From the NCBI RefSeq assembly GCF_038066715.1, contig NZ_JBBUKT010000007.1:62001-126000 (forward strand): a stretch of DNA of 64,000 bases, written 5' to 3'. This DNA comes from Luteolibacter sp. Y139. GTDB taxonomy: Bacteria > Verrucomicrobiota > Verrucomicrobiia > Verrucomicrobiales > Akkermansiaceae. The notes beneath the pieces are model-generated. The model was not told the origin of the DNA. It did not search any database and saw only the letters and a program-made list of their open reading frames with translations. The position numbers were made by a program, and so were the translations under genes. This document shows, piece after piece, positions 1 through 64,000 of the stretch (positions are counted from its first letter, which is position 1; each line of letters starts with the position of its first letter).

Positions 1-2
1 CG

Positions 3-1700
3 ACCTTCTCGTCCGATACCCCGAACTGGGTCACCGAGCAGGTCCGCAAGTTCGGTGTCGCTGGAAACTGGCAGTGGTGGGCCTTCGTCCTGACGGGCGT
101 GGCGACCGTCTTCTTCTTCGCCCGCCTGTGGCGCCGCTCCGGGGTGATGACGGATCTCGAATTTTACGAGTTGCGCTATTCCGGCAAGGCCGCGTCCGTC
201 GTCCGCGGCTTCCGAGCCGTTTACCTCGGCCTGTTCTTCAACTGCTTCATCATGGGCATGGTGACGCTCGCCGCGTGCAAGATCGCCAACATTCTCTTCG
301 GCCTCGACAACTGGCAGACGATCCTGATCTGCGGTGTGCTCAACGTCGTCTTCGCCGCGCACTCCGGCCTGTGGGGCGTGCTGATCATCGACATGGTGCA
401 GTTCTTCATCAAAATGACCGCTGTCTTTGCCGCGGCCTATTTCGCGCTGAAGGAAGTGGCTCGTCGCACGGGTGTGGGGGAGACGGCATTCGCCGGCCTA
501 CACAAGCTGGTGGAAGTCTTGGGCACCCAGCAGGTCGTGACGCCGAAGGGTGCGCAGCCCGTAATGTCAGTGGCGGATGGCACCGGCCAGCCGATCCTCG
601 ACGTGCTGCCGAACTTTGGCATGTGGGATCTCGCGCTGATGATCTTCCTCGTTCCTATCGCCATCGGCTGGTGGGCGAACTGGTATCCTGGTGCCGAGCC
701 TGGCGGTGGCAGCTACATCGCTCAGCGCATGCTCGCCTCGAAGTCAGAGAAGGACTCGCTCGGCGGCACCCTGTTCTTCAATATCGCCCATTACGTTCTC
801 CGCCCGTGGCCGTGGATCATCACCGCTCTCTGCTCGATCATCGTCTATCCCGACCTCGCTTCGATCAAGGAAGCCTTCCCCGATGCCAATCCAAATCTGA
901 TCGGCCACGACAGCGCTTTCCCGGCGATGCTCAAATTCCTGCCGGTCGGGTTCATGGGTCTTATGGTCGGTGGGTTGATCGCAGCGAACTCGTCCACTAT
1001 CCTAACCCACCTGAACTGGGGTGCCTCCTATCTCGTCCACGACTTCTATCGCCGTTTCATTAAAACGGATGGGACCGAAAAACACTACGTGTCGGTTGGC
1101 CGAGTCTGCACTCTTCTCCTGTATGTGGTTGCGGCTTCCCTCAGCTATGCGCTCACCTCGGCCCAGGAAGCATTTGAAGCTTTGATCAACATCGGTGCGG
1201 GCACCGGACTCCTTTACATCGTCCGCTGGTTCTGGTGGCGGGTGAATGCATGGTGCGAAATCGTTGCCATGGCTGCGGCGGTAGTGACCTCGGTAACTCT
1301 CTTCGCACTGAAAAAGACCGGTCACGAGATTCCTTTTGCACCCGGCGTCATTTGCTCAGTCGCCTTTACCACGGTTTGCTGGCTTTCGATGGCCTTCCTG
1401 GCTCCTCAGACGGACCGCAAGACGCTGATCTCTTTCTTCAGGAAAGTGCAGCCGGCCGGTCCGGGTTGGAATTCCGTCCGCCGCGAAGCCGGAGTGCCCG
1501 AAAGCACTGTGAAAGCCTCCGGAGACCACATGGGTCTCGCCACTCTCGGCTGGGTTTCCGGCTGCGCGCTCATCTGGTCGTCTCTTTTCGCCATCGGCAA
1601 ATTCCTCTACGGCGAGATGACCATGGCGTGGATCCTCACCGGCGTTCTCGTCGTGAGCGGCCTCGTCCTGCTTCAGGTGATCCGCAAGCTCTGGAGCTAG
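3..1700 (+). CDS. Sodium/solute symporter (SSS family), 5' end cut by window
   Basis: This is the C-terminal part of a sodium:solute symporter of the inner membrane. The reading frame is open from base 3, so the gene starts outside the window; the first internal Met codon (base 99) lies in the middle of a conserved segment and is not the start. Visible are a TFSSDTPNWV-like loop followed by the family segment LEFYELRYSGK, about ten hydrophobic helices, and a terminal helix ending at a TAG stop. The substrate cannot be read from sequence; the closest style is the large verrucomicrobial SSS proteins thought to take up sugars or sugar acids. It is followed by a long hairpin repeat rather than by another gene of a transport operon. 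The family call is secure; the substrate is unknown. Confidence 0.9.
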   Translation, partial: TFSSDTPNWVTEQVRKFGVAGNWQWWAFVLTGVATVFFFARLWRRSGVMTDLEFYELRYSGKAASVVRGFRAVYLGLFFNCFIMGMVTLAACKIANILFGLDNWQTILICGVLNVVFAAHSGLWGVLIIDMVQFFIKMTAVFAAAYFALKEVARRTGVGETAFAGLHKLVEVLGTQQVVTPKGAQPVMSVADGTGQPILDVLPNFGMWDLALMIFLVPIAIGWWANWYPGAEPGGGSYIAQRMLASKSEKDSLGGTLFFNIAHYVLRPWPWIITALCSIIVYPDLASIKEAFPDANPNLIGHDSAFPAMLKFLPVGFMGLMVGGLIAANSSTILTHLNWGASYLVHDFYRRFIKTDGTEKHYVSVGRVCTLLLYVVAASLSYALTSAQEAFEALINIGAGTGLLYIVRWFWWRVNAWCEIVAMAAAVVTSVTLFALKKTGHEIPFAPGVICSVAFTTVCWLSMAFLAPQTDRKTLISFFRKVQPAGPGWNSVRREAGVPESTVKASGDHMGLATLGWVSGCALIWSSLFAIGKFLYGEMTMAWILTGVLVVSGLVLLQVIRKLWS

Positions 1701-1716
1701 GCACCGGGGAGTTTTT

Positions 1717-1794
1717 AACCGCAAAGAACGCAAAGATCGCAGAGAAAAGGCTCTGATCGTCTTTCCTTTGCGAGCTTTGTGCTCTTTGCGGGTT
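1717..1794. repeat. Long imperfect hairpin of CGCAAAG heptads
   Basis: The left arm (1717-1749) and right arm (1761-1794) are reverse complements over about 33 bases with few mismatches. Each arm is built from a repeated unit resembling CGCAAAG(A/N)A. It sits 16 bases after the symporter stop and before trpD. It could end transcription of the symporter or be a dispersed extragenic palindrome; similar AACCGCAAAG-type palindromes are widespread in environmental GC-rich genomes. No second copy was found in this window. Confidence 0.7.
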
Positions 1795-1888
1795 AGTCGA
1801 TCTTTGGCGCCGATCCGGGAGCTTTGTTGGTCCCGGGAAGAGAATCCCTTGGCAAAATCGGTGCGATGCGTGCTACTATCCTCCGCTC

Positions 1889-2935
1889 GTGGACGCACTG
1901 ATTCATCATCTGGAACGGAAAGAGGAGCTCTCGCCCCGTGAAATCACCGTGGCTGCCGAGCTGCTGCTCGATCCGCATGCGCCGGATGAGAAGAAGGTGG
2001 CCGTGCTGGAGAACCTTTCCAAGAAAGGGGAAACGCCGGCGGAGCTTGCCGGGTTTGTGGAGGCTTTCCTGGAGCATGCCGTCGACCCGCATGTCGGTCT
2101 GCTGGATCTTGAGGGGCCGACGATCGACGTCTGCGGCACCGGTGGCGACAAGCTGAACCTTTTCAATGTTTCCACCACGGCGATGTTCGTGGTGGCTGCG
2201 ACCGGTGCGGTGGTGATGAAGCACGGCAACCGCGGCATTACCTCGAAGAGCGGTGGTGCCGATGTGCTGGAATACCTCGGCATCCGCATTGATCTAGACG
2301 CGGATGGTTTCCGCGATTGTCTGGAGAAGGCAGGGGTTGGCTTCCTTTTTGCGCCGAACTATCATCCCGCCTTCAAGGCGGTGGCGAATGCCCGCAAGCA
2401 GCTCGCTGAAAAGGGCGTGCGCACCATCTTCAATCTCATCGGACCACTGATGAATCCGGCCAAGCCGCAGTGCCAGCTGGTCGGCGTCTTTGATCGGGAG
2501 ATGTGCCCGGCCTTTGCGGAGATCCTCCAGCGCCTCGGTCGTGAAAGCGCCTGGGCTGTCCATGGCACTACCGGCGACGGCCGTTGTGTGGATGAAGTCA
2601 GTCTCATGGGCTCCACCCGCATCTGCAAGGCGGGGCTCTATCAGGATCTCCAGGACGAAGAGATTCGCCCGCGTGACTTCGGCATGAAGCATGCCGAGGT
2701 GGAGGAGCTGCAAGGCGGCGATGCGGAAGTGAACGCCGCCATTCTGGAAGCCATTCTCAGCGGCAAGGACACCGGGGCGAAGCGCGACATGGTCGTGCTC
2801 AATGCGGGTGCTGCGATTGCTTGCTGCGGCCTCGCCGACGACATCGGCGATGGGATCGAGATCGCGAGGCGGTTGATTGATGATGGGAGTGCGCTGGATC
2901 GGCTGCGGCTGCTGCAGGATGTGGCGAAGCGCTGA
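1889..2935 (+). CDS. trpD: Anthranilate phosphoribosyltransferase
   Basis: It transfers phosphoribose from PRPP to anthranilate, the second committed step of tryptophan synthesis, in the cytoplasm. The 348-residue length fits the family. Visible are the PRPP-binding CGTGGD motif near residue 81 followed by LNLFNVST, then KHGNRGITSKSGGADVLE and GPLMNP, all in family order. The start is a GTG without a clear ribosome binding site; no better in-frame ATG lies upstream. In most TrpD proteins the first motif is followed by a short T/N-F-N-I-S-T stretch; the LNLFNVST variant here is slightly unusual but keeps the S-T. No other trp gene is nearby, so it is probably a stand-alone unit. Confidence 0.93.
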   Translation: MDALIHHLERKEELSPREITVAAELLLDPHAPDEKKVAVLENLSKKGETPAELAGFVEAFLEHAVDPHVGLLDLEGPTIDVCGTGGDKLNLFNVSTTAMFVVAATGAVVMKHGNRGITSKSGGADVLEYLGIRIDLDADGFRDCLEKAGVGFLFAPNYHPAFKAVANARKQLAEKGVRTIFNLIGPLMNPAKPQCQLVGVFDREMCPAFAEILQRLGRESAWAVHGTTGDGRCVDEVSLMGSTRICKAGLYQDLQDEEIRPRDFGMKHAEVEELQGGDAEVNAAILEAILSGKDTGAKRDMVVLNAGAAIACCGLADDIGDGIEIARRLIDDGSALDRLRLLQDVAKR

Positions 2936-2951
2936 TGGGGCCTTCTAGCTG

Positions 2952-3263
2952 CTAGATGTGAGGATCGTCGAATCCGGTCCAATTTCCCACGACCTCCTTG
3001 ATTCGGTTCATGGAACTCCTCTCTTCGTCTGTAGCTCCACATTCCGAGCAGGGACCGGTGGGAGGCCAAAGAAGCAGTGCGTAGCATTCTGAACAATAGT
3101 TCGGATCGAGCAGGACCATCTCGTCAGGCTTCGGGACGTAGTCCGGTAAACCTGCCTTTGACAGAATGCTGTAACTCCCGCCCAACTTTACCCAGCGGTC
3201 TGGGTCTTCCGGTCTCCAGAACCATCGGTTCACAGGCAAATACTCTAGCGGCATTCTCTTCAT
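2952..3263 (-). CDS. Small protein with paired CxxC (possible zinc ribbon)
   Basis: A 103-residue unknown. Residues about 56-73 carry CSEC, an 11-residue spacer and a second CSEC, a spacing that could bind one zinc ion. The N-terminal half is rich in Trp, Tyr and Pro (NRWFWRPEDPDRW). It lies between trpD (convergent) and polX (upstream on the same strand, 33 bases away), so it may be the last gene of the polX transcript. Codon use looks like the neighbours. No family was recognised. The CxxC pairs and the absence of any competing frame make it a likely gene. Confidence 0.55.
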   Translation of the reverse strand: MKRMPLEYLPVNRWFWRPEDPDRWVKLGGSYSILSKAGLPDYVPKPDEMVLLDPNYCSECYALLLWPPTGPCSECGATDEERSSMNRIKEVVGNWTGFDDPHI

Positions 3264-3296
3264 GCTCTCAACAGAGTGCGATTGAATGGAGCAGGG

Positions 3297-5033
3297 TCAC
3301 CGCTTCGGCTTCGGCAACTTCAGCCACTCTTCCATTTCCTTCAGCGGCTTGGTGGTCACCACGTCCTCGCGTCGCAGCCAGCCCTTCCTGGCGACGCTTG
3401 CGCCGAAGCGGAGGTATTGGAGTTGGTTGACCGAGTGGGCGTCGGGATTGATGGAGCACAGCACGCCCTTGTCGCGGGCGCGGTGCCACCAGCGCCAGTC
3501 CATGTCGAAGCGCTTCGGGTTGCAGTTGAGTTCGATGACGGTGCGGGTTTCGGCGGCGCAGTCGATGATCTTCTCGTGGTTCACCGCGTAGCCATCGCGG
3601 CGAAGCAGCAAGCGCCCGGTGAGGTGGCCGAGCATGGTGATGTAGGGATTCTCCATCGCCTTGATGATCCGCTTGGTCATCTCTTCCTCATCGAGCGTGA
3701 GGGCGTTGTGGACGGATGCCACTGCGTAGTCGAGTGAGGCTAACAGATCGTCCTCGAAGTCGAGGTCGCCGCTCTTGAGGATGTCGACTTCGGAGCCGGA
3801 GAAGAGCCGGAATTGATCGCTGCCGTGCTCCTTGTTCCACGCGACGATGGTTTGGATCTGCGTGGCCAAGCGTTCGGGGCTGAGGCCATTGGCCTGCGGC
3901 GAGGACTTCGAGTGATCGGCGATGCCGAGGTATTGCAAGCCCAGCTCCCGGGCGCCTTCGGCCATCGCGTTGAGCGAAGCCTTGCCGTCGGACTCGGTGG
4001 TGTGGTTGTGGAAGGTGCCGCGCAGGTTTTCCCATTCTAACAGGCGCGGCAGCTTGCCGTCGTCTGCTGCTTCGATCTCGCCGCGGTTCTCGCGTAGTTC
4101 GGGTGGAACGAAATCGAGGCCGAGTGCGCGATAGATGTCCGCCTCGTCGTGGATGTTGGTGGGTACGTTTTCGCCGGAGAAGGCGTATTCGTTGAGCGAC
4201 CAGCCTTTCTTCAAGGCGCGGGAGCGGATGGCCACGTTGTGCTCCTTGCTACCGGTGAAATAGAACAGCGCAAAAGGATACTGGTCATTTGAGACCGCGC
4301 GGAGGTCGCACTGCATGCCGCTTTCCAAGCGGATCGAGCACTTGGTGTCGCCTTGGGCGATGACTTCCTTGGCGAAGCCTTGCTTGGCGAAGAATGCTGT
4401 CAATTCCGCTGGCTTGGGCGTGGCGACGATGAAGTCGAGGTCGTGCACGATCTCCTTCGACCGCCGGGTCGAGCCGGCGACCGAGGCGCGTAGCACTTCC
4501 GGATGCAGGCGCAGCACTTCCAGGATGTCTTCTGCCGCCTGAATGGCGATATCGAGGCGGAAAGCCTCGGCCGATTGCTCACGGCGCGCGAGTGATTCGA
4601 GGATCTTGGTCTGGGTCTTGGCTCCGAATCCGGGGAGTCCGGCTACGGTGCCGGCTTCGCAAGCGGCCTTCAGAGAGGGGATCGAATCGACTTTCAGCTC
4701 GCGATTCAGGACTGCGATCTTCTTTGGGCCGAGCCCATCGAGGTCGAAGAGGTCGAAGAACGAGTCCGGATAGCCGACCCGCAGTTTCTTATGGAACTCC
4801 AGCTCACCGGTGGTGGCGAGCTCGTGGAGCTTGTCGCGCAGGGCATCGCCGAGGCCTTTGATTCCTTCGAGCTTGTTGTCGCGGGCAAGCGCCACGATGT
4901 CGCCGTCGTAGCCGGACACGACCTCGGCTCCCTGGCGATAGGCGCGGATCTTGAAGGGGTTCTCACCTTGGATCTCTAGCAGCAGGGCGATTTCTTCCAG
5001 GACTTCGACCAGGCGCTCGCGGGTGACGGACAT
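3297..5033 (-). CDS. polX: DNA polymerase X family protein with PHP domain
   Basis: A bacterial PolX: gap-filling DNA polymerase fused to a PHP-type metal-dependent phosphoesterase/exonuclease, used in base-excision-type repair. The 578-residue length matches the family. The N-terminus carries helix-hairpin-helix segments (GLGDALRDKL, DGLGPKKIAVL, GLPGFGAKTQTKIL), then the nucleotidyltransferase motif AGSTRR near residue 185 with the metal-binding DLDFIVAT. The PHP domain begins near residue 340 with HNHTTESDG and continues with GIADHSKSS, HLTGRLLLRRDGY and NPDAHS, which supply the His/Asp/Glu metal ligands. A membrane-protein gene lies 48 bases upstream on the same strand and may share its promoter. 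There is nothing odd apart from HNH where HxH is more often HVH. Confidence 0.95.
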   Translation of the reverse strand: MSVTRERLVEVLEEIALLLEIQGENPFKIRAYRQGAEVVSGYDGDIVALARDNKLEGIKGLGDALRDKLHELATTGELEFHKKLRVGYPDSFFDLFDLDGLGPKKIAVLNRELKVDSIPSLKAACEAGTVAGLPGFGAKTQTKILESLARREQSAEAFRLDIAIQAAEDILEVLRLHPEVLRASVAGSTRRSKEIVHDLDFIVATPKPAELTAFFAKQGFAKEVIAQGDTKCSIRLESGMQCDLRAVSNDQYPFALFYFTGSKEHNVAIRSRALKKGWSLNEYAFSGENVPTNIHDEADIYRALGLDFVPPELRENRGEIEAADDGKLPRLLEWENLRGTFHNHTTESDGKASLNAMAEGARELGLQYLGIADHSKSSPQANGLSPERLATQIQTIVAWNKEHGSDQFRLFSGSEVDILKSGDLDFEDDLLASLDYAVASVHNALTLDEEEMTKRIIKAMENPYITMLGHLTGRLLLRRDGYAVNHEKIIDCAAETRTVIELNCNPKRFDMDWRWWHRARDKGVLCSINPDAHSVNQLQYLRFGASVARKGWLRREDVVTTKPLKEMEEWLKLPKPKR

Positions 5034-5081
5034 GCCGTGAGGCTAAAAGGGCAAGGCGGGCGGGACAGCCAAAATTCCGCC

Positions 5082-5450
5082 TTACCCTTGGGCGGCTTGG
5101 GAATGCGGCATCAGATGCCATGCCTGCAGCGAGGCGACCACGTAGATCACTACCAGAAGGGCGGCGACCAGCAGGCCGGTGACGAAGGTTTCCCGTTTCG
5201 AGAACCAATGGGACCGCCGCTGTTCCAAAATGATCGTCGCTATCACCCAGGCCGCTGGAATCGCGAAGGCAAGGGGACCCCATTCGCGGATCAGCGAGGG
5301 CAGGACGGGCCAGCTACGTTCCGGATCGGGGTAGCCAGCCGAGCGCAGCAGCACGACGGAAACGATGCTGCCTACCTGAATGACAGCGCATTGCGCCGCC
5401 GCCAAAGCTCCCTGCACCGCGTATTCCCGGATGTCCATCGGCGTCAGCAT
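5082..5450 (-). CDS. Small integral membrane protein, unknown
   Basis: 122 residues with three hydrophobic segments (about residues 11-35, 58-76 and 88-110) and short polar loops (RSAGYPDPERSW, EQRRSHWFSKRE). No family was recognised. It starts with ATG, is divergent from the giant secreted-protein gene and reads into polX after a 48-base gap. Hydrophobic pattern, codon use and lack of a competing frame support a real gene; the function is unknown. Confidence 0.6.
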   Translation of the reverse strand: MLTPMDIREYAVQGALAAAQCAVIQVGSIVSVVLLRSAGYPDPERSWPVLPSLIREWGPLAFAIPAAWVIATIILEQRRSHWFSKRETFVTGLLVAALLVVIYVVASLQAWHLMPHSQAAQG

Positions 5451-5627
5451 CCGTGGTGGCCGTGGCGGAGGAAAGGGGATTTCGCGCTTGATGAATCCGC
5501 GTGTGACGAGTCTGTCACCGGGGTGAAACGATTTTAGGCTAAACCTCTTGTCCTCTGCCGGGCGTATCTAATGCCGGGCCTTCGGCTTCGTTTTACCTCC
5601 GGCCGTTTGCCCCAGCCGCCTTTCTGC
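5451..5627. promoter_or_regulatory. Divergent promoter region with short inverted repeat
   Basis: A 177-base gap between two divergent genes, so at least two promoters must lie here. It contains GTGAC-N6-GTCAC (5503-5518), which could be a dimeric regulator site. The spacing is not that of a CRP site. No -10/-35 pair can be assigned with confidence. Confidence 0.3.
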
Positions 5628-8600
5628 ATGAAAAAATCCACCGTCTACCGTTGCGCCGCGTTGTTGTGGGCAGCAACGCTGCCTCTTTTCGCCCAGCAGC
5701 ACGGGCTTACCTCCCGGCCGGATGTGGATGCCTATTACGACGGCACTTTTCCGACCACGCCGCCGGCGGTGCCGGGGAATTGGTCCACGGTGATCGCGTT
5801 TCCGAACCTAACCTTCCTCAACCCCGTGGGCCTCGCGCCGGTCCCGGGGACGAACAAATTGATCGTGTGGGAGCGCGATGGGAAGATCTGGACCTTCGAC
5901 AACAACGCGGCGACCACGACGAAGACGCTCGTCGTCGATCTTTCCTCAAACGTCCAAGGCTGGGATGACTCCGGTTTGCTGGGGTTGGCGCTTCACCCGG
6001 ACTTTCAGAACAACCACCAGATGTACATCTGGTACAATTGGCGTGGCGGCATCACCGGTGGCGCTGGTGACCTCGGTCCGGTGATTGGCGATGCCAATAC
6101 CCGTCCGCCGACCGCGACGCCGACCCGCGACCGGCTCTCTCGCTTCGTGCTCGATGCGAACCTGCAGACCACCAAGGCCAGCGAGTACGTGGTGATCGAT
6201 CAGCAGGATGCGAGCGTCTGGCACAATGGCGGCGGGATGTTCTTCCATCCGCAGAATGGCTTCCTCTACATCACCAATGGCGACGACCAAGACTCCGCGC
6301 TCAATACGCAGCGCAATGATCGTGCGCTCTTCTCCTGCGTGATCCGCATCGATGTGGACCAACGCGGCGGTGCGATCAGCCATGCGCCGACCAAGCGTCC
6401 GGTGAATGAAGTCAGTCCGACTTGGCCGCGCTACTATGTGCCGAATGACAATCCCTTCGTCGGTCAACCGAATGCGCTGGAGGAAATGTTCGCGATCGGT
6501 TTGCGCAGCCCGCACCGCATGACCATCGACCCGGTGACCGGGCGGATTTTCATCGGTGATGTCGGGAATGGTGCGCGGGAGGAAGTCAGCGTGATCGAGC
6601 CGAATGATCCGCCGGGGCTGAACTTCCAGTGGGCCACGATTGAAGGGAAGGGTGGGGATCTCACTGGATCATACATCGGGACCAGCAAGGGGCCCATCAT
6701 CGACTACGCGCATTCGTCGCAGGACGGGAGCTGTGTGGTGGGCGGCTATGTTTACCGGGGCACTGAGTTTCCCGAGCTCTACGGGAAATACATTTTCGGC
6801 GACAACATGAGCGGCATCATCTGGTACCTCGATGAGTCGGTCAGCCCGGCGGCGAAGGTGACACTCGCGGTGCTGCCGGATGGTCCGGGGCCGAACTCGG
6901 GCAACGACTACCGTGGTCTCGGCTCCTTCGGTCTCGATGCGAATCGCGAACTCTACATGTGCCGGCTGAGCAGCACGGAAGGGCGGATCTACAAGCTCCA
7001 GCGGGGTGGGCCGCCGCCGGGATCGCCTTTGCCGGCGACTCTGGGTGCGACCGGCTTGTTCAGCAATCTCGCGGCCCTGACGCCTGATGCTCGGTTGATC
7101 CCGTATCAGCTCAATGAACCCTTCTGGTCGGACGGCGCGATCAAGTCGCGGTTCGCGGCGATTCCGAATGGAACCACGGTGGGCTTCCAGCCCACGGGCG
7201 AGTGGAGCTTTCCCCATGGTTCCGTCTTGGTGAAGCACTTCGATCTGCCGGTCAGCGACGTCGATCCGAATGCGAAGCGCAGGCTCGAAACGCGCGTGAT
7301 CGTGAAGCAGGATGATGGCGAGGTGTATGGGGCGACTTACAAGTGGCGCGCCGACCAGAGCGATGCGGATTTGCTGGATGGCAGCCTGACTGAAAACATC
7401 TCGATCGCCACCGCGCCGATCGGCTCCTTTACCAGCCAGGACATCGGTGGTCCGGCCTTGGCGGGATCGACTGTTAGAAACGGCAATGCGATCACGATCA
7501 CCGCAGGTGGCACGGATATCTGGGGAACGAGCGATCAATTCCACTACGCGCACCAGCAGCGCACTGGAGACTTCGATGTCGCGGTGCGGATCGAGAGCGT
7601 GGTGCAGTCCGATCTTTACACGAAAACGGGCCTGATGGTCCGCGACTCGCTCGCGGCGAATGCCCGTCACGTGATGGCGCTGGTTTTCCCGAGCAATGCG
7701 GCGCGTAACAACAATACCGGCGGCTACGAGTTCCAGTATCGTGCGACCACCGGCGGGAGTGCCACTGCGCTCTATCCTGCGGCTCCGCAGCCGAAGGTGA
7801 ACTATCCGGATACCTGGCTGCGGATGCGACGTGAGGGTGACACCTTCATCGCTTACTGGAGTTCGGATGGCTTCACGTGGGCCGAGTACCAGCGGACCAC
7901 GCTTGATTTGCCGGATCAGGTTTACTTCGGCCTGGCAGTCACGGCGCACACGGCCTCGCCGACGACGGTGGCGAAGTTCCACGTCGATACCCGCCGGCAG
8001 CCGTGGTACTTCCCGAGCCGGCAGGACTGCCTGCGTTGCCACAATCCGCAGTCGGGCGGTGTGCTCGGGCCGAGCACGCGGCAGTTCAATCGCGAGATGC
8101 TGTTCCCCAATGGTGTCACCGACCAGCAGCTCAGCGCGTGGAGCCATGTGGGTCTCTTCGACCATGGCCCCGAGGATGCGGAGCTGCCGGGATTGCAAAA
8201 GCTCTCCCATCACAACGACACCAGCGCCTCACTGCAAGAGAGGGCCCGCTCGTATCTGGATGCGAATTGCTCCTATTGCCACCGGCCGAATGGCGTGCAT
8301 GCCTTGTGGGATGCGCGCTATTTGACGCCTTTCCAAGACCAGGGGATTTATTACGGCCCGGTTCTCAATTCGCTCGGGAATCCCAATGCCCGCGTCGTGG
8401 TGCCGCAAAGCTTGAACGACTCGATCCTGCATCATCGCATCAGCATCACGGGCGAGAACCAGATGCCGCCGCTGGGACGGAACATGGTCGACAAGGATGG
8501 CGTGGCCATGCTGGAGGCGTGGATCAATTCGCTGCCGGAAGAGAACGTGACGCCGCCGGCAACGCTCGTGGCGACCGCCGTGTCGAACACGCAGGTGAAT

Positions 8601-11180
8601 CTGACGTGGCAGGATCTTTCCAGCAACGAGGCCGGCTTTTCGATCGAGCGGTCGCTCGATGGCGTGAGCTTCACCTCGCTGGCGATCGTGGGGCCGGGCG
8701 TGACCTCATATAGCGACATTACCGCGGAGCCGTTTCAGACGAACTCGTACCGGGTGATGGCATTCGGCGAGTATGTTTATTCCACGCCGTCGAACATCGC
8801 GTCAGCGACGGCGAATGTCGGACCGCCAGCGCCGGAGATCCGGCTCACGGGAAATGGGATCGACATCTCCAACAACGACCTCACGCCCAGTGCCGCGGAT
8901 GGGACGGACTTCGGCGTTTCCACGCCGGGCACCGGCAACGTGACGCGGACCTTCACGATCCAGAATCTGGGCAATTTGCCGCTCAATCTAACGGGATCGC
9001 CACGGGTCCGCATCCAAGGGACGGATGCTTCGTCGTTCAGCGTTTCGGCGCAGCCTCCGGCCAGCCTGACGGGTCCGGGCAGCACGAATATCCAGATCGT
9101 TTTCGCGCCGCAGGGCTATGGCGCCAAGAATGCCACGGTGGTGATCGCTTCCAATGATGCGAGCGAGCCGGTCACGACATTTGCGGTCACCGGCGTCGGG
9201 CTTGATGATGGGATTGTCGCGTGGTGGCGCTTCGATGATGCCAGTGGTGGGACTGCGGCGGATGCCACGGGTTTCGGTCGCACCGGCACGCTGACCGCGC
9301 CCTTGCCACAGTGGCAGGCGAGCGGGCAGATCGGCGGTTCGCTGCGTTTCACCGGCGAGGTCAACCAGAGCGTGACGGTGGCGAACCACGCTTCGCTGAA
9401 TCCCACCGCGGCGATCTCGATTTCGGCATGGGTGTATTCGTCTGACTGGGCGAGCAACCGGCGCGTGCTCCAGAAGGGCGATGCTGACAACCAGTACCGC
9501 CTGCTCATCGAGGGCGGCAAGCTGGTCTGGGAGATTGCGAACGTCGGCGAGATCCAGGCTCCGCTGCCGCCGTTGAACCAGTGGTTCCATCTCGCCGCGA
9601 CCTACGACGGCGCGCGGATGCGCGTCTTTGTCAATGGAGTGCAGACCGGCGTGCTCGCCGCGACCGGTGCGATTCCGGTGACTGCCGATGCCATGTATCT
9701 TGGCACCAAGACGCCTGCGGCGACGGCGGGCGATCATCTCAACGGCTCGCTGGATGACGTGCGTGTTTACAATCGCGCACTGAAGGTCACTGAGATCGGC
9801 GTCCTCGCCGGACTGGATCTATCAGACAATCTGATCGGCTGGTGGAAGCTCGATGAAACGAGCGGCACCAACGCCGCGGACTCCAGCGGGGCGGGGCTCT
9901 CGGGCACGCTGACCACGCCGCTGCCGCAATGGCAGGCGAGCGGTGGTCGCTTGGGCGGGGCGCTTCTTTTCACGGGGCAGTCCGGACAGAGCGTGACGGT
10001 TGCGAATACCGCCTCGCTCAATCCAACGACAGCGATTTCCGTCAGTGCCTGGGTGAATGCCACGGCCTGGAGCGGCAACAACCGCATCCTGCAAAAGGGA
10101 AATACCGACAATCAATATCGCCTGCTCGCCGAGAACAGTAAGTTCGTTTGGGATATTTCGGGCGTAGGCCGCCTGGAGACGGCGCTGCCGCCGGTCAATC
10201 AGTGGGTGCATGTGGCGAGCACGTATGATGGCGACCGCATGGTGCTTTACTTCGATGGCGTGGAGGTTGGTTCGATTGCCGCGACGGCCGCGGTGCCGGT
10301 AACCGCCAATCCACTCTATTTCTCGACGAAGACTCCGGCTTCGGGCGCCGTGAATCACCTGAACGGCAAGCTGGATCAGGTCCGGCTCTATGGGCGCGCA
10401 TTGAGTGCGGCAGAAGTGACGCAGCTCGCCCTCGAAGGGAATACCGTTTCGATCGCGGTTGGCGATGCCACGGCCCGGAAGGGTACTGGCGACACGGGTC
10501 TTTTCACCGTGAGCCGCACGGGCCCGACCACTGCGGCATTGAGTGTTCCGTTCTTCCTCAGTGGCAGCGCGATGACAGGCCTGGACTTCTCGCTCAATCC
10601 CGCGTTGGAGGGTTTCGCGATTCCTGCAGGGCAGAGCTCGGCGAATCTGCTCGTCCAGCCGATCGACTCCGCCTCGGTCACGGGACCGACGACGGTGACG
10701 CTCGCGCTTGGCAACGTGCCGGGCTATCTGCAGGGAAATGCCAGCTCCACCGTGACGATCCAGGACTCGCCGCTCAATGACTGGAAGATCGCGGCTTTCG
10801 GTGGTCTTGCCGGGGCGCAGGCTGCGGGCGCGGCCGATAGTGCGGACGCGGACGGCGATGGTCTCGATACCTTGCTAGAGGCAGCGCTTGGCGGCAGTCC
10901 AACGGCATCCGATGCCGGACGTTTGCCGGTGGAGGAAGTGGAGCTGGTGGATGGACAGCTTTACCTCACCTCAACCTATGTCAGGCCGAAGCCGGCGCTG
11001 GCGGGGATCTCCTATGTTCATCGTAGGTCGATGACGCTGGGAGACTGGGATCTCGCGGTGATGGTTAGCGGCTATCCGGTCGACAATGGCAACGGCACTG
11101 AAACGGTGAAGATCCGCACGGCCTTGCCGGTCGGGGGGCAGCCGAAGCAGTTCCTGAAGCTGGAGATCACGAGGCCGTGA
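5628..11180 (+). CDS. Giant secreted sugar-dehydrogenase-like di-haem protein with LamG and Calx-beta domains
   Basis: An exported 1850-residue protein. The start is the ATG at 5628, which gives a clean signal peptide (MKKSTVYRC...LPLFAQQ); an in-frame ATG 57 bases upstream would add a non-signal extension. Order: a six-bladed glucose/sorbosone-dehydrogenase propeller (about 40-460); an SO2930-like region (LNEPFWSDGA) interrupted by a DUF1349-like beta-sandwich (about 605-788); two haem c sites, CLRCH (801-805) and CSYCH (881-885); a fibronectin III domain (about 975-1065); an ASH/choice-of-anchor D domain (about 1070-1190); two tandem LamG domains (about 1195-1605); Calx-beta (about 1606-1715); and a tail with a DADGDGLDTLLE calcium-type loop ending in QFLKLEITRP. 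It probably oxidises sugars in the periplasm or at the cell surface and passes electrons to its haems. Substrate and cofactor (PQQ?) are inferred. Confidence 0.88.
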   Translation: MKKSTVYRCAALLWAATLPLFAQQHGLTSRPDVDAYYDGTFPTTPPAVPGNWSTVIAFPNLTFLNPVGLAPVPGTNKLIVWERDGKIWTFDNNAATTTKTLVVDLSSNVQGWDDSGLLGLALHPDFQNNHQMYIWYNWRGGITGGAGDLGPVIGDANTRPPTATPTRDRLSRFVLDANLQTTKASEYVVIDQQDASVWHNGGGMFFHPQNGFLYITNGDDQDSALNTQRNDRALFSCVIRIDVDQRGGAISHAPTKRPVNEVSPTWPRYYVPNDNPFVGQPNALEEMFAIGLRSPHRMTIDPVTGRIFIGDVGNGAREEVSVIEPNDPPGLNFQWATIEGKGGDLTGSYIGTSKGPIIDYAHSSQDGSCVVGGYVYRGTEFPELYGKYIFGDNMSGIIWYLDESVSPAAKVTLAVLPDGPGPNSGNDYRGLGSFGLDANRELYMCRLSSTEGRIYKLQRGGPPPGSPLPATLGATGLFSNLAALTPDARLIPYQLNEPFWSDGAIKSRFAAIPNGTTVGFQPTGEWSFPHGSVLVKHFDLPVSDVDPNAKRRLETRVIVKQDDGEVYGATYKWRADQSDADLLDGSLTENISIATAPIGSFTSQDIGGPALAGSTVRNGNAITITAGGTDIWGTSDQFHYAHQQRTGDFDVAVRIESVVQSDLYTKTGLMVRDSLAANARHVMALVFPSNAARNNNTGGYEFQYRATTGGSATALYPAAPQPKVNYPDTWLRMRREGDTFIAYWSSDGFTWAEYQRTTLDLPDQVYFGLAVTAHTASPTTVAKFHVDTRRQPWYFPSRQDCLRCHNPQSGGVLGPSTRQFNREMLFPNGVTDQQLSAWSHVGLFDHGPEDAELPGLQKLSHHNDTSASLQERARSYLDANCSYCHRPNGVHALWDARYLTPFQDQGIYYGPVLNSLGNPNARVVVPQSLNDSILHHRISITGENQMPPLGRNMVDKDGVAMLEAWINSLPEENVTPPATLVATAVSNTQVNLTWQDLSSNEAGFSIERSLDGVSFTSLAIVGPGVTSYSDITAEPFQTNSYRVMAFGEYVYSTPSNIASATANVGPPAPEIRLTGNGIDISNNDLTPSAADGTDFGVSTPGTGNVTRTFTIQNLGNLPLNLTGSPRVRIQGTDASSFSVSAQPPASLTGPGSTNIQIVFAPQGYGAKNATVVIASNDASEPVTTFAVTGVGLDDGIVAWWRFDDASGGTAADATGFGRTGTLTAPLPQWQASGQIGGSLRFTGEVNQSVTVANHASLNPTAAISISAWVYSSDWASNRRVLQKGDADNQYRLLIEGGKLVWEIANVGEIQAPLPPLNQWFHLAATYDGARMRVFVNGVQTGVLAATGAIPVTADAMYLGTKTPAATAGDHLNGSLDDVRVYNRALKVTEIGVLAGLDLSDNLIGWWKLDETSGTNAADSSGAGLSGTLTTPLPQWQASGGRLGGALLFTGQSGQSVTVANTASLNPTTAISVSAWVNATAWSGNNRILQKGNTDNQYRLLAENSKFVWDISGVGRLETALPPVNQWVHVASTYDGDRMVLYFDGVEVGSIAATAAVPVTANPLYFSTKTPASGAVNHLNGKLDQVRLYGRALSAAEVTQLALEGNTVSIAVGDATARKGTGDTGLFTVSRTGPTTAALSVPFFLSGSAMTGLDFSLNPALEGFAIPAGQSSANLLVQPIDSASVTGPTTVTLALGNVPGYLQGNASSTVTIQDSPLNDWKIAAFGGLAGAQAAGAADSADADGDGLDTLLEAALGGSPTASDAGRLPVEEVELVDGQLYLTSTYVRPKPALAGISYVHRRSMTLGDWDLAVMVSGYPVDNGNGTETVKIRTALPVGGQPKQFLKLEITRP
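9213..10436 (+). repeat. Tandem duplication of a LamG domain (about 207 codons per unit)
   Basis: Unit 1 spans about 9213-9819 and unit 2 about 9834-10436, both inside the giant secreted protein. They align along their whole length, with shared stretches such as PQWQASG, QSVTVAN, SLNPT and LQKG(D/N)(A/T)DNQYRLL. DNA identity is still visible (for example, both contain TGGCAGGCGAGCGG), which indicates a fairly recent in-frame duplication. Confidence 0.85.
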
Positions 11181-11261
11181 CGGCTTGCCGGGGATTGCGA
11201 TCCAAGTGCAGGTGTCCCGGCTTCGGATGGACTTGAAGGAAACGGCTTCTCAGCTGTGGCG

Positions 11262-11282
11262 AGTCCGGCTGAAGCCGGGACT
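11262..11282. repeat. REP-like palindrome
   Basis: TCCGGC-TGAA-GCCGGGA (11264-11280) forms a GC-rich hairpin just after the giant secreted-protein gene. A variant with a compensatory base-pair change occurs at 55591-55607. Both are intergenic. This fits a dispersed REP-like family. Confidence 0.5.
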
Positions 11283-11305
11283 ACGTACCACGGAAGACGG
11301 CATCT

Positions 11306-11434
11306 CTAGTTTGCGTTCGGGCCTCGCCTTGCCGAAAGGATGCCGCGGGCCGTCCAGAGGCCGGCGGCGGCCAAGAGTCCGGCATTTACTCCGATCTCGA
11401 GCAGGGTGGGTGGCGGTATGATCGGATGGCCCAT
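11306..11434 (-). CDS. Possible short membrane peptide or gene remnant
   Basis: A 42-codon frame from an ATG, extendable to GTG (11452) or TTG (11473). The extended frame reads as a hydrophobic, sensible peptide with two candidate membrane helices (VLVSFIAYV and a LLEIGVNAGLLAAAGLW segment) followed by a positively charged end (SARRG). It would lie just downstream of the Slp-like gene on the same strand. There is no ribosome binding site and no recognised family, so it may equally be the decayed end of a membrane-protein gene. Apart from this frame and the palindrome, the 11181-11490 gap holds nothing recognisable. Confidence 0.3.
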   Translation of the reverse strand: MGHPIIPPPTLLEIGVNAGLLAAAGLWTARGILSARRGPNAN

Positions 11435-11490
11435 GACCGCACTAATCCTCACGTAGGCGATGAAGGATACCAAGACGACTCGTTCGGCGG

Positions 11491-12114
11491 TTACTTCCCG
11501 AGCAGCTTCTCGTAGTATTTAGCGTCCGGCTGCGGGCTGTAGATCAGATCGACCTTTTGGCGCAGCTTCTTCCACTTCTCATTGGTGGCGTCGGCGCCGT
11601 AGTCCATGAAGGTGAAATCACCCAGGTGCCATACGCGGATATAGTCGGCCTTGACGGTGGGAATCTTGTCCTTTTCGCCGGTGACCGTGCCGATGACCCG
11701 GACCAGCGAGAGCCGCTTGAGGTTGCCTCTCGGATCCGAAGCGGTGACCTTGAAATCTCCGACGCCGTAGAGGGACGCCAGCTGGATGTGATCGTCATTC
11801 AAGCCGTCGTAGTGCTTGTGCTCGATCAGGAAGGGCTCGCTCGGTTTGGCTGGCAATTCGCGAACGATTCCGAACCACGAGATCAACTTGCCGGTTTTCC
11901 CGAGCAGGGAGCCGGGCTTCTTGGCGTCGGCGTCCGGGTCGCCGCCGACATCCGAGTCAGGCTTCTTTGAGTCGAACTTCGCTTCCTCAGTCGTGGCGAC
12001 GTAGTCGACCGTCGCGTCCCGCGTGTAGGGCTTGTGATGGGGAGAGACCTCGATCTGTTGGGCGAGGCCGGAGGCAATGCCCAGGATGGAAAGAGAGAGA
12101 ACGGCGAACTTCAT
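11491..12114 (-). CDS. Exported protein with Slp-like OB-type domain
   Basis: 207 residues with a signal peptide (MKFAVLSLSILGIASGLAQQ). A strong ribosome binding site, AAAGGAG, lies about 11 bases before the ATG. The middle contains an Asp/Lys-rich low-complexity stretch (about 45-70). The C-terminal part, with FKVTASDPRG, a RVIGTVTGEKDKIPTVKADY stretch and IRVWHLG, resembles the last strands of the Slp outer-membrane lipoprotein fold, but there is no lipobox cysteine. The function is unknown; a periplasmic or surface location is inferred from the signal peptide. The Slp link is a pattern resemblance only. Confidence 0.65.
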   Translation of the reverse strand: MKFAVLSLSILGIASGLAQQIEVSPHHKPYTRDATVDYVATTEEAKFDSKKPDSDVGGDPDADAKKPGSLLGKTGKLISWFGIVRELPAKPSEPFLIEHKHYDGLNDDHIQLASLYGVGDFKVTASDPRGNLKRLSLVRVIGTVTGEKDKIPTVKADYIRVWHLGDFTFMDYGADATNEKWKKLRQKVDLIYSPQPDAKYYEKLLGK

Positions 12115-12197
12115 GGCAATGGACTCCTTTATTTATCCGAGCCAATCCCGAAGTTCACCGGAATGCAAGCTGGCCGGCTAGCGAATGAAGCGCCGGA

Positions 12198-13109
12198 TCA
12201 GGGCTTCACCACCAGTGTGTTCGACACGTCATTGCCAAACTGCTCGAAGCCATCGAGCTGCCACACGACCTTCTTCGTCTTCGGTTCGAGCTCGATCAGG
12301 TTCGGCTGGCCGGGGCCGGCGTGGCAGTTGCCGATGATGTAGTTGCCGTTCGGTAGGATCTGCAAGGTGGTGACCCAAGCGAGAGTGATGCCGGGCAGGT
12401 CGTTCTGCTCGATCTTCCAGACGATCTCCTTTTCCGGGGTCACTTCGAGCACCGAGTGGCCATTGCCGGTGGTGAGCAGTGTGTTGCCGTTCTTGAGTCG
12501 CAGCGAGCTGAAGGTGCAGTTGCCGAATGCCTCGGGGCCGTGGCCGTCCTTGGCTTGCTTGCCAAACATGGGCACCGCATACTCCCAGAAGACTTTGCCG
12601 TCGGCATCGTACTCGCGGACGGTGCCGTCGCCTTCCTGGCAGACGAGGTAGTGGCCGTTATCCAGCTTGCGGGCGAGGCGAGTGTCGCGGTGCGGCTCGG
12701 GATGGTCGCGTTTCAGGGGGACTTCCTTCAGCAGTTTGCCATCGTGATCGACCTCGATGATGCGGCCGACGCCGCTCTCGGCGATCATCATGTTTCCGTC
12801 CTTGAGGGGCTGGAAGGCGTGGACTTCGAGGCGCTTGCCTTCGTTGCCGTTGGATTTGGTGGAATCGTAGCTCCAGACGACCTCCTTTTTCTCCGGGTCG
12901 ATCGCGCAGACCTCGTGCATGTCCTTCTGGACGTAGATCTTGCCGTCATCGCCGCGGTGGATGTCGTGGATGGCGCCCCACGGCATTTCCCAAGCGATTT
13001 TGCCATCGCTCCAGAGGGCGAGCTTGCCCCTGCCCTGGATCAGGACATCGCGGGCATCGGCGGCGGGAGCGGCGAGGAGGACGGCGGCGAGAGCAGAGCG
13101 GAGAATCAT
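12198..13109 (-). CDS. Secreted PQQ-type beta-propeller protein
   Basis: 303 residues. The ATG at 13109 is preferred over an in-frame ATG 51 bases upstream because it places a signal peptide (MILRSALAAVLLAAPAADA) at the N-terminus. The rest is a series of propeller blades with repeated patterns such as GKIAWEMPW, KEVVWSYDS, GKVFWEYAV, KEIVWKIEQ and KKVVWQLDG, each preceded by an NGNxLxxx strand (KNGNTLLTT, PNGNYIIGN). This is the blade pattern of PQQ-binding-like repeat proteins found abundantly in Verrucomicrobiota. No catalytic residues can be assigned, so it may be a binding or scaffold protein. It lies upstream of the Slp-like gene on the same strand (83-base gap), so the two may be co-transcribed. 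Confidence 0.82.
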   Translation of the reverse strand: MILRSALAAVLLAAPAADARDVLIQGRGKLALWSDGKIAWEMPWGAIHDIHRGDDGKIYVQKDMHEVCAIDPEKKEVVWSYDSTKSNGNEGKRLEVHAFQPLKDGNMMIAESGVGRIIEVDHDGKLLKEVPLKRDHPEPHRDTRLARKLDNGHYLVCQEGDGTVREYDADGKVFWEYAVPMFGKQAKDGHGPEAFGNCTFSSLRLKNGNTLLTTGNGHSVLEVTPEKEIVWKIEQNDLPGITLAWVTTLQILPNGNYIIGNCHAGPGQPNLIELEPKTKKVVWQLDGFEQFGNDVSNTLVVKP

Positions 13110-13271
13110 GGGTTGGCGGGGTTTCCCGGAGAGGGAGTCGGACTCAAACGCGGTTGCCAAATCAAATCTTGCGGGCGATTGCTCCGTAAATCCCGTTAGA
13201 CCCGGTGCCTTGACGGGGAAGCGGGCTGTGCTTATTTAACAGACCTAAACTAAATCACCCCACACGACCCC

Positions 13272-13745
13272 ATGCACGTGCCGAAACTCCTGCCGTTTGC
13301 CGTTTTCGCGACCCTCGCCTTTGTTCCAACCGCTCCTGCCGCTGGAAACGGCGCGCTCGATCGCCGCTTCGACAAGGCCGATATCAATGACAACGGAGAG
13401 GTGGATTCGACAGAGTTTCTCGCGCTCGAGCCGCGGAGCAAGTCGTGGGTGGAGGCGATCTACCGCTTCAATCTGGCTGACATCGATCACAACGGCGGCC
13501 TCTCGCTGACCGAGTTCCGCGCATCAAATGGCGGCAAGGAAGGTGGGAAGCCGAGCAGGTCGCAGAAGTTCGCCCTGGCCGACGCGGATGAGGACGGCTT
13601 CCTCGATCCGGAGGAATTCGCCCGCACGCTCGCCCAGAGCAAGCCGTGGCGGAAGGTGCTGCGTGACTTCGGCCGGAAGGATCACAATGACGACTCTCAG
13701 CTCAGTTTCCAGGAGTTCGGCGGCGGCATCGTCACCCCATTCTGA
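13272..13745 (+). CDS. Secreted EF-hand calcium-binding protein
   Basis: 157 residues: a signal peptide (MHVPKLLPFAVFATLAFVPTAPA) and four EF-hand-like units. Their loops read DINDNGEVDSTEF, DIDHNGGLSLTEF, DADEDGFLDPEEF and KDHNDDSQLSFQEF. The first three have the D-x-D-x-D/N-G pattern and terminal Glu of calcium-binding loops; the fourth is degenerate at its first position (Lys-Asp shift). It is likely a periplasmic calcium-binding protein. The stop codon abuts that of the convergent SRPBCC gene, forming TGATCA. Confidence 0.88.
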   Translation: MHVPKLLPFAVFATLAFVPTAPAAGNGALDRRFDKADINDNGEVDSTEFLALEPRSKSWVEAIYRFNLADIDHNGGLSLTEFRASNGGKEGGKPSRSQKFALADADEDGFLDPEEFARTLAQSKPWRKVLRDFGRKDHNDDSQLSFQEFGGGIVTPF

Positions 13746-14216
13746 TCAGGCCCGACGGCCGAAGCGCCTCTCAAGTTCCTCCCGGCGGAAGCGGAAGATC
13801 CATTCCATCTTCCGCCGGACGAAGAGCGCATGAACGATGCGGCCCAGCGGCCCGAAAGGCAGGGCGTAGTGGACCTGATCGATGATCTTCACCCCGTTTT
13901 CCACGGGCTCGAAGATGTGCCGGTGGTGCCAGAACTTGTAGGGGCCGAAGCGCTGCTCATCGATAAAGCAGCGGCCTTCGTCGACGCCCTTGATCTCGGT
14001 CACCCACGGTAGCCACACGCCGGGGACGATCTTGATGCGGTATTCGATGATTTGCCCTTCGTGGATTTTTTCCGACGGGCAGTGGATGATGCGGAAGCCG
14101 AGATCCGGCGGGGTGATGGCGTCGAGATTGTGGGATGTAGAGAAGAACTCCCACGCCTCGGCGGGAGTGATGGGGAGATTTTGTTCCTGAAACAACGAGT
14201 GGAGCATCGGCAGCAC
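13746..14216 (-). CDS. SRPBCC (START-like) ligand-binding protein
   Basis: 156 residues fitting the SRPBCC/polyketide-cyclase fold. It opens with the family pattern of a short strand followed by PITPAEAWEFFSTSHNLDAITP and has conserved features such as GQIIEYRI, PWVTEI, W-x-H-R-H-x-F and a long C-terminal helix with arginines. Relatives are often described as ligand-binding or cell-division inhibitor-like proteins; the ligand is unknown. It is convergent with the EF-hand gene with zero bases between stop codons. A second Met (residue 4) could also be the start. Confidence 0.85.
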   Translation of the reverse strand: MLPMLHSLFQEQNLPITPAEAWEFFSTSHNLDAITPPDLGFRIIHCPSEKIHEGQIIEYRIKIVPGVWLPWVTEIKGVDEGRCFIDEQRFGPYKFWHHRHIFEPVENGVKIIDQVHYALPFGPLGRIVHALFVRRKMEWIFRFRREELERRFGRRA

Positions 14217-14317
14217 AGGATGGCATGCCGGAGAGGCCGTGGAAATGCCGGAGCGGCGGGATTTCCGGCCAAGGCGTCGTTATCTCCCGCGCCATCATTG
14301 ACAGAACTTCTGGATCC

Positions 14318-17300
14318 ATGAATCGCTGCCGCATGTTCCTTCGCGTCGCTGCGATCCTTTGTCTTTCGTTCTTGTCCCTGCGTGCCGACGACCTGGGGGT
14401 GCGTTTCCCGCTTGAAACACGTGGCGGCAAGTGGGCCGGGTACGAGCCGGTGGATGAGAATCTGAACTCCAACCTGCAGAGCATCCTCAAGCACGGCGAT
14501 GTGATCCGCGTCGGCAGAACCCAGTGGTTGGCATTGAATCGCAAGACGGGTGTTTCCGATCTCGCGTCGCGGCCGGCATTTCCACAGGCCCAGGAGTCGA
14601 TCGCCTGTGATGCAGACAGTGGGGTCTTCTGGACGCGCCCGTCCGGGACACCCACGACCGGACCCTACTTCGTCCGCGACTGGACCAGCGGGGAGAAGCT
14701 CGGAGAGTTGACGCTGCCGACGAACGTGTATCCCGGCTATTTCGATGCCCACGGCATGGCCTCGATCAATGGCCAGATCCTGTATGTGACCGATTCGATG
14801 GGGCCGAATCCGCGGCAGGCGACGCTTGCATCGCTCGGGGTGAGCGCCGGCGAGATCGACGTCACGGGCTGCGAGAACTGGCTGGCGATCTCCTACCGCG
14901 CCCCCTCGAACTACAGGGTGGTGATTCTCAATCGTGCAACCTTGCAGGTGATGGGAAACTACGTTCGCGGCGGAACGGCGGTGGCGATGCGGGGCAACCT
15001 GCTCGCCTGGAAGTCAGGATTGGTCGTGTCCCTGTTCCGGCTTCCCGACCTGACTCCGATTTCCGGGGTGCCGGTGCTATCGCCGACCCAGTATGGAGCG
15101 GTCGACTTCCGCCTGGTCGAAAACGGCTTGTGGGTCCATCAGGAGCTTCAGACCCAGGAGGGCTCCGTCTTCCTCCACTACGATCTCTCGAACCTGCCGG
15201 CGGTGCGCCTGCGCGAGCGTGTCACGCCTCCCGGAGTGATGCTGCCCTATTGGACCAAGAGCGTGCGCTGGGTGGCGGCGGAGGACTACCTCGGCATGAT
15301 CGACGATGCGGAAACGCTGTGGGTGTGGAATCGCAATGTGGCGAATACCAGCTATCAACCGCTGCTCGATTTGGAAGCATCGCAAGAAGGTCACGAGGGA
15401 GGGTCCGCCCAAGCCCGCCTGACGATCAGCGATCCGGTGAGCTGGCCGGTGCAGGTGACGCTCAAGGCCCGCAGCGGCTCTGCGATGGAAGGCTCGGATT
15501 TCGCACCGTGGATGCAGACGGTCACGATTCCCGCAGGCGAGACTTCCGCCTTGGTCGACGTGCCGGTTCTCGCCGATACGGTACTGGAGCCGAACGAATT
15601 TTTCGAAGTCTCCATCCAACAGGTCAGCGGTGCCCTTGCCCAGAATGACAGCGCGCCACTGGTGATCGCCGGCAATGGCTACAACCTCGAGGCCAATCCG
15701 CAGAAGATCGCAGGCGGCAAGGCGAAGTGGACGGGAGTCCTAGGTTCAAATGGCCGTGTTCTCGTTGGCATGATCCAGCCGGAGCCCCTCACCACCGGCG
15801 TGTCGCCGGGGATGGCGATCGTGGACATGGAGACGGGGAACATCATCGCCAATCCCAGTGGCAGCTCGTGGCCGCCCAACTTCTATAAGATCGCCTTCCG
15901 GGAGAATCTCGTCGTGGTGGTGGCCGATAGTGGTCTGGTGGCCTACCGCACCGACACCGGCGCCTCCGTAGGGTCGTGGTATCTATCGTCCAACAGCTTC
16001 ATCGGCATGGTGGACACGACCAAGGTGCTGGTCAGGGCGAGCTTTTCGAATGGCATTGAACTCCGCCGGATCTCCGACGGGGCCTTGCTCGCGTCCGCGT
16101 CGCTGCCGAGCGATGCCACGGTGGCGGTCTCGCAGGATGCACGCGATGGGTCGCCGTCATCGATCCATGCCTACGCTTATGGCGGTGGAATCCTGGAGCG
16201 CGTGAAATACAACCGCATCATCGAGTTTGATCGCAACACGCTGGCCGCAACCGAGCGCGCCGTCTGGCGCTCCTCCGATCAGGACGGTGGCGACTATGCC
16301 AAGATCCTCAACGTGTGGGAGGACAAGGTCTTTCTCAGCGTGCCTCACGGCCTGTCCGTCGTGAATCGCACCACGGGCAAGCCCGTGTGGTCCCGCTACA
16401 CGGCCACCAGTGGTCTCGATGACTTCGGATGCGTGATCAGTGGCAATGCGGTGGCTCTGACGAATCTGTTCACGGGCACCGTGGAATCCTCGCAGACGAC
16501 CTATTTCGTGGACCTGGAAACCGGCTGCGACATCGAGAGATTCGGGCCACTGGACCTCAGCCCGGAGGGACAATGGATCGGTGCGAACGCCCTGGCCTAT
16601 GACGGCGGTTGGGTGCTTGTTTCGCGCAACAGGAGCTTCCGCGTGGTGAAGACACCGGACCGGCCGAATGTGAAGATCGTCGCCCCGGCAATCGCCGACA
16701 ACGAGGTCACGACCCTGCGCGTCGTGCCGCGCGAAGGATTTGCAGGCACGTATCCGGTGCGAATTTCCGAATATGCAGAGATCACCGAGGACCGCCCGGT
16801 GAAGGATCGCTTGCTCGGTCTGGTGCCGGTCGACTTGAACGTGGATGCCGATGGCGTTGACTTCACGGTAGCCGCCACGCGTTCGGCGAAGGGATCCGAG
16901 ACCACATTCCTGCGCGCGGCGGCTCCGGGGCGCGAAACCTTGTTCTCCGGTGCGCGCGGCGTGGTCGTGAATTCCCACGTCATCACGATCCCCTCGAGCG
17001 CCTTCACCACCGGCGGGCCGCTCCGGATCACCCGCGCGCGTGCGGTGGCGGCGGGTGAGGGCCTGCTCGCTGTCGGCTATCCCCTTGAATTGATGCCGGA
17101 CGGGATTCGCGCCGGACTGGTGGATATTTACGACCGCGAAGGTGGGACGTTTCTCAGAACCATCGGGGCTCCCGCAGGTGCGGAAGGGAAACGCTTCGGC
17201 CACGCGCTCGGGGTTTCGGGTAACAAGGTGATCGTGGGAGCTCCCAGCGAGAAGGGCGTGGGCCGGACCTTTGCTTACGATGGCACCACCGGGACGCTGA

Positions 17301-18424
17301 TCAGCGAACTGATCCTCAGGGGCAAAGCCGCGGAGTTCGGTGGTGAGATCAAGGCGAACGACAAGTGGATTGCCGTCACGGCTTCGGGTTCATTCGCAGG
17401 CTCCAGCCAGAAGTCGACGGGGATCGTGATGGTCTTTGATGCGGTCTCGTTGAAGCCGGTCTTCACGAAGTCGACCAAGGGTGAAGGCTTCGGCTACGCG
17501 ATCGGGTTGAGTCATGACCGGCTGTTCGTTTCCGCGCCGGGTGCGAAATACCAGAAGATGTACAGCGTCGGTTTGATCCGCGCCTATTCGCTGCCGAAGG
17601 GCAAGCAACTTGGCACGATCATGGCGCGGCAGCCGAAGGCGCTGGAAAGCTTCGGTGCGTATCTCGATGCGAGCGATTCGGTGCTGGTGATCGGCGGTGT
17701 CCACGATCCGGTGAGCCTCTCGGCTGCCTTGCAAGTTCACTCATCGGCGAGCCTGGGCTTCCTCGGCTATTATTCCATGCCCGGTGACCCATTCGCTTAC
17801 TCGATCGTCAAAGCTCACGGTGACTGGATCATCGGTTCCGAACAGGCCATGCGCTTTTTCCTCGCGGACAATCCGCGACCGATTGCCAGCCGCGGGATTG
17901 TCGATCCCGGTGGACTCACCTTGCCGTTTCCCTACTTTTCCCGCTCCAATCTGGCTGCCTACGGTGACGCTCTCTACTGGGCTGACTATGCGCCCAAGAT
18001 GCTGGAGATGCCTGAGAAGCCCGCTGCGCCATCGGTGGCGGCCGCTGGCCGGGCTCCGGCGGTCACGGAGCCGGTATCGCCGGATGCGAACGGCGACGGC
18101 GTGGTCAACGAGATCGACATGCTGATCTTCCATCGTGGGGATACCAGCCTGCCAGCCCGTGCGACACTGGAACAAAGGGGAGCAAGCGGTCCGGTCTTTC
18201 GTATCGTGGCCGACGACAAGATTCCCGCGAACCTGGACCTGTGGTTCGAGGTCTCGACCGATCTCAGCCGATGGGAACCTGTCCTCGAATGGCGGCACGA
18301 CGATCGCGGTTGGCGGGATGCGGCGGGTGAGAAACTCACCGCGGGGCCGGATTCCCTGACGGAGTCGGAGATTCGCGCTACTTCGGGCAAGGTCTTCTTC
18401 CGGACGCGCGCGACGAGCCGGTGA
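14318..18424 (+). CDS. Large secreted propeller/Calx-beta/FG-GAP protein
   Basis: 1368 residues. The ATG at 14318 gives the signal peptide (MNRCRMFLRVAAILCLSFLSLRA); an ORF extension of 31 codons upstream is unlikely. Residues about 40-360 look like propeller blades; about 364-457 is a Calx-beta domain (SGSAMEGSDFAPW, EPNEFFEVSI); a second propeller-like region follows (about 470-850). Near 928-1140 are FG-GAP-type repeats (GHALGVSGNKVIVGAPSEKG, GYAIGLSHDRLFVSAPGAKY), as in integrin-type propellers. The C-terminus has one dockerin/EF-hand-like loop (DANGDGVVNEID) and ends with an FEVSTDLSRWEPV strand and FFRTRATSR. It is probably a surface or secreted binding protein of unknown ligand. Confidence 0.82.
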   Translation: MNRCRMFLRVAAILCLSFLSLRADDLGVRFPLETRGGKWAGYEPVDENLNSNLQSILKHGDVIRVGRTQWLALNRKTGVSDLASRPAFPQAQESIACDADSGVFWTRPSGTPTTGPYFVRDWTSGEKLGELTLPTNVYPGYFDAHGMASINGQILYVTDSMGPNPRQATLASLGVSAGEIDVTGCENWLAISYRAPSNYRVVILNRATLQVMGNYVRGGTAVAMRGNLLAWKSGLVVSLFRLPDLTPISGVPVLSPTQYGAVDFRLVENGLWVHQELQTQEGSVFLHYDLSNLPAVRLRERVTPPGVMLPYWTKSVRWVAAEDYLGMIDDAETLWVWNRNVANTSYQPLLDLEASQEGHEGGSAQARLTISDPVSWPVQVTLKARSGSAMEGSDFAPWMQTVTIPAGETSALVDVPVLADTVLEPNEFFEVSIQQVSGALAQNDSAPLVIAGNGYNLEANPQKIAGGKAKWTGVLGSNGRVLVGMIQPEPLTTGVSPGMAIVDMETGNIIANPSGSSWPPNFYKIAFRENLVVVVADSGLVAYRTDTGASVGSWYLSSNSFIGMVDTTKVLVRASFSNGIELRRISDGALLASASLPSDATVAVSQDARDGSPSSIHAYAYGGGILERVKYNRIIEFDRNTLAATERAVWRSSDQDGGDYAKILNVWEDKVFLSVPHGLSVVNRTTGKPVWSRYTATSGLDDFGCVISGNAVALTNLFTGTVESSQTTYFVDLETGCDIERFGPLDLSPEGQWIGANALAYDGGWVLVSRNRSFRVVKTPDRPNVKIVAPAIADNEVTTLRVVPREGFAGTYPVRISEYAEITEDRPVKDRLLGLVPVDLNVDADGVDFTVAATRSAKGSETTFLRAAAPGRETLFSGARGVVVNSHVITIPSSAFTTGGPLRITRARAVAAGEGLLAVGYPLELMPDGIRAGLVDIYDREGGTFLRTIGAPAGAEGKRFGHALGVSGNKVIVGAPSEKGVGRTFAYDGTTGTLISELILRGKAAEFGGEIKANDKWIAVTASGSFAGSSQKSTGIVMVFDAVSLKPVFTKSTKGEGFGYAIGLSHDRLFVSAPGAKYQKMYSVGLIRAYSLPKGKQLGTIMARQPKALESFGAYLDASDSVLVIGGVHDPVSLSAALQVHSSASLGFLGYYSMPGDPFAYSIVKAHGDWIIGSEQAMRFFLADNPRPIASRGIVDPGGLTLPFPYFSRSNLAAYGDALYWADYAPKMLEMPEKPAAPSVAAAGRAPAVTEPVSPDANGDGVVNEIDMLIFHRGDTSLPARATLEQRGASGPVFRIVADDKIPANLDLWFEVSTDLSRWEPVLEWRHDDRGWRDAAGEKLTAGPDSLTESEIRATSGKVFFRTRATSR

Positions 18425-18434
18425 ATGGGCTGGA

Positions 18435-18482
18435 GCGCGCGGAATTTTCCAAGAATTCCGCGCGCCGGTGCGTTTTCACCGG
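18435..18482. repeat. Two adjacent stem-loops between secreted-protein genes
   Basis: GCGCGCGGAATT (18435-18446) pairs perfectly with AATTCCGCGCGC (18454-18465) around a 7-base loop. Immediately after, CCGGTG and CACCGG (18465-18482) form a second stem around CGTTTT. No U-tract follows, so this may be a processing or attenuation structure in front of the next start rather than a simple terminator. Confidence 0.6.
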
Positions 18483-19592
18483 ATGATGAAGTCCCGTCGT
18501 CTTTCTTGGGTGGGGCGGCCGTTGGCTGCCGCGGTGGTTGTTTTCATGGGGAGTCCTGCCATCGCTGCGCCGGATGCCAAGGCGGTGGCTGCGATTGATC
18601 GAGGGCTGGAGTATCTCGGGAAGGAGCAGAAGGAGAATGGCTGCTGGTCCACGGCGGAGTTTCCGGGGATGACCGCGCTGGCATTGCAGGGCTTCCTGCT
18701 CGCGCCGGAGGCGGCCAAGGATCATCCGGAGACGGTGAAGAAGGGGCTCGGCTTTCTCCGGGCCAGCGCCAAGCCGGATGGTGGCATCTACGACAAGGGG
18801 ATGGCGAACTACAATACGTCGATCGCGCTTTCGACGCTGCTGCATGCGGATGACGATGCGGACCTTGCCCGGATCGAGGCGGCGCGGAAGTTTCTCGTGG
18901 GTGCCCAGAAGCACGAGCCCGACAAGGACAAGAAGGCCAATGACGGTGGGTTCGGCTACGAGCCGGAGGGGCGCCGGAGCCGGCCGGACTTGGACAATAC
19001 GGTTTTCGCCGTAGAGTCGCTGGCGCTTTACCGCGACAAGCACAAGGGCGAGGAGCCGATCGGCAAGGAGGACCTCGACTGGCAGGCCGCGATTGATTTC
19101 GTGAGCCGTTGCCAGAACCTGACCGAAACGAATTCCGCCACGTGGGCGAGTGACGAGCCGGCGGAGAAGGGAGGCTTCACCTATACGCCGGATGGCAGCG
19201 GCGAGAATGGCTCCCACAGCTATGGAACGATGACCTATTCGGGGCTGCTGAGCCTGATCCACGCGAAGGTCGGTGCGGATGACAAGCGGGTGAAGGCGGC
19301 GATCGACTGGCTTTCCCGGCGCTACAGCGTCGAGGAGAACCCGGGGCAGGGGAAGCAGGGGCTTTATTACTACTACTTCGTGATGGCGAAGACGCTGACC
19401 ACCGCGAAGATCGACAAGCTGAAGGCGGGCGAGAAGGAGGTGGATTGGCGCACCGAACTCGCGGCGAAGCTGATTTCGCTGCAGCGCGCGGATGGCTCGT
19501 GGGCGAACGAGAATGGCCGCTGGATGGAGCAGGATCCAGTGCTGGCGACCAGCTATGCGGTGATCGCGCTGAGCATGTTGGCGAAGGAGTAG
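18483..19592 (+). CDS. Exported squalene-cyclase/prenyltransferase-fold protein
   Basis: 369 residues from the ATG at 18483 (a GTG 15 bases upstream is possible). A signal peptide (RPLAAAVVVFMGSPAIAA) is followed by alpha/alpha-toroid repeats of the terpene-cyclase/prenyltransferase type. These have paired helices with motifs GLEYLGKEQKENGCW, GLGFLRASAKPDGGIYD, NYNTSIAL, LDNTVFAVESL, YGTMTYSGLLSL and LISLQRADGSWANE, i.e. QxxDGSW-like QW repeats. No DxDD cyclase motif is seen, so it is likely not a triterpene cyclase. Exported proteins of this fold are common in Verrucomicrobiota and Planctomycetota, with unknown roles. It follows the large propeller gene by 58 bases that hold two hairpins. 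Confidence 0.85.
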   Translation: MMKSRRLSWVGRPLAAAVVVFMGSPAIAAPDAKAVAAIDRGLEYLGKEQKENGCWSTAEFPGMTALALQGFLLAPEAAKDHPETVKKGLGFLRASAKPDGGIYDKGMANYNTSIALSTLLHADDDADLARIEAARKFLVGAQKHEPDKDKKANDGGFGYEPEGRRSRPDLDNTVFAVESLALYRDKHKGEEPIGKEDLDWQAAIDFVSRCQNLTETNSATWASDEPAEKGGFTYTPDGSGENGSHSYGTMTYSGLLSLIHAKVGADDKRVKAAIDWLSRRYSVEENPGQGKQGLYYYYFVMAKTLTTAKIDKLKAGEKEVDWRTELAAKLISLQRADGSWANENGRWMEQDPVLATSYAVIALSMLAKE

Positions 19593-19635
19593 GTGGTTCC
19601 TGAAGGTGGGCAGCCCCGAGCCTACGTTTGGCTGA

Positions 19636-20397
19636 TCACTGGAGTGCGTCTTGATCTGAAACTTTGGCTGCGGACCCCAGGAGTCCCAGGATCCCGGGGT
19701 TCTCGCTGACGGTCTCATCGTCGAGGAGATACGTGCCCGTCTCGTCAAAGAGTGACCAGAGGCTGGAGCCACCGAGGAGGTTGCCGATACCGCTGGCTGC
19801 CTCGGAAGGCTGCGGCGCTCCGGCTTCGGAGACCACGAGTTCGATCTTGGTTTCGGCGGTGTTGTTCACCAATTCCGCGTGCAAATCCGGAGTGCTGTGG
19901 AGCACCAGTCCACTGAAGCCAGCGCCTCCGATCGCGCCCTTGTAGTCGATCAGTGTATAGGTGCCTGCTTTGATCCCGCCATTCCCGGCGATCTCGATGA
20001 CGTGGGTATCCACCGCGGTGAGGCCCACCTGAAGGCCGCCGTCCTCGCTCACGGTGACTTGGTCGACGCCTTCCGCGCCGATGCGGAAGGAGGACACTTT
20101 GCCTTCCGCCAACTGCGCCGAAGAGACGGAGCTTTGCTCCTCGGGATGCAAGCAATCCGCCAACGGGGGCAGGATTTCCCGACCCGCTTCGGCGGGTGCT
20201 GCTTCTCCGTTCAGAATCGCCAGCGCCACGGCGAACGGATCGCTTGGCTCTGCCGACGATGCGGGACCTTCCATTGCCGCCGTAGCGGCGGTAGAGGTGC
20301 TGCCGTTCACGGGCGCTTCAGGGGCACTGGGGTCGGCGTAAGCGGTCATTCCCGCAATAGCAGCCCAGCAGGTCATTAAATGTGTGATTTTACTCAT
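19636..20397 (-). CDS. Exported protein resembling an isolated autotransporter-repeat tail
   Basis: 253 residues with a signal peptide (MSKITHLMTCWAAIAGMTAYA) and an Ala/Ser/Pro-rich linker. A conserved core near residues 120-190 contains GGIKAGTYTLIDYKG, GFSGLVL and LVNNTAETKIELVVS, the pattern that normally ends PEP-CTERM/autotransporter beta-strand repeat proteins (compare GGTYTLIDASG in the repeat protein at 24526-28257). Here it stands alone without repeats. A ribosome binding site AAGGTAAG precedes the ATG, and the upstream region is AT-rich. The function is unknown. Confidence 0.72.
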   Translation of the reverse strand: MSKITHLMTCWAAIAGMTAYADPSAPEAPVNGSTSTAATAAMEGPASSAEPSDPFAVALAILNGEAAPAEAGREILPPLADCLHPEEQSSVSSAQLAEGKVSSFRIGAEGVDQVTVSEDGGLQVGLTAVDTHVIEIAGNGGIKAGTYTLIDYKGAIGGAGFSGLVLHSTPDLHAELVNNTAETKIELVVSEAGAPQPSEAASGIGNLLGGSSLWSLFDETGTYLLDDETVSENPGILGLLGSAAKVSDQDALQ

Positions 20398-20570
20398 TTT
20401 CGTGGCAATTCTTACCTTGGGCTTGGCGATTTCATCGCAGCTGGGATGCCATTTGATCGTTAAAAACTCAAAAATTTCAACAAAGGCGCTTCAAGCAAAC
20501 GCGGGAGAGGCTGAAAGGAACACGCTTCGCCCTTGGCGAGCGGCTGTCCGTGCCTACTTTCCCCGCCGCC
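20398..20570. promoter_or_regulatory. Divergent promoter region, AT-rich
   Basis: A 173-base gap between the exported-tail gene (leftward) and the aminotransferase gene (rightward). It includes an AT-rich stretch near 20455-20485 (TTAAAAACTCAAAAATTTC), the most AT-rich part of this neighbourhood and the likeliest promoter core. Exact boxes cannot be assigned. Confidence 0.35.
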
Positions 20571-21641
20571 ATGCCTTCGCCTAAATTGTTCAGCCCCGGC
20601 CCGATCGACGTTTCGCCTGCGACCTTCGCGGCGATGTCCCAGACCATGATCGGTCACCGCGGCTCCGAGTTCGAAGCCCTCTACGCCTCGCTCCAGCCCG
20701 GCCTCCAGGCCATCTTCGGCACCTCCCGCCCGGTTTTCCTCTCCACCTCCTCCGCCTGGGGCGTGATGGAAGGTGCCCTGCGCAACCTGGCTCGCAAGAA
20801 GGTCCTCAGCCTCTGCTGCGGTGCCTTCTCGGACAAGTGGCTCGATGTCGCCAAGAAGTGCGGCTACGAGGCCGATTCCGTGCAGGTCGAGTGGGGCCAG
20901 CAGATCGACCCCGAGGTCGTCCGCGCCAAGCTTTCCGAAGGCGGCTTCGACACCGTCACCTTCATTCACAGCGAGACCTCGACCGGCGTGCTCAATGACC
21001 TAGCCGCGATCTCGAAGGTGGTGAAGTCCTTCCCGGACACGATGCTGATCGTGGACACCGTTTCGTCGCTCTCCACCGTGCCGGTGGACATGGATGCGAA
21101 CGGCATCGACGTGATGCTCGCCGGCGTCCAGAAGGCGCTCGCCCTGCCGCCCGGCCTTTGCGTTTTCGCCGTGTCCGAAGCTGGCATGGAGCGCGTCAAG
21201 GGCACGCCGAACCGCGGCTACTACTTCGACTTCGTGGAGTTCGCCAAGAACGCCGCCGCGAACAACACGCCGTCCACGCCAGCGATCTCGATCCTTTACG
21301 GGCTTCAGTACATCCTCGGCGAGATCGAGAAGGAAGGCTTTGCCAACCGCATCGCCCGCCACGCGAAGACCAACGCGATGATCCACGCGTGGGGTGCCAA
21401 GCGCGGCTTCGAGCACTTCGCGCCGGAAGGCTTCCGCTCCACCGCTCTGACTTGCTTCAAGACGCCCGAGGGCTTCGACCTTTCCGGCTTCATCAAGGCG
21501 CTGAAAACGAAGCACAACTTCCTGATCAACGGCGGCTACGGCAAAATCAAGGGGACCACCTTCCGCATCTCCAACATGGGCAACGAAACCGAAGCCACCA
21601 TGCAGGAGCTGATCGATGCGATGGAGGATGTGCTCGGCTGA
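20571..21641 (+). CDS. Class V aminotransferase (alanine/serine-glyoxylate type)
   Basis: 356 residues of a PLP-dependent class V aminotransferase. The ATG at 20571 is preferred over an upstream in-frame GTG because SPGPIDVSPATFAAM, the family N-terminus, follows at once. Visible are GHRGSEFEALYASL, LSTSSAWGVMEGALRNL (phosphate loop), HSETSTGVLND, DTVSSLSTVPVDMD (Asp for the pyridine nitrogen) and GVQKALALPPGL, where Lys forms the Schiff base. Members are alanine-, serine- or phosphoserine-glyoxylate/2-oxoglutarate aminotransferases. It could serve serine or glycine synthesis, but the substrate cannot be fixed. It stands alone, followed by a terminator. Confidence 0.9.
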   Translation: MPSPKLFSPGPIDVSPATFAAMSQTMIGHRGSEFEALYASLQPGLQAIFGTSRPVFLSTSSAWGVMEGALRNLARKKVLSLCCGAFSDKWLDVAKKCGYEADSVQVEWGQQIDPEVVRAKLSEGGFDTVTFIHSETSTGVLNDLAAISKVVKSFPDTMLIVDTVSSLSTVPVDMDANGIDVMLAGVQKALALPPGLCVFAVSEAGMERVKGTPNRGYYFDFVEFAKNAAANNTPSTPAISILYGLQYILGEIEKEGFANRIARHAKTNAMIHAWGAKRGFEHFAPEGFRSTALTCFKTPEGFDLSGFIKALKTKHNFLINGGYGKIKGTTFRISNMGNETEATMQELIDAMEDVLG

Positions 21642-21670
21642 GGATTCCCGCAGATTTTGAGACTTATCGA

Positions 21671-21706
21671 GGGGCCGGTGCATTCCATGCGCCGCGCCCC
21701 TTTTTT
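21671..21706 (+). terminator. Rho-independent terminator of the aminotransferase gene
   Basis: GGGGCCGGTGCAT pairs with ATGCGCCGCGCCCC with one small bulge, followed by six T (21701-21706). It lies 30 bases after the aminotransferase stop and just before the end of the convergent response-regulator gene. Confidence 0.82.
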
Positions 21707-21717
21707 CGAGCGGAGGT

Positions 21718-22353
21718 TCAAGCGACGCCGCGTGCCCGGGCAAGTGATAGCAGTTCGGCGGTATTGGACGCACCGAACTTCGCCATCACATTCGCGCGGT
21801 GGAATTCCACGGTGCGCAGGCCGATGCCGTAGAAGTCGGCGATCTCGCGGCTGGTCTTGCCGGTGATGATCTGGCTGAGCACTTCCTGTTCGCGGCGTGA
21901 GAGGATCTTTCCCAGCGCTTCCGCCTTGGCTCCTTCACGGCTGATCACCTCGGCAAAGCGCGCCGAGAAGAAGGGACGGCCATCGGCCACTGTGGTCATC
22001 GCCTTCTCCAACAACTCGGGCTGGGTGTCTTTTTCCAAATAGCCTTCCACGCCGCTTTCACGCACGCGAGTCAGGGTGAGGGGATCCATCAGCGAGGAAA
22101 GAATGAGCACCCGCGCTTGGGGGCGGGCCTGACGCGCGACGCGCGCGAACTCCAGCCCATCCATGCCCGGCAGTTGCAGATCCACGATCATTAACTCGGG
22201 GCGAGTGGTGTCGAGCAGCGGCAAGGCGTCCTCCGCTGAGGCCACGGATCCGACGAGTTGGAAGCGGGGATATGGTGCCAGCCAAGTCTCCATGAATGCG
22301 CGGAAGATCCCTTGGTCTTCGACCAAAAGAGTGCGCGTTCGGGGAGGGTTCAC
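21718..22353 (-). CDS. NarL/FixJ-type response regulator
   Basis: 211 residues from a GTG start at 22353, which begins the protein directly before the receiver strand TLLVEDQG; a longer upstream frame would run into the kinase gene. The receiver has phospho-acceptor Asp58 in LMIVDLQLPGMDG, then SSL and a Lys near GYLEKD. The C-terminal LuxR-type helix-turn-helix starts at LSRREQEVL with TSREIADFYGIGLRTVEFHR. It lies 10 bases after the histidine kinase gene, so the two form a two-component operon. Its targets are unknown. Confidence 0.92.
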   Translation of the reverse strand: MNPPRTRTLLVEDQGIFRAFMETWLAPYPRFQLVGSVASAEDALPLLDTTRPELMIVDLQLPGMDGLEFARVARQARPQARVLILSSLMDPLTLTRVRESGVEGYLEKDTQPELLEKAMTTVADGRPFFSARFAEVISREGAKAEALGKILSRREQEVLSQIITGKTSREIADFYGIGLRTVEFHRANVMAKFGASNTAELLSLARARGVA

Positions 22354-22363
22354 GGCCCGGACC

Positions 22364-24382
22364 CTAGTTTTCCGCGCGTGGCAAAGTAAACGAAATCCCG
22401 GTGCCGCCGCCAGCCGGGTCTTCGGCTTCCAATCTGGTGCCGAGCGCCTGGGCAATCTCCAGGCATAGCCGCAGGCCCAGCCCGCTGCGGGAATTCCCGA
22501 GGGGCAGTGGCACGGCCGGATCCCTTAGGCTGGCGATCACGGATTCGGGCAGGCCGGGACCATCGTCTCTCACGCTGATGCGGACCAGGTCCGACGCGGA
22601 GACGCTGACAGTGATCCTGCTGCGTGCCGATTTCACGGCGTTCGAGACCAGATTTCGCACCAAGGTCTGGGCCAGCACTAGATCGGTATGGACGCGTGGT
22701 GCATGCCCGTCTTCATCTAACAAGAGTTCCACGCTGCGTCCCGAAGCGTTGCCGCGGTGAAGGTCCACCATCGGCCGCACCACGCTTCCGGCGGCATGCT
22801 CCGCGAGCCTCACGGTTCCGGCGCGGAGGCGGGTCCAGAGCAGCACGTCTTCCAGCAGGAGCAGGATCGCTTTTCCGGTCTGTGCCACCTCTGTCGCGAA
22901 GTCGGGCCGTGTGGCGGCACCATTTCCTGCGGCTTGTTCCGCGGAGAGGGTCAGTGCTGTCAGGGGACTGCGCAGGTCGTGTCCCAACACGGTGATCATG
23001 CGGTTCTTGTCGGCATCGGCGGCCACCAGTTCGTGAGTGCGCGAGCGGACTTCATGCTCCAGTTCATCGGCATAGGCTTCCTGGATCTGGTGGCGGCGCT
23101 CGGCTTCTTCCATCGCGAGGGCCTGAGCTGCGAGCTTGTCGCGCTGGAGGCGTGCGAAGCGTTCGCCGAGGGCCATCGAGAGCAGCATGATTTCCAGGGC
23201 GGAGCCCAGCATCACCGCGCGGCAGATGGTTTCGATCGGTGCATTCCTCAGCAGCACGACCAGCGGCACCAGACCCGCGAGGAGCAAGCCGGAGAGCAGC
23301 ACGAAGTTCCGTGACTGCCAGCCGACCGAGCGCCACACGACGACGGCGGCTCCCAGGAGCGCGATATGGGCAAGCGCCCCGATCGCCACGATGGCCTGTA
23401 GCCAATCGGCATGGCCGGTGGTCACGGCCAGCAGTGCTGCCACGGGAAGCACGCCAAGCAAGGTGGCAGCACCGCGCACGGTGCGATCCGCGCGTGGTGC
23501 TTGCTCCGGTAGTTCGAGAAGATGGCGCGCGAAAGTCGCAAGGAATGCGCCGCTCAGAGGCAAGGCCATGGCGCCGATGGTCTCCATCCACGGTGAACCC
23601 AGAGGAAGCCCGAGCACCGATACCCCGCTGCGGACTCCGAAGATGTAGAGGATGTAAAAGGCGAGGTAGAGAAGGTAGTAGCCCGTGGTGGGAAAACGCA
23701 GCCGCAGCCACACGATGGAGTGGTAGAGCAGCAAGGCTAACAGCGTGCCGAAGTAGAAGCTTTCCGCGATGAGATCGCGCTGCATCGCCGTGTGGAAGTC
23801 TATCGCGTCCGGCCACCAGCCGGGTTCCAACCAGAGGGCAACGGAATCCTGATAGTGCAGGTAGATCACCCGTGATCCCTGCGGTGGCAAGGTGAGGGGA
23901 AAGGCGGTTTCGCGTCCTTGGATTGCCTTGCTTGCGGGCGATGTCCATTCACCGGAGACCTGGTGCAGCCATCCACCGGGTGTGCCCGCTTTAGGATCGC
24001 GCTCCTTGTCCGCGGGCGAGAAGAGGTCGACGCGGTCGGCGTAGCGAACGAGGTCCGCGAGCACTCCGGCCTGCGGTGATGGATCGGGATTGTGCAGGAT
24101 GATTCTCACCCAAGCGCTGCTAGGACCCCGCTCGCGGATGAAGCCGGGCTTTTTCCACGGTTTCCATGCGCTGTCTGGTAGAGCAGCGATCGCGGCTGGG
24201 TCTGGGTTTGCAGCGGCCACTGTGTCTTCCAGCACTACCACCTCCGCTTGTGGAGAGCCGGCCAGCGGCAGCATGCCCTTGGGGTGTCCCGAGAAGCCGA
24301 GCAAGAGCCAGCCTAACAAGGTCGCTGCAAGCGCCAGCAGGGCGGCCGAAGGTTGCCAGTCGAGTGAGCGCGGGAAGGGCAC
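22364..24382 (-). CDS. 7TMR-DISM sensor histidine kinase
   Basis: 672 residues. One membrane helix (about 13-31) is followed by a periplasmic 7TMR-DISM extracellular domain (about 45-190) with the pattern SSAWVRIILHNPD. A seven-helix membrane block comes next (about 205-395: ESFYFGTLLALLLYHSIVW ... FGVRSGVS). A coiled-coil linker leads to the dimerisation domain with phospho-acceptor His468 in VLGHDLRSPLTAL. The ATPase domain has an N-box (NLVSNAVKSA, about 580) and a G-box (RDDGPGLP, about 605). DISM extracellular domains resemble carbohydrate-binding folds, so a sugar or diffusible small molecule is a reasonable but unproven signal. It is followed by its regulator after 10 bases. Confidence 0.93.
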   Translation of the reverse strand: MPFPRSLDWQPSAALLALAATLLGWLLLGFSGHPKGMLPLAGSPQAEVVVLEDTVAAANPDPAAIAALPDSAWKPWKKPGFIRERGPSSAWVRIILHNPDPSPQAGVLADLVRYADRVDLFSPADKERDPKAGTPGGWLHQVSGEWTSPASKAIQGRETAFPLTLPPQGSRVIYLHYQDSVALWLEPGWWPDAIDFHTAMQRDLIAESFYFGTLLALLLYHSIVWLRLRFPTTGYYLLYLAFYILYIFGVRSGVSVLGLPLGSPWMETIGAMALPLSGAFLATFARHLLELPEQAPRADRTVRGAATLLGVLPVAALLAVTTGHADWLQAIVAIGALAHIALLGAAVVVWRSVGWQSRNFVLLSGLLLAGLVPLVVLLRNAPIETICRAVMLGSALEIMLLSMALGERFARLQRDKLAAQALAMEEAERRHQIQEAYADELEHEVRSRTHELVAADADKNRMITVLGHDLRSPLTALTLSAEQAAGNGAATRPDFATEVAQTGKAILLLLEDVLLWTRLRAGTVRLAEHAAGSVVRPMVDLHRGNASGRSVELLLDEDGHAPRVHTDLVLAQTLVRNLVSNAVKSARSRITVSVSASDLVRISVRDDGPGLPESVIASLRDPAVPLPLGNSRSGLGLRLCLEIAQALGTRLEAEDPAGGGTGISFTLPRAEN

Positions 24383-24433
24383 GGCGGCATTTCGTTAGAG
24401 CGGCCCGGGTGAGGCAAGCCTCCGTGGAACGGA

Positions 24434-24451
24434 CCCCGTAGTAGTACGGGG
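24434..24451. terminator. Short hairpin upstream of the repeat-protein gene
   Basis: CCCCGTA (24434-24440) pairs with TACGGGG (24445-24451), followed by TTT. It lies between the divergent kinase and repeat-protein genes, so it may shape the leader of the repeat-protein transcript rather than end a gene. Confidence 0.4.
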
Positions 24452-24525
24452 TTTGCCGGGTTGTCGCGAGGCTTCGGAGTTATTGAATGATAGGGCCTCT
24501 TTAGCTCCTCACTCCCTCTCCAACC

Positions 24526-27500
24526 ATGACTGTCACCCGCACCCACCTGCTGGCCCTTGCTGCCTTGGCCAGCCCCGCCGCTCCGCTGCATGCGATCGTC
24601 TACAGCGCGAACCAGAACAACACGAACTCCTACGATACCACCGGCACCACCCTCACGCTGGACGCACCTGGCGCTGGCGCTGAGGCCACCCAGAGCGGGG
24701 TGATCTACGGCAGTGGCGGTATTCTCAAGTCGCAGGCGGGCACCCTGCATCTCACCGCGCAGAATACCTTCACCGGAGGCACGAGAGTCATCTATGGAAT
24801 CCTCTCCCTCGACAACCCCAGCAACGGCGGCATCGGCACGATCCGTGGCAATGTGCTCGTGAATGCTTCCGCCGGGATTCTCCAGACGGGAGCCCCGAAT
24901 GCGCTCGGTTGGATCACCGGGCAGAAGGTCGACAGGATCGATCTGGTCAACGGGACCGTGATCAACACCGCCAGCGGCGACCAAGGCTGGGGAGTCACCT
25001 ACACGATGGAGGGCAACAGCATGATCAGCTCGAACAACGGCCACAACGACCCCAACGCCAATGTTCCCACCGCTCCGTCCCGCTTCTCCTTCGGTGGACC
25101 TGCCGGCGGTAATAGCAGCCTGACGGTGAGCGGCGGCACTGCGGGATCGGTCGCGAGGGCCTATGGCCGGATCGACCTGCGCTCGGACAATGGCAATACT
25201 GCGGCCACCTTCAATATAGGGCTCTTCGCCAGCAACAACACCCCCGCATGGCTGGATTGCTATGCGTGCCTCACCGGAACCGCGGGCCTCACCAAGACCG
25301 GCGCAGGGACCCTGAATCTGTATGGGACCAATACGCACACTGGAGTGACTACGCTGAACCAAGGGGTCATCACCGTGAACAAGTCCGGCCCGGGAGGCAC
25401 CGGCGGCATCCGCTCGCCGCTCGTGATCAATGCCGGGCGCATGGACCTGAACGCGGTGAACGCGATGGGATACCTCCCCGGCGAGAAGGTGGATAGCGTT
25501 ACTTTGAATGCAGGACTGATCAACTCCACGGCGGCGGGTGACCAGGGTTGGGGCGTGGCTTACACGCTGAATGGCGGAGAGATCCGCACCAACAATGGTG
25601 TGGCCGATCCGAATGCCCCGGGCAAGTTCGCCTGCGGCAATTATACCACCTTCACCGTCCCGGCCGGTGCCGCGCCGCACATCAGCGGGCGCATGGACTT
25701 GCGCGACCTGCTGAATCCCAACACCGACATCACGGTGGGAGCGAATGGCAACCTGATCGTGGATGCCGCGGTCACCAACAGCGGCGGGATCAGGAAGTTC
25801 GGCCCGGGCACGCTCACATTCAACGCCGCGAACACCTTCACCGGCACTCTAACTATTACGGAAGGTGTCGTAGTGGCGGGCGGCTCCAGCATTTCCGGCA
25901 GCACGGTGAACAATACCCAGCTCATCTTCCAATCCGGGGGCACTAGTCCCGGCGCGATCTCCGGCCCCGGCACGGTCAAGAAGACCGGCGGTGACACGGT
26001 GGTGTTAACGGGAACGAACACCTACACCGGCGGCACCACGATCGAGAGCGGCTGGATCTCGATCGCGTCGAACGCGAATCTCGGCGCGGACAATATCCCT
26101 CTCACCCTGGCTGGCGGCGGCCTTGCGACCACCGCAGACCTGACACTCACGCGCCCCCTCAGCATCACTGGCACGGGCACGCTCACTCCTTCCTCCGGCA
26201 CGCTCACGCTGAATAGCATCATCTCCGGCACCGGCTCACTCCAGAAGACCGGGGCCGGGGTGCTCAAGATCAACTCGATCCAGACCTACACCGGCACCAC
26301 CACGGTTCAGGATGGCAAGCTTCTCTTGGCCACCTCCTCGGGTGGGACTGGAGCGATCCGCGGCAATCTCGTGGCTAACCAAGGCAGCGTCATCGAACTC
26401 TCCGATGCCGGTGCACTCGGGCAGAGCATCGGGACCGATAACGTTTCGCTCTATGGTGCCACCATGACCAACACCAGTGGCAGCGCCATCATGCTCCCGT
26501 ACTATACGACGCTTGCCGGTGGCACCCTCAGCTCGAACGGCGGGACCACCAGCCCCACCGCAGCTTCCCGCTTCATTTCCAGAAGGACGATCGGGGCAAG
26601 TGGCGGCGCCAAGACCTCGACGATCGCGGGAAGGCTGGAGCTTCAGAATGGAGCTGCCTTCGATGTGAACACTCTCGCCACCCTCAACGTCACGGCCACC
26701 GTCACCTCCGGTGATGATGTGGTGGAAGTCGTGAAGGACGGCTGGGGAACACTGAACCTCCCCGCCCAAAACACCTACAAGGGTGCGACCCGGATCAACC
26801 ACGGCACCTTGGAAGTGAGTTATCCCCACAGCCCCACCTACTACCTCCACGGCAACAGCTTGGCCGATGCTTCCCACCTGCATCTCCGTGGCAACAGCGT
26901 GATGAGCAACGGCACCGGGACTCCCCAGAACCTCTTCCTGGATAATTTCAGCTACATCTATTTCTACGACAACGCCTCCGCCGGAGCAGCCAACTATAGC
27001 CTGGGGCCACTCACCGGCACGAGCTTCGAGAATTCATCCACCGCCGGCTCGGCAAACTTCACGGTCGGCAATGGCTCGAGCCTGGGCTTGCAAGCCAGTG
27101 CCAATGCCGGCAGCGCCACCATCACCCTGCTTGCGGGCGGAGACTTCGATTCCTTCGCCACGGCCGGTCCCACCGCCAGCGGCGCGAAGGTGATCAGCCA
27201 AGCGGGAGGCGATGTCCGTGCCTTCGCTCCGCTGTCCATCGGCTCGCTCAACGGGAGTGGCACTTTGCAGACGGGCAGCTCCAAGGTGACGCTCGGTGCG
27301 CTGGGGCTGGACGATGTCTTCTCGGGCATCACCGATGGCACCGGCTCGCTGGAGAAGACCGGCAGCGGCACGCTCACGCTTTCGGGAGCCAACGTCTACA
27401 GCGGCGGCACCACGATCTCCAGCGGCAAGCTGCTGGCGTCTAACAGCAGCGGCTCCGCGCTGGGCAGCGGCGCGGTCTCCGTGAGCAGCGGTGCCACGCT

Positions 27501-28257
27501 CGGCGGCTATGGCAGCATTGGCGGAGCCACCACGCTCCAAGGCGGTGCGCATCTCGCGCCGGGCAACCCGACCGGGACCTTGAAGTTCACAAATGGCCTC
27601 ACGCTGAATGGCGGCTCGGTTCTGGACTTGCAGCTTGGCTCACCCGCCACGGATCTCGTCCGCGTTTCCGCCGGAGCCCTCACCGGCCCGGCTTCCGGCA
27701 AGATCACGGTGAACCTCTTGAATGCCGGTGGCTTCTCCGGGGGAACCTACACGCTCATCGATGCCAGCGGTGCGACCCTGTCGAATCTCACTGCGAACTC
27801 CTTCATCCTCGGAACCACGCTTCCCGGCTACAACTACTCCTTCGTGGTCACGGGCTCCCTGATTCAACTCAGCGTGATCCCCACGGATCCCTACGAGGCC
27901 TGGAGCCTCAGCATCCAGGATCCCGCCCAGCGTAGCCGCACGGCGGATCCAGATGGCGATGGCTTCAGCAACCTGATGGAGTATCTCTTCGGAACCTCGC
28001 CGATCCTCGCGAATGGATCCCTCTGCAGCAGCGAGGTGACTGCGGAAGGCCTTCTCCTCCGTTGGCTGCAGCGAAGCTCCGGGGCTAGCTATCAGCTCCA
28101 GGAGAGCAGCGACTTGTCCAATCCCTGGCCCACGAGCGCGCTGCCTGTCATCAATGGCGATCAGAGCGGGGTTCCACAGGATTACACCCGTAAGCAGGCG
28201 GTCGCACCTTTGGTCGGCGGACGAAAATTCTTCCGCATCCAAGGAGTGGAAAACTGA
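24526..28257 (+). CDS. Autotransporter-type beta-strand repeat protein
   Basis: 1243 residues with signal peptide MTVTRTHLLALAALASPAAPLHA. Seven copies of the passenger-type repeat (consensus G-x-L-x-K-x-G-x-G-T-L-x-L-x-x-x-N-T-x-T-G-G-T-T-x-x-x-G-x-L) lie near residues 63, 254, 420, 484, 571, 734 and 942. Between them a longer module with IRGNL(V/L) and (S/A)GDQGWGV(T/A)YT occurs two to three times. The C-terminus has GGTYTLIDASG, then a calcium-type loop DPDGDGFSNLMEYLFG and a final strand KFFRIQGVEN. No outer-membrane beta-barrel domain follows, so export is not classical type V secretion. The predicted structure is a long beta-helix on the cell surface. The gene is monocistronic. Confidence 0.88.
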   Translation: MTVTRTHLLALAALASPAAPLHAIVYSANQNNTNSYDTTGTTLTLDAPGAGAEATQSGVIYGSGGILKSQAGTLHLTAQNTFTGGTRVIYGILSLDNPSNGGIGTIRGNVLVNASAGILQTGAPNALGWITGQKVDRIDLVNGTVINTASGDQGWGVTYTMEGNSMISSNNGHNDPNANVPTAPSRFSFGGPAGGNSSLTVSGGTAGSVARAYGRIDLRSDNGNTAATFNIGLFASNNTPAWLDCYACLTGTAGLTKTGAGTLNLYGTNTHTGVTTLNQGVITVNKSGPGGTGGIRSPLVINAGRMDLNAVNAMGYLPGEKVDSVTLNAGLINSTAAGDQGWGVAYTLNGGEIRTNNGVADPNAPGKFACGNYTTFTVPAGAAPHISGRMDLRDLLNPNTDITVGANGNLIVDAAVTNSGGIRKFGPGTLTFNAANTFTGTLTITEGVVVAGGSSISGSTVNNTQLIFQSGGTSPGAISGPGTVKKTGGDTVVLTGTNTYTGGTTIESGWISIASNANLGADNIPLTLAGGGLATTADLTLTRPLSITGTGTLTPSSGTLTLNSIISGTGSLQKTGAGVLKINSIQTYTGTTTVQDGKLLLATSSGGTGAIRGNLVANQGSVIELSDAGALGQSIGTDNVSLYGATMTNTSGSAIMLPYYTTLAGGTLSSNGGTTSPTAASRFISRRTIGASGGAKTSTIAGRLELQNGAAFDVNTLATLNVTATVTSGDDVVEVVKDGWGTLNLPAQNTYKGATRINHGTLEVSYPHSPTYYLHGNSLADASHLHLRGNSVMSNGTGTPQNLFLDNFSYIYFYDNASAGAANYSLGPLTGTSFENSSTAGSANFTVGNGSSLGLQASANAGSATITLLAGGDFDSFATAGPTASGAKVISQAGGDVRAFAPLSIGSLNGSGTLQTGSSKVTLGALGLDDVFSGITDGTGSLEKTGSGTLTLSGANVYSGGTTISSGKLLASNSSGSALGSGAVSVSSGATLGGYGSIGGATTLQGGAHLAPGNPTGTLKFTNGLTLNGGSVLDLQLGSPATDLVRVSAGALTGPASGKITVNLLNAGGFSGGTYTLIDASGATLSNLTANSFILGTTLPGYNYSFVVTGSLIQLSVIPTDPYEAWSLSIQDPAQRSRTADPDGDGFSNLMEYLFGTSPILANGSLCSSEVTAEGLLLRWLQRSSGASYQLQESSDLSNPWPTSALPVINGDQSGVPQDYTRKQAVAPLVGGRKFFRIQGVEN

Positions 28258-28422
28258 GAGGCCCCATTTCAGGTGAGGGGAGACAAGGCTTCTGATTCAG
28301 CCAAATGGTGTAGCGAAGCAGCAAAAAAGGAGACAAGCAGTCACTCGGGACAATTGGGATCCATGGGCGGCCCTACTCATTCGGGTACTTTCCGATCCAG
28401 TTCGATCCGTCATGGTAGGGTC

Positions 28423-29106
28423 ATGAAGCCCGCCTCTTTGATGCCGCTCGTCGCCTTGGTCTCGTTCGTCGCCACCCCATCACTCAGTGCCGATCCCGCC
28501 AATCCCTATCCCGGCTGTACGAGGATCTTCAATGGCAAGGACTTCGACGGCTGGGTCGCGGAACCATCCACCTGGAGCATCGTCGATGGCGCGATGCGTG
28601 GCGTGGGAGGTACCTCGCGACTTGCTTACACCAAGGCCGACTACGGCAGCTTCCGTCTGATCTTCACCTCGCGGATGGATCCGGTGAACAACGATCACCC
28701 CGGCATCCTTTTCTGGGGTGATCGACCAGAGGACCCGGCCAAGCCGAAGATCGACAATGCAGGCTGGCTCCAGTTCATGCCGCCCTTCGGTGGGATGTGG
28801 AACTACCATCCGCCGCAGCACTGCAATCTCCTGCATCAGGATCTCGCGAAAGGCCCGCGCGATTCCGAGAAGTGGCACGTCACCGAGATGCTCTGCAATC
28901 TGGAGAAAGGCACCCTGCGCGCTGCGGTGGATGGCGTGGAGATCGTCCGCTACCAGCACCCGACCCCGGCCGAACGCAAGGATCCGGAGACGCGGATCAT
29001 CGCCGGCCCCATCGGCATGTTCCGCCACGGCGGCGGCGCTTCGGAATACAAGGAGATCTACGTGGAAGCCGATCCGAAGGAGGACAAGCTGATCACAGTG
29101 AAGTGA
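28423..29106 (+). CDS. DUF1080 (3-keto-disaccharide hydrolase family) protein
   Basis: 227 residues from the ATG at 28423, which starts a signal peptide (MKPASLMPLVALVSFVATPSLSA); an ORF extension of 50 codons upstream is unlikely. The DUF1080 core is recognised by CTRIFNGKDFDGWVAEPSTW, then GILFWGDRP and GPIGMFRHGG with the closing YKEIYVE strand. The fold is a LamG/concanavalin-like sandwich. Some members hydrolyse 3-keto-glycosides, but this member's activity cannot be inferred. A second, distinct DUF1080 gene lies at 30349-31041. The gap before it (28258-28422) holds no gene. Confidence 0.87.
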   Translation: MKPASLMPLVALVSFVATPSLSADPANPYPGCTRIFNGKDFDGWVAEPSTWSIVDGAMRGVGGTSRLAYTKADYGSFRLIFTSRMDPVNNDHPGILFWGDRPEDPAKPKIDNAGWLQFMPPFGGMWNYHPPQHCNLLHQDLAKGPRDSEKWHVTEMLCNLEKGTLRAAVDGVEIVRYQHPTPAERKDPETRIIAGPIGMFRHGGGASEYKEIYVEADPKEDKLITVK

Positions 29107-29116
29107 CGGGCTTGGG

Positions 29117-29572
29117 TCAGCCTAACAAGGAAGCCAGGCGCTCTTCAATATCGTCGAGCGTGCCGTAGAGATCGGCATTGTCGCTGACGACGAGGGCGGC
29201 CGGGTCCAGAGGCACAGGGAGGTGAGTGATTCCCTTCAGGAACTGGGTCATTCGGCTGGCATCGCTGAAGAGCGCATCTTCCCGGCAATAGACGACGATC
29301 AACTGGTGCCCGAGCCGGGTGGCGACGCGGCCGCGGAGAAAGCCGCCATACTCGGGCTTGTCCTTGAGGATGTGGGCGTGGCCTTTCGGGTAGTTGCGGA
29401 TGTGCGCATCCTTGGCATCGAAGAGGCGGCCATCCGGGTAGATCCAGAAGACGAAGTCGGGATCGGTGTGGGTAAAGTCGTTGAGCGCGGCGCGGCGGCC
29501 CCGGACCTTCTCGGCGAGGAAATCAAAACGGTCGGCCGCGACTTCGCGAGAGATGGATCCGGAGGTGATCAT
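29117..29572 (-). CDS. Unknown protein, translationally coupled to a GNAT gene
   Basis: 151 residues from the ATG at 29572, which overlaps the TGA of the GNAT gene as ATGA; a longer frame in this register runs antisense-like through the GNAT gene and is rejected. Motifs seen are REVAADRFDFLAEKVRGRRAAL, DPDFVFWIYPDGRLFDAKDAH and GHQLIVVYCREDALFSD. No family was recognised. The pattern (an N-terminal helix followed by strands ending in aspartates) suggests a small soluble alpha/beta protein. Coupling suggests co-production with the acetyltransferase. Confidence 0.7.
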   Translation of the reverse strand: MITSGSISREVAADRFDFLAEKVRGRRAALNDFTHTDPDFVFWIYPDGRLFDAKDAHIRNYPKGHAHILKDKPEYGGFLRGRVATRLGHQLIVVYCREDALFSDASRMTQFLKGITHLPVPLDPAALVVSDNADLYGTLDDIEERLASLLG

Positions 29573-30012
29573 CCGGGATGAGTTTCTGTCGGCGAGAAGT
29601 GCTTTCGCAAGTGGTAGTGGGTCCGCCCCGGCGGAAACCCGGGCAGCTCGGCGAAGACCTGGTAGCCGTGTGCTTCGTAGAAGTCGCGCGCTTGGAAATC
29701 GAAGGTGCCGTGCCAGGAGCCGGTGCAGCCTCGCTCGACGGCCTGCTCTTCCGCGGCCTCTAGCAGTTGTCGGCCGAGGCCTTTGCTGCGGTGCTCGGGT
29801 GAGACCCAAAGGCCGTCGATCATGAGCCATCGCCACATGGTCGCTCCGTAGAGGCCGCCGATGGTGGTGCCGTCGTCGGCCTCCAAAGCCAGATTTATGG
29901 GTAACCAATCTCGTGGGCCTACGTCGGCGGGGTCGGCTTCGCGAATGCCTTTGCGAACCAGAGCGGCCAAGTCGGAGCCATCCGGGGGAGAATGGAGGCG
30001 GTAAGAACTCAT
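29569..30012 (-). CDS. GNAT-family N-acetyltransferase
   Basis: 147 residues with the GNAT acetyl-CoA signature WVSPEHRSKGLGRQLLEAAEEQA (Q/R-x-x-G-x-G/A form), followed by FYEAHGYQVFAELPGFP and the closing HYHLRKHF. It resembles the small soluble acetyltransferases that modify amines, amino acids or drugs; the acceptor is unknown. It begins next to the AT-rich gap (30013-30348) and ends in an ATGA overlap with the following unknown gene. Confidence 0.9.
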   Translation of the reverse strand: MSSYRLHSPPDGSDLAALVRKGIREADPADVGPRDWLPINLALEADDGTTIGGLYGATMWRWLMIDGLWVSPEHRSKGLGRQLLEAAEEQAVERGCTGSWHGTFDFQARDFYEAHGYQVFAELPGFPPGRTHYHLRKHFSPTETHPG

Positions 30013-30348
30013 CGCGAAATCGTTGCCAGAGATTCAAACGGCGAACCAGCTTTTGGTTTAAGCGGACGTTTTGAAAAATTATTCACAAGTTATGAACATG
30101 ATTTTCAGTTTGGAATTCAGAAATTAGCAGGAAATTGATCAGATTTATTCACAAACAAATTGCTGATCTTCAATTGTTTGGATCAAAGGTTTGTTCTCGC
30201 AGGGAGTTCTTTTTGAGCGAATGTTTTCCATCTCGCTTCAAGCGATACTTCGCTGGCGTCCAACGGATGTGATCTCAACCGGCTCTCATTGGGTGAGATG
30301 ACGAATTCACCCTAAACCCGGAGAGTGCTGCCGCCGTTAGTTGGACTG
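30013..30348. other. AT-rich intergenic region with DnaA-box-like 9-mers (possible origin or regulatory region)
   Basis: This 336-base gap is much more AT-rich than anything else in the window (about 30065-30200). It contains two identical TTATTCACA sequences on the + strand at 30079-30087 and 30145-30153, matching the bacterial DnaA-box form TTATNCACA and spaced 66 bases apart. A looser TTATGAACA sits at 30090-30098, and three GATC sites lie nearby. It may be a replication origin, a DnaA-titration/regulatory site or just a strong promoter region. No dnaA, dnaN, gidA or parAB gene is adjacent, which argues against calling it oriC outright. Confidence 0.4.
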
Positions 30349-31041
30349 ATGAAATCCATCCTGCTGCTGCTCGCCATGGCCATACCTGCATTTTCCGCCC
30401 CGAATGAACTCTCGCCTGAAGAGAAGAAAGACGGCTTCAAGCTGCTCTTCGACGGCAAGACGCTGAAGGGCTGGCGCACTTACAAGGAGAAGGAGGCGAA
30501 GGAGCAGTGGAAGGTTCAGGACGGGGCGATCGTACTGACCGCCGGTGGTGGTGGCGATTTGATCACGGATGACGAATATGCGGACTTCGATTTCCGCTGC
30601 GAGTGGAAGATCGCGGACCAGGGGAACTCCGGCATCATCTGGCGCTCCACCGAGGATCATCAGTACCCGTGGATGAGCGGCCCGGAGTACCAGATCCTCG
30701 ATTCCTTCGACAAGCCGGGCCACAAGTATGCCCATGAGACCAAGAAGGCCAATGTGGCCGGCGGGTTCTACGACATCATCCCGGCCAAGCCGGAGTGGTC
30801 AAAGCCGGTTGGCGAGTGGAACGAGGCGAGGCTGGTGATCAAGGGCACGAAGGTGACGCTCTATCTGAATGGCAACGTGACCGCCGATGTGGACACGGAG
30901 AGCGACGACTTCAAGGCGATGCTGGACAAGTCCAAGTTCAAGGGCTGGGAGTTCTTCAACAAGGCGAAGAAGGGCCACATCGTGTTCCAGGACCACGGGG
31001 ACAAGGTCGAGTTCCGGTCGGTGCGGATCAAGCAGCTGTGA
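30349..31041 (+). CDS. DUF1080 (3-keto-disaccharide hydrolase family) protein
   Basis: 230 residues from the ATG at 30349 (a frame starting 24 bases upstream would add a short non-signal extension). A signal peptide (MKSILLLLAMAIPAFSA) is followed by the DUF1080 core: LFDGKTLKGWRTY, WKVQDGAIVLT, DFDFRCEWKIADQGNSGI, GPEYQILD, WNEARLVIKGTKV and IVFQDHGDKVEFRSVRI. It is of the shorter, canonical type and is not a close copy of the DUF1080 protein at 28423. It is likely periplasmic and acts on or binds sugars. A hairpin terminator follows. Confidence 0.9.
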   Translation: MKSILLLLAMAIPAFSAPNELSPEEKKDGFKLLFDGKTLKGWRTYKEKEAKEQWKVQDGAIVLTAGGGGDLITDDEYADFDFRCEWKIADQGNSGIIWRSTEDHQYPWMSGPEYQILDSFDKPGHKYAHETKKANVAGGFYDIIPAKPEWSKPVGEWNEARLVIKGTKVTLYLNGNVTADVDTESDDFKAMLDKSKFKGWEFFNKAKKGHIVFQDHGDKVEFRSVRIKQL

Positions 31042-31089
31042 ACTAGTCAGCGGTCACCAGTCATTGGTCATTGGGAAAATCCCTTAAAC

Positions 31090-31124
31090 AGAGAGCCCGG
31101 CAGGATTTGCAGGGCTCTCTTTTT
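31090..31124 (+). terminator. Rho-independent terminator of the second DUF1080 gene
   Basis: AGAGAGCCC (31090-31098) pairs perfectly with GGGCTCTCT (31112-31120), followed by TTTT. It lies 48 bases after the DUF1080 stop. Just upstream is a short iterated stretch (CACCAGTCATTGGTCATTGG). Confidence 0.9.
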
Positions 31125-31177
31125 GGGAAACGGTCGGTCGATGAGGAGGCACGGTGAAGACCGGCTTGACCCATCTC

Positions 31178-31258
31178 GCGGCCCTTCAGGCCGCCATGGT
31201 TCTGGCGCCAAAAACCCCGGCCGATGGCCGGGGCTGAGGGATTGCGCCCCGTTGGGGC
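31178..31258. repeat. Cluster of three GC-rich palindromes
   Basis: Three stems in 81 bases: GCGGCC/GGCCGC (31178-31194), CCCCGGCC/GGCCGGGG (31215-31233) and GCCCC/GGGGC (31246-31258). The set read on the minus strand (AGCCCC...GGGGCGCAATCCC...CCCCGGCC) is of a kind seen as dispersed repeats in Verrucomicrobiota and Planctomycetota (from memory, not searched). It lies between the DUF1080 terminator and the end of galK. Confidence 0.55.
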
Positions 31259-31282
31259 TGAAGAGGATTGCGGAAAAGATCC

Positions 31283-32461
31283 TCAGAGGACGTGGGCTCC
31301 TTGGGATGGGCGGGAGGCGAAGATCTGGGCGGTGATGCCGGTGGCTTCGTGGTACTTTGCGGCGAGGGTCGCGGCGATTTCGGAGGCCTTGCGGGATTCG
31401 CAGAGGGTGACGGTGGAGCCGCCGAAGCCGCCGCCGGTCATGCGGGCACCGATGATGCCGCCGTTGCGGCCGATGGCGCGGGCGATGTCGACCATGAGGT
31501 CGAGTTCCTTGCAGCTGACCTCGAAGTCGTCACGGAGGGAGTCGTGGCTGGCGGCCATGAGTGGGCCGAGGGCTTCGAAATCGTTTTTGGCGAGGGCTTC
31601 CGCGGCGGCGACGGTGCGGGCGATTTCGCCGACCACGTGGCGGGCGCGGCGATTGACCGGGTCGCCCATTGCGTCCCAATTGGACTCCACGTCGGCGAGG
31701 GTGGCGTCGCGCCAGGACTTCTTGCCGATGACGGCGAGGCCATCTTCGGTGTTCTTGCGGCGGGCGGCGTAGCCACCGTCGGAGAGTTCGTGGTGCACCA
31801 TCGTGTTGGCGATGAGCACGGTGAGGTCCGGGTTTTCGAAAGGCACCAGCTCGGGCTCGCCGGTCTGGCAGTCGATGAGGATGAGGCGGTTCGCCTTGCC
31901 GAAGGCGGAGGCGAACTGGTCCATGATGCCGCAGGGGACGCCGGCGAAATCGTGCTCGGCCTTTTGGCAGAGGAGGGCCTTTTCCTTGGTATCGAGGACG
32001 GTATCGAGCAGGCCTTCCAGCAGGGTGGCGACGCAGCACTCGAGGGCGGCGGAGGAGGAGAGGCCGGCACCGCCGGGCACGGAAGAGAGGATGTAGGCGT
32101 CGAAGCCGGGAAGGTGATGACCGCGGTCCTGGAAGCCCTGGAATACGCCGCGGAGGTAGTTCGCCCACTTCGGCGCGGTGATCTCCTGCTTGGTGTTGAG
32201 CGGCAGGATCGCCGGTTCGCCGCCGAGGGCGGTGGCGACGCGGGCTTCATTGGTGCCATTCAGCGCGGCAGCCATCACGATGTAGCGGTCGATCGCGAAG
32301 GGCAGCACGAAGCCATCGCAGTAGTCGATGTGTTCACCGATCAGATTGACGCGGCCGGGAGCGGCGGCGGTGACGGTGGCGTCGCAGCCGAATTGTTCCT
32401 TGAGGCCGGCGGCAGCGTCGGCGGCGAGATCAGTCAGGGTCGTGGCGAGGTCGAGGGACAT
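31283..32461 (-). CDS. galK: Galactokinase
   Basis: It phosphorylates galactose to galactose-1-phosphate, the entry step of the Leloir pathway. 392 residues from the ATG at 32461; a longer frame upstream (to 32740) has no family similarity. The galactokinase signature GRVNLIGEHIDYCDG (about 33-48) has Ile where Thr is usual. The GHMP ATP-binding motif GGAGLSSSAALE (about 128-140) and the third motif GGGFGG (about 340) are intact. It is the last gene of a galactose cluster with galM, a sodium/sugar symporter and a small membrane protein, but is separated from them by a terminator and a 354-base gap, so it probably has its own promoter. Confidence 0.96.
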   Translation of the reverse strand: MSLDLATTLTDLAADAAAGLKEQFGCDATVTAAAPGRVNLIGEHIDYCDGFVLPFAIDRYIVMAAALNGTNEARVATALGGEPAILPLNTKQEITAPKWANYLRGVFQGFQDRGHHLPGFDAYILSSVPGGAGLSSSAALECCVATLLEGLLDTVLDTKEKALLCQKAEHDFAGVPCGIMDQFASAFGKANRLILIDCQTGEPELVPFENPDLTVLIANTMVHHELSDGGYAARRKNTEDGLAVIGKKSWRDATLADVESNWDAMGDPVNRRARHVVGEIARTVAAAEALAKNDFEALGPLMAASHDSLRDDFEVSCKELDLMVDIARAIGRNGGIIGARMTGGGFGGSTVTLCESRKASEIAATLAAKYHEATGITAQIFASRPSQGAHVL

Positions 32462-32741
32462 GGACGAGGAGAGGATCGCTGCCGGGGCTCTCAGCGGCGA
32501 TCGGGCGGTGGCACCCCGTGGAAGCGGCCGGTGCCGGCCGAAGGGTGAAGAAATCCGCGGATTTGGCAAAGGTGAAAGCTGTCCGCAGAAAACCTGTTTG
32601 GGTGAAACGATCGAATGGCGAGGATTGAACCAAGTCATCCCGCGAAACGGGTTCGATTGGTGAATTCCTCCTTTCCGATATGTATAGGAAAGCGGAAAAG
32701 CGGAAAAACACCCGAGGCCGTGGTTGAGGCGAACGGGCAAG
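32462..32741 (-). promoter_or_regulatory. Upstream region of galK with an isolated strong Shine-Dalgarno
   Basis: On the minus strand this region has CCTATACATATC (about 32681-32692) as a possible -10 element, followed by a very strong AAAGGAGG (about 32666-32673). No start codon sits at a normal distance after it; the first in-frame ATG is about 29 bases on. The codons that follow are in frame with galK but look non-coding. It may be galK's promoter and leader. No tRNA or riboswitch was identified. Confidence 0.35.
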
Positions 32742-32780
32742 AAAACGGGGCCAATCCAGCCAGTTGGCGGAATTGGCCCC
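32742..32780 (-). terminator. Terminator of the galM-symporter transcript
   Basis: On the minus strand GGGGCCAAT and ATTGGCCCC form a perfect 9-bp stem, followed by GTTTTCTT. It is 36 bases after the small membrane-protein gene and separates galM-symporter-membrane protein from galK. Confidence 0.75.
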
Positions 32781-32815
32781 GGAGGTGAAGCGGGACCGGG
32801 AACGGGCGCGAGGCC

Positions 32816-33022
32816 TTAGTCCCCGGAGGTCTTGTTGAATTTGGCGAGCGCCAGCATCACCAGGCCGAACACGAGCAGGACGGCGCCCCAGCTCAGGTTG
32901 ATGTTATGGCCGAGCGATTTCTGGTAGATTTCGCTGCCCTTGGTCACCGCGCCGTAGCCGACGAGGATGGCTCCGAAGAGCGTGAAGAGGACACCGATAG
33001 GCAGCCGCAGGTCGAAGTTCAT
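32816..33022 (-). CDS. Small two-helix membrane protein next to symporter
   Basis: 68 residues with two membrane helices (about 9-27 and 43-60) joined by a polar loop (KGSEIYQKSLGHN). It starts 22 bases after the end of the sodium/sugar symporter gene and is probably translated from the same message. The tight linkage suggests a symporter-associated small protein. It is not a known subunit family that I can name. Confidence 0.7.
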   Translation of the reverse strand: MNFDLRLPIGVLFTLFGAILVGYGAVTKGSEIYQKSLGHNINLSWGAVLLVFGLVMLALAKFNKTSGD

Positions 33023-33043
33023 AGGTAGGATGTCGGCTGGGGT

Positions 33044-34804
33044 TTACCAGAAGATGATGTTGAGGATCAGAGCGAAGACCAGCACCGCGGTGCCGACCAC
33101 GGCCGGGCGCTTCCAGAGCGGCTCGGCTTCGTCGTTCTGCTTGGGCGTGAGGGAGTAGACGAGGCCAACGAGTTCCTTGTCCTCCTTGGTCCGGGCCGTC
33201 GCCAGCGAGATGACGATGGTGAGGATGAAGCAGGAGCTCCAGGCGACGATGGCGAGCCAGAAGTTCTGGGCCATGCTGGAGGTGAACTGGTAGTGGGCGC
33301 CGAGGTAGCCGCCCTTGATCCAAGGCAGGGCGGCTTCGCCGGCTGCCATGATCTTCGGGGTGCTGAGGCCGTGGAAGGCGGCGGCGGCGAGGGTGCCACC
33401 GAGCAGGCCGAAGAAGGCACCGTGGCCGGTGGCCCGCTTCCAGAACATGCCGAGAAGGAAGGTTGCGAAGACCGGAGCGTTCACGAAGCCGAACACCAGC
33501 TGGAGGAAGTCCATGATGTTGTCCACGTTCTTCGCGACATAGGCGAAGGCGATGGAGATCAGGATGCCGGCGACGGTGGCGACCTTACCCATCCACATGT
33601 AGTGGGAGTCGGACTTGTTCGGCGCGATGTAGGACTGGTAGATGTCGTAGGTCCAGACGGTGTTGAAGGCGGTCACGTTGCCCGCCATGCCGGACATGAA
33701 GGAGGCCATCAGCGCGGTGAGGGCGAGGCCGAGGAGGCCGGTCGGCAGGTAGTGGGCGATCAGCGAGGGGATCACCAGGTTGTAGTCCGGATTGCCGGTT
33801 TCCATGCCGGGGATCGAGTAGCCGGTGCCGGACTTCATCAGCGCCAGGGCGATGATGCCGGGAAGGATCACGATCACGGGGAAGAGCATCTTTGGCACGG
33901 CGCCGATGATGGGCGTGCGGCGGGCGTCGTTCATGGACTTGGCGGCCATGGCGCGCTGGACGACGAGGAAGTCCGTGCACCAGTAACCGAAGGAGAGCAC
34001 GAAGCCGAGGCCGAAGACCATGGCGAACCACTCCACACCCATCGGGTTGTCGGTGGTGCCCATGTATTTCCAGGAGTGGACGAAGGTGTCATCGAGACCC
34101 TTCTTCATGTTTTCCCAGCCGCCCATGTTCTCAAGGCCGAGAATGACCAGCGGCGCGAAGCCGAGGACGATGAGGAAGAACTGGAGGACTTCCGTGTAGA
34201 TGGCGGAGGTCAGACCGCCCTTGAGCACGTAGGCCAGAACGACGACGGATGAAACCAGCAGCGAGATATTGTAGTCCCAGCCGAGCAGGAGCTTGAGCAG
34301 GGCGGCCAGCGCGTGCAGGGAGGCGCCGGACGAGGCGACCGTCATGGCCGCGAAGGCGATGGAGTTCAGACCGCGGGTCTTTTCATCGAAGCGCAGCTTG
34401 AGGTATTCCGGCACCGACCGTGCCTTCGAGCCGTAGTAGAACGGCATCATGAAGATCGCCAGGAAGATCATGGCCGGAATCGCACCCACCCAATAGAAGT
34501 GCGAGGTCATGATGCCGTATTTGGCACCGGAGGCGGCCATGCCGATGACTTCCTGCGCGCCGAGGTTGGCGGAAAGGAAGGCGAGGCCGGTGATCCATGC
34601 CGGGATCGACTTGCCGGAGAGGAAGAAGTCGTTCGCACTCTTCACCTGCCGCTTCAGCATGAAGCCGATGCCGATGACGACCGCGATGTAGGCCGCGAGG
34701 ATGGTGTAATCGACGAAATGGAGGTCGATTTTCGGCGCATTGACGCCGGAGGAAACGGCGCCGCCACCGGCGGACGCGAGGATCGGGACGAGGTCGAGGA
34801 ACAT
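33044..34804 (-). CDS. Sodium/sugar symporter (SSS family, SGLT-like)
   Basis: 586 residues. The ATG at 34804 is chosen because the first helix follows it; the longer upstream frame runs through an intergenic hairpin. About 14 membrane helices are visible. The family core includes FFLSGKSIPAWITGLAFLSA, GLNSIAFAAM, GGLTSAIYTEVLQFFLIVLG and the late helix VFGFVNAPVFATFLLGMFWKR, as in vSGLT-type galactose/glucose symporters. The position between galM and galK makes galactose (or a galactoside) the likely substrate; this is inferred from context. Confidence 0.93.
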   Translation of the reverse strand: MFLDLVPILASAGGGAVSSGVNAPKIDLHFVDYTILAAYIAVVIGIGFMLKRQVKSANDFFLSGKSIPAWITGLAFLSANLGAQEVIGMAASGAKYGIMTSHFYWVGAIPAMIFLAIFMMPFYYGSKARSVPEYLKLRFDEKTRGLNSIAFAAMTVASSGASLHALAALLKLLLGWDYNISLLVSSVVVLAYVLKGGLTSAIYTEVLQFFLIVLGFAPLVILGLENMGGWENMKKGLDDTFVHSWKYMGTTDNPMGVEWFAMVFGLGFVLSFGYWCTDFLVVQRAMAAKSMNDARRTPIIGAVPKMLFPVIVILPGIIALALMKSGTGYSIPGMETGNPDYNLVIPSLIAHYLPTGLLGLALTALMASFMSGMAGNVTAFNTVWTYDIYQSYIAPNKSDSHYMWMGKVATVAGILISIAFAYVAKNVDNIMDFLQLVFGFVNAPVFATFLLGMFWKRATGHGAFFGLLGGTLAAAAFHGLSTPKIMAAGEAALPWIKGGYLGAHYQFTSSMAQNFWLAIVAWSSCFILTIVISLATARTKEDKELVGLVYSLTPKQNDEAEPLWKRPAVVGTAVLVFALILNIIFW

Positions 34805-34884
34805 TGGGTTCAGGAAAACAAGGATTCGGGAAGCAGGAGCGCGATTTGAAGCGACGGGCTGCCCGTCTAGCAAGTGGTCAGTGC

Positions 34885-34912
34885 GTGCGCCCCCACGATT
34901 GTGGGGGCGCAC
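34885..34912. other. Perfect 12-bp hairpin between galM and the symporter gene
   Basis: GTGCGCCCCCAC (34885-34896) pairs without mismatch with GTGGGGGCGCAC (34901-34912) around GATT. It sits in the leader between galM (upstream on this strand) and the symporter. With no U-tract it is more likely an RNA-stability or partial-termination element that sets the ratio of galM to transporter. Confidence 0.65.
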
Positions 34913-34934
34913 GGAAGGGAGGCAGGCCTGCGGA

Positions 34935-36074
34935 TTATTCGGCCGAGAACTTCAGCACCATGGTGTGCTTGTAGGTCTCGCCGGGCTTGAGGACCGCGGT
35001 CGGGAAGGACGGCTGGTTCGGCGCGTCCGGGAAGTTTTCGGTCTCGAGGGCGCAGGCGGTGCGGTAGGCGTACTTCACGCCGCCCTTGCCGGCCACGGTG
35101 CCGTCGAGGAAATTGCCGCCGTAGAACTGGATGGCGGGCTTATCGGTCGAGATGTCGAGCCGGCGACCGCTCTTCGGGTCCTTCAGGGTGGCGGCGTGGC
35201 GGATGCCTTCCTTCTTGGTCAGGATCCAGGCGTGGTCGTAGCCACCGCCGAGCTTGAGGGCCTCGAATTCCGCGCCGACGCGCTCGCCGATCGGGGTCGG
35301 CTTGGTGAAATCCATCGGGGTGCCGGTGACGGAATCCAGCTTGCCGGTCGGGATCAGGCCCTTGTCGGTCGGCAGATACTTGTCGGCATCCAGGGTGAGG
35401 ATGTGATCGTTGATGGTCTCATTCGGCACGCCGCTGAGGTTCCAGTAGGCGTGCTGGACGATATTGAGAACTGTCGGGGCGTCGGTGGTGGCGGTGACTT
35501 CCCACTTCAGCTCGTTGGCCTCGGTCAGGGTGTACTTGACCTTGGTGGTCAGGGTGCCCGGGTAGCCTTCCTCGCCGTCCTTCGAGACGTAGGTGAGGTC
35601 GAGGGAGTTGGAGGCGTCATCGGCCTTGGCGGTCCAGAGGACCTTGTTGAAGCCGACATTGCCGCCGTGGAGGTGGCAGGGGATGCCGCCGGGCTCGTTG
35701 TTGGTGGCGAGCGTGTAGTCCTTGCCGTTCAGGGAGAACTTGCCGTCCTTGATGCGGTTGCCGAAGCGGCCGACGGTGGCGCCGAAGTAGGGATTGCCCT
35801 TGGAAAGGTAGCCTTCCGCGGAATCGAAGCCGTAGGTGACATCGGCGTTCTTGCCGGCCTTGTCCGGGACTTCCATGGAGACGATGGTCGCTCCGAGGTC
35901 GGTGATCTTGGCGCGGAGGCCGTTCTTGTTGGTCAGGGTGAAGATCTTGGCTTCACGGCCGTCAGGGAGCTTTCCAAAGGTTTCCACAGGAATTTTCGAG
36001 GTAGCGGAGGCGGAATCTTTTCCGGCGGCAAGGCAAGCGGTTGCCATCAGCGTCATCAAGGTGGCTGTTTTCAT
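34935..36074 (-). CDS. galM: Aldose 1-epimerase (mutarotase), exported
   Basis: It interconverts alpha and beta anomers of galactose/glucose. 379 residues with a signal peptide (MKTATLMTLMATACLAAG), so it acts outside the cytoplasm. Family motifs are present: GATIVSMEVPDK, PYFGATVGRFGNRI, HLHGGNVGFNKVLW, NIVQHAYWNLSG with the catalytic His, ALKLGGGYDHAWIL, GRRLDISTDKPAIQFYGGNFLDG and the Glu in ACALETENFPDAPN. It is the first gene of the leftward galactose transcript. An exported mutarotase in front of a sodium symporter would hand the right anomer to the transporter. Confidence 0.96.
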   Translation of the reverse strand: MKTATLMTLMATACLAAGKDSASATSKIPVETFGKLPDGREAKIFTLTNKNGLRAKITDLGATIVSMEVPDKAGKNADVTYGFDSAEGYLSKGNPYFGATVGRFGNRIKDGKFSLNGKDYTLATNNEPGGIPCHLHGGNVGFNKVLWTAKADDASNSLDLTYVSKDGEEGYPGTLTTKVKYTLTEANELKWEVTATTDAPTVLNIVQHAYWNLSGVPNETINDHILTLDADKYLPTDKGLIPTGKLDSVTGTPMDFTKPTPIGERVGAEFEALKLGGGYDHAWILTKKEGIRHAATLKDPKSGRRLDISTDKPAIQFYGGNFLDGTVAGKGGVKYAYRTACALETENFPDAPNQPSFPTAVLKPGETYKHTMVLKFSAE

Positions 36075-36239
36075 GGGTTAGTAGGTCAAACGTAGTCGAA
36101 ACTTCAAATCATGGATTCAGGGTGTAAATCCGAAATCCTGTCCTCAGATGCTGGGTTTTCCGATGCATCTCATGCTCAGGAGGGTACCGGCAAGATTTCC
36201 TTGTTGCCGGGCCGTCATGTGCGCGGAAGAACAAACCGC
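36075..36239. promoter_or_regulatory. Divergent promoter region, galactose cluster / GAF operon
   Basis: A 165-base gap between galM (leftward) and the GAF gene (rightward). It must hold the promoters of both units. No clear operator palindrome or sigma-70 pair was identified. Confidence 0.35.
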
Positions 36240-36683
36240 ATGAACGTGGATTTCGCGAATCAGGAAAGTGTGGGGACGTGGCTGGCCGGAGTGCTCGAGA
36301 GTTTCGCCTGCCAGACAGGGACCCTGCACAAGGCGGATGGCGAGTGGCTGGACCTGGTGGCGCAGGTCGGGGTGCCGGAATTCCTGCTGCCGAAGATCGC
36401 CCGGATTCCCTTTGGCAAGGGGATCGCCGGGGTGGCGGCGGAGCGGCGGGAGCCGGTGGAGCTGTGCAATCTCCAGCAGGATCTGGGCGGGGTGGCCCGG
36501 CCGGATGCGCGGGAGACGAAGGTCTCCGGCTCGCTGGCGGTGCCGGTGCTCTCGCCCGATGGTGCGACGGTGCTGGGTACCTTGGGAGTTGGCATGCAGG
36601 AGCCGCATGATTTCACGGAAGATGAGAAGGCGCGACTGTCCGGAATTGCTACGGAGATCGGAAAGACATGGGCTGGAAGCTGA
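36240..36683 (+). CDS. GAF-domain protein
   Basis: 147 residues from the ATG at 36240; a longer upstream frame looks non-coding. A single GAF domain covers nearly the whole protein: VLESFACQTGTLHKADGEWLDLVA, then PFGKGIAGVAAERREPVEL, DARETKVSGSLAVPVLSPDG, LGTLGVGMQEPHDFTEDEKARL. It is a small cytoplasmic ligand-sensing domain with no attached effector, likely acting by protein-protein contact. It is the first gene of a rightward run; the KH/R3H gene follows after 35 bases. Confidence 0.85.
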   Translation: MNVDFANQESVGTWLAGVLESFACQTGTLHKADGEWLDLVAQVGVPEFLLPKIARIPFGKGIAGVAAERREPVELCNLQQDLGGVARPDARETKVSGSLAVPVLSPDGATVLGTLGVGMQEPHDFTEDEKARLSGIATEIGKTWAGS

Positions 36684-36718
36684 CCGCGCCATTGACCGGC
36701 GGGCGCAAGGATCGTTAG

Positions 36719-37204
36719 ATGACGGCCATGACACCCGTTGGGGCAGCGAAGAAGATCCTCGATACCATGCTGGGCCATCTCGGCTTCCATGTGGAGATCG
36801 AGATCATCGAAAGCGAGGAGGAGCCGTGCCTGCAGATTCACACGCCACGCAGCGAGTTGCTGATCGGCAAGGACGGAGAGCGACTGGATGATTTGCAGTA
36901 CCTGGTGAACCGGGTGCTGCGGAAGCATTTCCCGAAGGCCCCGCGCGTGCGGATCGACTGCGAGCACTACCGCGCGATCCAGGAAGACAAGCTGTCCGCC
37001 GAGGTCCGCGCTGCGGCCGAGGGGGTGAAAACCAGCGGCAAGGCCTTCAAGATGCGGCCGCTGAATGCCTACTACCGCCGGCTCGTCCACAATGTGCTGG
37101 TCGATGACGAGACGGTGGAGAGCGTTTCGCCCGGCGGCGAGGAGCGGCTCAAGCGCATCATCATTCGTCCGCGTGGCAGCGAGGGAACCCCGAGCGCGGA
37201 ATGA
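36719..37204 (+). CDS. Jag-like RNA-binding protein (KH plus R3H)
   Basis: 161 residues. The KH motif is ELLIGKDGERLDDLQYLVNRVL (about 45-66), followed by a basic region and the R3H-type helix (RPLNAYYRRLVHNVL), then a DDETVESVSPGGEERLKRIIIRP strand. This is the Jag/KhpB (SpoIIIJ-associated) architecture, found with ribosomal and membrane-insertase genes elsewhere and linked to small-RNA binding. Here its context is different (GAF upstream, DoxX downstream, 4-bp ATGA overlap), so its partner is unknown. An in-frame ATG nine bases on (36728) could be the true start. Confidence 0.85.
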   Translation: MTAMTPVGAAKKILDTMLGHLGFHVEIEIIESEEEPCLQIHTPRSELLIGKDGERLDDLQYLVNRVLRKHFPKAPRVRIDCEHYRAIQEDKLSAEVRAAAEGVKTSGKAFKMRPLNAYYRRLVHNVLVDDETVESVSPGGEERLKRIIIRPRGSEGTPSAE

Positions 37205-37674
37205 AGAAGTTCTTTTTCGACTGCGGGACGCGTGACCCGCTGGCTTCGACCGGGCTGGTGCTGCTGCGGCTGGCGTACGGCTGGATGATGCTCTACGGGC
37301 ACGGGATCATGAAGATCCAGAACTTCGAGCAGATGAAGGCAGGGTGGCCGGTTGCCGGTATCTTTCCGCTGAACTTGATGAGCAGCCCGGTCAGCCTGAT
37401 GGCGACGATCGGCGCGGAGGTGGGTGCGTCGGCCTTGCTGATGCTAGGCTTCATGACCCGGCCGGCGTCATTCGTGCTCGGATTTGCGATGACGATTGCC
37501 GCGTTCCAAGTGAACGCCCAAGCGCCGTTTTTCTCGACCGGCAGCGGGCCTTCCAAGGAGATGGCGGTGCTTTATCTGATTCCCTGCTTCGTCTTCATCA
37601 TCACCGGGGCCGGCCAGTGGTCGATTGATGCCGGATTTGATACGGACAAGCGCCGCCGTCGCTGGAAGAAGTGA
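37201..37674 (+). CDS. DoxX-family membrane protein
   Basis: 157 residues with four membrane helices. It fits the DoxX/DoxD fold: GLVLLRLAYGWMMLYGHGIMK near residue 20, PLNLMSSPVSLMATIGAEVGASALLMLG, then the last helix FVFIITGAGQWSIDAGF. DoxX proteins are small quinone-associated membrane proteins of mostly unknown role, linked to oxidative stress. Its ATG overlaps the stop of the KH/R3H gene by 4 bases (ATGA), so translation is coupled. Confidence 0.88.
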   Translation: MKKFFFDCGTRDPLASTGLVLLRLAYGWMMLYGHGIMKIQNFEQMKAGWPVAGIFPLNLMSSPVSLMATIGAEVGASALLMLGFMTRPASFVLGFAMTIAAFQVNAQAPFFSTGSGPSKEMAVLYLIPCFVFIITGAGQWSIDAGFDTDKRRRRWKK

Positions 37675-37693
37675 GCTGAGCTAGAGCCAAGCC

Positions 37694-38041
37694 ATGGAAA
37701 CGCACCGCCTCGTCCTGCCGGAGGATCTGAATCATTTCGGATTCCTTTTTGGCGGGCGCTTGCTGGCGTGGGTGGATGAGGCGTGCTGGATCGCGGCGTC
37801 GCTGGATTTCCCGCACTGCCAGTTCGTGACCATCGGGATGGACAAGGTGGAGTTCCGGTTTTCGGTGCGGCAGGGGACTATTCTCAATATCCGCTGCATC
37901 AAGGAGCACGAGGGCAATACCTCGGTGAGCTACCGGGTGGAGGTCTTCGACCGGCGGAACTCGATCGCGCCGCCGATCTTTTCGACCGGCATCACTTACG
38001 TGAGCGTGGACGACAGCGGGCGGAAGCGACCGATCCGTTAA
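37694..38041 (+). CDS. Hotdog-fold acyl-CoA thioesterase
   Basis: 115 residues, a single hotdog domain: LNHFGFLFGGRLLAWVDEA near residue 13 (the fold's Asn/Asp active-site helix), QFVTIGMDKVEFRFSVRQG, then SVSYRVEVFDR and STGITYVSVD. The pattern is of the YciA/ACOT type, which hydrolyses acyl-CoA. The chain-length preference is unknown. It lies 19 bases after the DoxX gene in the same operon. Confidence 0.88.
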   Translation: METHRLVLPEDLNHFGFLFGGRLLAWVDEACWIAASLDFPHCQFVTIGMDKVEFRFSVRQGTILNIRCIKEHEGNTSVSYRVEVFDRRNSIAPPIFSTGITYVSVDDSGRKRPIR

Positions 38042-38092
38042 GCGTGCGCCGGGCTTGCCCGCGGCTCCTGGGCCTGCCATCACGGCGGGCCG

Positions 38093-39649
38093 ATGATCGA
38101 GACGCTCGACCTCATTTTGCCCCTCGAAGCCTCCGAGGACGAAGCCGCGTGGAAAGCTGCTGCGGCGAAGAAGCTCGGCGTGCCCGCCTCGCGGGTGACC
38201 GGAGTGCGGCTGCTGAAGCACTCGCTGGATGCCCGGCAGCGTGCGGTGAAGGTGCAGCTCCGGCTGGAGGTGGCGGTGGATGAGCCGCTGCCGGAGGAGG
38301 TGAATCCGGCCTGGTCGGCTCCGGCGCTGCCGCGGGATGCGAAGACGGCGGTGATTGTGGGGTGCGGACCGGCGGGGATGTTTGCGGCGCTGCGGTGCCT
38401 GGAGCGGGGGATCAAGCCGATCGTGCTGGAGCGGGGGAAGGATGCGTCCGCGCGGCGATTCGACTTAGCTCCGATCTTGCGGCAGGGGGTGGTGATCGAG
38501 GATTCTAACTATTGTTTCGGTGAGGGGGGGGCGGGGACTTTCTCCGATGGCAAGCTCTACACGCGTGCGACGAAGCGTGGCCCTGTCGCTCGTGTTTACG
38601 AGATCCTGGTCGCGCATGGTGCGCCGCAGCGGATTCTAACAGATGCGCATCCGCACATCGGCTCGAACCTGCTGCCGAATGTGGTGAAGGCGATGCGGGC
38701 TTCCATTCTCGAAGCGGGTGGGGAAGTCCGCTTTCAGGCCAAGGTGGTGGATTTCATCCTCGATGGTGACCGGCTGCGTGGCGTGGTCACTGCGGATGGT
38801 GAGGAGATCACGGGGGATGCGGTGATTCTGGCGACCGGGCACAGCGCGCGGGATATTTACCGGCTGCTTGCGGAGAAGAAGATCTTGTTAGAGCGGAAGC
38901 CGTTTGCGGTGGGGGTGCGGATTGAGCACCCGCAGCCGTTCATTGATGCCGAGCAGTATCACCTGAAGAAAGATGAGGCGCGGCCGGATCTGTTGCCTGC
39001 TGCGCGTTATGCGGTGGCGACGAAGATCGATGACCGCGGGGTGCATTCGTTCTGCATGTGCCCTGGTGGTTTCATCGTGCCGGCATCGACCGAGAATGAT
39101 GAGGTGGTGGTGAATGGGATGAGCCTCGCTCGCCGCGATTCGCCGTTTGCGAACTCGGGGCTGGTGGTGACGGTGGAGCCGGAGGATACGGACTCGTTTG
39201 CGAAGGAGCACGGCGTGCTTTCCGGGATTGCCTATCAGAAGGCGCTGGAGGTTGCGGCGAAGCAGGCGGGTGGCGGGGGACAGGTGGCGCCGGGGCAGCG
39301 GGTGGCTGATTTCCTTGTCGGCAAGGTTTCGGCCGATCTGCCGAAGACGAGCTACTTTCCTGGAGGCAAGTCCTCGCCGCTGCATGAGATTTTGCCGAAG
39401 GGAATCGTCAGGCGGATGCAGACGGGACTGAAGTTGTTTGACCGGAAGATCCGGGGGTATGCGGGGAAGGAGGCGTTGTTGTTAGGCTTTGAGACGCGCA
39501 CGAGTTCGCCGGTTCGTATTCCTCGGCGGGACGATACGCTGGAGCATCCGGAAGTGCATGGCCTGTATCCGTGTGGGGAAGGGGCGGGGTATGCCGGGGG
39601 GATCGTAAGTGCGGCGCTCGATGGGATGCGGGTGGCGGAGGCGCTCTAG
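38093..39649 (+). CDS. FAD-dependent dehydrogenase (COG2509-like)
   Basis: 518 residues. A small N-terminal domain (about 1-80) precedes the Rossmann motif VIVGCGPAGMFAALRCLERG (about 83-102) with LERGK. Next come SNYCFGEGGAGTFSDGKLYT and DAHPHIGSNLLPNVVKAMR, the segments characteristic of the uncharacterised FAD-dependent dehydrogenases of COG2509, then GHSARDIYRLLAEKK. The C-terminal GLYPCGEGAGYAGGIVSAA completes FAD binding. The substrate is unknown. Its TAG stop shares CTAG with the stop of the convergent epimerase gene. Confidence 0.9.
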   Translation: MIETLDLILPLEASEDEAAWKAAAAKKLGVPASRVTGVRLLKHSLDARQRAVKVQLRLEVAVDEPLPEEVNPAWSAPALPRDAKTAVIVGCGPAGMFAALRCLERGIKPIVLERGKDASARRFDLAPILRQGVVIEDSNYCFGEGGAGTFSDGKLYTRATKRGPVARVYEILVAHGAPQRILTDAHPHIGSNLLPNVVKAMRASILEAGGEVRFQAKVVDFILDGDRLRGVVTADGEEITGDAVILATGHSARDIYRLLAEKKILLERKPFAVGVRIEHPQPFIDAEQYHLKKDEARPDLLPAARYAVATKIDDRGVHSFCMCPGGFIVPASTENDEVVVNGMSLARRDSPFANSGLVVTVEPEDTDSFAKEHGVLSGIAYQKALEVAAKQAGGGGQVAPGQRVADFLVGKVSADLPKTSYFPGGKSSPLHEILPKGIVRRMQTGLKLFDRKIRGYAGKEALLLGFETRTSSPVRIPRRDDTLEHPEVHGLYPCGEGAGYAGGIVSAALDGMRVAEAL

Positions 39650-40515
39650 GGAAAAGCCACTCGTGCTTCCCAGCCGAGGATCTCGCGAGCTTTCCTGACA
39701 TCTGCCAGCGTGCCGAGAACATCGGCCGGATGCGGTGGGCCGTATTTCACCTCGGTGGTCATGCCAGTCCATGCCTCGGCGGCGCGGAGCATGTCGTTTA
39801 CGGAGTGGTTTCGGCCGGTGCCGATATTGAAGGTCTCGAAGCCGCGGCCTTTCCATGCGAGCGCTTGCTCGACCGCACGGGCGACATCGGAGACATGCGT
39901 GAGGTCACGCCGCTGGCTGCCGTCGCCGTGGATGGTGATGGTTTCGGCGGCGAGGATTTTTCTGCGGAATGATTCCAGGGCTAGATCCGGGCGCTGGCCA
40001 TCGCCCCAGACGGCGAACAGTCGTAGGGCGATGAAGTCGATGCCGTGACTTTCTGAGTAGAGCTTGCCCCATTGCTCTCCTTGAACCTTTGTCAGGGCGT
40101 AGGGGCTGCAGGGGGAGAGTGGATTGTCTTCAGCGCTCGGCGTTCCGTTGGTTGCTCCATACACGCTGGATGAGGAGGCGAAGATGAAGCGCTTCACGCC
40201 GTGCTGTTTGGCCCATTCCAAGAGGCGAACGGTACCTCCGACATTGGTCTCAATGTAATCTGAAGGCCGCTCCATCGATGGCCGGACTCCGCCCAAGGCG
40301 GCGAGGTGGACGATGGCGTCGCAGTTTTTGCCCGGAAGATCTCCGTTGCGGATATCGCAGAGGATGGTCTGAATCTCATCCGGATGCGGCGGACTTGGCT
40401 CCCGATTGTCCAATGCGATCACACCATGCCCCGATTCTGCGAGATGGCGGGCAACATGGTGGCCGATGAATCCGGAGGCTCCGGTCACCAGAACGGTTGA
40501 TTTGTTAGATGGCAT
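39646..40515 (-). CDS. NAD-dependent nucleotide-sugar epimerase/dehydratase
   Basis: 289 residues of the extended SDR family. The N-terminal TGASGFIGHHVARHL binds NAD; the substrate is handled by the Ser/Tyr/Lys set in FIFASSSSVYGA and SPYALTKVQGE (YxxxK). RLFAVWGDGQRPDLAL and RDLTHVSDVARA are as in UDP-sugar 4-epimerases. The final product is unknown; UDP-galactose, UDP-glucuronate and similar sugars are candidates. It follows the double glycosyltransferase gene with an 11-base overlap, so it probably supplies sugar nucleotides to that enzyme. Confidence 0.92.
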   Translation of the reverse strand: MPSNKSTVLVTGASGFIGHHVARHLAESGHGVIALDNREPSPPHPDEIQTILCDIRNGDLPGKNCDAIVHLAALGGVRPSMERPSDYIETNVGGTVRLLEWAKQHGVKRFIFASSSSVYGATNGTPSAEDNPLSPCSPYALTKVQGEQWGKLYSESHGIDFIALRLFAVWGDGQRPDLALESFRRKILAAETITIHGDGSQRRDLTHVSDVARAVEQALAWKGRGFETFNIGTGRNHSVNDMLRAAEAWTGMTTEVKYGPPHPADVLGTLADVRKAREILGWEARVAFP

Positions 40516-43138
40516 CCGGGAGGAAGAGTCGCAGGTAGTCGTTCGTCATTCGCTCCAATGTGAAATGCTGGCGGATGTGCTCGCGGGCGGCGGTGCTCAT
40601 GGCGTCGCGCTTTGATGTGTCGTGAGCCAGATCGACCATTGCCTTGGCGAAGGCGGGTACGTCACGGGCGGGCACGAGGCGTCCATTGAGTTCATCGATG
40701 ACTTGCTCGGAAGCGCCGCCGACATCGCTGGCGATGACTGGCAATCCGGAGGCTAGGGCTTCGAGCGAAGCATTCGGGCAACCGGCGGGATCGGAGATCA
40801 TCACGAAGACGTCGCAGGTGGCATGGAAGCTTCCGATGTCATGGGTTTCGCCGAGCCACTCGACGGGCAGGCCGTTGGAGAGCTCTTGCAGTTCCTTCGC
40901 GCATTCCTCGGCTCCGGTTTCGACTCCACCGGCGATTTTCAGCACGCAGGCTGGGAGGTCAGGGAGCGCGAGTCGGAAGGCTTCGATGAGTTCGTCCAAG
41001 CGCTTCTGCGGGCTGATGCGTGCCGCAGTGCCGAAGACCAGTGCTCCTTCTATCTGCGTGCGTCTGCGAGGTTGATCGGGAAGAGTCACGCCATTCGGGA
41101 TCACCTTTACGGAAGCGCCAATGGCTTCGGCTCGTTCGGCCTCTCTTCCGTATTTCACGACGAAGCTCTTCAACAGGCGTCCGTAGTCCCGCGGCTCGCG
41201 GCATGGGAGGCCGGGTGGGGGATTCTCCATCGTGCGCTCGAAGGAGGAGAACCACATCTCGCCGGGGGAGATATCGTGGACGGGGGTGAATGGGAGGGAG
41301 TCGGCGAGCAGCAGCTTGTGGGTGGTGATGGCGTTCCAGAAGACGACCGCGGCGGGTGGATCGGCGGTCATTTCGGTGAGGATCAGATCCACCGCTTCCT
41401 GTGGCCCGATGATGCCGGCTGGTGGTGGGACGAAGACTTCGATGCCGTGGTCTAACAAATCCGTGCGTCCTGCGGTGGGGTGCTCGGGATATTCCTGGAG
41501 CAGGGCGACGCAGACCTTGTGACCTTTCGCGTGAAATGATTTTGCGAGTCGGCGGAGGGAAGATTGCGCGCCGCCCATGGAGAGGTTGTTGGTGACGAAC
41601 CAGAGGGTGGCGCCTTTCTCGACGCGGCAGGCTGCTTGACGGGCGAAGCGAGCGACACGCTCGGCCATGCGAGGGGTGGTGAAGTCGCGCCATACGAGCT
41701 TGTGGGCTGAGGGTGGGGGGGCGAGAAATGCGTCGGCGATGGCTTTGGCGAACTGTTGTGGCGTAGCCTTGGCCCCTAACAAGCTCATCGAGGGATTGCT
41801 CCATGCCAGTTCACGGGTGCCGCCGGTGTCGCATGCGATTACCGGACGACCGGATGAGAGTGCTTCTAGGTGAGCGAGGCTGAGGCCTTCGTGGGCGCTG
41901 CAGGAGACGAGTGCGTGGGCTTTTGCGAGCACTTCACGGACGGGGACTTTTCCTTCGGTCCATGTTAGGTCGATGCCGTGCTTTGCTGCTTCGCGATCGA
42001 CGAGTTCGCGGGAAGCCGTGGCATCGGCGAGGTTTGGGGATGTTTCTCCGGCGATCAGCAGCTCTACCGGCTTGTTGATTCCGCGTGCTGCGAGTTCATC
42101 GCGGATTGCGGCGGTGATGGCGGGAAGCAATTCGAGGCGTTTTTGCGGGCGCGGATTTGCGACGCAAGCCAGGATGAAGCCCGAGTCATTCGGAGGTAGT
42201 GGGGTCTCGGGAAATTCGTTCGGGCGGATGCCATTCCATACCGTGCGCACAGGTAGGTTCGGCAATGCACTGCGCAGTTCCGATTCCGCTGCTTGAGAGC
42301 AGGCGAGCAAGATTGTGACGTCGTTTGGCTGAAGCGTTTCCCAGTCGCGCGGCCAGCCTTCGCGGCTGTTGTGGACGGTGGTGATGACGGGGATGCCGGA
42401 CTTTGAGAGGGTGCGGGTTTCCTCGGCATCGGTGAGGTGGACGTGAAGGATGTCCGCACCTTGGGCGATGGCGTGCTTGGCGAGCATGCCTGCACGTTCG
42501 CCGCGCCGGAGATGGGAGAGGTCGAGTGTGCCCGGTGGGATATCGAGGGATGTGCGATGAGGCTTACCCAGTACGACGAGCCGCGCTGCGACGTCGTGGC
42601 GAGGGAGCTCTTCCGCGAGATCCCGTGCGATTTTCTCCGCACCGCCGTGCTGGAGACTGGTGACGATCTGATAGATGGCGAGGCGATCGTCGGTTGGGGC
42701 CAAGTCGAGGGCGGACCAGTGGACGATACGCGCTGAGGAGGGCAGAGCTTCTCCCTTCAAACGCGCCTGCAAGGTCTCGGGAGACGAGTGCCATTCGCAA
42801 AGCGGCGGCGGGAGTTCGCCCGAGTAGTCACCGCCGTGTTTCCGGTGGAAGTCCGACCACTCGCCGCTAGGGGGGAGGCCGATGGCTACCAATGGGCGGC
42901 CTTCTAACAGAGGAGGGATTTTGAATGAGTCGGGTGATCGCAGCACGCAGCCGGCGCGGAGCAGAAGTCCAGGGCCTGCAATCTCTTGCGAGAGTGCGAA
43001 GCCTGCTGCTTCCAGGCTGCGGCGGCTGCGGGCTTTCAGCCATGGCCGGCGCGGGTCGGTGCCAAAGACGAGGGCAAAGCCCGCGATGCTCGCTTGCTTG
43101 GCGGGCTCGGGATCGGAAAGGGAGCGCGAATGGGACAT
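40505..43138 (-). CDS. Tandem double GT-B glycosyltransferase (GT4-like)
   Basis: 877 residues. After an N-terminal unknown segment (about 1-155) come two complete GT-B modules of group 1 type. Module 1 is about 160-510, with LQHGGAEKIARDL and the donor motif SAHEGLSLAHLEALSSG-RPVIA. Module 2 is about 513-877, with VTNNLSMGGAQSSLRRLA and PAGCPNASLEALASGLPVIASD. In module 2 the first Glu of the E-x7-E donor motif is replaced (AGCPNASLE). It probably makes a disaccharide or two-step surface-glycan linkage. It starts 6 bases after the FGE-fold gene and overlaps the epimerase gene by 11 bases. Confidence 0.88.
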   Translation of the reverse strand: MSHSRSLSDPEPAKQASIAGFALVFGTDPRRPWLKARSRRSLEAAGFALSQEIAGPGLLLRAGCVLRSPDSFKIPPLLEGRPLVAIGLPPSGEWSDFHRKHGGDYSGELPPPLCEWHSSPETLQARLKGEALPSSARIVHWSALDLAPTDDRLAIYQIVTSLQHGGAEKIARDLAEELPRHDVAARLVVLGKPHRTSLDIPPGTLDLSHLRRGERAGMLAKHAIAQGADILHVHLTDAEETRTLSKSGIPVITTVHNSREGWPRDWETLQPNDVTILLACSQAAESELRSALPNLPVRTVWNGIRPNEFPETPLPPNDSGFILACVANPRPQKRLELLPAITAAIRDELAARGINKPVELLIAGETSPNLADATASRELVDREAAKHGIDLTWTEGKVPVREVLAKAHALVSCSAHEGLSLAHLEALSSGRPVIACDTGGTRELAWSNPSMSLLGAKATPQQFAKAIADAFLAPPPSAHKLVWRDFTTPRMAERVARFARQAACRVEKGATLWFVTNNLSMGGAQSSLRRLAKSFHAKGHKVCVALLQEYPEHPTAGRTDLLDHGIEVFVPPPAGIIGPQEAVDLILTEMTADPPAAVVFWNAITTHKLLLADSLPFTPVHDISPGEMWFSSFERTMENPPPGLPCREPRDYGRLLKSFVVKYGREAERAEAIGASVKVIPNGVTLPDQPRRRTQIEGALVFGTAARISPQKRLDELIEAFRLALPDLPACVLKIAGGVETGAEECAKELQELSNGLPVEWLGETHDIGSFHATCDVFVMISDPAGCPNASLEALASGLPVIASDVGGASEQVIDELNGRLVPARDVPAFAKAMVDLAHDTSKRDAMSTAAREHIRQHFTLERMTNDYLRLFLPDAI

Positions 43139-43144
43139 CGCTCG

Positions 43145-44602
43145 TCAGTAGGCCGAAGGGAAGATGGGAGGACGGCGGCGATCGTCATCATCGTCGTCCT
43201 GGCGACGGTGGGGAAATGCGGGTGGAGTGCTGAAGATGGCGGGGGAGATGTCGTTCTGTGGATCATCGCCCGCGATGACGCTGACGGAATTCGGTTCGCT
43301 GCCGGTGAAGACGAATTGGCCGTCGTCTCCCGGGCGATAGATGAGCTCCTGAACCATCGCGGCACCGGCGACCATGTAGCGGATTTTCAACAAGGTGCCT
43401 TCCGGGTAGTCGCCATTGATCCAGAAGCCGTCGTTGGTCCTGCGGATGGGTGGCTGATAGGCAGGTTGTGGTTGAGGTCGGTAGCCGGTGCTGGGCATCG
43501 GCGGTGCCGGGTTCCGACCGCGGGTGATCAACTTGAAGAGCGAGATCACCACGGCGACGGGGATGAGCAGGCAAAACAGGCCCTTGAAGAGAACGGCAAT
43601 CAGCGGTGGGGAAGAGGGCGTCGAGCGATGCCGTAGCTCGTCGTAGGTGGGTGTGGCGTCGGGAGTGGTGGGCTCTGCTGGTGCTTCGGCTTCCACTGGT
43701 GGGAGCTCCGTGGCTGCGGGAGGCTTGGGTGGTGATGGTGGAGGAGTTGCTGCGGCGACTTCGGTGCTACAGAGGATGCGGAAGCCGGTGTCGGCATTCC
43801 GGCTGCGCGGGTCGGCGCGGTAGCGGGCGGCGCTGCGGGTATTGCTGGCGCCGCGGTTCCAGGAGCCACCGCGAAGGACCCGGCGGGGCTTATCGCTGAG
43901 GTTTTGATTGTCCTGGCGTGGATCCATTGCGTCGCCGGCGGGATAGGGGGCATACCAATCGAGGCACCATTCGGAGACGTTGCCGGCGATGAAGATGCCC
44001 CAGGGATTGGCGGGCTTGGAGTCGACGGGATGGGTGGTGTTGCCAGCGTTGCCCTTGTGCCAGGCGATGTCGGCGTCGGGGCCGTGCCATGCGGTGGTGG
44101 TGCCGGCGCGACAGGCGTATTCCCACTGGGCTTCGGTGGGGAGGGTGATCTTGCGGCCGGACTTTCGTTCAAGCCAGGTGCAGAAGGCTTGTGCGTCGGG
44201 AAAGGTGAGGAGGCAAACGGGGTGATCCGCAGTTTGGGGGAATCCGGGGCTTTTCCACGTGAAGTCCTTTCTTTGGCTGAGGGTATTGCCGTCCCAGCCA
44301 TAGCCGCCGCTGGTGCCGTTCTCGGCTTCGGTACGATAATGGGTTTCGGCGATGAAGCGCTCCCATTGGCCGCGGGTCACGGAAGTACGGCCGATGTAGT
44401 AGTCGTGGCTAATCCGGACGTTCCGCTGGGTTTCATCACCGGCGCGGCTGTTTTCGCTGGCGGGAGAACCTTGGGTGAATTGGCCTGCGGGGACGAGGAC
44501 GAGGTCCATCGTGGTGCCTCCGCCGAGGTCGAGTTTCAGAGTTGGCTCCGCGGCGGCGACGATGCCGGAGAGGGAGAGAAGGAGGAGCAGGATGGGTTTC
44601 AT
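43145..44602 (-). CDS. Membrane-anchored FGE-sulfatase-fold protein without catalytic cysteines
   Basis: 485 residues from the ATG at 44602, starting a signal peptide (MKPILLLLLSLSGIVAAAEP). The FGE-sulfatase (SUMF1) fold is clear: LDLVLVPAGQFTQGSP-like start, YYIGRTSVTRGQWERF, LPTEAQWEYACRAGT, GNVSEWCLDWY and RVLRGGSW-NRGASNTRSAAR-YR, ending GFRIL. The paired cysteines of true formylglycine-generating enzymes are absent from the GGSW segment, so it is a binding or structural relative. A Pro-rich linker, one membrane helix (about 335-355) and a cytoplasmic domain with an Asp run (DDDDDD) follow. It lies in an operon with a glycosyltransferase. Confidence 0.87.
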   Translation of the reverse strand: MKPILLLLLSLSGIVAAAEPTLKLDLGGGTTMDLVLVPAGQFTQGSPASENSRAGDETQRNVRISHDYYIGRTSVTRGQWERFIAETHYRTEAENGTSGGYGWDGNTLSQRKDFTWKSPGFPQTADHPVCLLTFPDAQAFCTWLERKSGRKITLPTEAQWEYACRAGTTTAWHGPDADIAWHKGNAGNTTHPVDSKPANPWGIFIAGNVSEWCLDWYAPYPAGDAMDPRQDNQNLSDKPRRVLRGGSWNRGASNTRSAARYRADPRSRNADTGFRILCSTEVAAATPPPSPPKPPAATELPPVEAEAPAEPTTPDATPTYDELRHRSTPSSPPLIAVLFKGLFCLLIPVAVVISLFKLITRGRNPAPPMPSTGYRPQPQPAYQPPIRRTNDGFWINGDYPEGTLLKIRYMVAGAAMVQELIYRPGDDGQFVFTGSEPNSVSVIAGDDPQNDISPAIFSTPPAFPHRRQDDDDDDRRRPPIFPSAY

Positions 44603-44613
44603 GGGGGAGAGGT

Positions 44614-44997
44614 TCAGCCGGGTTTTGCTGCATCTTCCCATGTGCGCCGGGGAAGGAAAGGCTGGGCGGAATTCGGGGTGACGCGACCGTCGGTGACGCC
44701 ATCGGCGGCGTCGATGGCGATGGCCCGTGCTGCGATTTCCTCGCGCTTCACGGTTCCGGTGGACTCAAGCATTTGCAAGAGAGCCTCGATCACCAAGCCG
44801 GCCTGTCCGAGATCCCTTTCCAGTGCCTCCACGCGATGTTCCAAGACCTGGTTGCGGGAGGTTTCCCAACGGCGCTCCCGTTCGTCGTGAAAGCGCTGCA
44901 TGCCTTCCTGATGTGCCTGGGATTGCTGCTGGTCGGCGATCCGGCGGAGGTGGCTCGCTTGGGCCACCTCGGGAAAGAAGAAGTCGAAAAAACTCAT
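44614..44997 (-). CDS. Small coiled-coil protein, unknown
   Basis: 127 residues. It begins with an unusual aromatic stretch (MSFFDFFFPEVAQ), followed by a long heptad-like charged helix (about 18-85: QQQSQAHQEG, ERERRWETSRNQVLEHRVEALERDL) and a flexible end. No family was recognised. It ends 11 bases before the FGE-fold gene and starts 38 bases after the HD gene, so it is inside the same operon. Confidence 0.65.
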   Translation of the reverse strand: MSFFDFFFPEVAQASHLRRIADQQQSQAHQEGMQRFHDERERRWETSRNQVLEHRVEALERDLGQAGLVIEALLQMLESTGTVKREEIAARAIAIDAADGVTDGRVTPNSAQPFLPRRTWEDAAKPG

Positions 44998-45035
44998 GGC
45001 GAGGTGATCATGTGAAGGCGGGGGCGCTGCGGCGA

Positions 45036-45635
45036 TTACAAGTTAGGAACGGTTTTCGCGGGCTTCAGCCAGCCTGCGGCCACGGCTTCGTTGGCAAGGG
45101 CGGTGACGTGTTGCCAGAGTTCCGGAGAGACGGCTTCGATGTTCCGATTGCGGGTCAGGACCTGGTCGATGGAAATCCCGTGCTCGGGCCAGGCACCGCC
45201 GCCATTCGCGTGGTTTTGCATGATGGGTAGCAGGCGATCGATCGCGTTGGCGAATTTCGCTTCGGGCGTGGCGCCTTGTTCGAACTCTTCCCAGAGCGAG
45301 ATGAATTCGGAGGCGAGGCTTTCGTGGAGCATGCCGAAGATCCGCTTCGCGGCCGCTTGTTCTTTCTCGGCCTTATTGCCCTGGTCGCCGTAGCAGAAGG
45401 TGTCTCCGGCATCGATCTCGACGATGTCGTGAAGGATCACCATCTTCAGGATGTGGAGGGTATCGAGCGATGGATCGATGGCGGGGATCAGGGTCATCGC
45501 CAGCAGCGCCAGACTCCAGGAATGTTCCGCGGAGTTTTCTCGACGGGGAAGGCCGATGGGGCGGGAGCGACGTTCGATGCCCTTGAGCTTTTCGCACTCG
45601 AGGACGAAACGGAGGGCTGAGTCGATCATGGCCAT
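45036..45635 (-). CDS. HD-domain hydrolase (HDDC2/YfbR type)
   Basis: 199 residues with the HD metal-binding pattern: SAEHSWSLALLAM (first His), then ILHDIVEIDAGDT (the His-Asp pair), and Asp in NAIDRLLPIMQNH. This is the type found in YfbR/HDDC2-like 5'-nucleotidases, which remove phosphate from dNMPs. It lies 12 bases after the AraC gene and is the second gene in the leftward run. The nucleotidase activity is inferred. Confidence 0.88.
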   Translation of the reverse strand: MAMIDSALRFVLECEKLKGIERRSRPIGLPRRENSAEHSWSLALLAMTLIPAIDPSLDTLHILKMVILHDIVEIDAGDTFCYGDQGNKAEKEQAAAKRIFGMLHESLASEFISLWEEFEQGATPEAKFANAIDRLLPIMQNHANGGGAWPEHGISIDQVLTRNRNIEAVSPELWQHVTALANEAVAAGWLKPAKTVPNL

Positions 45636-45647
45636 GACGCTGGAGGT

Positions 45648-46580
45648 TCAGGCGAACTGCATCAAGCTTGCCTTGAGCTTCTCGGTTTCGGCGGCTGGGG
45701 TTGCGCCGAAGAAGCGCTTGAATTCGCGGCTGAATTGCGAGGCGCTTTCGTAGCCAACCAAGCGGGCGGCGCTGGCGGCGGTCTCGCCTTCCTGGACCAT
45801 GAGGAGGCGCGATTTGTGGAGGCGGATGGTTTTCAGATACTGGAGAGGTGGCGAACCTGTCACCGCCTTGAAGTGGGCGTGGAAGGTGGAGACGCTCATG
45901 CCTGCTTCGGAGGCGAGGGTATTCATGTCCACCGGGGCTGCGTAGTCGCCGTGGATGCGCTGGAGGGCTCGGCTGATCTGGCCGAAGTGGCTGTGGGGTG
46001 CTGCGAGGGCACGGAGCGGGCCGCCTTCATCGCTGCAAAGAACGCGGTAGGTTATTTCTCTAACAATCTGGGGGCCGAGGATGCGGGCATCGTCGGTGGA
46101 TTGGAGCGCTTCCACGAGGCGGACGGTGGCATTGTAGAGAGAGTCATCGAGCGGGTTCGAGCGGATCGCGAGGGGGCGACCCATCGGGATGGGGGCGGGG
46201 CGTTCCATGGCCATCATCAGCTCGGCGACGGTGGCGGGTTTCACGGCGACGGAGATGCCGAGCATGGGGCCATCGGGGGAGGCGAGGGTTTCGCACTCGA
46301 AGGGGAGGGGTACGGAGAGGACGAGGAAGTGGTTGGCGTCGTAGGTGAAGACTTCGTCGCCGAGGTAGCCTCGTTTCCGGCCTTGGGCGATGATGACGAT
46401 GCTGGGGTCATACGACACCGGGCCCTTCACCATGGCGCAGGAGGAGCGCATGAATTTCACGCCGGGAAGACGGGATGCGGAATAGCCTTCACCGTGCGCG
46501 AGCCCGCCGAGCATCTCTGCCAGCCGGCCGGTGCGGGGGGCTTCGATAGTGTCCTCGATGGCTCGTGGTTTCGCGCTCAT
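45648..46580 (-). CDS. AraC-family transcriptional regulator
   Basis: 310 residues from the ATG at 46580 (an earlier in-frame Met would extend into the intergenic region). The N-terminal AraC effector domain includes SYDPSIVIIAQGRKRGYLGDEVFTYD and LVLSVPLPFECE; GPQIVREITYRVL ends it. Two helix-turn-helix motifs follow: MNTLASEAGMSVSTFHAHFKAVTG and ASAARLVGYESASQFSREFKRFFG. It is divergent from the first SDR gene (178-base gap), the usual arrangement for a local activator of that gene. Confidence 0.93.
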   Translation of the reverse strand: MSAKPRAIEDTIEAPRTGRLAEMLGGLAHGEGYSASRLPGVKFMRSSCAMVKGPVSYDPSIVIIAQGRKRGYLGDEVFTYDANHFLVLSVPLPFECETLASPDGPMLGISVAVKPATVAELMMAMERPAPIPMGRPLAIRSNPLDDSLYNATVRLVEALQSTDDARILGPQIVREITYRVLCSDEGGPLRALAAPHSHFGQISRALQRIHGDYAAPVDMNTLASEAGMSVSTFHAHFKAVTGSPPLQYLKTIRLHKSRLLMVQEGETAASAARLVGYESASQFSREFKRFFGATPAAETEKLKASLMQFA

Positions 46581-46758
46581 GATGGAGAAATAGGCAATCA
46601 GGGGCGGTGATTGTGCAAGTGGGATCTTCGGGGTCAGAGAATCGGGCAATTATTCCGGGCCATCAGGTATATCGGGGAATCCGGCTGGTCGCTACGGTGT
46701 GGGCATGTGGAAGCGGTGAACGCTCTCCCTCCATCCCAACCCCAACAGGAACACGACC
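46581..46758. promoter_or_regulatory. AraC/SDR divergent control region
   Basis: A 178-base gap between the AraC gene and the SDR gene. It includes two half-similar segments, CGGGCAATTATTCC and CGGGCCATCAGG, about 20 bases apart in the same direction, which could be AraC-type half-sites. GGTATATCGG nearby might supply a -10. These are visual candidates only. Confidence 0.35.
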
Positions 46759-47490
46759 ATGAATACGAATCGCAAGGTTATCCTCGTCACCGGAGCAAGC
46801 AGCGGCATCGGCGAAGCGACGGCTCGCCACCTCGCCGCCAAGGGCCACCACTTGGTGATCGGCGCGCGCCGCACCGACCGGCTGGAGAAGCTGGCCGCTG
46901 AACTCAATGCCGCGGGTGGCTCGGTTGAATTCGCCTCGCTCGATGTGACCGACCTCGAAGATGTGCGCGCCTTTGCCGGGCTCGCGCTCGAAAAGCACGG
47001 ACGCATCGATGTGATCATCAACAACGCCGGCGTGATGCCGCTGTCGCCGCTGGAAGCGCTCAAGATCGACGAGTGGAACCAGATGATCGACGTGAACATC
47101 CGCGGCGTGCTGCATGGCATCGCTGCGGTGCTGCCGGTGATGAAGAAGCAGGGTAGCGGTCAGGTGATCAACGTTTCGTCGATCGCGGGTCACGCGGTCT
47201 GGCCAACGTGTGCCGTTTACAGTGCGACCAAGTATGCGGTGATCGCGATTTCCGATGGCCTGCGCCAAGAGAACACGGACATCCGCGTGACGGTGATCTC
47301 GCCGGGGGTGACCACTTCGGAACTGGCACACACGATCACGCACGATGAGACCGCAGGCTTCATCGACAAGTTCCGCGAAGTGGCGATCCCGGCCGAGGCG
47401 ATCGCCAAGGCAATCGGCTTCGCAATCGATCAACCTGACGACGTGGACGTGAACGAAATCATCGTTCGTCCGACGGCGAGCCCGAACTGA
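46759..47490 (+). CDS. Short-chain dehydrogenase/reductase (classical SDR)
   Basis: 243 residues. The NAD(P) motif TGASSGIGEA lies near residue 11, NNAG near residue 90, and the catalytic Ser in INVSSIAG with the YSATK tetrad follows. The substrate is unknown. The pattern (RRTDRLEKLAAEL, GVMPLSPLEALKIDEWNQMIDVNIRGVLHG) is that of broad-specificity oxidoreductases commonly controlled by an adjacent AraC regulator. The second SDR gene follows after 35 bases. Confidence 0.93.
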   Translation: MNTNRKVILVTGASSGIGEATARHLAAKGHHLVIGARRTDRLEKLAAELNAAGGSVEFASLDVTDLEDVRAFAGLALEKHGRIDVIINNAGVMPLSPLEALKIDEWNQMIDVNIRGVLHGIAAVLPVMKKQGSGQVINVSSIAGHAVWPTCAVYSATKYAVIAISDGLRQENTDIRVTVISPGVTTSELAHTITHDETAGFIDKFREVAIPAEAIAKAIGFAIDQPDDVDVNEIIVRPTASPN

Positions 47491-47525
47491 AGTTTCCTCT
47501 CTCCGAACTCAACCTCACAAATCCC

Positions 47526-48287
47526 ATGAATCTCTCTAACAGGATCGCCATCGTCACCGGTGGCAGCCGTGGCCTCGGTCGCAACATCGCCCTCGCGCTC
47601 GCTGCACGCGGTGCGGATATCATCCTCACGTATCGTGAAAAGAAGGCGGAGGGCGAAGCCGTGGCCGCCGAGATCGAGGCGCTTGGTCGCAAGGCGGTGG
47701 CGCTACCGCTGGATGTTTCTTCGACGAATGGCTTTCCCGTTTTCGCCTACGGCGTCCGTGCGACATTGGCAGAGAAGTGGCAGCGCGAGAGTTTCGATTT
47801 CCTCGTGAACAACGCGGGCATTGATTCGTCGGCTCCCTTTGCCGAGATGACGGAGGAGAACTTCGACCGCCTCTACAACGTCCACCTGAAGGGAGTTTAT
47901 TTCCTCACGCAGCGGCTGCTGCCACTGATCGCTGATGGCGGGCGCATCGTTTGCACTTCCACCGGACTCGCGCGGTTCTCCATCCCGGGCTACTCGGCCT
48001 ATGCAGCGATGAAGGGCGCTGTCGAAGTGATGTCGCGCTATCTGGCCAAGGAGCTCGGGCCGCGGCGGATCGGCGTGAATGTGGTGGCACCGGGTGCGAT
48101 CGAGACCGATTTCACCGCGGGTCACCTGGGACATGCCGGGGTGCGTGAGATGATCTCCGCGCAGACGGCGCTTGGACGTGTCGGCGTGCCGGATGACATC
48201 GGCGGCGTGGTCGCCTTCCTGTGCTCCGAAGAAGGACGCTGGGTGAATGCCCAACGGCTCGAAGCCTCAGGCGGGATGTTCCTGTAA
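47526..48287 (+). CDS. Short-chain dehydrogenase/reductase (FabG-like)
   Basis: 253 residues. TGGSRGLGRN near residue 11 binds NAD(P)H; NNAG near 95; the catalytic set is CTSTGLAR and YAAMK, followed by GVNVVAPGAIETDF and the C-terminal GRWVNAQRLEASGGMFL, as in 3-ketoacyl-ACP reductase relatives. The substrate is unknown. It is 35 bases after the first SDR and not a recent copy of it. A bidirectional hairpin follows. Confidence 0.92.
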   Translation: MNLSNRIAIVTGGSRGLGRNIALALAARGADIILTYREKKAEGEAVAAEIEALGRKAVALPLDVSSTNGFPVFAYGVRATLAEKWQRESFDFLVNNAGIDSSAPFAEMTEENFDRLYNVHLKGVYFLTQRLLPLIADGGRIVCTSTGLARFSIPGYSAYAAMKGAVEVMSRYLAKELGPRRIGVNVVAPGAIETDFTAGHLGHAGVREMISAQTALGRVGVPDDIGGVVAFLCSEEGRWVNAQRLEASGGMFL

Positions 48288-48303
48288 GCTGGATCTTCGA
48301 ACG

Positions 48304-48338
48304 AAAAAAGCGGCCATCCCCCCAATGGGATGGCCGCT
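48304..48338. terminator. Bidirectional terminator
   Basis: AGCGGCCATCCC (48309-48320) pairs perfectly with GGGATGGCCGCT (48327-48338). Six A precede it, so on the minus strand the stem is followed by T6, giving a good terminator for the leftward thrombospondin-repeat gene. It also sits 21 bases after the SDR stop and could serve both directions. Confidence 0.88.
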
Positions 48339-48364
48339 CATACATTGTGCCCTGGAAGGTGCTT

Positions 48365-50815
48365 TTAAGGAGCTTCTTCGATCCGATAGAACGCCTTCAC
48401 GGCGGGAGGTGTCGGATCGCTGAAGGTATGGATGGTGGCTCCCGTGACCGGACTGCCGACTGGCGAGAAACCGGTGAGATTCGTCCCGCGGGCAAGGACG
48501 TAGCTCTTCGAGAGGGTGAGGTTCGTCACGGTGAGTTCAAAGGCTGCGCCATTGAAACCAGATGAGATCACGACCGGAGCCGCGACTACCGGAGTGCTGG
48601 TCGCGTCCTTCGGATTGCTTCCGGCGGCAAGTTCGGCGGCATTGCTGAAGCCGTCACCATCCGGGTCGCCTGCACTGCCATTCACGCCGGTGCTGCTACG
48701 CGGGTCGAGGCGATTGGCCACTTCCCATGCATCGGGCAATGAGTCGCCATCGCTATCAAGCGAGTTCGGCACGGCAAGGATGCGGACATTGTCGAACATC
48801 ACGCGATCCCCACTGGCGTGACGGATGAAGACGACGAGATTGCCGGGAGGAGGCGTGCTGCCGGTGACCAGCGAAGCGGGACGGGCCAAGGAGCCGGTGC
48901 CGATCGTGGCCAGGCAGCTGGCATCCCGCAACTTGTTGATCACATTGTCGGCATCGGGATTTCCGGATGCGGTCAGTGCGCCGTTCTCATCGATCCGGCC
49001 GGTGTAGCCGGGGATCGCGGTGCCGATGGCATTGCTCGAGAAGAAGCCGAACTCGACGACTCCGGTCGGGTAGCCATTGCGATAGCCGCCGGCGAGGTCG
49101 ATCAAGTAGGTGGTGTTTGGCGCGAAGGCCACGCCGGTATCCTGATAGAGGTAGGCCCCGATTTCCTGGATGCCGGCATACTGGGCGCCCTGGCCCCCGG
49201 TCACTCCGATGGAAGTGAGGCTTTCCACGAAGGTGTCATTGGCAGCCGGTCCATTGACGAAGGTCCAACCGGTGGCGACCCCGTTGAAGAAGGTGCCGGG
49301 CGCTTCAGGAACTTCGAAGCTCGGATTGTTCACGGCCACGGTCGGCAGGTTCGAGCTGTCGAGCTTGGGATTCGTTCCAAGCAGGAACTCCCAGCGGTCG
49401 GTGGTGCCGTCGCCATCGGTGTCTGCCAGGTTGGGGTCGGTGCCGGAAGTGACACCCGCGACGTAGGCTACGTCGGGGTTCTCGTTGCCGTCGATGATGC
49501 CGTCGTTGTCGGTGTCCGCCTTGGTGGGGTCGGTGCCGGTGGCGGTGATGCCACCCCACGTGCCCGCCTTGTCTTCGACGAAGTCGTCATAGCCGTCGTG
49601 ATCGGTATTCGCATCGCGCGGATTGGTGCCGCGGATGAATTCGTCATAGTTGAGCAGGCCTTCGCCGTCCGGGTCGCCGTTCGGACCGTTGTTGGCATTC
49701 ACGGTGCCGTCGTCCAAGGGATTGAGCGAGTAGGTCACTTCCCAGCCATCCGGCAGCGAGTCGTCGTCAGAGTCCGGGTCCAGCGGGTTGGTTCCCGCGG
49801 CGGCTTCGCCGCCGTCGTTGAGCTTGTCGTCGTCGCTATCGGCGTCCTGCGGGTCGGTGCTGTTGATGCCGCCGTTGTATTCCTGGACGTTGGTCCGGCC
49901 GTCGCCATCGGGATCACCGCTGGCGCCGTTGTTGAAGACGATGCTGCCATTGTCGTTCGGGTTGAGGCCGTGGTTGATCTCCCAAGAGTCGGGCATGCCG
50001 TCGCCATCGCTGTCAGCAATCAATGGCGCGTTGGTGCCGATGATCTGGAAGCCATTGATCGGGCAGCGAAAGGGATTGGTTCCCGCTTCGTCCAGACGGA
50101 TGTAGAAGGAGCCGGCGGTCAGTCCGCTGAAGATGGTGTAGTTGCCAGCGCCACTGGCACCCGTGACGCGGGTGAAGGTGGGATTGGTGCCCCAGTTGGA
50201 GTTGTCGACGATGTCGATCCGGCTGGTGAGATCGGATCCGAGGCCAGGGTCTCCGTTCACGGGGTTGGCGGTATCGGCGTTTGCGAGCCACACCTTTGTC
50301 GCGCGATCACCTGCTGCGGAATCGCCATCCGCATAGATCACCACGCTGAAGGAGGTGAGTCCCTTGGCGGTCATCCAAGCATCGAGTCCCGTCACGAGGA
50401 TGGTCGGCTTGTCATCGTCGGTGCCGAAGACACCATTGAAAGCGTTGGTGATGGCCGCCCCGTTCGAGTCGAGGTAGCCTTTCATCAGCTTGTTGTTACC
50501 GCCGAGGGTTTCGTTGGCGTTGTTCGCCCAGATGCCGGTGGCGTCCCACTTGAGGGTCACGGCCGTGGTGGCTCCGGTGTTGTCGTTGAGGGCGACCGGG
50601 TTTCCCCAGCGGCCACGGTTGTTCCAGTTGACTTGTTCGTAGCCGGGGGCACCGGCGCTTTCGGCGGCGCCGAGAAGGTAGGCGGCATTTTCCGCGAAAC
50701 TGACGCCGATCGGGAAATCAGTGGCGCCAGCGAGTCCTCCGGAAAGCGCGAGGACATGGGAAATGGCGATGGTCAGTCGCCTCGGGGAATTATTCTTGGG
50801 TCGGGTTCGATTCAT
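48365..50815 (-). CDS. Secreted thrombospondin type 3 repeat protein
   Basis: 816 residues. The ATG at 50815 is selected because a signal peptide follows (a KNNSPRRLTIAIS stretch, then HVLALSGGLAGA); the longer upstream frame is non-coding. Residues about 270-500 hold a run of calcium-type TSP3 loops (DSDGDGMPDSWE, DPDGDGRTNVQE, DSDDDKLNDGGE, DSDDDSLPDGWE, DTDNDGIIDGNE, DTDGDGTTDRWE). After that comes a DUF642-like carbohydrate-binding-type region with NNPSFEVPEAPGTFFNGVATG, then two more loops and an AFYRIEEAP end. It is probably surface-located and calcium-stabilised, of unknown ligand. Confidence 0.86.
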   Translation of the reverse strand: MNRTRPKNNSPRRLTIAISHVLALSGGLAGATDFPIGVSFAENAAYLLGAAESAGAPGYEQVNWNNRGRWGNPVALNDNTGATTAVTLKWDATGIWANNANETLGGNNKLMKGYLDSNGAAITNAFNGVFGTDDDKPTILVTGLDAWMTAKGLTSFSVVIYADGDSAAGDRATKVWLANADTANPVNGDPGLGSDLTSRIDIVDNSNWGTNPTFTRVTGASGAGNYTIFSGLTAGSFYIRLDEAGTNPFRCPINGFQIIGTNAPLIADSDGDGMPDSWEINHGLNPNDNGSIVFNNGASGDPDGDGRTNVQEYNGGINSTDPQDADSDDDKLNDGGEAAAGTNPLDPDSDDDSLPDGWEVTYSLNPLDDGTVNANNGPNGDPDGEGLLNYDEFIRGTNPRDANTDHDGYDDFVEDKAGTWGGITATGTDPTKADTDNDGIIDGNENPDVAYVAGVTSGTDPNLADTDGDGTTDRWEFLLGTNPKLDSSNLPTVAVNNPSFEVPEAPGTFFNGVATGWTFVNGPAANDTFVESLTSIGVTGGQGAQYAGIQEIGAYLYQDTGVAFAPNTTYLIDLAGGYRNGYPTGVVEFGFFSSNAIGTAIPGYTGRIDENGALTASGNPDADNVINKLRDASCLATIGTGSLARPASLVTGSTPPPGNLVVFIRHASGDRVMFDNVRILAVPNSLDSDGDSLPDAWEVANRLDPRSSTGVNGSAGDPDGDGFSNAAELAAGSNPKDATSTPVVAAPVVISSGFNGAAFELTVTNLTLSKSYVLARGTNLTGFSPVGSPVTGATIHTFSDPTPPAVKAFYRIEEAP

Positions 50816-51077
50816 GGTCGGTACGGGCCTAGGGGTCGGTTTTGCGAAGGCGAAAGGGCCTTGGCGTGGGTCGGGTTCCCCCGGGGAATCAGGGTCGTGA
50901 TTTCCCGGGATAGGGCGGCGAAGGTAGGGACTCCCCGAATTTCCGGCTACTACCTGAGGCGGTAGAAATCGCCCTCCCCGCGGATGGATCGCCGATTTTC
51001 TTTTCATCGCGGGGCCGCGTATGTTGGAACGCCGGGGGGCGGCCGTCCGTAAGGCCGTGCCGTCCCGCACCAAACCC

Positions 51078-54000
51078 ATGGCTCGTCCGTATCACCGGTC
51101 TCTGCTGCATCGTGCCCTCATGTGCGCGGTGTTGGTCGCGGGTGTGATCCCGGCGCAGGCCGTGGGCGAGCCGGAGATGACCTTGGCACAGCTGCGCGAT
51201 TCGGTGTCGGAAGGCGGGCGCGGGGATGCGCGCTTCCGGGTGGAGGGCCGGGTTTGCGGTCTTTCGGAGAACCGGCGCTTGCTGGCACTTCAGGATGGGA
51301 GCGCCACGGTGCTGTTAGAGTGTGCGTCGGTGCCGCCTGAGGTTTCGGCTGGAAGCCGGATCGCGCTGGAGGCGAAAGGCAGCACGCTGCGACGCAGCCG
51401 GCATGCGATCGAGGTCGATACCGGCCCATTGATCGAGGTGGATGATCACCATGGCATCATTACCCGCAGCCGGCCTGTCTATCTGGAGCAAGGGCTGCAG
51501 CCGCTGCGGCTGGAATGGTTCAACGGTCTCAACCTGGCGGAGCTGAAGTTGGAGTACGAGGGGCCGGGCATCAGTCATCGCAAGGTGCCTGCGGACTGCT
51601 TCATGCATGATGCGGGTGACCAAGGGCTGCACCCGGGGCTTCGCTATCAGGTTTACGTCAAGGACTGGTGGGGGGACCTCTCGGACTTCGCCGGGAATTC
51701 ACCGGTCAAGGAGGGCGTGACACCCGATCTCGACATCGGGGTGCGGTCGCGGCCGAATCAGGTGGGGATCATTTTCTCGGGCCTGATGAAGATCCCGGAG
51801 ACCGGGAACTATACCTTCTTCCTCGGGTCGGACGATGGAGCCCGGGTGTATCTCGGCAAGCCGCTCTCGACCATTTCCGTTTTATCCGGAGAGACCGTGG
51901 TGCCGGAAACGGCACCGTGGACGCCAGCCATGGCGCCGGATGATGAGCGATGGATGACCGCGGAAGGAAGCGTGAGCTTCGTGGATCGCAAGAGCGGCGT
52001 GCTGGGTCTGGATGTGAGCGGCCAGGATGGTTCCTTTCATGTCTCGATCCTGGATCAGGATCCCACGGAGCGGCCTGCGCTGCTGGGGCGCTACATTAAG
52101 GTCCGCGGCGTTGGCGGGGCGGAAGGACTCGTGGTGATCCACCGCCGGGATTTGCAGGTGGTGGGGGATGATGCGGTGCCTTCCGGGCTGCTGACCCGTG
52201 CGGGGCAGGTGCGACGGTTGCAACCGGACGAGGCGCGCAAGCCCTACCGCGCGCAGATCCGGGGAGTGGTGACGATGGCATCACAGACGGTGCTTGTGAT
52301 CCAAGATTCGAGCGGAGGTGTCTTCGTCCGCTATTCCGCGCCGAAGGGAGATGCCCAGCCGAGGCCCGGAGAATTCTGGCAGATCGAAGGCAAGACGAAT
52401 CCCGGCGATTTCTCACCGATGCTGGATGGGGATCGATCCCGGTATCTGGGAAGTGCCTCGATGCCGAATGCCGCACGGCCGACCTGGGAACAGATCGCAA
52501 GCGGAAGCATGGATGCCGAGTGGGTCGAGATCGAAGGCGTGGTGGCGTCGGCTTCCACCACGATGCTCGTGATCCTCACCCGCGATGGGAAGGTGCAGAT
52601 CCGCAATGACCTCTCCTATCCGCTGCCCACCGTCTCGATGAGCGAGAAGGAAATCGCAGCCCTTCCCGGGAGTGTGGTGCGCCTTCGTGGCGTCTTCACC
52701 GCGAACTGGGATGGTGAAGGCCGGGTGAATGCGGGACTTTGCCAAATGGGCAACGCGAGCCTTTCGGTCGATCAGCTGATGCCGGCCGATCCGTTTTCGG
52801 CGGAGCCGATGCAAGCCACGGACCTGCTGCGTTTCACCTCGCACCCCGGGGTCTTCAAGCGGGTGAAGGTCACCGGGACCGTGCTGCACGCCCATCCACC
52901 CGAGCTCTTTCTTTCCGATGGCGCGCGCGGGTTCCGGATCCTGAGTCGCGAGGCTCCGGTGCTGAGTCCCGGGGATCAGGTCGAGGCTTCCGGCTTTCCC
53001 CGCCTCGGGGGACCTTCGCCGGTCTTGATGGAAACCTTCGTTCGCAAGACGGGGACGGGTTCGCTGCCGGACGCGGTGTCCGTGGATTCGGCGAATCTGC
53101 CGAATGCGCGGCTCGATTCGATGCGGGTGACGGTGGAAGGGAGCCTGCTCAGTGATAGCCTGCGCCAAAGCGAGCGAGTGCTTGAGATGAGATCGGGAAA
53201 GCAGCGCTTTGTCGCGAGGCTGGCGGTCACCGGCGACGTGAAGCCGATCGAACGGGGAAGCTTGCTGCGCCTGACCGGAATCTATGCGAGTGCTGCCGTC
53301 GCTCGCGCCGGGACGAATGCCGAGCCCTTCGAGCTGCTGCTCAATCATCCCGAGGATATTCAGATCTTGGAACGCGGCCCGTGGTGGACGCTGAAGCACA
53401 CGATCATCCTGATCTCGATCCTGTCCGGCGTGCTCCTGCTGGTGATGGTCTCGAATTTCCTGCTGCGCCGGACGGTGGTCCAGCGCACCCGCGAACTCGC
53501 GCTGGAGATGGAGGAGCGGCAAGTGGCCGAGCGCAACCGGGAAGTCCAGGAAGAGCGCACGCGGGTGGCGCATGATCTCCACGACGAGCTGGGCGCGGGT
53601 CTCACCGAGGCAGGCATTCTCACATCGCTGGTGAAGAATCCCGCCGTGCCCGCGGAGAAGAAAGACGGCTATCTCGAACAGCTTGCGGAAGTTTGCCGGG
53701 GGCTGGTGACCGGGCTCGATGAGATCGTGTGGGCGGTGAATCCACGCTACGATTCGGTGGGTGACCTGGCCGGATACTTCTCGCTTTTCGCGCAGCGTTT
53801 CCTGGATCTCGCGGGTATCCAATGCCGGCTGCAGATCGCGGATGCGGTGCCGGAACATCCGCTGGCTTCCCACGTCCGACACCATCTATTTCTCGCTTTC
53901 AAGGAGGCCCTGAACAACATCGTGCGGCACTCGGGAGCGAGCGAGGTCAAGCTGGCGATCGGCGTGGCAGACCGGACCTTGACCGTCGAACTGGCGGACA

Positions 54001-54161
54001 ATGGCCGCGGCCTGGAGCCGGGGAACCCGGTGCCTGGCAGCGACGGGCTTGCAGGAATGAAGGGAAGAATGGAAAAGCTTGGAGGGGAATGCCGGGTTGC
54101 AAGTAGCCCCGGAGAGACCACCGTCGAGTTCAGGCTACCGTTGGAAAGGAGTATTGCATGA
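51078..54161 (+). CDS. Sensor histidine kinase with periplasmic OB-type and PA14 domains
   Basis: 1027 residues from the ATG at 51078 (signal helix HRALMCAVLVAGVIPAQA). Periplasmic part: OB-type beta domains (about 35-135, 350-450 and 480-760) with an inserted PA14-like domain (about 140-317; GLMKIPETGNYTFFLGSDDGARVYL). One membrane helix lies at about 774-797 (IILISILSGVLLLVMVS). Then come a coiled coil, the HisKA_3 motif ERTRVAHDLHDELGAGL with His832, and an ATPase domain (EALNNIVRHSGA, DNGRGLEPG, GLAGMKGRMEKLGG). PA14 domains often bind carbohydrates, so a glycan signal is a fair inference. Translation is coupled (ATGA) to its regulator. Confidence 0.9.
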   Translation: MARPYHRSLLHRALMCAVLVAGVIPAQAVGEPEMTLAQLRDSVSEGGRGDARFRVEGRVCGLSENRRLLALQDGSATVLLECASVPPEVSAGSRIALEAKGSTLRRSRHAIEVDTGPLIEVDDHHGIITRSRPVYLEQGLQPLRLEWFNGLNLAELKLEYEGPGISHRKVPADCFMHDAGDQGLHPGLRYQVYVKDWWGDLSDFAGNSPVKEGVTPDLDIGVRSRPNQVGIIFSGLMKIPETGNYTFFLGSDDGARVYLGKPLSTISVLSGETVVPETAPWTPAMAPDDERWMTAEGSVSFVDRKSGVLGLDVSGQDGSFHVSILDQDPTERPALLGRYIKVRGVGGAEGLVVIHRRDLQVVGDDAVPSGLLTRAGQVRRLQPDEARKPYRAQIRGVVTMASQTVLVIQDSSGGVFVRYSAPKGDAQPRPGEFWQIEGKTNPGDFSPMLDGDRSRYLGSASMPNAARPTWEQIASGSMDAEWVEIEGVVASASTTMLVILTRDGKVQIRNDLSYPLPTVSMSEKEIAALPGSVVRLRGVFTANWDGEGRVNAGLCQMGNASLSVDQLMPADPFSAEPMQATDLLRFTSHPGVFKRVKVTGTVLHAHPPELFLSDGARGFRILSREAPVLSPGDQVEASGFPRLGGPSPVLMETFVRKTGTGSLPDAVSVDSANLPNARLDSMRVTVEGSLLSDSLRQSERVLEMRSGKQRFVARLAVTGDVKPIERGSLLRLTGIYASAAVARAGTNAEPFELLLNHPEDIQILERGPWWTLKHTIILISILSGVLLLVMVSNFLLRRTVVQRTRELALEMEERQVAERNREVQEERTRVAHDLHDELGAGLTEAGILTSLVKNPAVPAEKKDGYLEQLAEVCRGLVTGLDEIVWAVNPRYDSVGDLAGYFSLFAQRFLDLAGIQCRLQIADAVPEHPLASHVRHHLFLAFKEALNNIVRHSGASEVKLAIGVADRTLTVELADNGRGLEPGNPVPGSDGLAGMKGRMEKLGGECRVASSPGETTVEFRLPLERSIA

Positions 54162-54784
54162 TCAAGATTGGCATCGTGGAAGACAGCAAGACCACCCGCG
54201 ACGGGCTGGCCACCATCATCGACTTGTCACCGGGCTACACCTGCGTGTGCGTCTGCGACACGGCGGAGAAGGCGCTGGTCCAGCTTCCCAAGCATGCGCC
54301 GGAGGTGGTGCTGATGGACATCCAGCTTCCGGGGATGTCCGGCATCGAATGCGCGGGGCGGCTCAAGAAGCTGCTGCCGGACGTGCTGATCATCATGGTG
54401 ACCGTGTATGAAGATCCGGACCGCATCTTCAGCGCGCTGCGCAATGGTGCGTCCGGTTACTTGCTCAAGCGCTCGGCACCGGACCAGGTGATCACGGCGA
54501 TCCGCGACGTGCTGCAAGGCGGCGCGCCGATGAGCGGGGAAATCGCCCGGAAGGTGATCCACCATTTCCGCGAGCAATCGACCACGGCGGAGGAAGTGGA
54601 GAAACTCACCACGCGGGAGCGGGAGGTGCTCGAGCTGGTGGCCCAAGGATTCATCAACAAGGAAATCGGTGATCGGCTTGGTGTCTCTACCGAGGCGGTG
54701 CGCTGGCACCTGAAGCACATTTACGTGAAGCTGCATGTGCGCTCGCGGACCGAGGCGGCGCTGAAATTCCGCGGGCCGAAGTAA
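54158..54784 (+). CDS. NarL/FixJ-type response regulator
   Basis: 208 residues. The receiver has Asp8/Asp9 (IVEDSK), phospho-acceptor Asp54 in VVLMDIQLPGMSG, Thr in MVTVYED and Lys in YLLKRS. The C-terminal LuxR helix-turn-helix is LTTREREVLELVAQGFINKEIGDRL, then STEAVRWHLKHIYVKL. Its ATG overlaps the kinase stop by 4 bases. Asp54 and the operon pairing make it the partner of the PA14 kinase. Confidence 0.94.
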   Translation: MIKIGIVEDSKTTRDGLATIIDLSPGYTCVCVCDTAEKALVQLPKHAPEVVLMDIQLPGMSGIECAGRLKKLLPDVLIIMVTVYEDPDRIFSALRNGASGYLLKRSAPDQVITAIRDVLQGGAPMSGEIARKVIHHFREQSTTAEEVEKLTTREREVLELVAQGFINKEIGDRLGVSTEAVRWHLKHIYVKLHVRSRTEAALKFRGPK

Positions 54785-54785
54785 A

Positions 54786-55445
54786 TCAGCGCAGGATATA
54801 CAGCGCGGTGGCCGCGACGTGGCAGGCGCTGCCGGCGAGAACGAAGAGGTGCCAGATGGCGTGGTTGAAGCGCAGGCGCTTCCACGCGAAGAAGATCACT
54901 CCGAGCGTGTAGCAGAGTCCGCCTGCCACCATCCAAGCGACGCCCGCGGGTGACAGCACGCGCAGCATGGGACCGAGGGCGAAGACGGCCAGCCAGCCCA
55001 TGACGATGTAGAGCGCAGTGGACCACCAGGTATCACGCTTGCCGCGCCCGATCGTCTTCAAGAGCACTCCGGCCACCGCCATGAACCAGACGATGCCGAA
55101 CAAGGTCCATCCCCATGGTCCCCGCAACGCGACCAAGGTCAGCGGAGTGTAGGAGCCGGCGATCAAGAGGTAGATGCAGGCGTGATCGAGCGCCTGAAGC
55201 CACGGCTTTCTCCGCGGGCACGAGGTCGCGTGGTAGATGGTGGATGATCCGTAGAGCAGCACCAGAGTGACGCCGAAGACGGTGGCAGAGATGGTCTGGA
55301 AAATATCGTCCTTCGCGAGCATCACCATGACCACCAGTGCGGCGATGGCGAGGGCGGTGCCAAGCGCGTGCGTGGCCATGCTCGCCATTTCCTCGGCGTG
55401 GCTTTCACATAGTGGCGAGCGGGGCCTCGGCGGCTGCCGGTGCAT
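54786..55445 (-). CDS. Haemolysin-III (PAQR/YqfA) family membrane protein
   Basis: 219 residues from the ATG at 55445, the first Met before SHAEEMASMATHALG (family N-terminus); a longer frame upstream is non-coding. Seven helices; conserved motifs YGSSTIYHATS, LDHACIYLLIAGSYTPLTL and FNHAIWHLFVLAGSACH. The His/Asp/Ser set would bind a metal as in the PAQR fold. The function is unknown despite the name. It is convergent with the response regulator, with one base between stop codons. Confidence 0.92.
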   Translation of the reverse strand: MHRQPPRPRSPLCESHAEEMASMATHALGTALAIAALVVMVMLAKDDIFQTISATVFGVTLVLLYGSSTIYHATSCPRRKPWLQALDHACIYLLIAGSYTPLTLVALRGPWGWTLFGIVWFMAVAGVLLKTIGRGKRDTWWSTALYIVMGWLAVFALGPMLRVLSPAGVAWMVAGGLCYTLGVIFFAWKRLRFNHAIWHLFVLAGSACHVAATALYILR

Positions 55446-55812
55446 GGGGAGAGTGTCGCTGCGAATGGGGGAGCTGTCGAGAAGGGGGTGGAGAAAGCAT
55501 TGGAGGGGCTGGGAAGGAGTTGTGGGTGGTCGAGCTTTTGGGAACTTTACGGGTGGTCTGCCGGTGAGGCGGTCGTTGTGAGTTGCTTCGTCCGCCTGAA
55601 GGCGGGAATGCGTGCAGCTTTCCGTCGGCTTTTTGGGGTGGCAATTCAGCGTCAATGATTCGCGGGTGGGAGGGCCGATTTTGTAACCATGATTCTCCTT
55701 GTTGGAGAGGGTGCGTCTGGCTATACGGCGGATGGTGGCGAAAGGTTTTTCTAACGGCCTCCCGCCCTTTGCTGCTGCTGGTTCACTCATCCCTAACCAC
55801 AACTTGAGAGAC
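55446..55812. other. Intergenic region upstream of aqpZ with REP-like palindrome
   Basis: This 367-base gap separates the haemolysin-III gene (leftward) from aqpZ (rightward) and must contain both promoters. It carries the palindrome TCCGCC-TGAA-GGCGGGA (55591-55607). Before aqpZ, CTTGAGAG (55803-55810) is a weak ribosome binding site. No gene was found; a frame into aqpZ from 55699 looks non-coding. Confidence 0.5.
55591..55607. repeat. REP-like palindrome, covariant partner of 11264-11280
   Basis: TCCGCC-TGAA-GGCGGGA. Compared with TCCGGC-TGAA-GCCGGGA at 11264-11280, fifteen of seventeen bases are identical. The two that differ (55595 and 55602) form a stem pair that has flipped from G-C to C-G, so pairing is kept. 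Both are intergenic. Confidence 0.6.
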
Positions 55813-56505
55813 ATGAAATCGTATGTAGCAGAGTTCTTCGGCACCTTTTGGCTGGTTCTTGGCGGGTGCGGCAGTGCGGTACTGGCGGCGGCGTTCCCGG
55901 ACGTGGGGATCGGGCTGCTGGGGGTGTCGTTCGCTTTTGGCCTCACGGTGCTGACGATGGCGTATTCCATCGGGCACATTTCCGGGTGCCACCTGAATCC
56001 CGCGGTTTCGGTCGGGCTGTGGATGGGAGGACGGTTTCCGGCGTCGAAGGTGATGCCGTACATCGGGGCGCAGGTGGCGGGTGGTGTCGCCGGGGCGCTG
56101 ATTCTTTACATCATTGCTTCGGGGAAGGCGGGGTTTGACGTGACGAAGGGCTTCGCCTCGAACGGCTACGGAATCCATTCTCCCGGAGGCTATTCGCTTG
56201 CGGCGGCATTCGTGACGGAGGTGGTGATGACGATGATGTTCCTGCTGATCATCCTGGGGTCCACGGACAAGCGTGCGCCCGCCGGGATGGCGCCGATCGC
56301 GATCGGCCTAGGGCTGACGCTCATTCACCTGATCAGCATTCCGGTCACGAATACCTCGGTGAATCCGGCGCGGAGCACGGCGGTGGCGGTTTTTTGCGGT
56401 GGCTGGGCGCTCACGCAGTTGTGGCTGTTCTGGGTGGCTCCGATCCTAGGCGGGGTGCTCGGTGCGGTGATTTACAAGTTCATTGGCGGGGATGACCGAA
56501 AGTAG
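55813..56505 (+). CDS. aqpZ: Aquaporin Z-like water channel
   Basis: 230 residues from the ATG at 55813 ([15 protein letters not shown]). Six helices with both NPA boxes: [12 protein letters not shown] and [15 protein letters not shown], with Arg of the selectivity filter after the second. The small residue and His pattern are of the water-selective AqpZ type rather than glycerol facilitators. It likely serves osmotic adjustment. Monocistronic. Confidence 0.96.
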
Positions 56506-56586
56506 CGGCCGGAGTGTCGATTGCGGCCAAGGCCATGGATGCCAGTTGCCAGCCGGGAGTGCCATCGCTAGGCCTTCCCGGCTGTC

Positions 56587-57996
56587 ATGTCGAAACCCGG
56601 TGCGAGTATCGATGCCGCTGAACGCGCGGTGCCGGAAATCAGGCTGGCGGGAAAGCTCGGTGGCATGTCGCTGCCGTGGCAGGTGGCGGTTCTGGCGATC
56701 TGGCCGCTGCTTGAGAACGTCCTCGCGTTTTGCGTGGGTTTCACCGACCGGCTGATCTCGGGGCGCCTCGCGACGGGGCCCGAGCAGGTGGCGATTCTCG
56801 ATGCGATGGGGCTCGGCGGCTATGTGGGATGGTTTTTCAATATCCTCCAGGGCGCGGTGGCGACTGGGGTGATGGCGCTGGTTTCACGGTCGATCGGCGC
56901 GGGTGACCGGAATCTGGCGATGCGTGGCCTGGGCCAGGGGCTGTGGCTGGGGATTGCGGCCGGGGTGCTTTCGCTGCTGGCGCTGCAATTCGGGATCCCG
57001 TCGCTGATCGAGGTGGTGGGGCTGACGCCGGAGGCGGCGGTGCATGCGGAGGCTTTCCTGCGGGTGCTCGCCTGGTCGGGGCCGGTGAGCGGCGCGATGT
57101 TTGCGATCAATGCGGCGCTGCGCGGAGCGGGGGACACGAGGACGCCCTTCATCGCGATGCTGGTGGTGAACATCGTGAACATGGGGGTGAGCTGGTATCT
57201 CGCGATGGTCCATGGCCGTGGGGTGGCGGGGATTGCCGGGGGCACGGTCACCGGCTGGTGCTGTGGTCTGGCGGTGGTCTCGGTGGTGCTGCTGCGGAGG
57301 AATGGCATGCTCTGCTGGAGCCTCGCGGGGCTGAGGCCGCATCGCGAGACGCTGCTCCGCATTCTCCGGATCGGGGCGCCGCAGTCGCTGGAGATCGGCT
57401 GCATGTGGGGAATCCACGCCTACGGGATCCATACGATCGCCAAGCTACCGGGGACGGGAAATCTGGGGGCGCACATCCTGGCGATCGGCGTGGAGTCGAT
57501 GAGTTTCCTGCCGGGCTGGGCGATCGGCACGGCCGGCGCGGCGCTGGCGGGGCAGTATCTGGGGGCGGGCTCGAAGGAGATGGCGGTCCGGGCGGTGCGG
57601 CTCTGTTGGGGGATTGCCGTGGTCCTGATGGGAACCGTGGGGATCTTTTTCATCTTCGGGCGCGACGCCCTGATCGAGCTGATGGCTCCGAAAAGTGAGC
57701 TTCACAAGCACCTGGCCTCGCCGCTGGTGCTGATTTGCGCGGCGGCGCAGCCGTTCTTCGCGACGTGCATCGTGCTGAAGACCTCGATGCGGGGGGCCGG
57801 GGCGACGACGACGGTGATGCGGTGGTCCTTTGGCAGCATGATTTTCTATCGTCTGGGCATGCTGTCGCTGCTCCACACGCAGCCGTGGTTCGACCTGCGG
57901 GCGGTGTGGGTAATCTTCTCGCTGGATCTGACGACCCAGGCGCTGGTCTTCGCCTGGGTCCATTTTCGTGGGAAATGGCTGGACGCGAGGGTGTAA
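56587..57996 (+). CDS. MATE-family efflux transporter
   Basis: 469 residues with about twelve membrane helices in two homologous halves. Typical patterns: ENVLAFCVGFTDRLISGRL, GAVATGVMALVSRSIGAGD, AINAALRGAGDTRTPF and, in the second half, GWAIGTAGAALAGQYLGAGS and KTSMRGAGATTTVMRW. It exports organic cations or drugs by Na+ or H+ antiport; the substrate is unknown. obg follows after 38 bases and may be co-transcribed. Confidence 0.92.
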   Translation: MSKPGASIDAAERAVPEIRLAGKLGGMSLPWQVAVLAIWPLLENVLAFCVGFTDRLISGRLATGPEQVAILDAMGLGGYVGWFFNILQGAVATGVMALVSRSIGAGDRNLAMRGLGQGLWLGIAAGVLSLLALQFGIPSLIEVVGLTPEAAVHAEAFLRVLAWSGPVSGAMFAINAALRGAGDTRTPFIAMLVVNIVNMGVSWYLAMVHGRGVAGIAGGTVTGWCCGLAVVSVVLLRRNGMLCWSLAGLRPHRETLLRILRIGAPQSLEIGCMWGIHAYGIHTIAKLPGTGNLGAHILAIGVESMSFLPGWAIGTAGAALAGQYLGAGSKEMAVRAVRLCWGIAVVLMGTVGIFFIFGRDALIELMAPKSELHKHLASPLVLICAAAQPFFATCIVLKTSMRGAGATTTVMRWSFGSMIFYRLGMLSLLHTQPWFDLRAVWVIFSLDLTTQALVFAWVHFRGKWLDARV

Positions 57997-58034
57997 GCTG
58001 GCGCATTGACCCGTCCCCGCGATTCTATCCTGCC

Positions 58035-59081
58035 ATGTTCATTGACCATATCCGCATCTACGCCAAGGCCGGCGACGGCGGGAACGGAGCCGTTTCGTTC
58101 CGCCGGGAGAAGTTCGTGCCTCGAGGCGGGCCGGATGGTGGCGATGGCGGGAAGGGTGGGGATGTGGTCCTGATCGTGGACCCTTCGACCGATAACCTGC
58201 GCCAATTCCACTACGACCCGAAGCTGATCGCCAAAAAGGGCGTGAATGGCGGCGGGGTGCGGAAGACGGGCAAGGGCGGTGACACGATCATCGCGAAGGT
58301 CCCGCCGGGCACTGTCGTTTATAAGAGCAATGCGGCCACCGTGCAGGAGGCCGTGGAGTTCGAGCGGGGCGACGAGGGCATCGATCTGGAACCGGTGGCC
58401 GACCTGACCGAGTACGGGCAGAAATTCGTGCTCTGCAAGGGCGGCAAGGGTGGTCTGGGCAACTCGAACTTCGCGACGCCGACGCACCGCACGCCGACCG
58501 AGTCGACGCCCGGTGAAGAGGGTGAGTCCGGTGTTTATTACCTGGAGCTCCGGCGCATTGCGGATGCCGGGTTGGTCGGTTTCCCGAACGCGGGGAAGTC
58601 GACGCTGTTAGGAAAGCTTTCGCACGCGCACCCAAAGGTGGCGGCGTATCCGTTCACGACGCTGCAGCCGTCGGTGGGCGTCGTCGAGTTCGGTGGCTTC
58701 CGCCGTTGCACGGTGGCGGACATTCCGGGGCTGATCGAGGGCGCGCATGAGAATCGTGGTCTGGGCCATGAGTTCCTGCGTCACATCACGCGCTGCCGGG
58801 TGCTGTTGTTCGTGGTAGACATCGCGGGCAGTGAAGGACGCGATCCGATTTCCGACATCCAGATCCTGCGCAAGGAGATCAGCGAGTATGATGAAGAGCT
58901 CGGCCGGTTCCCGTGGATGATCATCGCCAACAAGATGGACATGGATGGGGCGGCGGAGAATCTAGACCTGTTGGAGAAGCGCTTTCCGAAGGTGAAGGTG
59001 ATTCCGATTTCGGCGGAGCTGGAGGAGGGGCTGGATGCGCTGAAGCTCTACCTCGATGACGAAGTGGGATACAAAGTCTGA
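58035..59081 (+). CDS. obg: GTPase Obg
   Basis: A ribosome-associated GTPase needed for late 50S assembly. 348 residues. The glycine-rich Obg fold opens with FIDHIRIYAKAGDGGNGAVSFRREK and GGPDGGDGGKGGDV. The GTPase domain has G1 GFPNAGKST, G2 with YPFTTLQPSVG, G3 DIPGLIEGAHENRGLG and G4 NKMD. No C-terminal OCT domain is present, as in many bacteria. It starts at ATG 58035 without a strong ribosome binding site. A small membrane-protein gene overlaps its 3' end by 26 bases. Confidence 0.97.
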   Translation: MFIDHIRIYAKAGDGGNGAVSFRREKFVPRGGPDGGDGGKGGDVVLIVDPSTDNLRQFHYDPKLIAKKGVNGGGVRKTGKGGDTIIAKVPPGTVVYKSNAATVQEAVEFERGDEGIDLEPVADLTEYGQKFVLCKGGKGGLGNSNFATPTHRTPTESTPGEEGESGVYYLELRRIADAGLVGFPNAGKSTLLGKLSHAHPKVAAYPFTTLQPSVGVVEFGGFRRCTVADIPGLIEGAHENRGLGHEFLRHITRCRVLLFVVDIAGSEGRDPISDIQILRKEISEYDEELGRFPWMIIANKMDMDGAAENLDLLEKRFPKVKVIPISAELEEGLDALKLYLDDEVGYKV

Positions 59082-59421
59082 GCCGGAGGGTGAGCCCGAG
59101 CCGGAGGGCGCGACGCCGCAGGCGACTGCTTTTGCGTTGGTTTTTGCGGTCGCCCCGATTTGCTGCTTTGGTCTCAGCCTGGGTATTTTCCTGGCCGATC
59201 ATTCACGGCCTTCGGAGGTTAGTCAGTTCTTCTCGTTTTTAATGATGGCTTCCATCATGTTGGCGCCGACTATCGGCGCTCTTTTTGTCCGGGAAGGGAA
59301 CCGTCGCAAGGAACGATGGGAAGGGTGGCGGCGGCTTGTTACGGTTGTTAACATATTGTGGGCGCTTGCGGCGGTATGGCTGGGGTTTGGCATGCTTCTC
59401 TCACCTGGGAGAAATTGGTAG
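59056..59421 (+). CDS. Small membrane protein overlapping obg
   Basis: 121 residues. After a short acidic start (SEPEGEPEPEGATP) come three hydrophobic segments (about 24-45, 60-78 and 95-112). The ATG lies inside the end of obg in another frame, and the reading frame continues well past the obg stop with normal codon use. No family was recognised. Overlap with a conserved gene suggests coupled expression, but the gene is less certain than its neighbours. Confidence 0.55.
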   Translation: MTKWDTKSEPEGEPEPEGATPQATAFALVFAVAPICCFGLSLGIFLADHSRPSEVSQFFSFLMMASIMLAPTIGALFVREGNRRKERWEGWRRLVTVVNILWALAAVWLGFGMLLSPGRNW

Positions 59422-59533
59422 ATCGGTGGACCTCGGCCGTGGATGGTGGAGGGGCTTGTGGTGGCGGATTCTATTTGCGGGTAGCTTTGATGTCCGCCGT
59501 GGACCACCTGCTTTGGATTGCTAGGCTAGCGGG

Positions 59534-60253
59534 GTGTCTGGAAGTTCTTCTGAACTCGTTTTCGTCTATGGCCCGCTGAGGCGCGGCGGATCGGAGGCCT
59601 ATTGCATGAAGAGTGCAGAGTTCGTTGCCGAAGGGAGGGTGGCAGGAGCGCTTTATCATTTGCCGGAAGGTCCCGGTTTGGTCGATGGAGAGATGGGTTC
59701 TCCCAGTGTGAGGGGCGAACTCTATCAAATGAGTGCCGACAAGTTGCAACGGCTGGACGAACTCGACGGGCTGGATGCGGAAGAGAGGGAGCGCAGCGAT
59801 CGGCGGAGGAGACGTGTGATGGTGCATTCCCTTTTGGACGACGGGTATGCGTTGGAGGCTTGGACTTGGGTCTGGCTCGGTCCCGTGGACCCGGCGCGGT
59901 GGATCCAATCCGGTGATTGGATGAAGGAGTATCGACCCGATTTCTCCGAGCGGCTGCGGCGATATCCTTGGTTCACCTTGATCGGCATGATCTGTGTGAG
60001 TTCCTCGCCGCTGTGGATGTTGGCGGCGCCGATCACGGGCTATTACAAGACTCCAATGGCCGGGCTGGTGCGGGACGCGTTGGTCGTTGGTGCCGCGCTG
60101 TCGCCGTTTGCGGCGGTGTTTTCGCTGTGGCTGGCGAGGCGTCGTGGAGAGAGGGACGGGCTGCTCGGATGCTTTTTCGTTGTGGCGATGGCGGAGAGTG
60201 TTCTGGCGATCTTCGGGCTGCTGGCGTGGCTGGTGCAGACGATCCGAAGGTAG
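59534..60253 (+). CDS. Gamma-glutamylcyclotransferase-fold protein with membrane tail
   Basis: 239 residues from a GTG start. The N-terminal half (about 1-125) is a GGCT/AIG2-like domain: VFVYGPLRRGGSEAY (usual VYGTLRRG), then EGPGLVDGE, GELYQMSADKLQRLDELDG and WTWVWLG. The C-terminal half (about 145-237) has three membrane helices. The catalytic Glu expected in the GGCT domain (in LDELDG-type or nearby) is plausible but not proven. The fusion to membrane helices is unusual. Its paralogue follows at 60332 without the tail. Confidence 0.75.
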   Translation: MSGSSSELVFVYGPLRRGGSEAYCMKSAEFVAEGRVAGALYHLPEGPGLVDGEMGSPSVRGELYQMSADKLQRLDELDGLDAEERERSDRRRRRVMVHSLLDDGYALEAWTWVWLGPVDPARWIQSGDWMKEYRPDFSERLRRYPWFTLIGMICVSSSPLWMLAAPITGYYKTPMAGLVRDALVVGAALSPFAAVFSLWLARRRGERDGLLGCFFVVAMAESVLAIFGLLAWLVQTIRR

Positions 60254-60331
60254 GCTGTAGACGCGAGGCCCGGGTTTTTTCGAATCGCGGTCGGGCGTGG
60301 ACCGTGGCTTCGATCTTGCTACAATGCCCGC

Positions 60332-60733
60332 ATGTCAGAGGAAGTGGGGGAGTTGGTGTTTGTTTATGGGACGTTGCGCCGTGGTGGCTCGAATTCGTTC
60401 CGCATGAATGGCGCGGAGTTCGTGGCGGCGGGGCAGGTTGAGGGGAGGCTGTATGTGATTTCGTGGTATCCCGGGCTGGTGTTAGAGCGGGGATTGGAGA
60501 CGGTGAAGGGGGATGTTTTCCGGGTTGGCGCAGGGCAGCTTGCGGCGTTGGATGAGTTTGAGGGGATCTCGGCGAATGAGATTGAGGGTGCCGAGTATCG
60601 GCGGGTGAAGGCGGAGGTGACGACGGGGGATGGAGAGGTGATGCTTGCCTGGGCTTATGAATGGAAGGGGCCGGTGGAGGAGGCTAAACGGGTTTCGTCT
60701 GGGGATTGGTTGCAGGTGGGGGCGATAGGGTAG
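60332..60733 (+). CDS. Gamma-glutamylcyclotransferase (AIG2-like) family protein
   Basis: 133 residues of the GGCT fold: VFVYGTLRRGGSNSFRM, LYVISWYPGLVLERG, VKGDVFRVGAGQLAALDEFEG (the acidic residue of the active-site region) and YEWKGPVEEAKRVSSGDW. The family includes gamma-glutamylamine cyclotransferases and detoxifying enzymes; the substrate is unknown. It shares YGxLRRGGS and SGDW end motifs with the gene 78 bases upstream, so the two are likely a tandem duplication. Confidence 0.88.
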   Translation: MSEEVGELVFVYGTLRRGGSNSFRMNGAEFVAAGQVEGRLYVISWYPGLVLERGLETVKGDVFRVGAGQLAALDEFEGISANEIEGAEYRRVKAEVTTGDGEVMLAWAYEWKGPVEEAKRVSSGDWLQVGAIG

Positions 60734-60856
60734 GCGAGAGGTTTTGTTAGGGCGGCAAGGGCGCGGGTTCCTTTGTCGCGATGCGACAGGCATCTGTCCG
60801 GAATCTTGTCCGTGACCGCTACGCGGTCGAAGAGACGGCAGGCGAGGATACTAGAA

Positions 60857-60887
60857 AGAAAAAGAGCCGGTCTTGCGACCGGCTCTT
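60857..60887 (-). terminator. Terminator of the truncated dehydrogenase/cytochrome gene
   Basis: AAGAGCCGGTC (60862-60872) pairs perfectly with GACCGGCTCTT (60877-60887) around TTGC. On the minus strand the stem is followed by TTTCTTTC, giving a rho-independent terminator about 30 bases after the leftward gene's stop. Confidence 0.9.
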
Positions 60888-60917
60888 GGGAATTGAGACG
60901 TGTGATCTCCGCTGGCT

Positions 60918-63900
60918 TCAGTGGCCGAGCTCCTTGGCGGTCCAGGAGGTGGTGCGGCCCTTGTACTTGTCGCGGATTTCCTTCACTTGGGCGGGGGTGA
61001 CGGCTTCGGCGTCGTTTGCCCAGCTCTGGCGGACGTAAGTGAGGACGTCGGAGATCTGCTGGTCATTCAGGGCCGGGCCGAGGGCGGCCATGACGTTGGC
61101 ATAGTCGTGGCCGGCGACCTTGACGGGTCCTTCGAGGCCATTGATGACGATGCGGATCGGCACGGTCGGGTCGCCGGTGAGCCACTCGGACTTGTCGAGT
61201 GGAGGGAAGGCTCCTTCGAGGCCGGCACCGGTGGGCTGGTGGCAGGCGATGCAGGTCATGCCGTAGACATCGGCACCGCGCTTGTGGACTTCGGCGTCGG
61301 GCTTGAACTTCTTCACGACGACATTCGGATCCGGGGCACCAGCGGCCTTCGAGGCGAGTGCGGCGATGAGGCCCTTGGCTCCGCTGCCGCCAGCGACTTC
61401 CGTGAGCGAGACATCGTCATAGATGACGGTGCCGGTGGCGCCGCCGTAGCCGCCGAAGAGGCAGTGGATGAGGAACTCGGTGCGGTCACCGGAATCGATC
61501 TCGGTGGAGACCTCGGTCCAGTCCTTGGTGCCTTTCACGCTGTTGGTGCGCTCGCCGCCGTGGACATTGAGGAGGGCGCCGGGGCCGTCGCCGACGGGCT
61601 TGTGGTCGATGGTCTTGACCCAAGCGGAGAGGCGATAGTGGGTGCCCTTCTTGACGGGCACGGTGACTGCCGCACCCGCATCAATCGGATCGCTGGAGGA
61701 GATGGACAGGCCCAGCGAGCCATTGCGGCCCTGAGGCGAGCTGGTCAGCTTTGGCGTGCCCCTGCCACCGTAAGTGCGGAGGTCGGTCCAGCCTGCGGGC
61801 TGGCCATTGGAGACTTCCGAGAAGTCGGGGTTCGGCAGCAGGTTCGGCGATTGCTTCTGCTCGGTATCGGCGGTGTAACCGGCGGCCTTGGCGGCGGCGG
61901 TGACACTGGCGGCGTTCCGGTTCGCAGCGATCTGCCAGGCATCTTTCAGGGTCTGGTCAGCGGTGATGCGCTGTTCGTCCGTGGTGATCAGGGTGAAGAG
62001 CGCCTTGCCAAGGTCGGCGTCGTTTTCGAGACGGGACAGGGAAACGAGCGCATCGGCGAGTTCGCGGTCACCCTTCACGTCGATCTTGCCGCCGCTGATG
62101 TAGGCTTCCTTGACCTGCTGCGGAGTCGCCACGGTGATCCCGGCGCGTTGGACGGCGCGGACATTCGACTTGAGCGCGTTGACTGCGGTGGACTCATCCA
62201 AAACGCCGAGCTGGGCGAGGGCATAGACGGCGTGGGCTGAGCCCTTGGTGCCGGCGGCGGCGAGCGAGGTCAGCTTCGGCGCGAGGTTCTTCATGCCACC
62301 TTCCACGATCAGGCGCTGGGCGTGCATGCGCCAGAACAGGTTCGTGGAATCGAGTCCGGCAATCAGGCTGTCCGGCTTGGCCGGATCCAGGTTCGGGTTG
62401 GTGTCGTCCTTGGAGCCGGTCGGGTAGATGCGGTAAACGCGGCCGTACTGGGTATCGCGCAGCGGGGTTTCGTAGGCGTTGCCCTTGCCGGTCTTGGCGT
62501 CGAGGCCGGAGCCCGCCTTGTTCGGCGTCGGGTTGTGCTGGATGATCAGGTTGTACCAATCGCAGACCCACATGGCGCCATCGGGGCCGACTTCGGCGCA
62601 GACCGGGCCGGACCAGGCATCGGCGCTGTTGTAGAGGTTATTGAAGCGCTGGACGGACTTGTAGCCAGCGCCCTGCCGGGTGACTTCGAAGGTGCCGACG
62701 AGCTTGCCGGTGCCTTCGCTGACGAAGGCGGTGCGCTCGCGCCACTCTGCCGGGAAGCGCTCCGAGGTGTAGAAGGCGTGGCCTGCACCTGCGGTGTATC
62801 TTTCAAACTGGTCCACCTGGCGGATGTCCGCCGAGCTGGGGTTGAAGATCGGATTGTCATCCGCACGCGGGGTGCGCGGGGCCTTCATGCCGGCGGACTG
62901 GTAGGCAGCGTCGGGGAAGGTCAGGTAGAAAGACGGGTTGGCGTTCGCCGTGGAGCCCATCTTGTCGAAGTCCGAGGTGATGCCGAAGCCCCAGGTGTTA
63001 TTGGTGGTCGGCTGGAGGTATTCGAGTTGGGAGGCATCCGGTTTGAAGCGGAAGACGCCCTGGTTGAAATTGAAATCCTTGCCTCCGACGTTCCCCCTGA
63101 AACCGGAGTAGCCGATGGTGGCGTAGATCCAGCCATCCGGGCAGTAGCGGAGATTCGAGACACCGGCGTGGGTGTCGCCCATGTTGAAGCCGGTGAAGAG
63201 CACCTTGCGGACGTCGGCCTTGTCGTCGCCGTTGGTGTCCTGGAGGAAGAGCATTTCGCTGCCATTGGTGCAGATCACGCCGCCATTGGCGAAGACCAGC
63301 GAGGTCGGGATGGAGAGCTTGTCGGCGAAGGTGGTGAACTTGTCGGCGCGGCCATCCTTGTCGGTGTCCTCGCAGATGATGATCTTGTCGTTGCCGATGT
63401 TACCCGCGTGCAGGTTGTTCGGGTAGTCGACGGTCTGGATGACGAAGGCGCGGCCCTTCTGATCCCAATTCACGAAGATCGGGTTCACGATGTCCGGCTC
63501 GGCGGCGAACAGCGAAAGCTCAAATCCCGCGGGGACCTGTGCGAGCTTCATCGACTCCTCGGGGGAAAGCGGCTTCTGCGCCTCGGTGATGAGCTGGTGC
63601 TTCACGTAGCCGGGAAGCTCGACCTTTTCCTGCTCCAGCTTGGGCAGCTTGAGCGCCTGCAGCTTCTTGTATTTCTCCGGTCCGACGCTCCAGTAGATGG
63701 CGCGCTTGAGGAGGTCCTGGTATTCCGGCAGGTCCCAGACGCGATGGTCGTGGCCGGCGGCGGTGTAGAAGATGCGGCCCTTGCCCTGCTCGCGGACCCA
63801 GGTCCATGGCTCCTGGTCGCGCTTCTCGAGGATCACGCGGTCATCGGACAGCTGGTCGTGGACGTAGGTTTCATCCCACGCGGAGAAGCCATTGTAGCCC

Positions 63901-64000
63901 CCCATGATCGGGTGGGTCTTGTTGACGTTGGTGACCTTGAAGGTGTCGGTCTCGTGGCTCTTGAAGTGGCCGCCGACGAGCTTGATGAAATCCGGCGAGC
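60918..64000 (-). CDS. ThuA / PVC-type dehydrogenase / cytochrome c fusion, 5' end cut by window
   Basis: At least 1026 residues; the frame is open to the right edge (coding through LVGGHFKSHETDT and NKTHPIM), so the start is outside. Visible order: C-terminal part of a ThuA-like domain (GRIFYTAAGHDHRVWDLPEY), a PVC-type membrane-bound dehydrogenase propeller (PAGFELSLFAAEPDI, DTDKDGRADKFTTFADKL, WVCDWYNLIIQHNP, YGRVYRIYP), a helical HEAT-like region, a DUF642-like beta-sandwich (NLLPNPDFSEVSNGQPAGW) and a haem c domain (MTCIACHQPTG). This is a typical exported sugar- or alcohol-oxidising protein of Verrucomicrobiota/Planctomycetota; the substrate is unknown. It ends at a strong terminator. 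Confidence 0.9.
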   Translation of the reverse strand, partial: SPDFIKLVGGHFKSHETDTFKVTNVNKTHPIMGGYNGFSAWDETYVHDQLSDDRVILEKRDQEPWTWVREQGKGRIFYTAAGHDHRVWDLPEYQDLLKRAIYWSVGPEKYKKLQALKLPKLEQEKVELPGYVKHQLITEAQKPLSPEESMKLAQVPAGFELSLFAAEPDIVNPIFVNWDQKGRAFVIQTVDYPNNLHAGNIGNDKIIICEDTDKDGRADKFTTFADKLSIPTSLVFANGGVICTNGSEMLFLQDTNGDDKADVRKVLFTGFNMGDTHAGVSNLRYCPDGWIYATIGYSGFRGNVGGKDFNFNQGVFRFKPDASQLEYLQPTTNNTWGFGITSDFDKMGSTANANPSFYLTFPDAAYQSAGMKAPRTPRADDNPIFNPSSADIRQVDQFERYTAGAGHAFYTSERFPAEWRERTAFVSEGTGKLVGTFEVTRQGAGYKSVQRFNNLYNSADAWSGPVCAEVGPDGAMWVCDWYNLIIQHNPTPNKAGSGLDAKTGKGNAYETPLRDTQYGRVYRIYPTGSKDDTNPNLDPAKPDSLIAGLDSTNLFWRMHAQRLIVEGGMKNLAPKLTSLAAAGTKGSAHAVYALAQLGVLDESTAVNALKSNVRAVQRAGITVATPQQVKEAYISGGKIDVKGDRELADALVSLSRLENDADLGKALFTLITTDEQRITADQTLKDAWQIAANRNAASVTAAAKAAGYTADTEQKQSPNLLPNPDFSEVSNGQPAGWTDLRTYGGRGTPKLTSSPQGRNGSLGLSISSSDPIDAGAAVTVPVKKGTHYRLSAWVKTIDHKPVGDGPGALLNVHGGERTNSVKGTKDWTEVSTEIDSGDRTEFLIHCLFGGYGGATGTVIYDDVSLTEVAGGSGAKGLIAALASKAAGAPDPNVVVKKFKPDAEVHKRGADVYGMTCIACHQPTGAGLEGAFPPLDKSEWLTGDPTVPIRIVINGLEGPVKVAGHDYANVMAALGPALNDQQISDVLTYVRQSWANDAEAVTPAQVKEIRDKYKGRTTSWTAKELGH

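Follow-up and report, generated by a model that had tools for sequence, protein, structure and literature searches.

A C-terminal β-sandwich tail on many exported-looking proteins of a Luteolibacter genome and its possible role in protein localisation

Why should proteins with different domains, all apparently exported, end in the same way? The question is raised by a stretch of 64,000 nucleotides from Luteolibacter sp. Y139 (the window; G000:C7:62001-126000 of a 7.1 Mb genome in 31 contigs). A sequence-only reading of it had described four unrelated exported proteins ending in a similar β-rich tail, with a calcium-type loop followed by strand motifs, and had suggested a sorting, anchoring or capping module. 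The motifs it quoted are all present in the translations where it had placed them, and its estimate of about 110 residues for the tail is correct.

The tails of the window proteins

Three of the four proteins lie on the forward strand. P0001 (open frame 5571-11180, 1869 aa) has GSDH, cytochrome-like, choice-of-anchor D and two LamG domains by Pfam, a likely signal peptide by a heuristic rule (MKKSTVYRCAALLWAATLPLFA, 5628..5693) and a tail of calcium-type loop, helix and β-sandwich at 10824..11177. P0002 (14225-18424), with Calx-beta and FG-GAP matches in Pfam, has a presumed tail at 18068..18421. P0003 (24526-28257) is a protein of PATR repeats (Pfam), on which no autotransporter barrel was matched by Pfam; its likely signal peptide by the same rule is MTVTRTHLLALAALASPAAPLHA (24526..24594, the end placed by eye), and its tail (27901..28254) contains the calcium-type loop DPDGDGFSNLMEY (27946..27984). 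On the reverse strand, P0004 (48365-51079), with TSP3 repeats by Pfam, has its tail at 48368..48721. Close to P0003 are two signal-peptide proteins that by eye resemble 3-keto-disaccharide hydrolases (DUF1080; 28273-29106 and 30325-31041), and adjoining it on the opposite strand are what appear by eye to be a sensor kinase and a LuxR-type response regulator (22364-24382 and 21718-22455).

We built a profile from 122 tails of other proteins of this genome, excluding the four window tails, and ran it on the whole window proteins. It matched P0003 (E 3.6e-13), P0001 (9.8e-12) and P0004 (2.6e-9), each at the extreme C-terminus; among 2000 shuffled versions of the four tails, the lowest E-value was 0.26. 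A comparison restricted to the last 72 residues gave 4.6e-7, 9.1e-9 and 1e-5, respectively, and 0.56 for the best shuffle. For P0002, the profile gave 0.036 with loop and β part together and 3.6 with the β part alone. Its strong match in the first genome-wide profile search is discounted, since its own tail was part of that query. Its β part is diverged and its loop, DANGDGVVNEID, is of another type, which we take to be dockerin-like; in the structural model of its tail the elements follow one another in a similar way, but the pLDDT is only 76.5 and the alignment was built from presumed relatives. We regard P0002 as a borderline member, whose membership is not established by its sequence, so that the tail said to be shared by four proteins is secure in three. 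Likewise, the description of the four as unrelated is fair for P0002 and P0003, whereas single-linkage clustering at E 1e-20 places P0001 and P0004 together, in a group of 16 passengers.

In the model of the P0003 tail (pLDDT 95.5), the calcium-type loop is followed by a short helix and then by a β-sandwich, the last strand of which extends into the C-terminus. Structure matches were Ig/FnIII-like but weak, with no clear relative, and profile matches in the PDB (a phage cementing protein, chitosanase discoidin domains) are weak leads only. Mean column identity in an alignment of 126 tails is 14%. An F/Y/L-x-R motif occurs within the last 30 residues of 131 of 159 tails, its arginine mostly 4-8 residues from the stop, and none of the 159 contains a membrane-like window (19 residues, mean hydropathy >1.6).

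In Pfam, the 126 tails matched only TSP3_bac (16 tails), F5_F8_type_C_2 (1) and Proteasome_A_N (1) at E ≤ 0.01; no model covered more than the loop, in these tails or in the four window proteins, and the curated Ig and fn3 models matched none of the 126. In NCBIfam, NF042425 (the Amuc_1099 family) matched 25 of the 126; on P0003 this match spans tail residues 12-35, which are the loop, and scores below the model cut-off. The tail domain is without a model of its own in Pfam and NCBIfam, the two general libraries searched, and no description of it was found in the titles and abstract openings of the open-access literature.

Position and passengers in the host genome

Profile A1, made from 20 tails, gave 151 matches in the host genome, with 150 of 398 first-look candidates scored. 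We took 137 of these; of the 14 omitted, the 13 that were listed are short loop matches in frames already included. They lie in 136 frames, 132 of which are matched by the iterated tail profile, and in 126 of the 136 the domain ends within 15 residues of the stop. The other ten are four frames without a match, one in which the domain ends 20 residues before the stop (O092), two with a strong internal copy (O064, O097) and three with weak internal matches only, two of which (O127, O128) had lost their ends to the limits of the stretch fetched. Internal matches at E ≤ 0.01 in this set number 21: the strong ones in O064, O097 and, near the end, O092, and 18 weaker ones (E 5e-5 to 0.01), mostly to the loop. 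Profile A2 was trained on the 126 C-terminal tails only, the profile itself being blind to position within a protein. In its search of the genome, 150 of 516 candidates were scored and every listed match had an E-value of 5.8e-13 or better. Among them were 35 further places not overlapping the first set; all 35 match the tail and 33 are C-terminal (the domain ends 38 residues before the stop in N015 and precedes a GH32 domain in N007). Counting once the two genes that occur in both sets and do carry the tail (O127 = N016, O128 = N004), 159 of the 169 distinct frames examined have a tail domain ending within 15 residues of the stop. As most first-look candidates were never scored, the bearers in this genome are probably more numerous than the 159 counted.

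Five-fold cross-validation recovered 124 of the 126 tails; among the controls, matches were found in 1 of 1008 shuffled sequences, 0 of 126 reversed ones and 15 of 1421 inner 92-residue pieces of the same proteins. Strong internal copies occur in three of the 169 frames, before a DUF1800 domain (L134), near the N-terminus (L070) and before a GH32 domain (L233). The tail domain is thus real and tied to the C-terminus, and the enrichment there that the sequence-only reading had expected of a sorting module is borne out in both sets.

We favour the reading, at a probability of slightly more than one half (about 0.53), that the tail is a lineage-specific C-terminal localisation module, working much as the T9SS C-terminal domain does and read by an envelope component that is perhaps tied to the exosortase envelope. 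The internal copies in L134, L070 and L233, and that in L207 described below, count against it. In the best of the alternatives, the tail would bind exopolysaccharide, lipopolysaccharide or some other matrix sugar and retain proteins near the cell or substrate without a transport machine, in the manner of a C-terminal carbohydrate-binding module or a dockerin. Binding modules usually sit at either end of proteins or inside them, unlike the tail with its near-constant place at the C-terminus, and we consider this alternative rather unlikely.

As to the proteins that bear the tail, 109 of the 126 have a signal peptide by our simple rule, and inspection by eye adds at least 11 of the 17 that it missed, so that most bearers look exported. 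Their passengers fall into 61 clusters at E 1e-20 and 33 at 1e-5, the largest of the latter, with 87 members, presumably being chained through repeat domains. A Pfam scan of 58 of the 126 proteins, in two batches yielding 67 families (25 of them listed) and 19 families, found among others sulfatase, subtilase, GDSL lipase, alpha-amylase, PhoD, sialic acid esterase, phosphatases, PATR and Ig repeats. A search with the P0003 tail (residues 1130-1243) listed 48 proteins, P0003 among them, in which the partners of the tail include PATR, Ig, esterase and GSDH domains, and one with the tail of a subtilase listed 16 proteins, adding proteases and glycoside hydrolases. In this genome the tail is found at the end of PATR (autotransporter-associated repeat) proteins, and PEP-CTERM at the end of one.

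This range of passengers bears on a further alternative, in which the tail would serve as a folding cap, closing long β-rich or repeat proteins and protecting them against proteolysis, its position being a structural need. Many bearers are indeed PATR, Ig or LamG repeat proteins and the last strand in the P0003 model reaches the C-terminus; yet the tail also ends sulfatases, subtilases, lipases and phosphatases, and one passenger family has a paralogue with PEP-CTERM in its place (see below). We judge a folding cap improbable.

Spread across the phylum and the link to PEP-CTERM

The close named relatives of P0003 are from Haloferula and Luteolibacter, and among the matches listed all relatives bearing a taxon name are Verrucomicrobiota, in agreement with the proposal that the tail is a feature of this lineage. 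A loop-pattern scan of genome contigs, checked against the P0001 tail, gave at least 32 loci, 31 with Verrucomicrobiota titles (Kiritimatiellales and Pontiellaceae presumably belonging here in the GTDB sense) and one titled 'Bacterium'. Among the loci listed, 33 of the 34 domains in closed frames are C-terminal, one match in an open frame being uncounted; the exception, L207, has the tail domain just behind the signal peptide. In 20 of 20 regions fetched from 18 other genomes, chosen among the top matches listed, the domain ends at most 8 residues from the stop.

With at most 41 candidates scored per genome, A2 at E ≤ 1e-5 matches 76 of 115 genomes of the phylum, and tail numbers differ strongly between genomes. 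This variation, together with the very high copy number, would be expected if the tail were a freely spreading domain without special function, added by chance at gene ends. However, its fold and C-terminal motif are kept at the low column identity noted above, it is recovered almost completely in cross-validation, and strong internal copies are found in just three of the 169 frames, which makes such chance spreading quite implausible.

Since weak matches can be to the loop alone, we counted a genome's tail as clear if its best match had E ≤ 1e-10, a cut-off set after the list was seen, and found clear tails in 52 of the 115 genomes. PEP-CTERM proteins are present in all 52 and in 14 of the 63 others. 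At other cuts the counts are 63/76 against 3/39 (1e-5), 54/55 against 12/60 (1e-8) and 50/50 against 16/65 (1e-12); by family they are 18/18 against 5/14 (p 7e-5), kinship being handled at the family level only. Exosortase (PF09721) is matched in 51 of the 52 clear-tail genomes and 29 of the 63 others, and for the sole clear-tail genome without a match, G113, the genome paper reports EpsH (PMC3048395). In the genus of G113, nine of ten genomes with PEP-CTERM have a clear tail and none of the four without it. Relatedness and genome size are only partly removed from these counts, and the control, LamG, is associated with the tail as well (50/52 against 47/63, p 1.6e-3), so that part of the link is general. 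The nesting of tail genomes within PEP-CTERM genomes suggests that a receptor of the tail may belong to, or depend on, the exosortase/exopolysaccharide envelope.

The host genome itself has one exosortase and 30 PEP-CTERM matches at E ≤ 0.01, none of the 30 passengers containing the tail domain within the stretches fetched. In two places (L101, G000:C5:367107-369531; L104, G000:C6:102886-105337) a PEP-CTERM protein is followed by a tail-ending paralogue of the same passenger, with 14 and 16 bases between the genes for the starts chosen. The paired passengers are 27-32% identical over 121-143 residues (E 4e-9 and 1e-11). All 48 relatives found for the tail protein O070, the query included, keep the tail, which indicates that the swap is between paralogues and counts against the localisation reading. 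Further, the PATR protein ending in PEP-CTERM (L173) matches many tail passengers, though PATR repeats match easily.

In the gut Akkermansia genome G113, the tail closes a sulfatase that also has PA14 and BACON domains (L174), of interest for mucin degradation. This sulfatase is likely, judging by its domains, to be Amuc_0953, described as a sulfatase with BACON at the C-terminus (PMC3048395). Amuc_0953 is absent from the main text of a study of the A. muciniphila outer membrane, which found most mucin-degrading activities, GlcNAc-sulfatase included, to be higher in the intracellular (including periplasmic) fraction; this, too, weighs against the localisation reading.

Proposed function and comparison with known systems

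In genomes, the tail behaves like a sorting signal, and we infer that a machine reads it. On the reading as a localisation module, the bearers, to judge from their signal peptides, would be exported by Sec; the compact C-terminal β-sandwich would then be read by an envelope component, after or during folding with calcium; and this component would either move the bearer across the outer membrane or retain it at the cell surface or within the exopolysaccharide layer. The tail would thus work like a T9SS C-terminal domain, and on one passenger family it would replace PEP-CTERM. Recognition, transport and anchoring are all parts of the proposal, as are the binding of calcium by the tail and any role for it. 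Of the earlier suggestion of a sorting or anchoring module, the C-terminal position, the exported-looking bearers and, among the relatives with a taxon name, the restriction to a lineage are upheld, and the sorting or anchoring itself is conjectural.

More tentatively, the tail could point to an undescribed outer-membrane export or surface-attachment pathway of Verrucomicrobiota, with a folded address domain and over 150 clients in this genome, coupled to the exosortase/PEP-CTERM envelope, in which PEP-CTERM proteins perhaps form a docking scaffold; we consider this possible but doubtful. Many Verrucomicrobiota, gut Akkermansia among them, degrade polysaccharides, and to our knowledge it has not been worked out how they place their very large exported enzymes. 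A single HMM of the tail would mark more than 150 proteins of this genome as likely surface or extracellular proteins; the tail also offers a ready tag for export tests, and its phylogenetic profile can be used in the search for a receptor.

A dedicated outer-membrane transporter co-occurring with the tail, as envisaged by the sequence-only reading, was not found; the analysis instead turned up the nesting within PEP-CTERM genomes and the exchange with PEP-CTERM on one passenger family. SprA was matched in none of the 115 genomes and not in the host genome, the control also being silent (0/14). T2SSK was matched in 35 of the 115, but also in B. subtilis and Lactococcus, and in many cases in frames of 700-1500 aa; we set it aside because we take these for cross-matches to other helix-hairpin-helix proteins.

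Pfam and NCBIfam presumably hold models of the T9SS C-terminal domain, and these matched none of the 126 tails at E ≤ 0.01. A divergent T9SS C-terminal domain, with a T9SS to serve it, is therefore a very unlikely identity for the tail, in spite of the Ig-like sandwich that RgpB has as its C-terminal domain (PMC4804311). In common with this domain of Bacteroidota the tail has a C-terminal β-sandwich of about 100 residues or less, on many diverse signal-peptide proteins; it differs in matching no curated model, in the calcium-type loop in front and in its phylum.

Two of the models that do match tails describe something other than the sandwich: the bacterial TSP3 repeat (PF18884; 16 of 126 tails) is a 22-position loop model, and NF042425 is a 321-position model of a pilus-like system protein (Amuc_1099), with no sign of covering the sandwich. 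Dockerin type I, which has calcium loops and sits at the C-terminus of many enzymes, resembles the tail in these respects, but the tail is mostly β and has one loop; the dockerin model matched neither the four window proteins (E ≤ 0.1) nor the 126 tails (E ≤ 0.01). PF07589, the PEP-CTERM model, had no match among the 126 tails either. As far as sequence comparison goes, then, the tail is not a T9SS C-terminal domain, a PEP-CTERM or a dockerin. Within its 24 residues, PEP-CTERM combines a Pro-Glu-Pro motif with a membrane helix and a basic end (PMC1569441), whereas the tail is folded, non-hydrophobic and about 110 residues long, on frames with a median of 1293 aa against 282.5 aa. Yet the two have much in common: many copies per genome, the extreme C-terminus of diverse signal-peptide proteins, the same genomes and, on one passenger family, interchange with each other.
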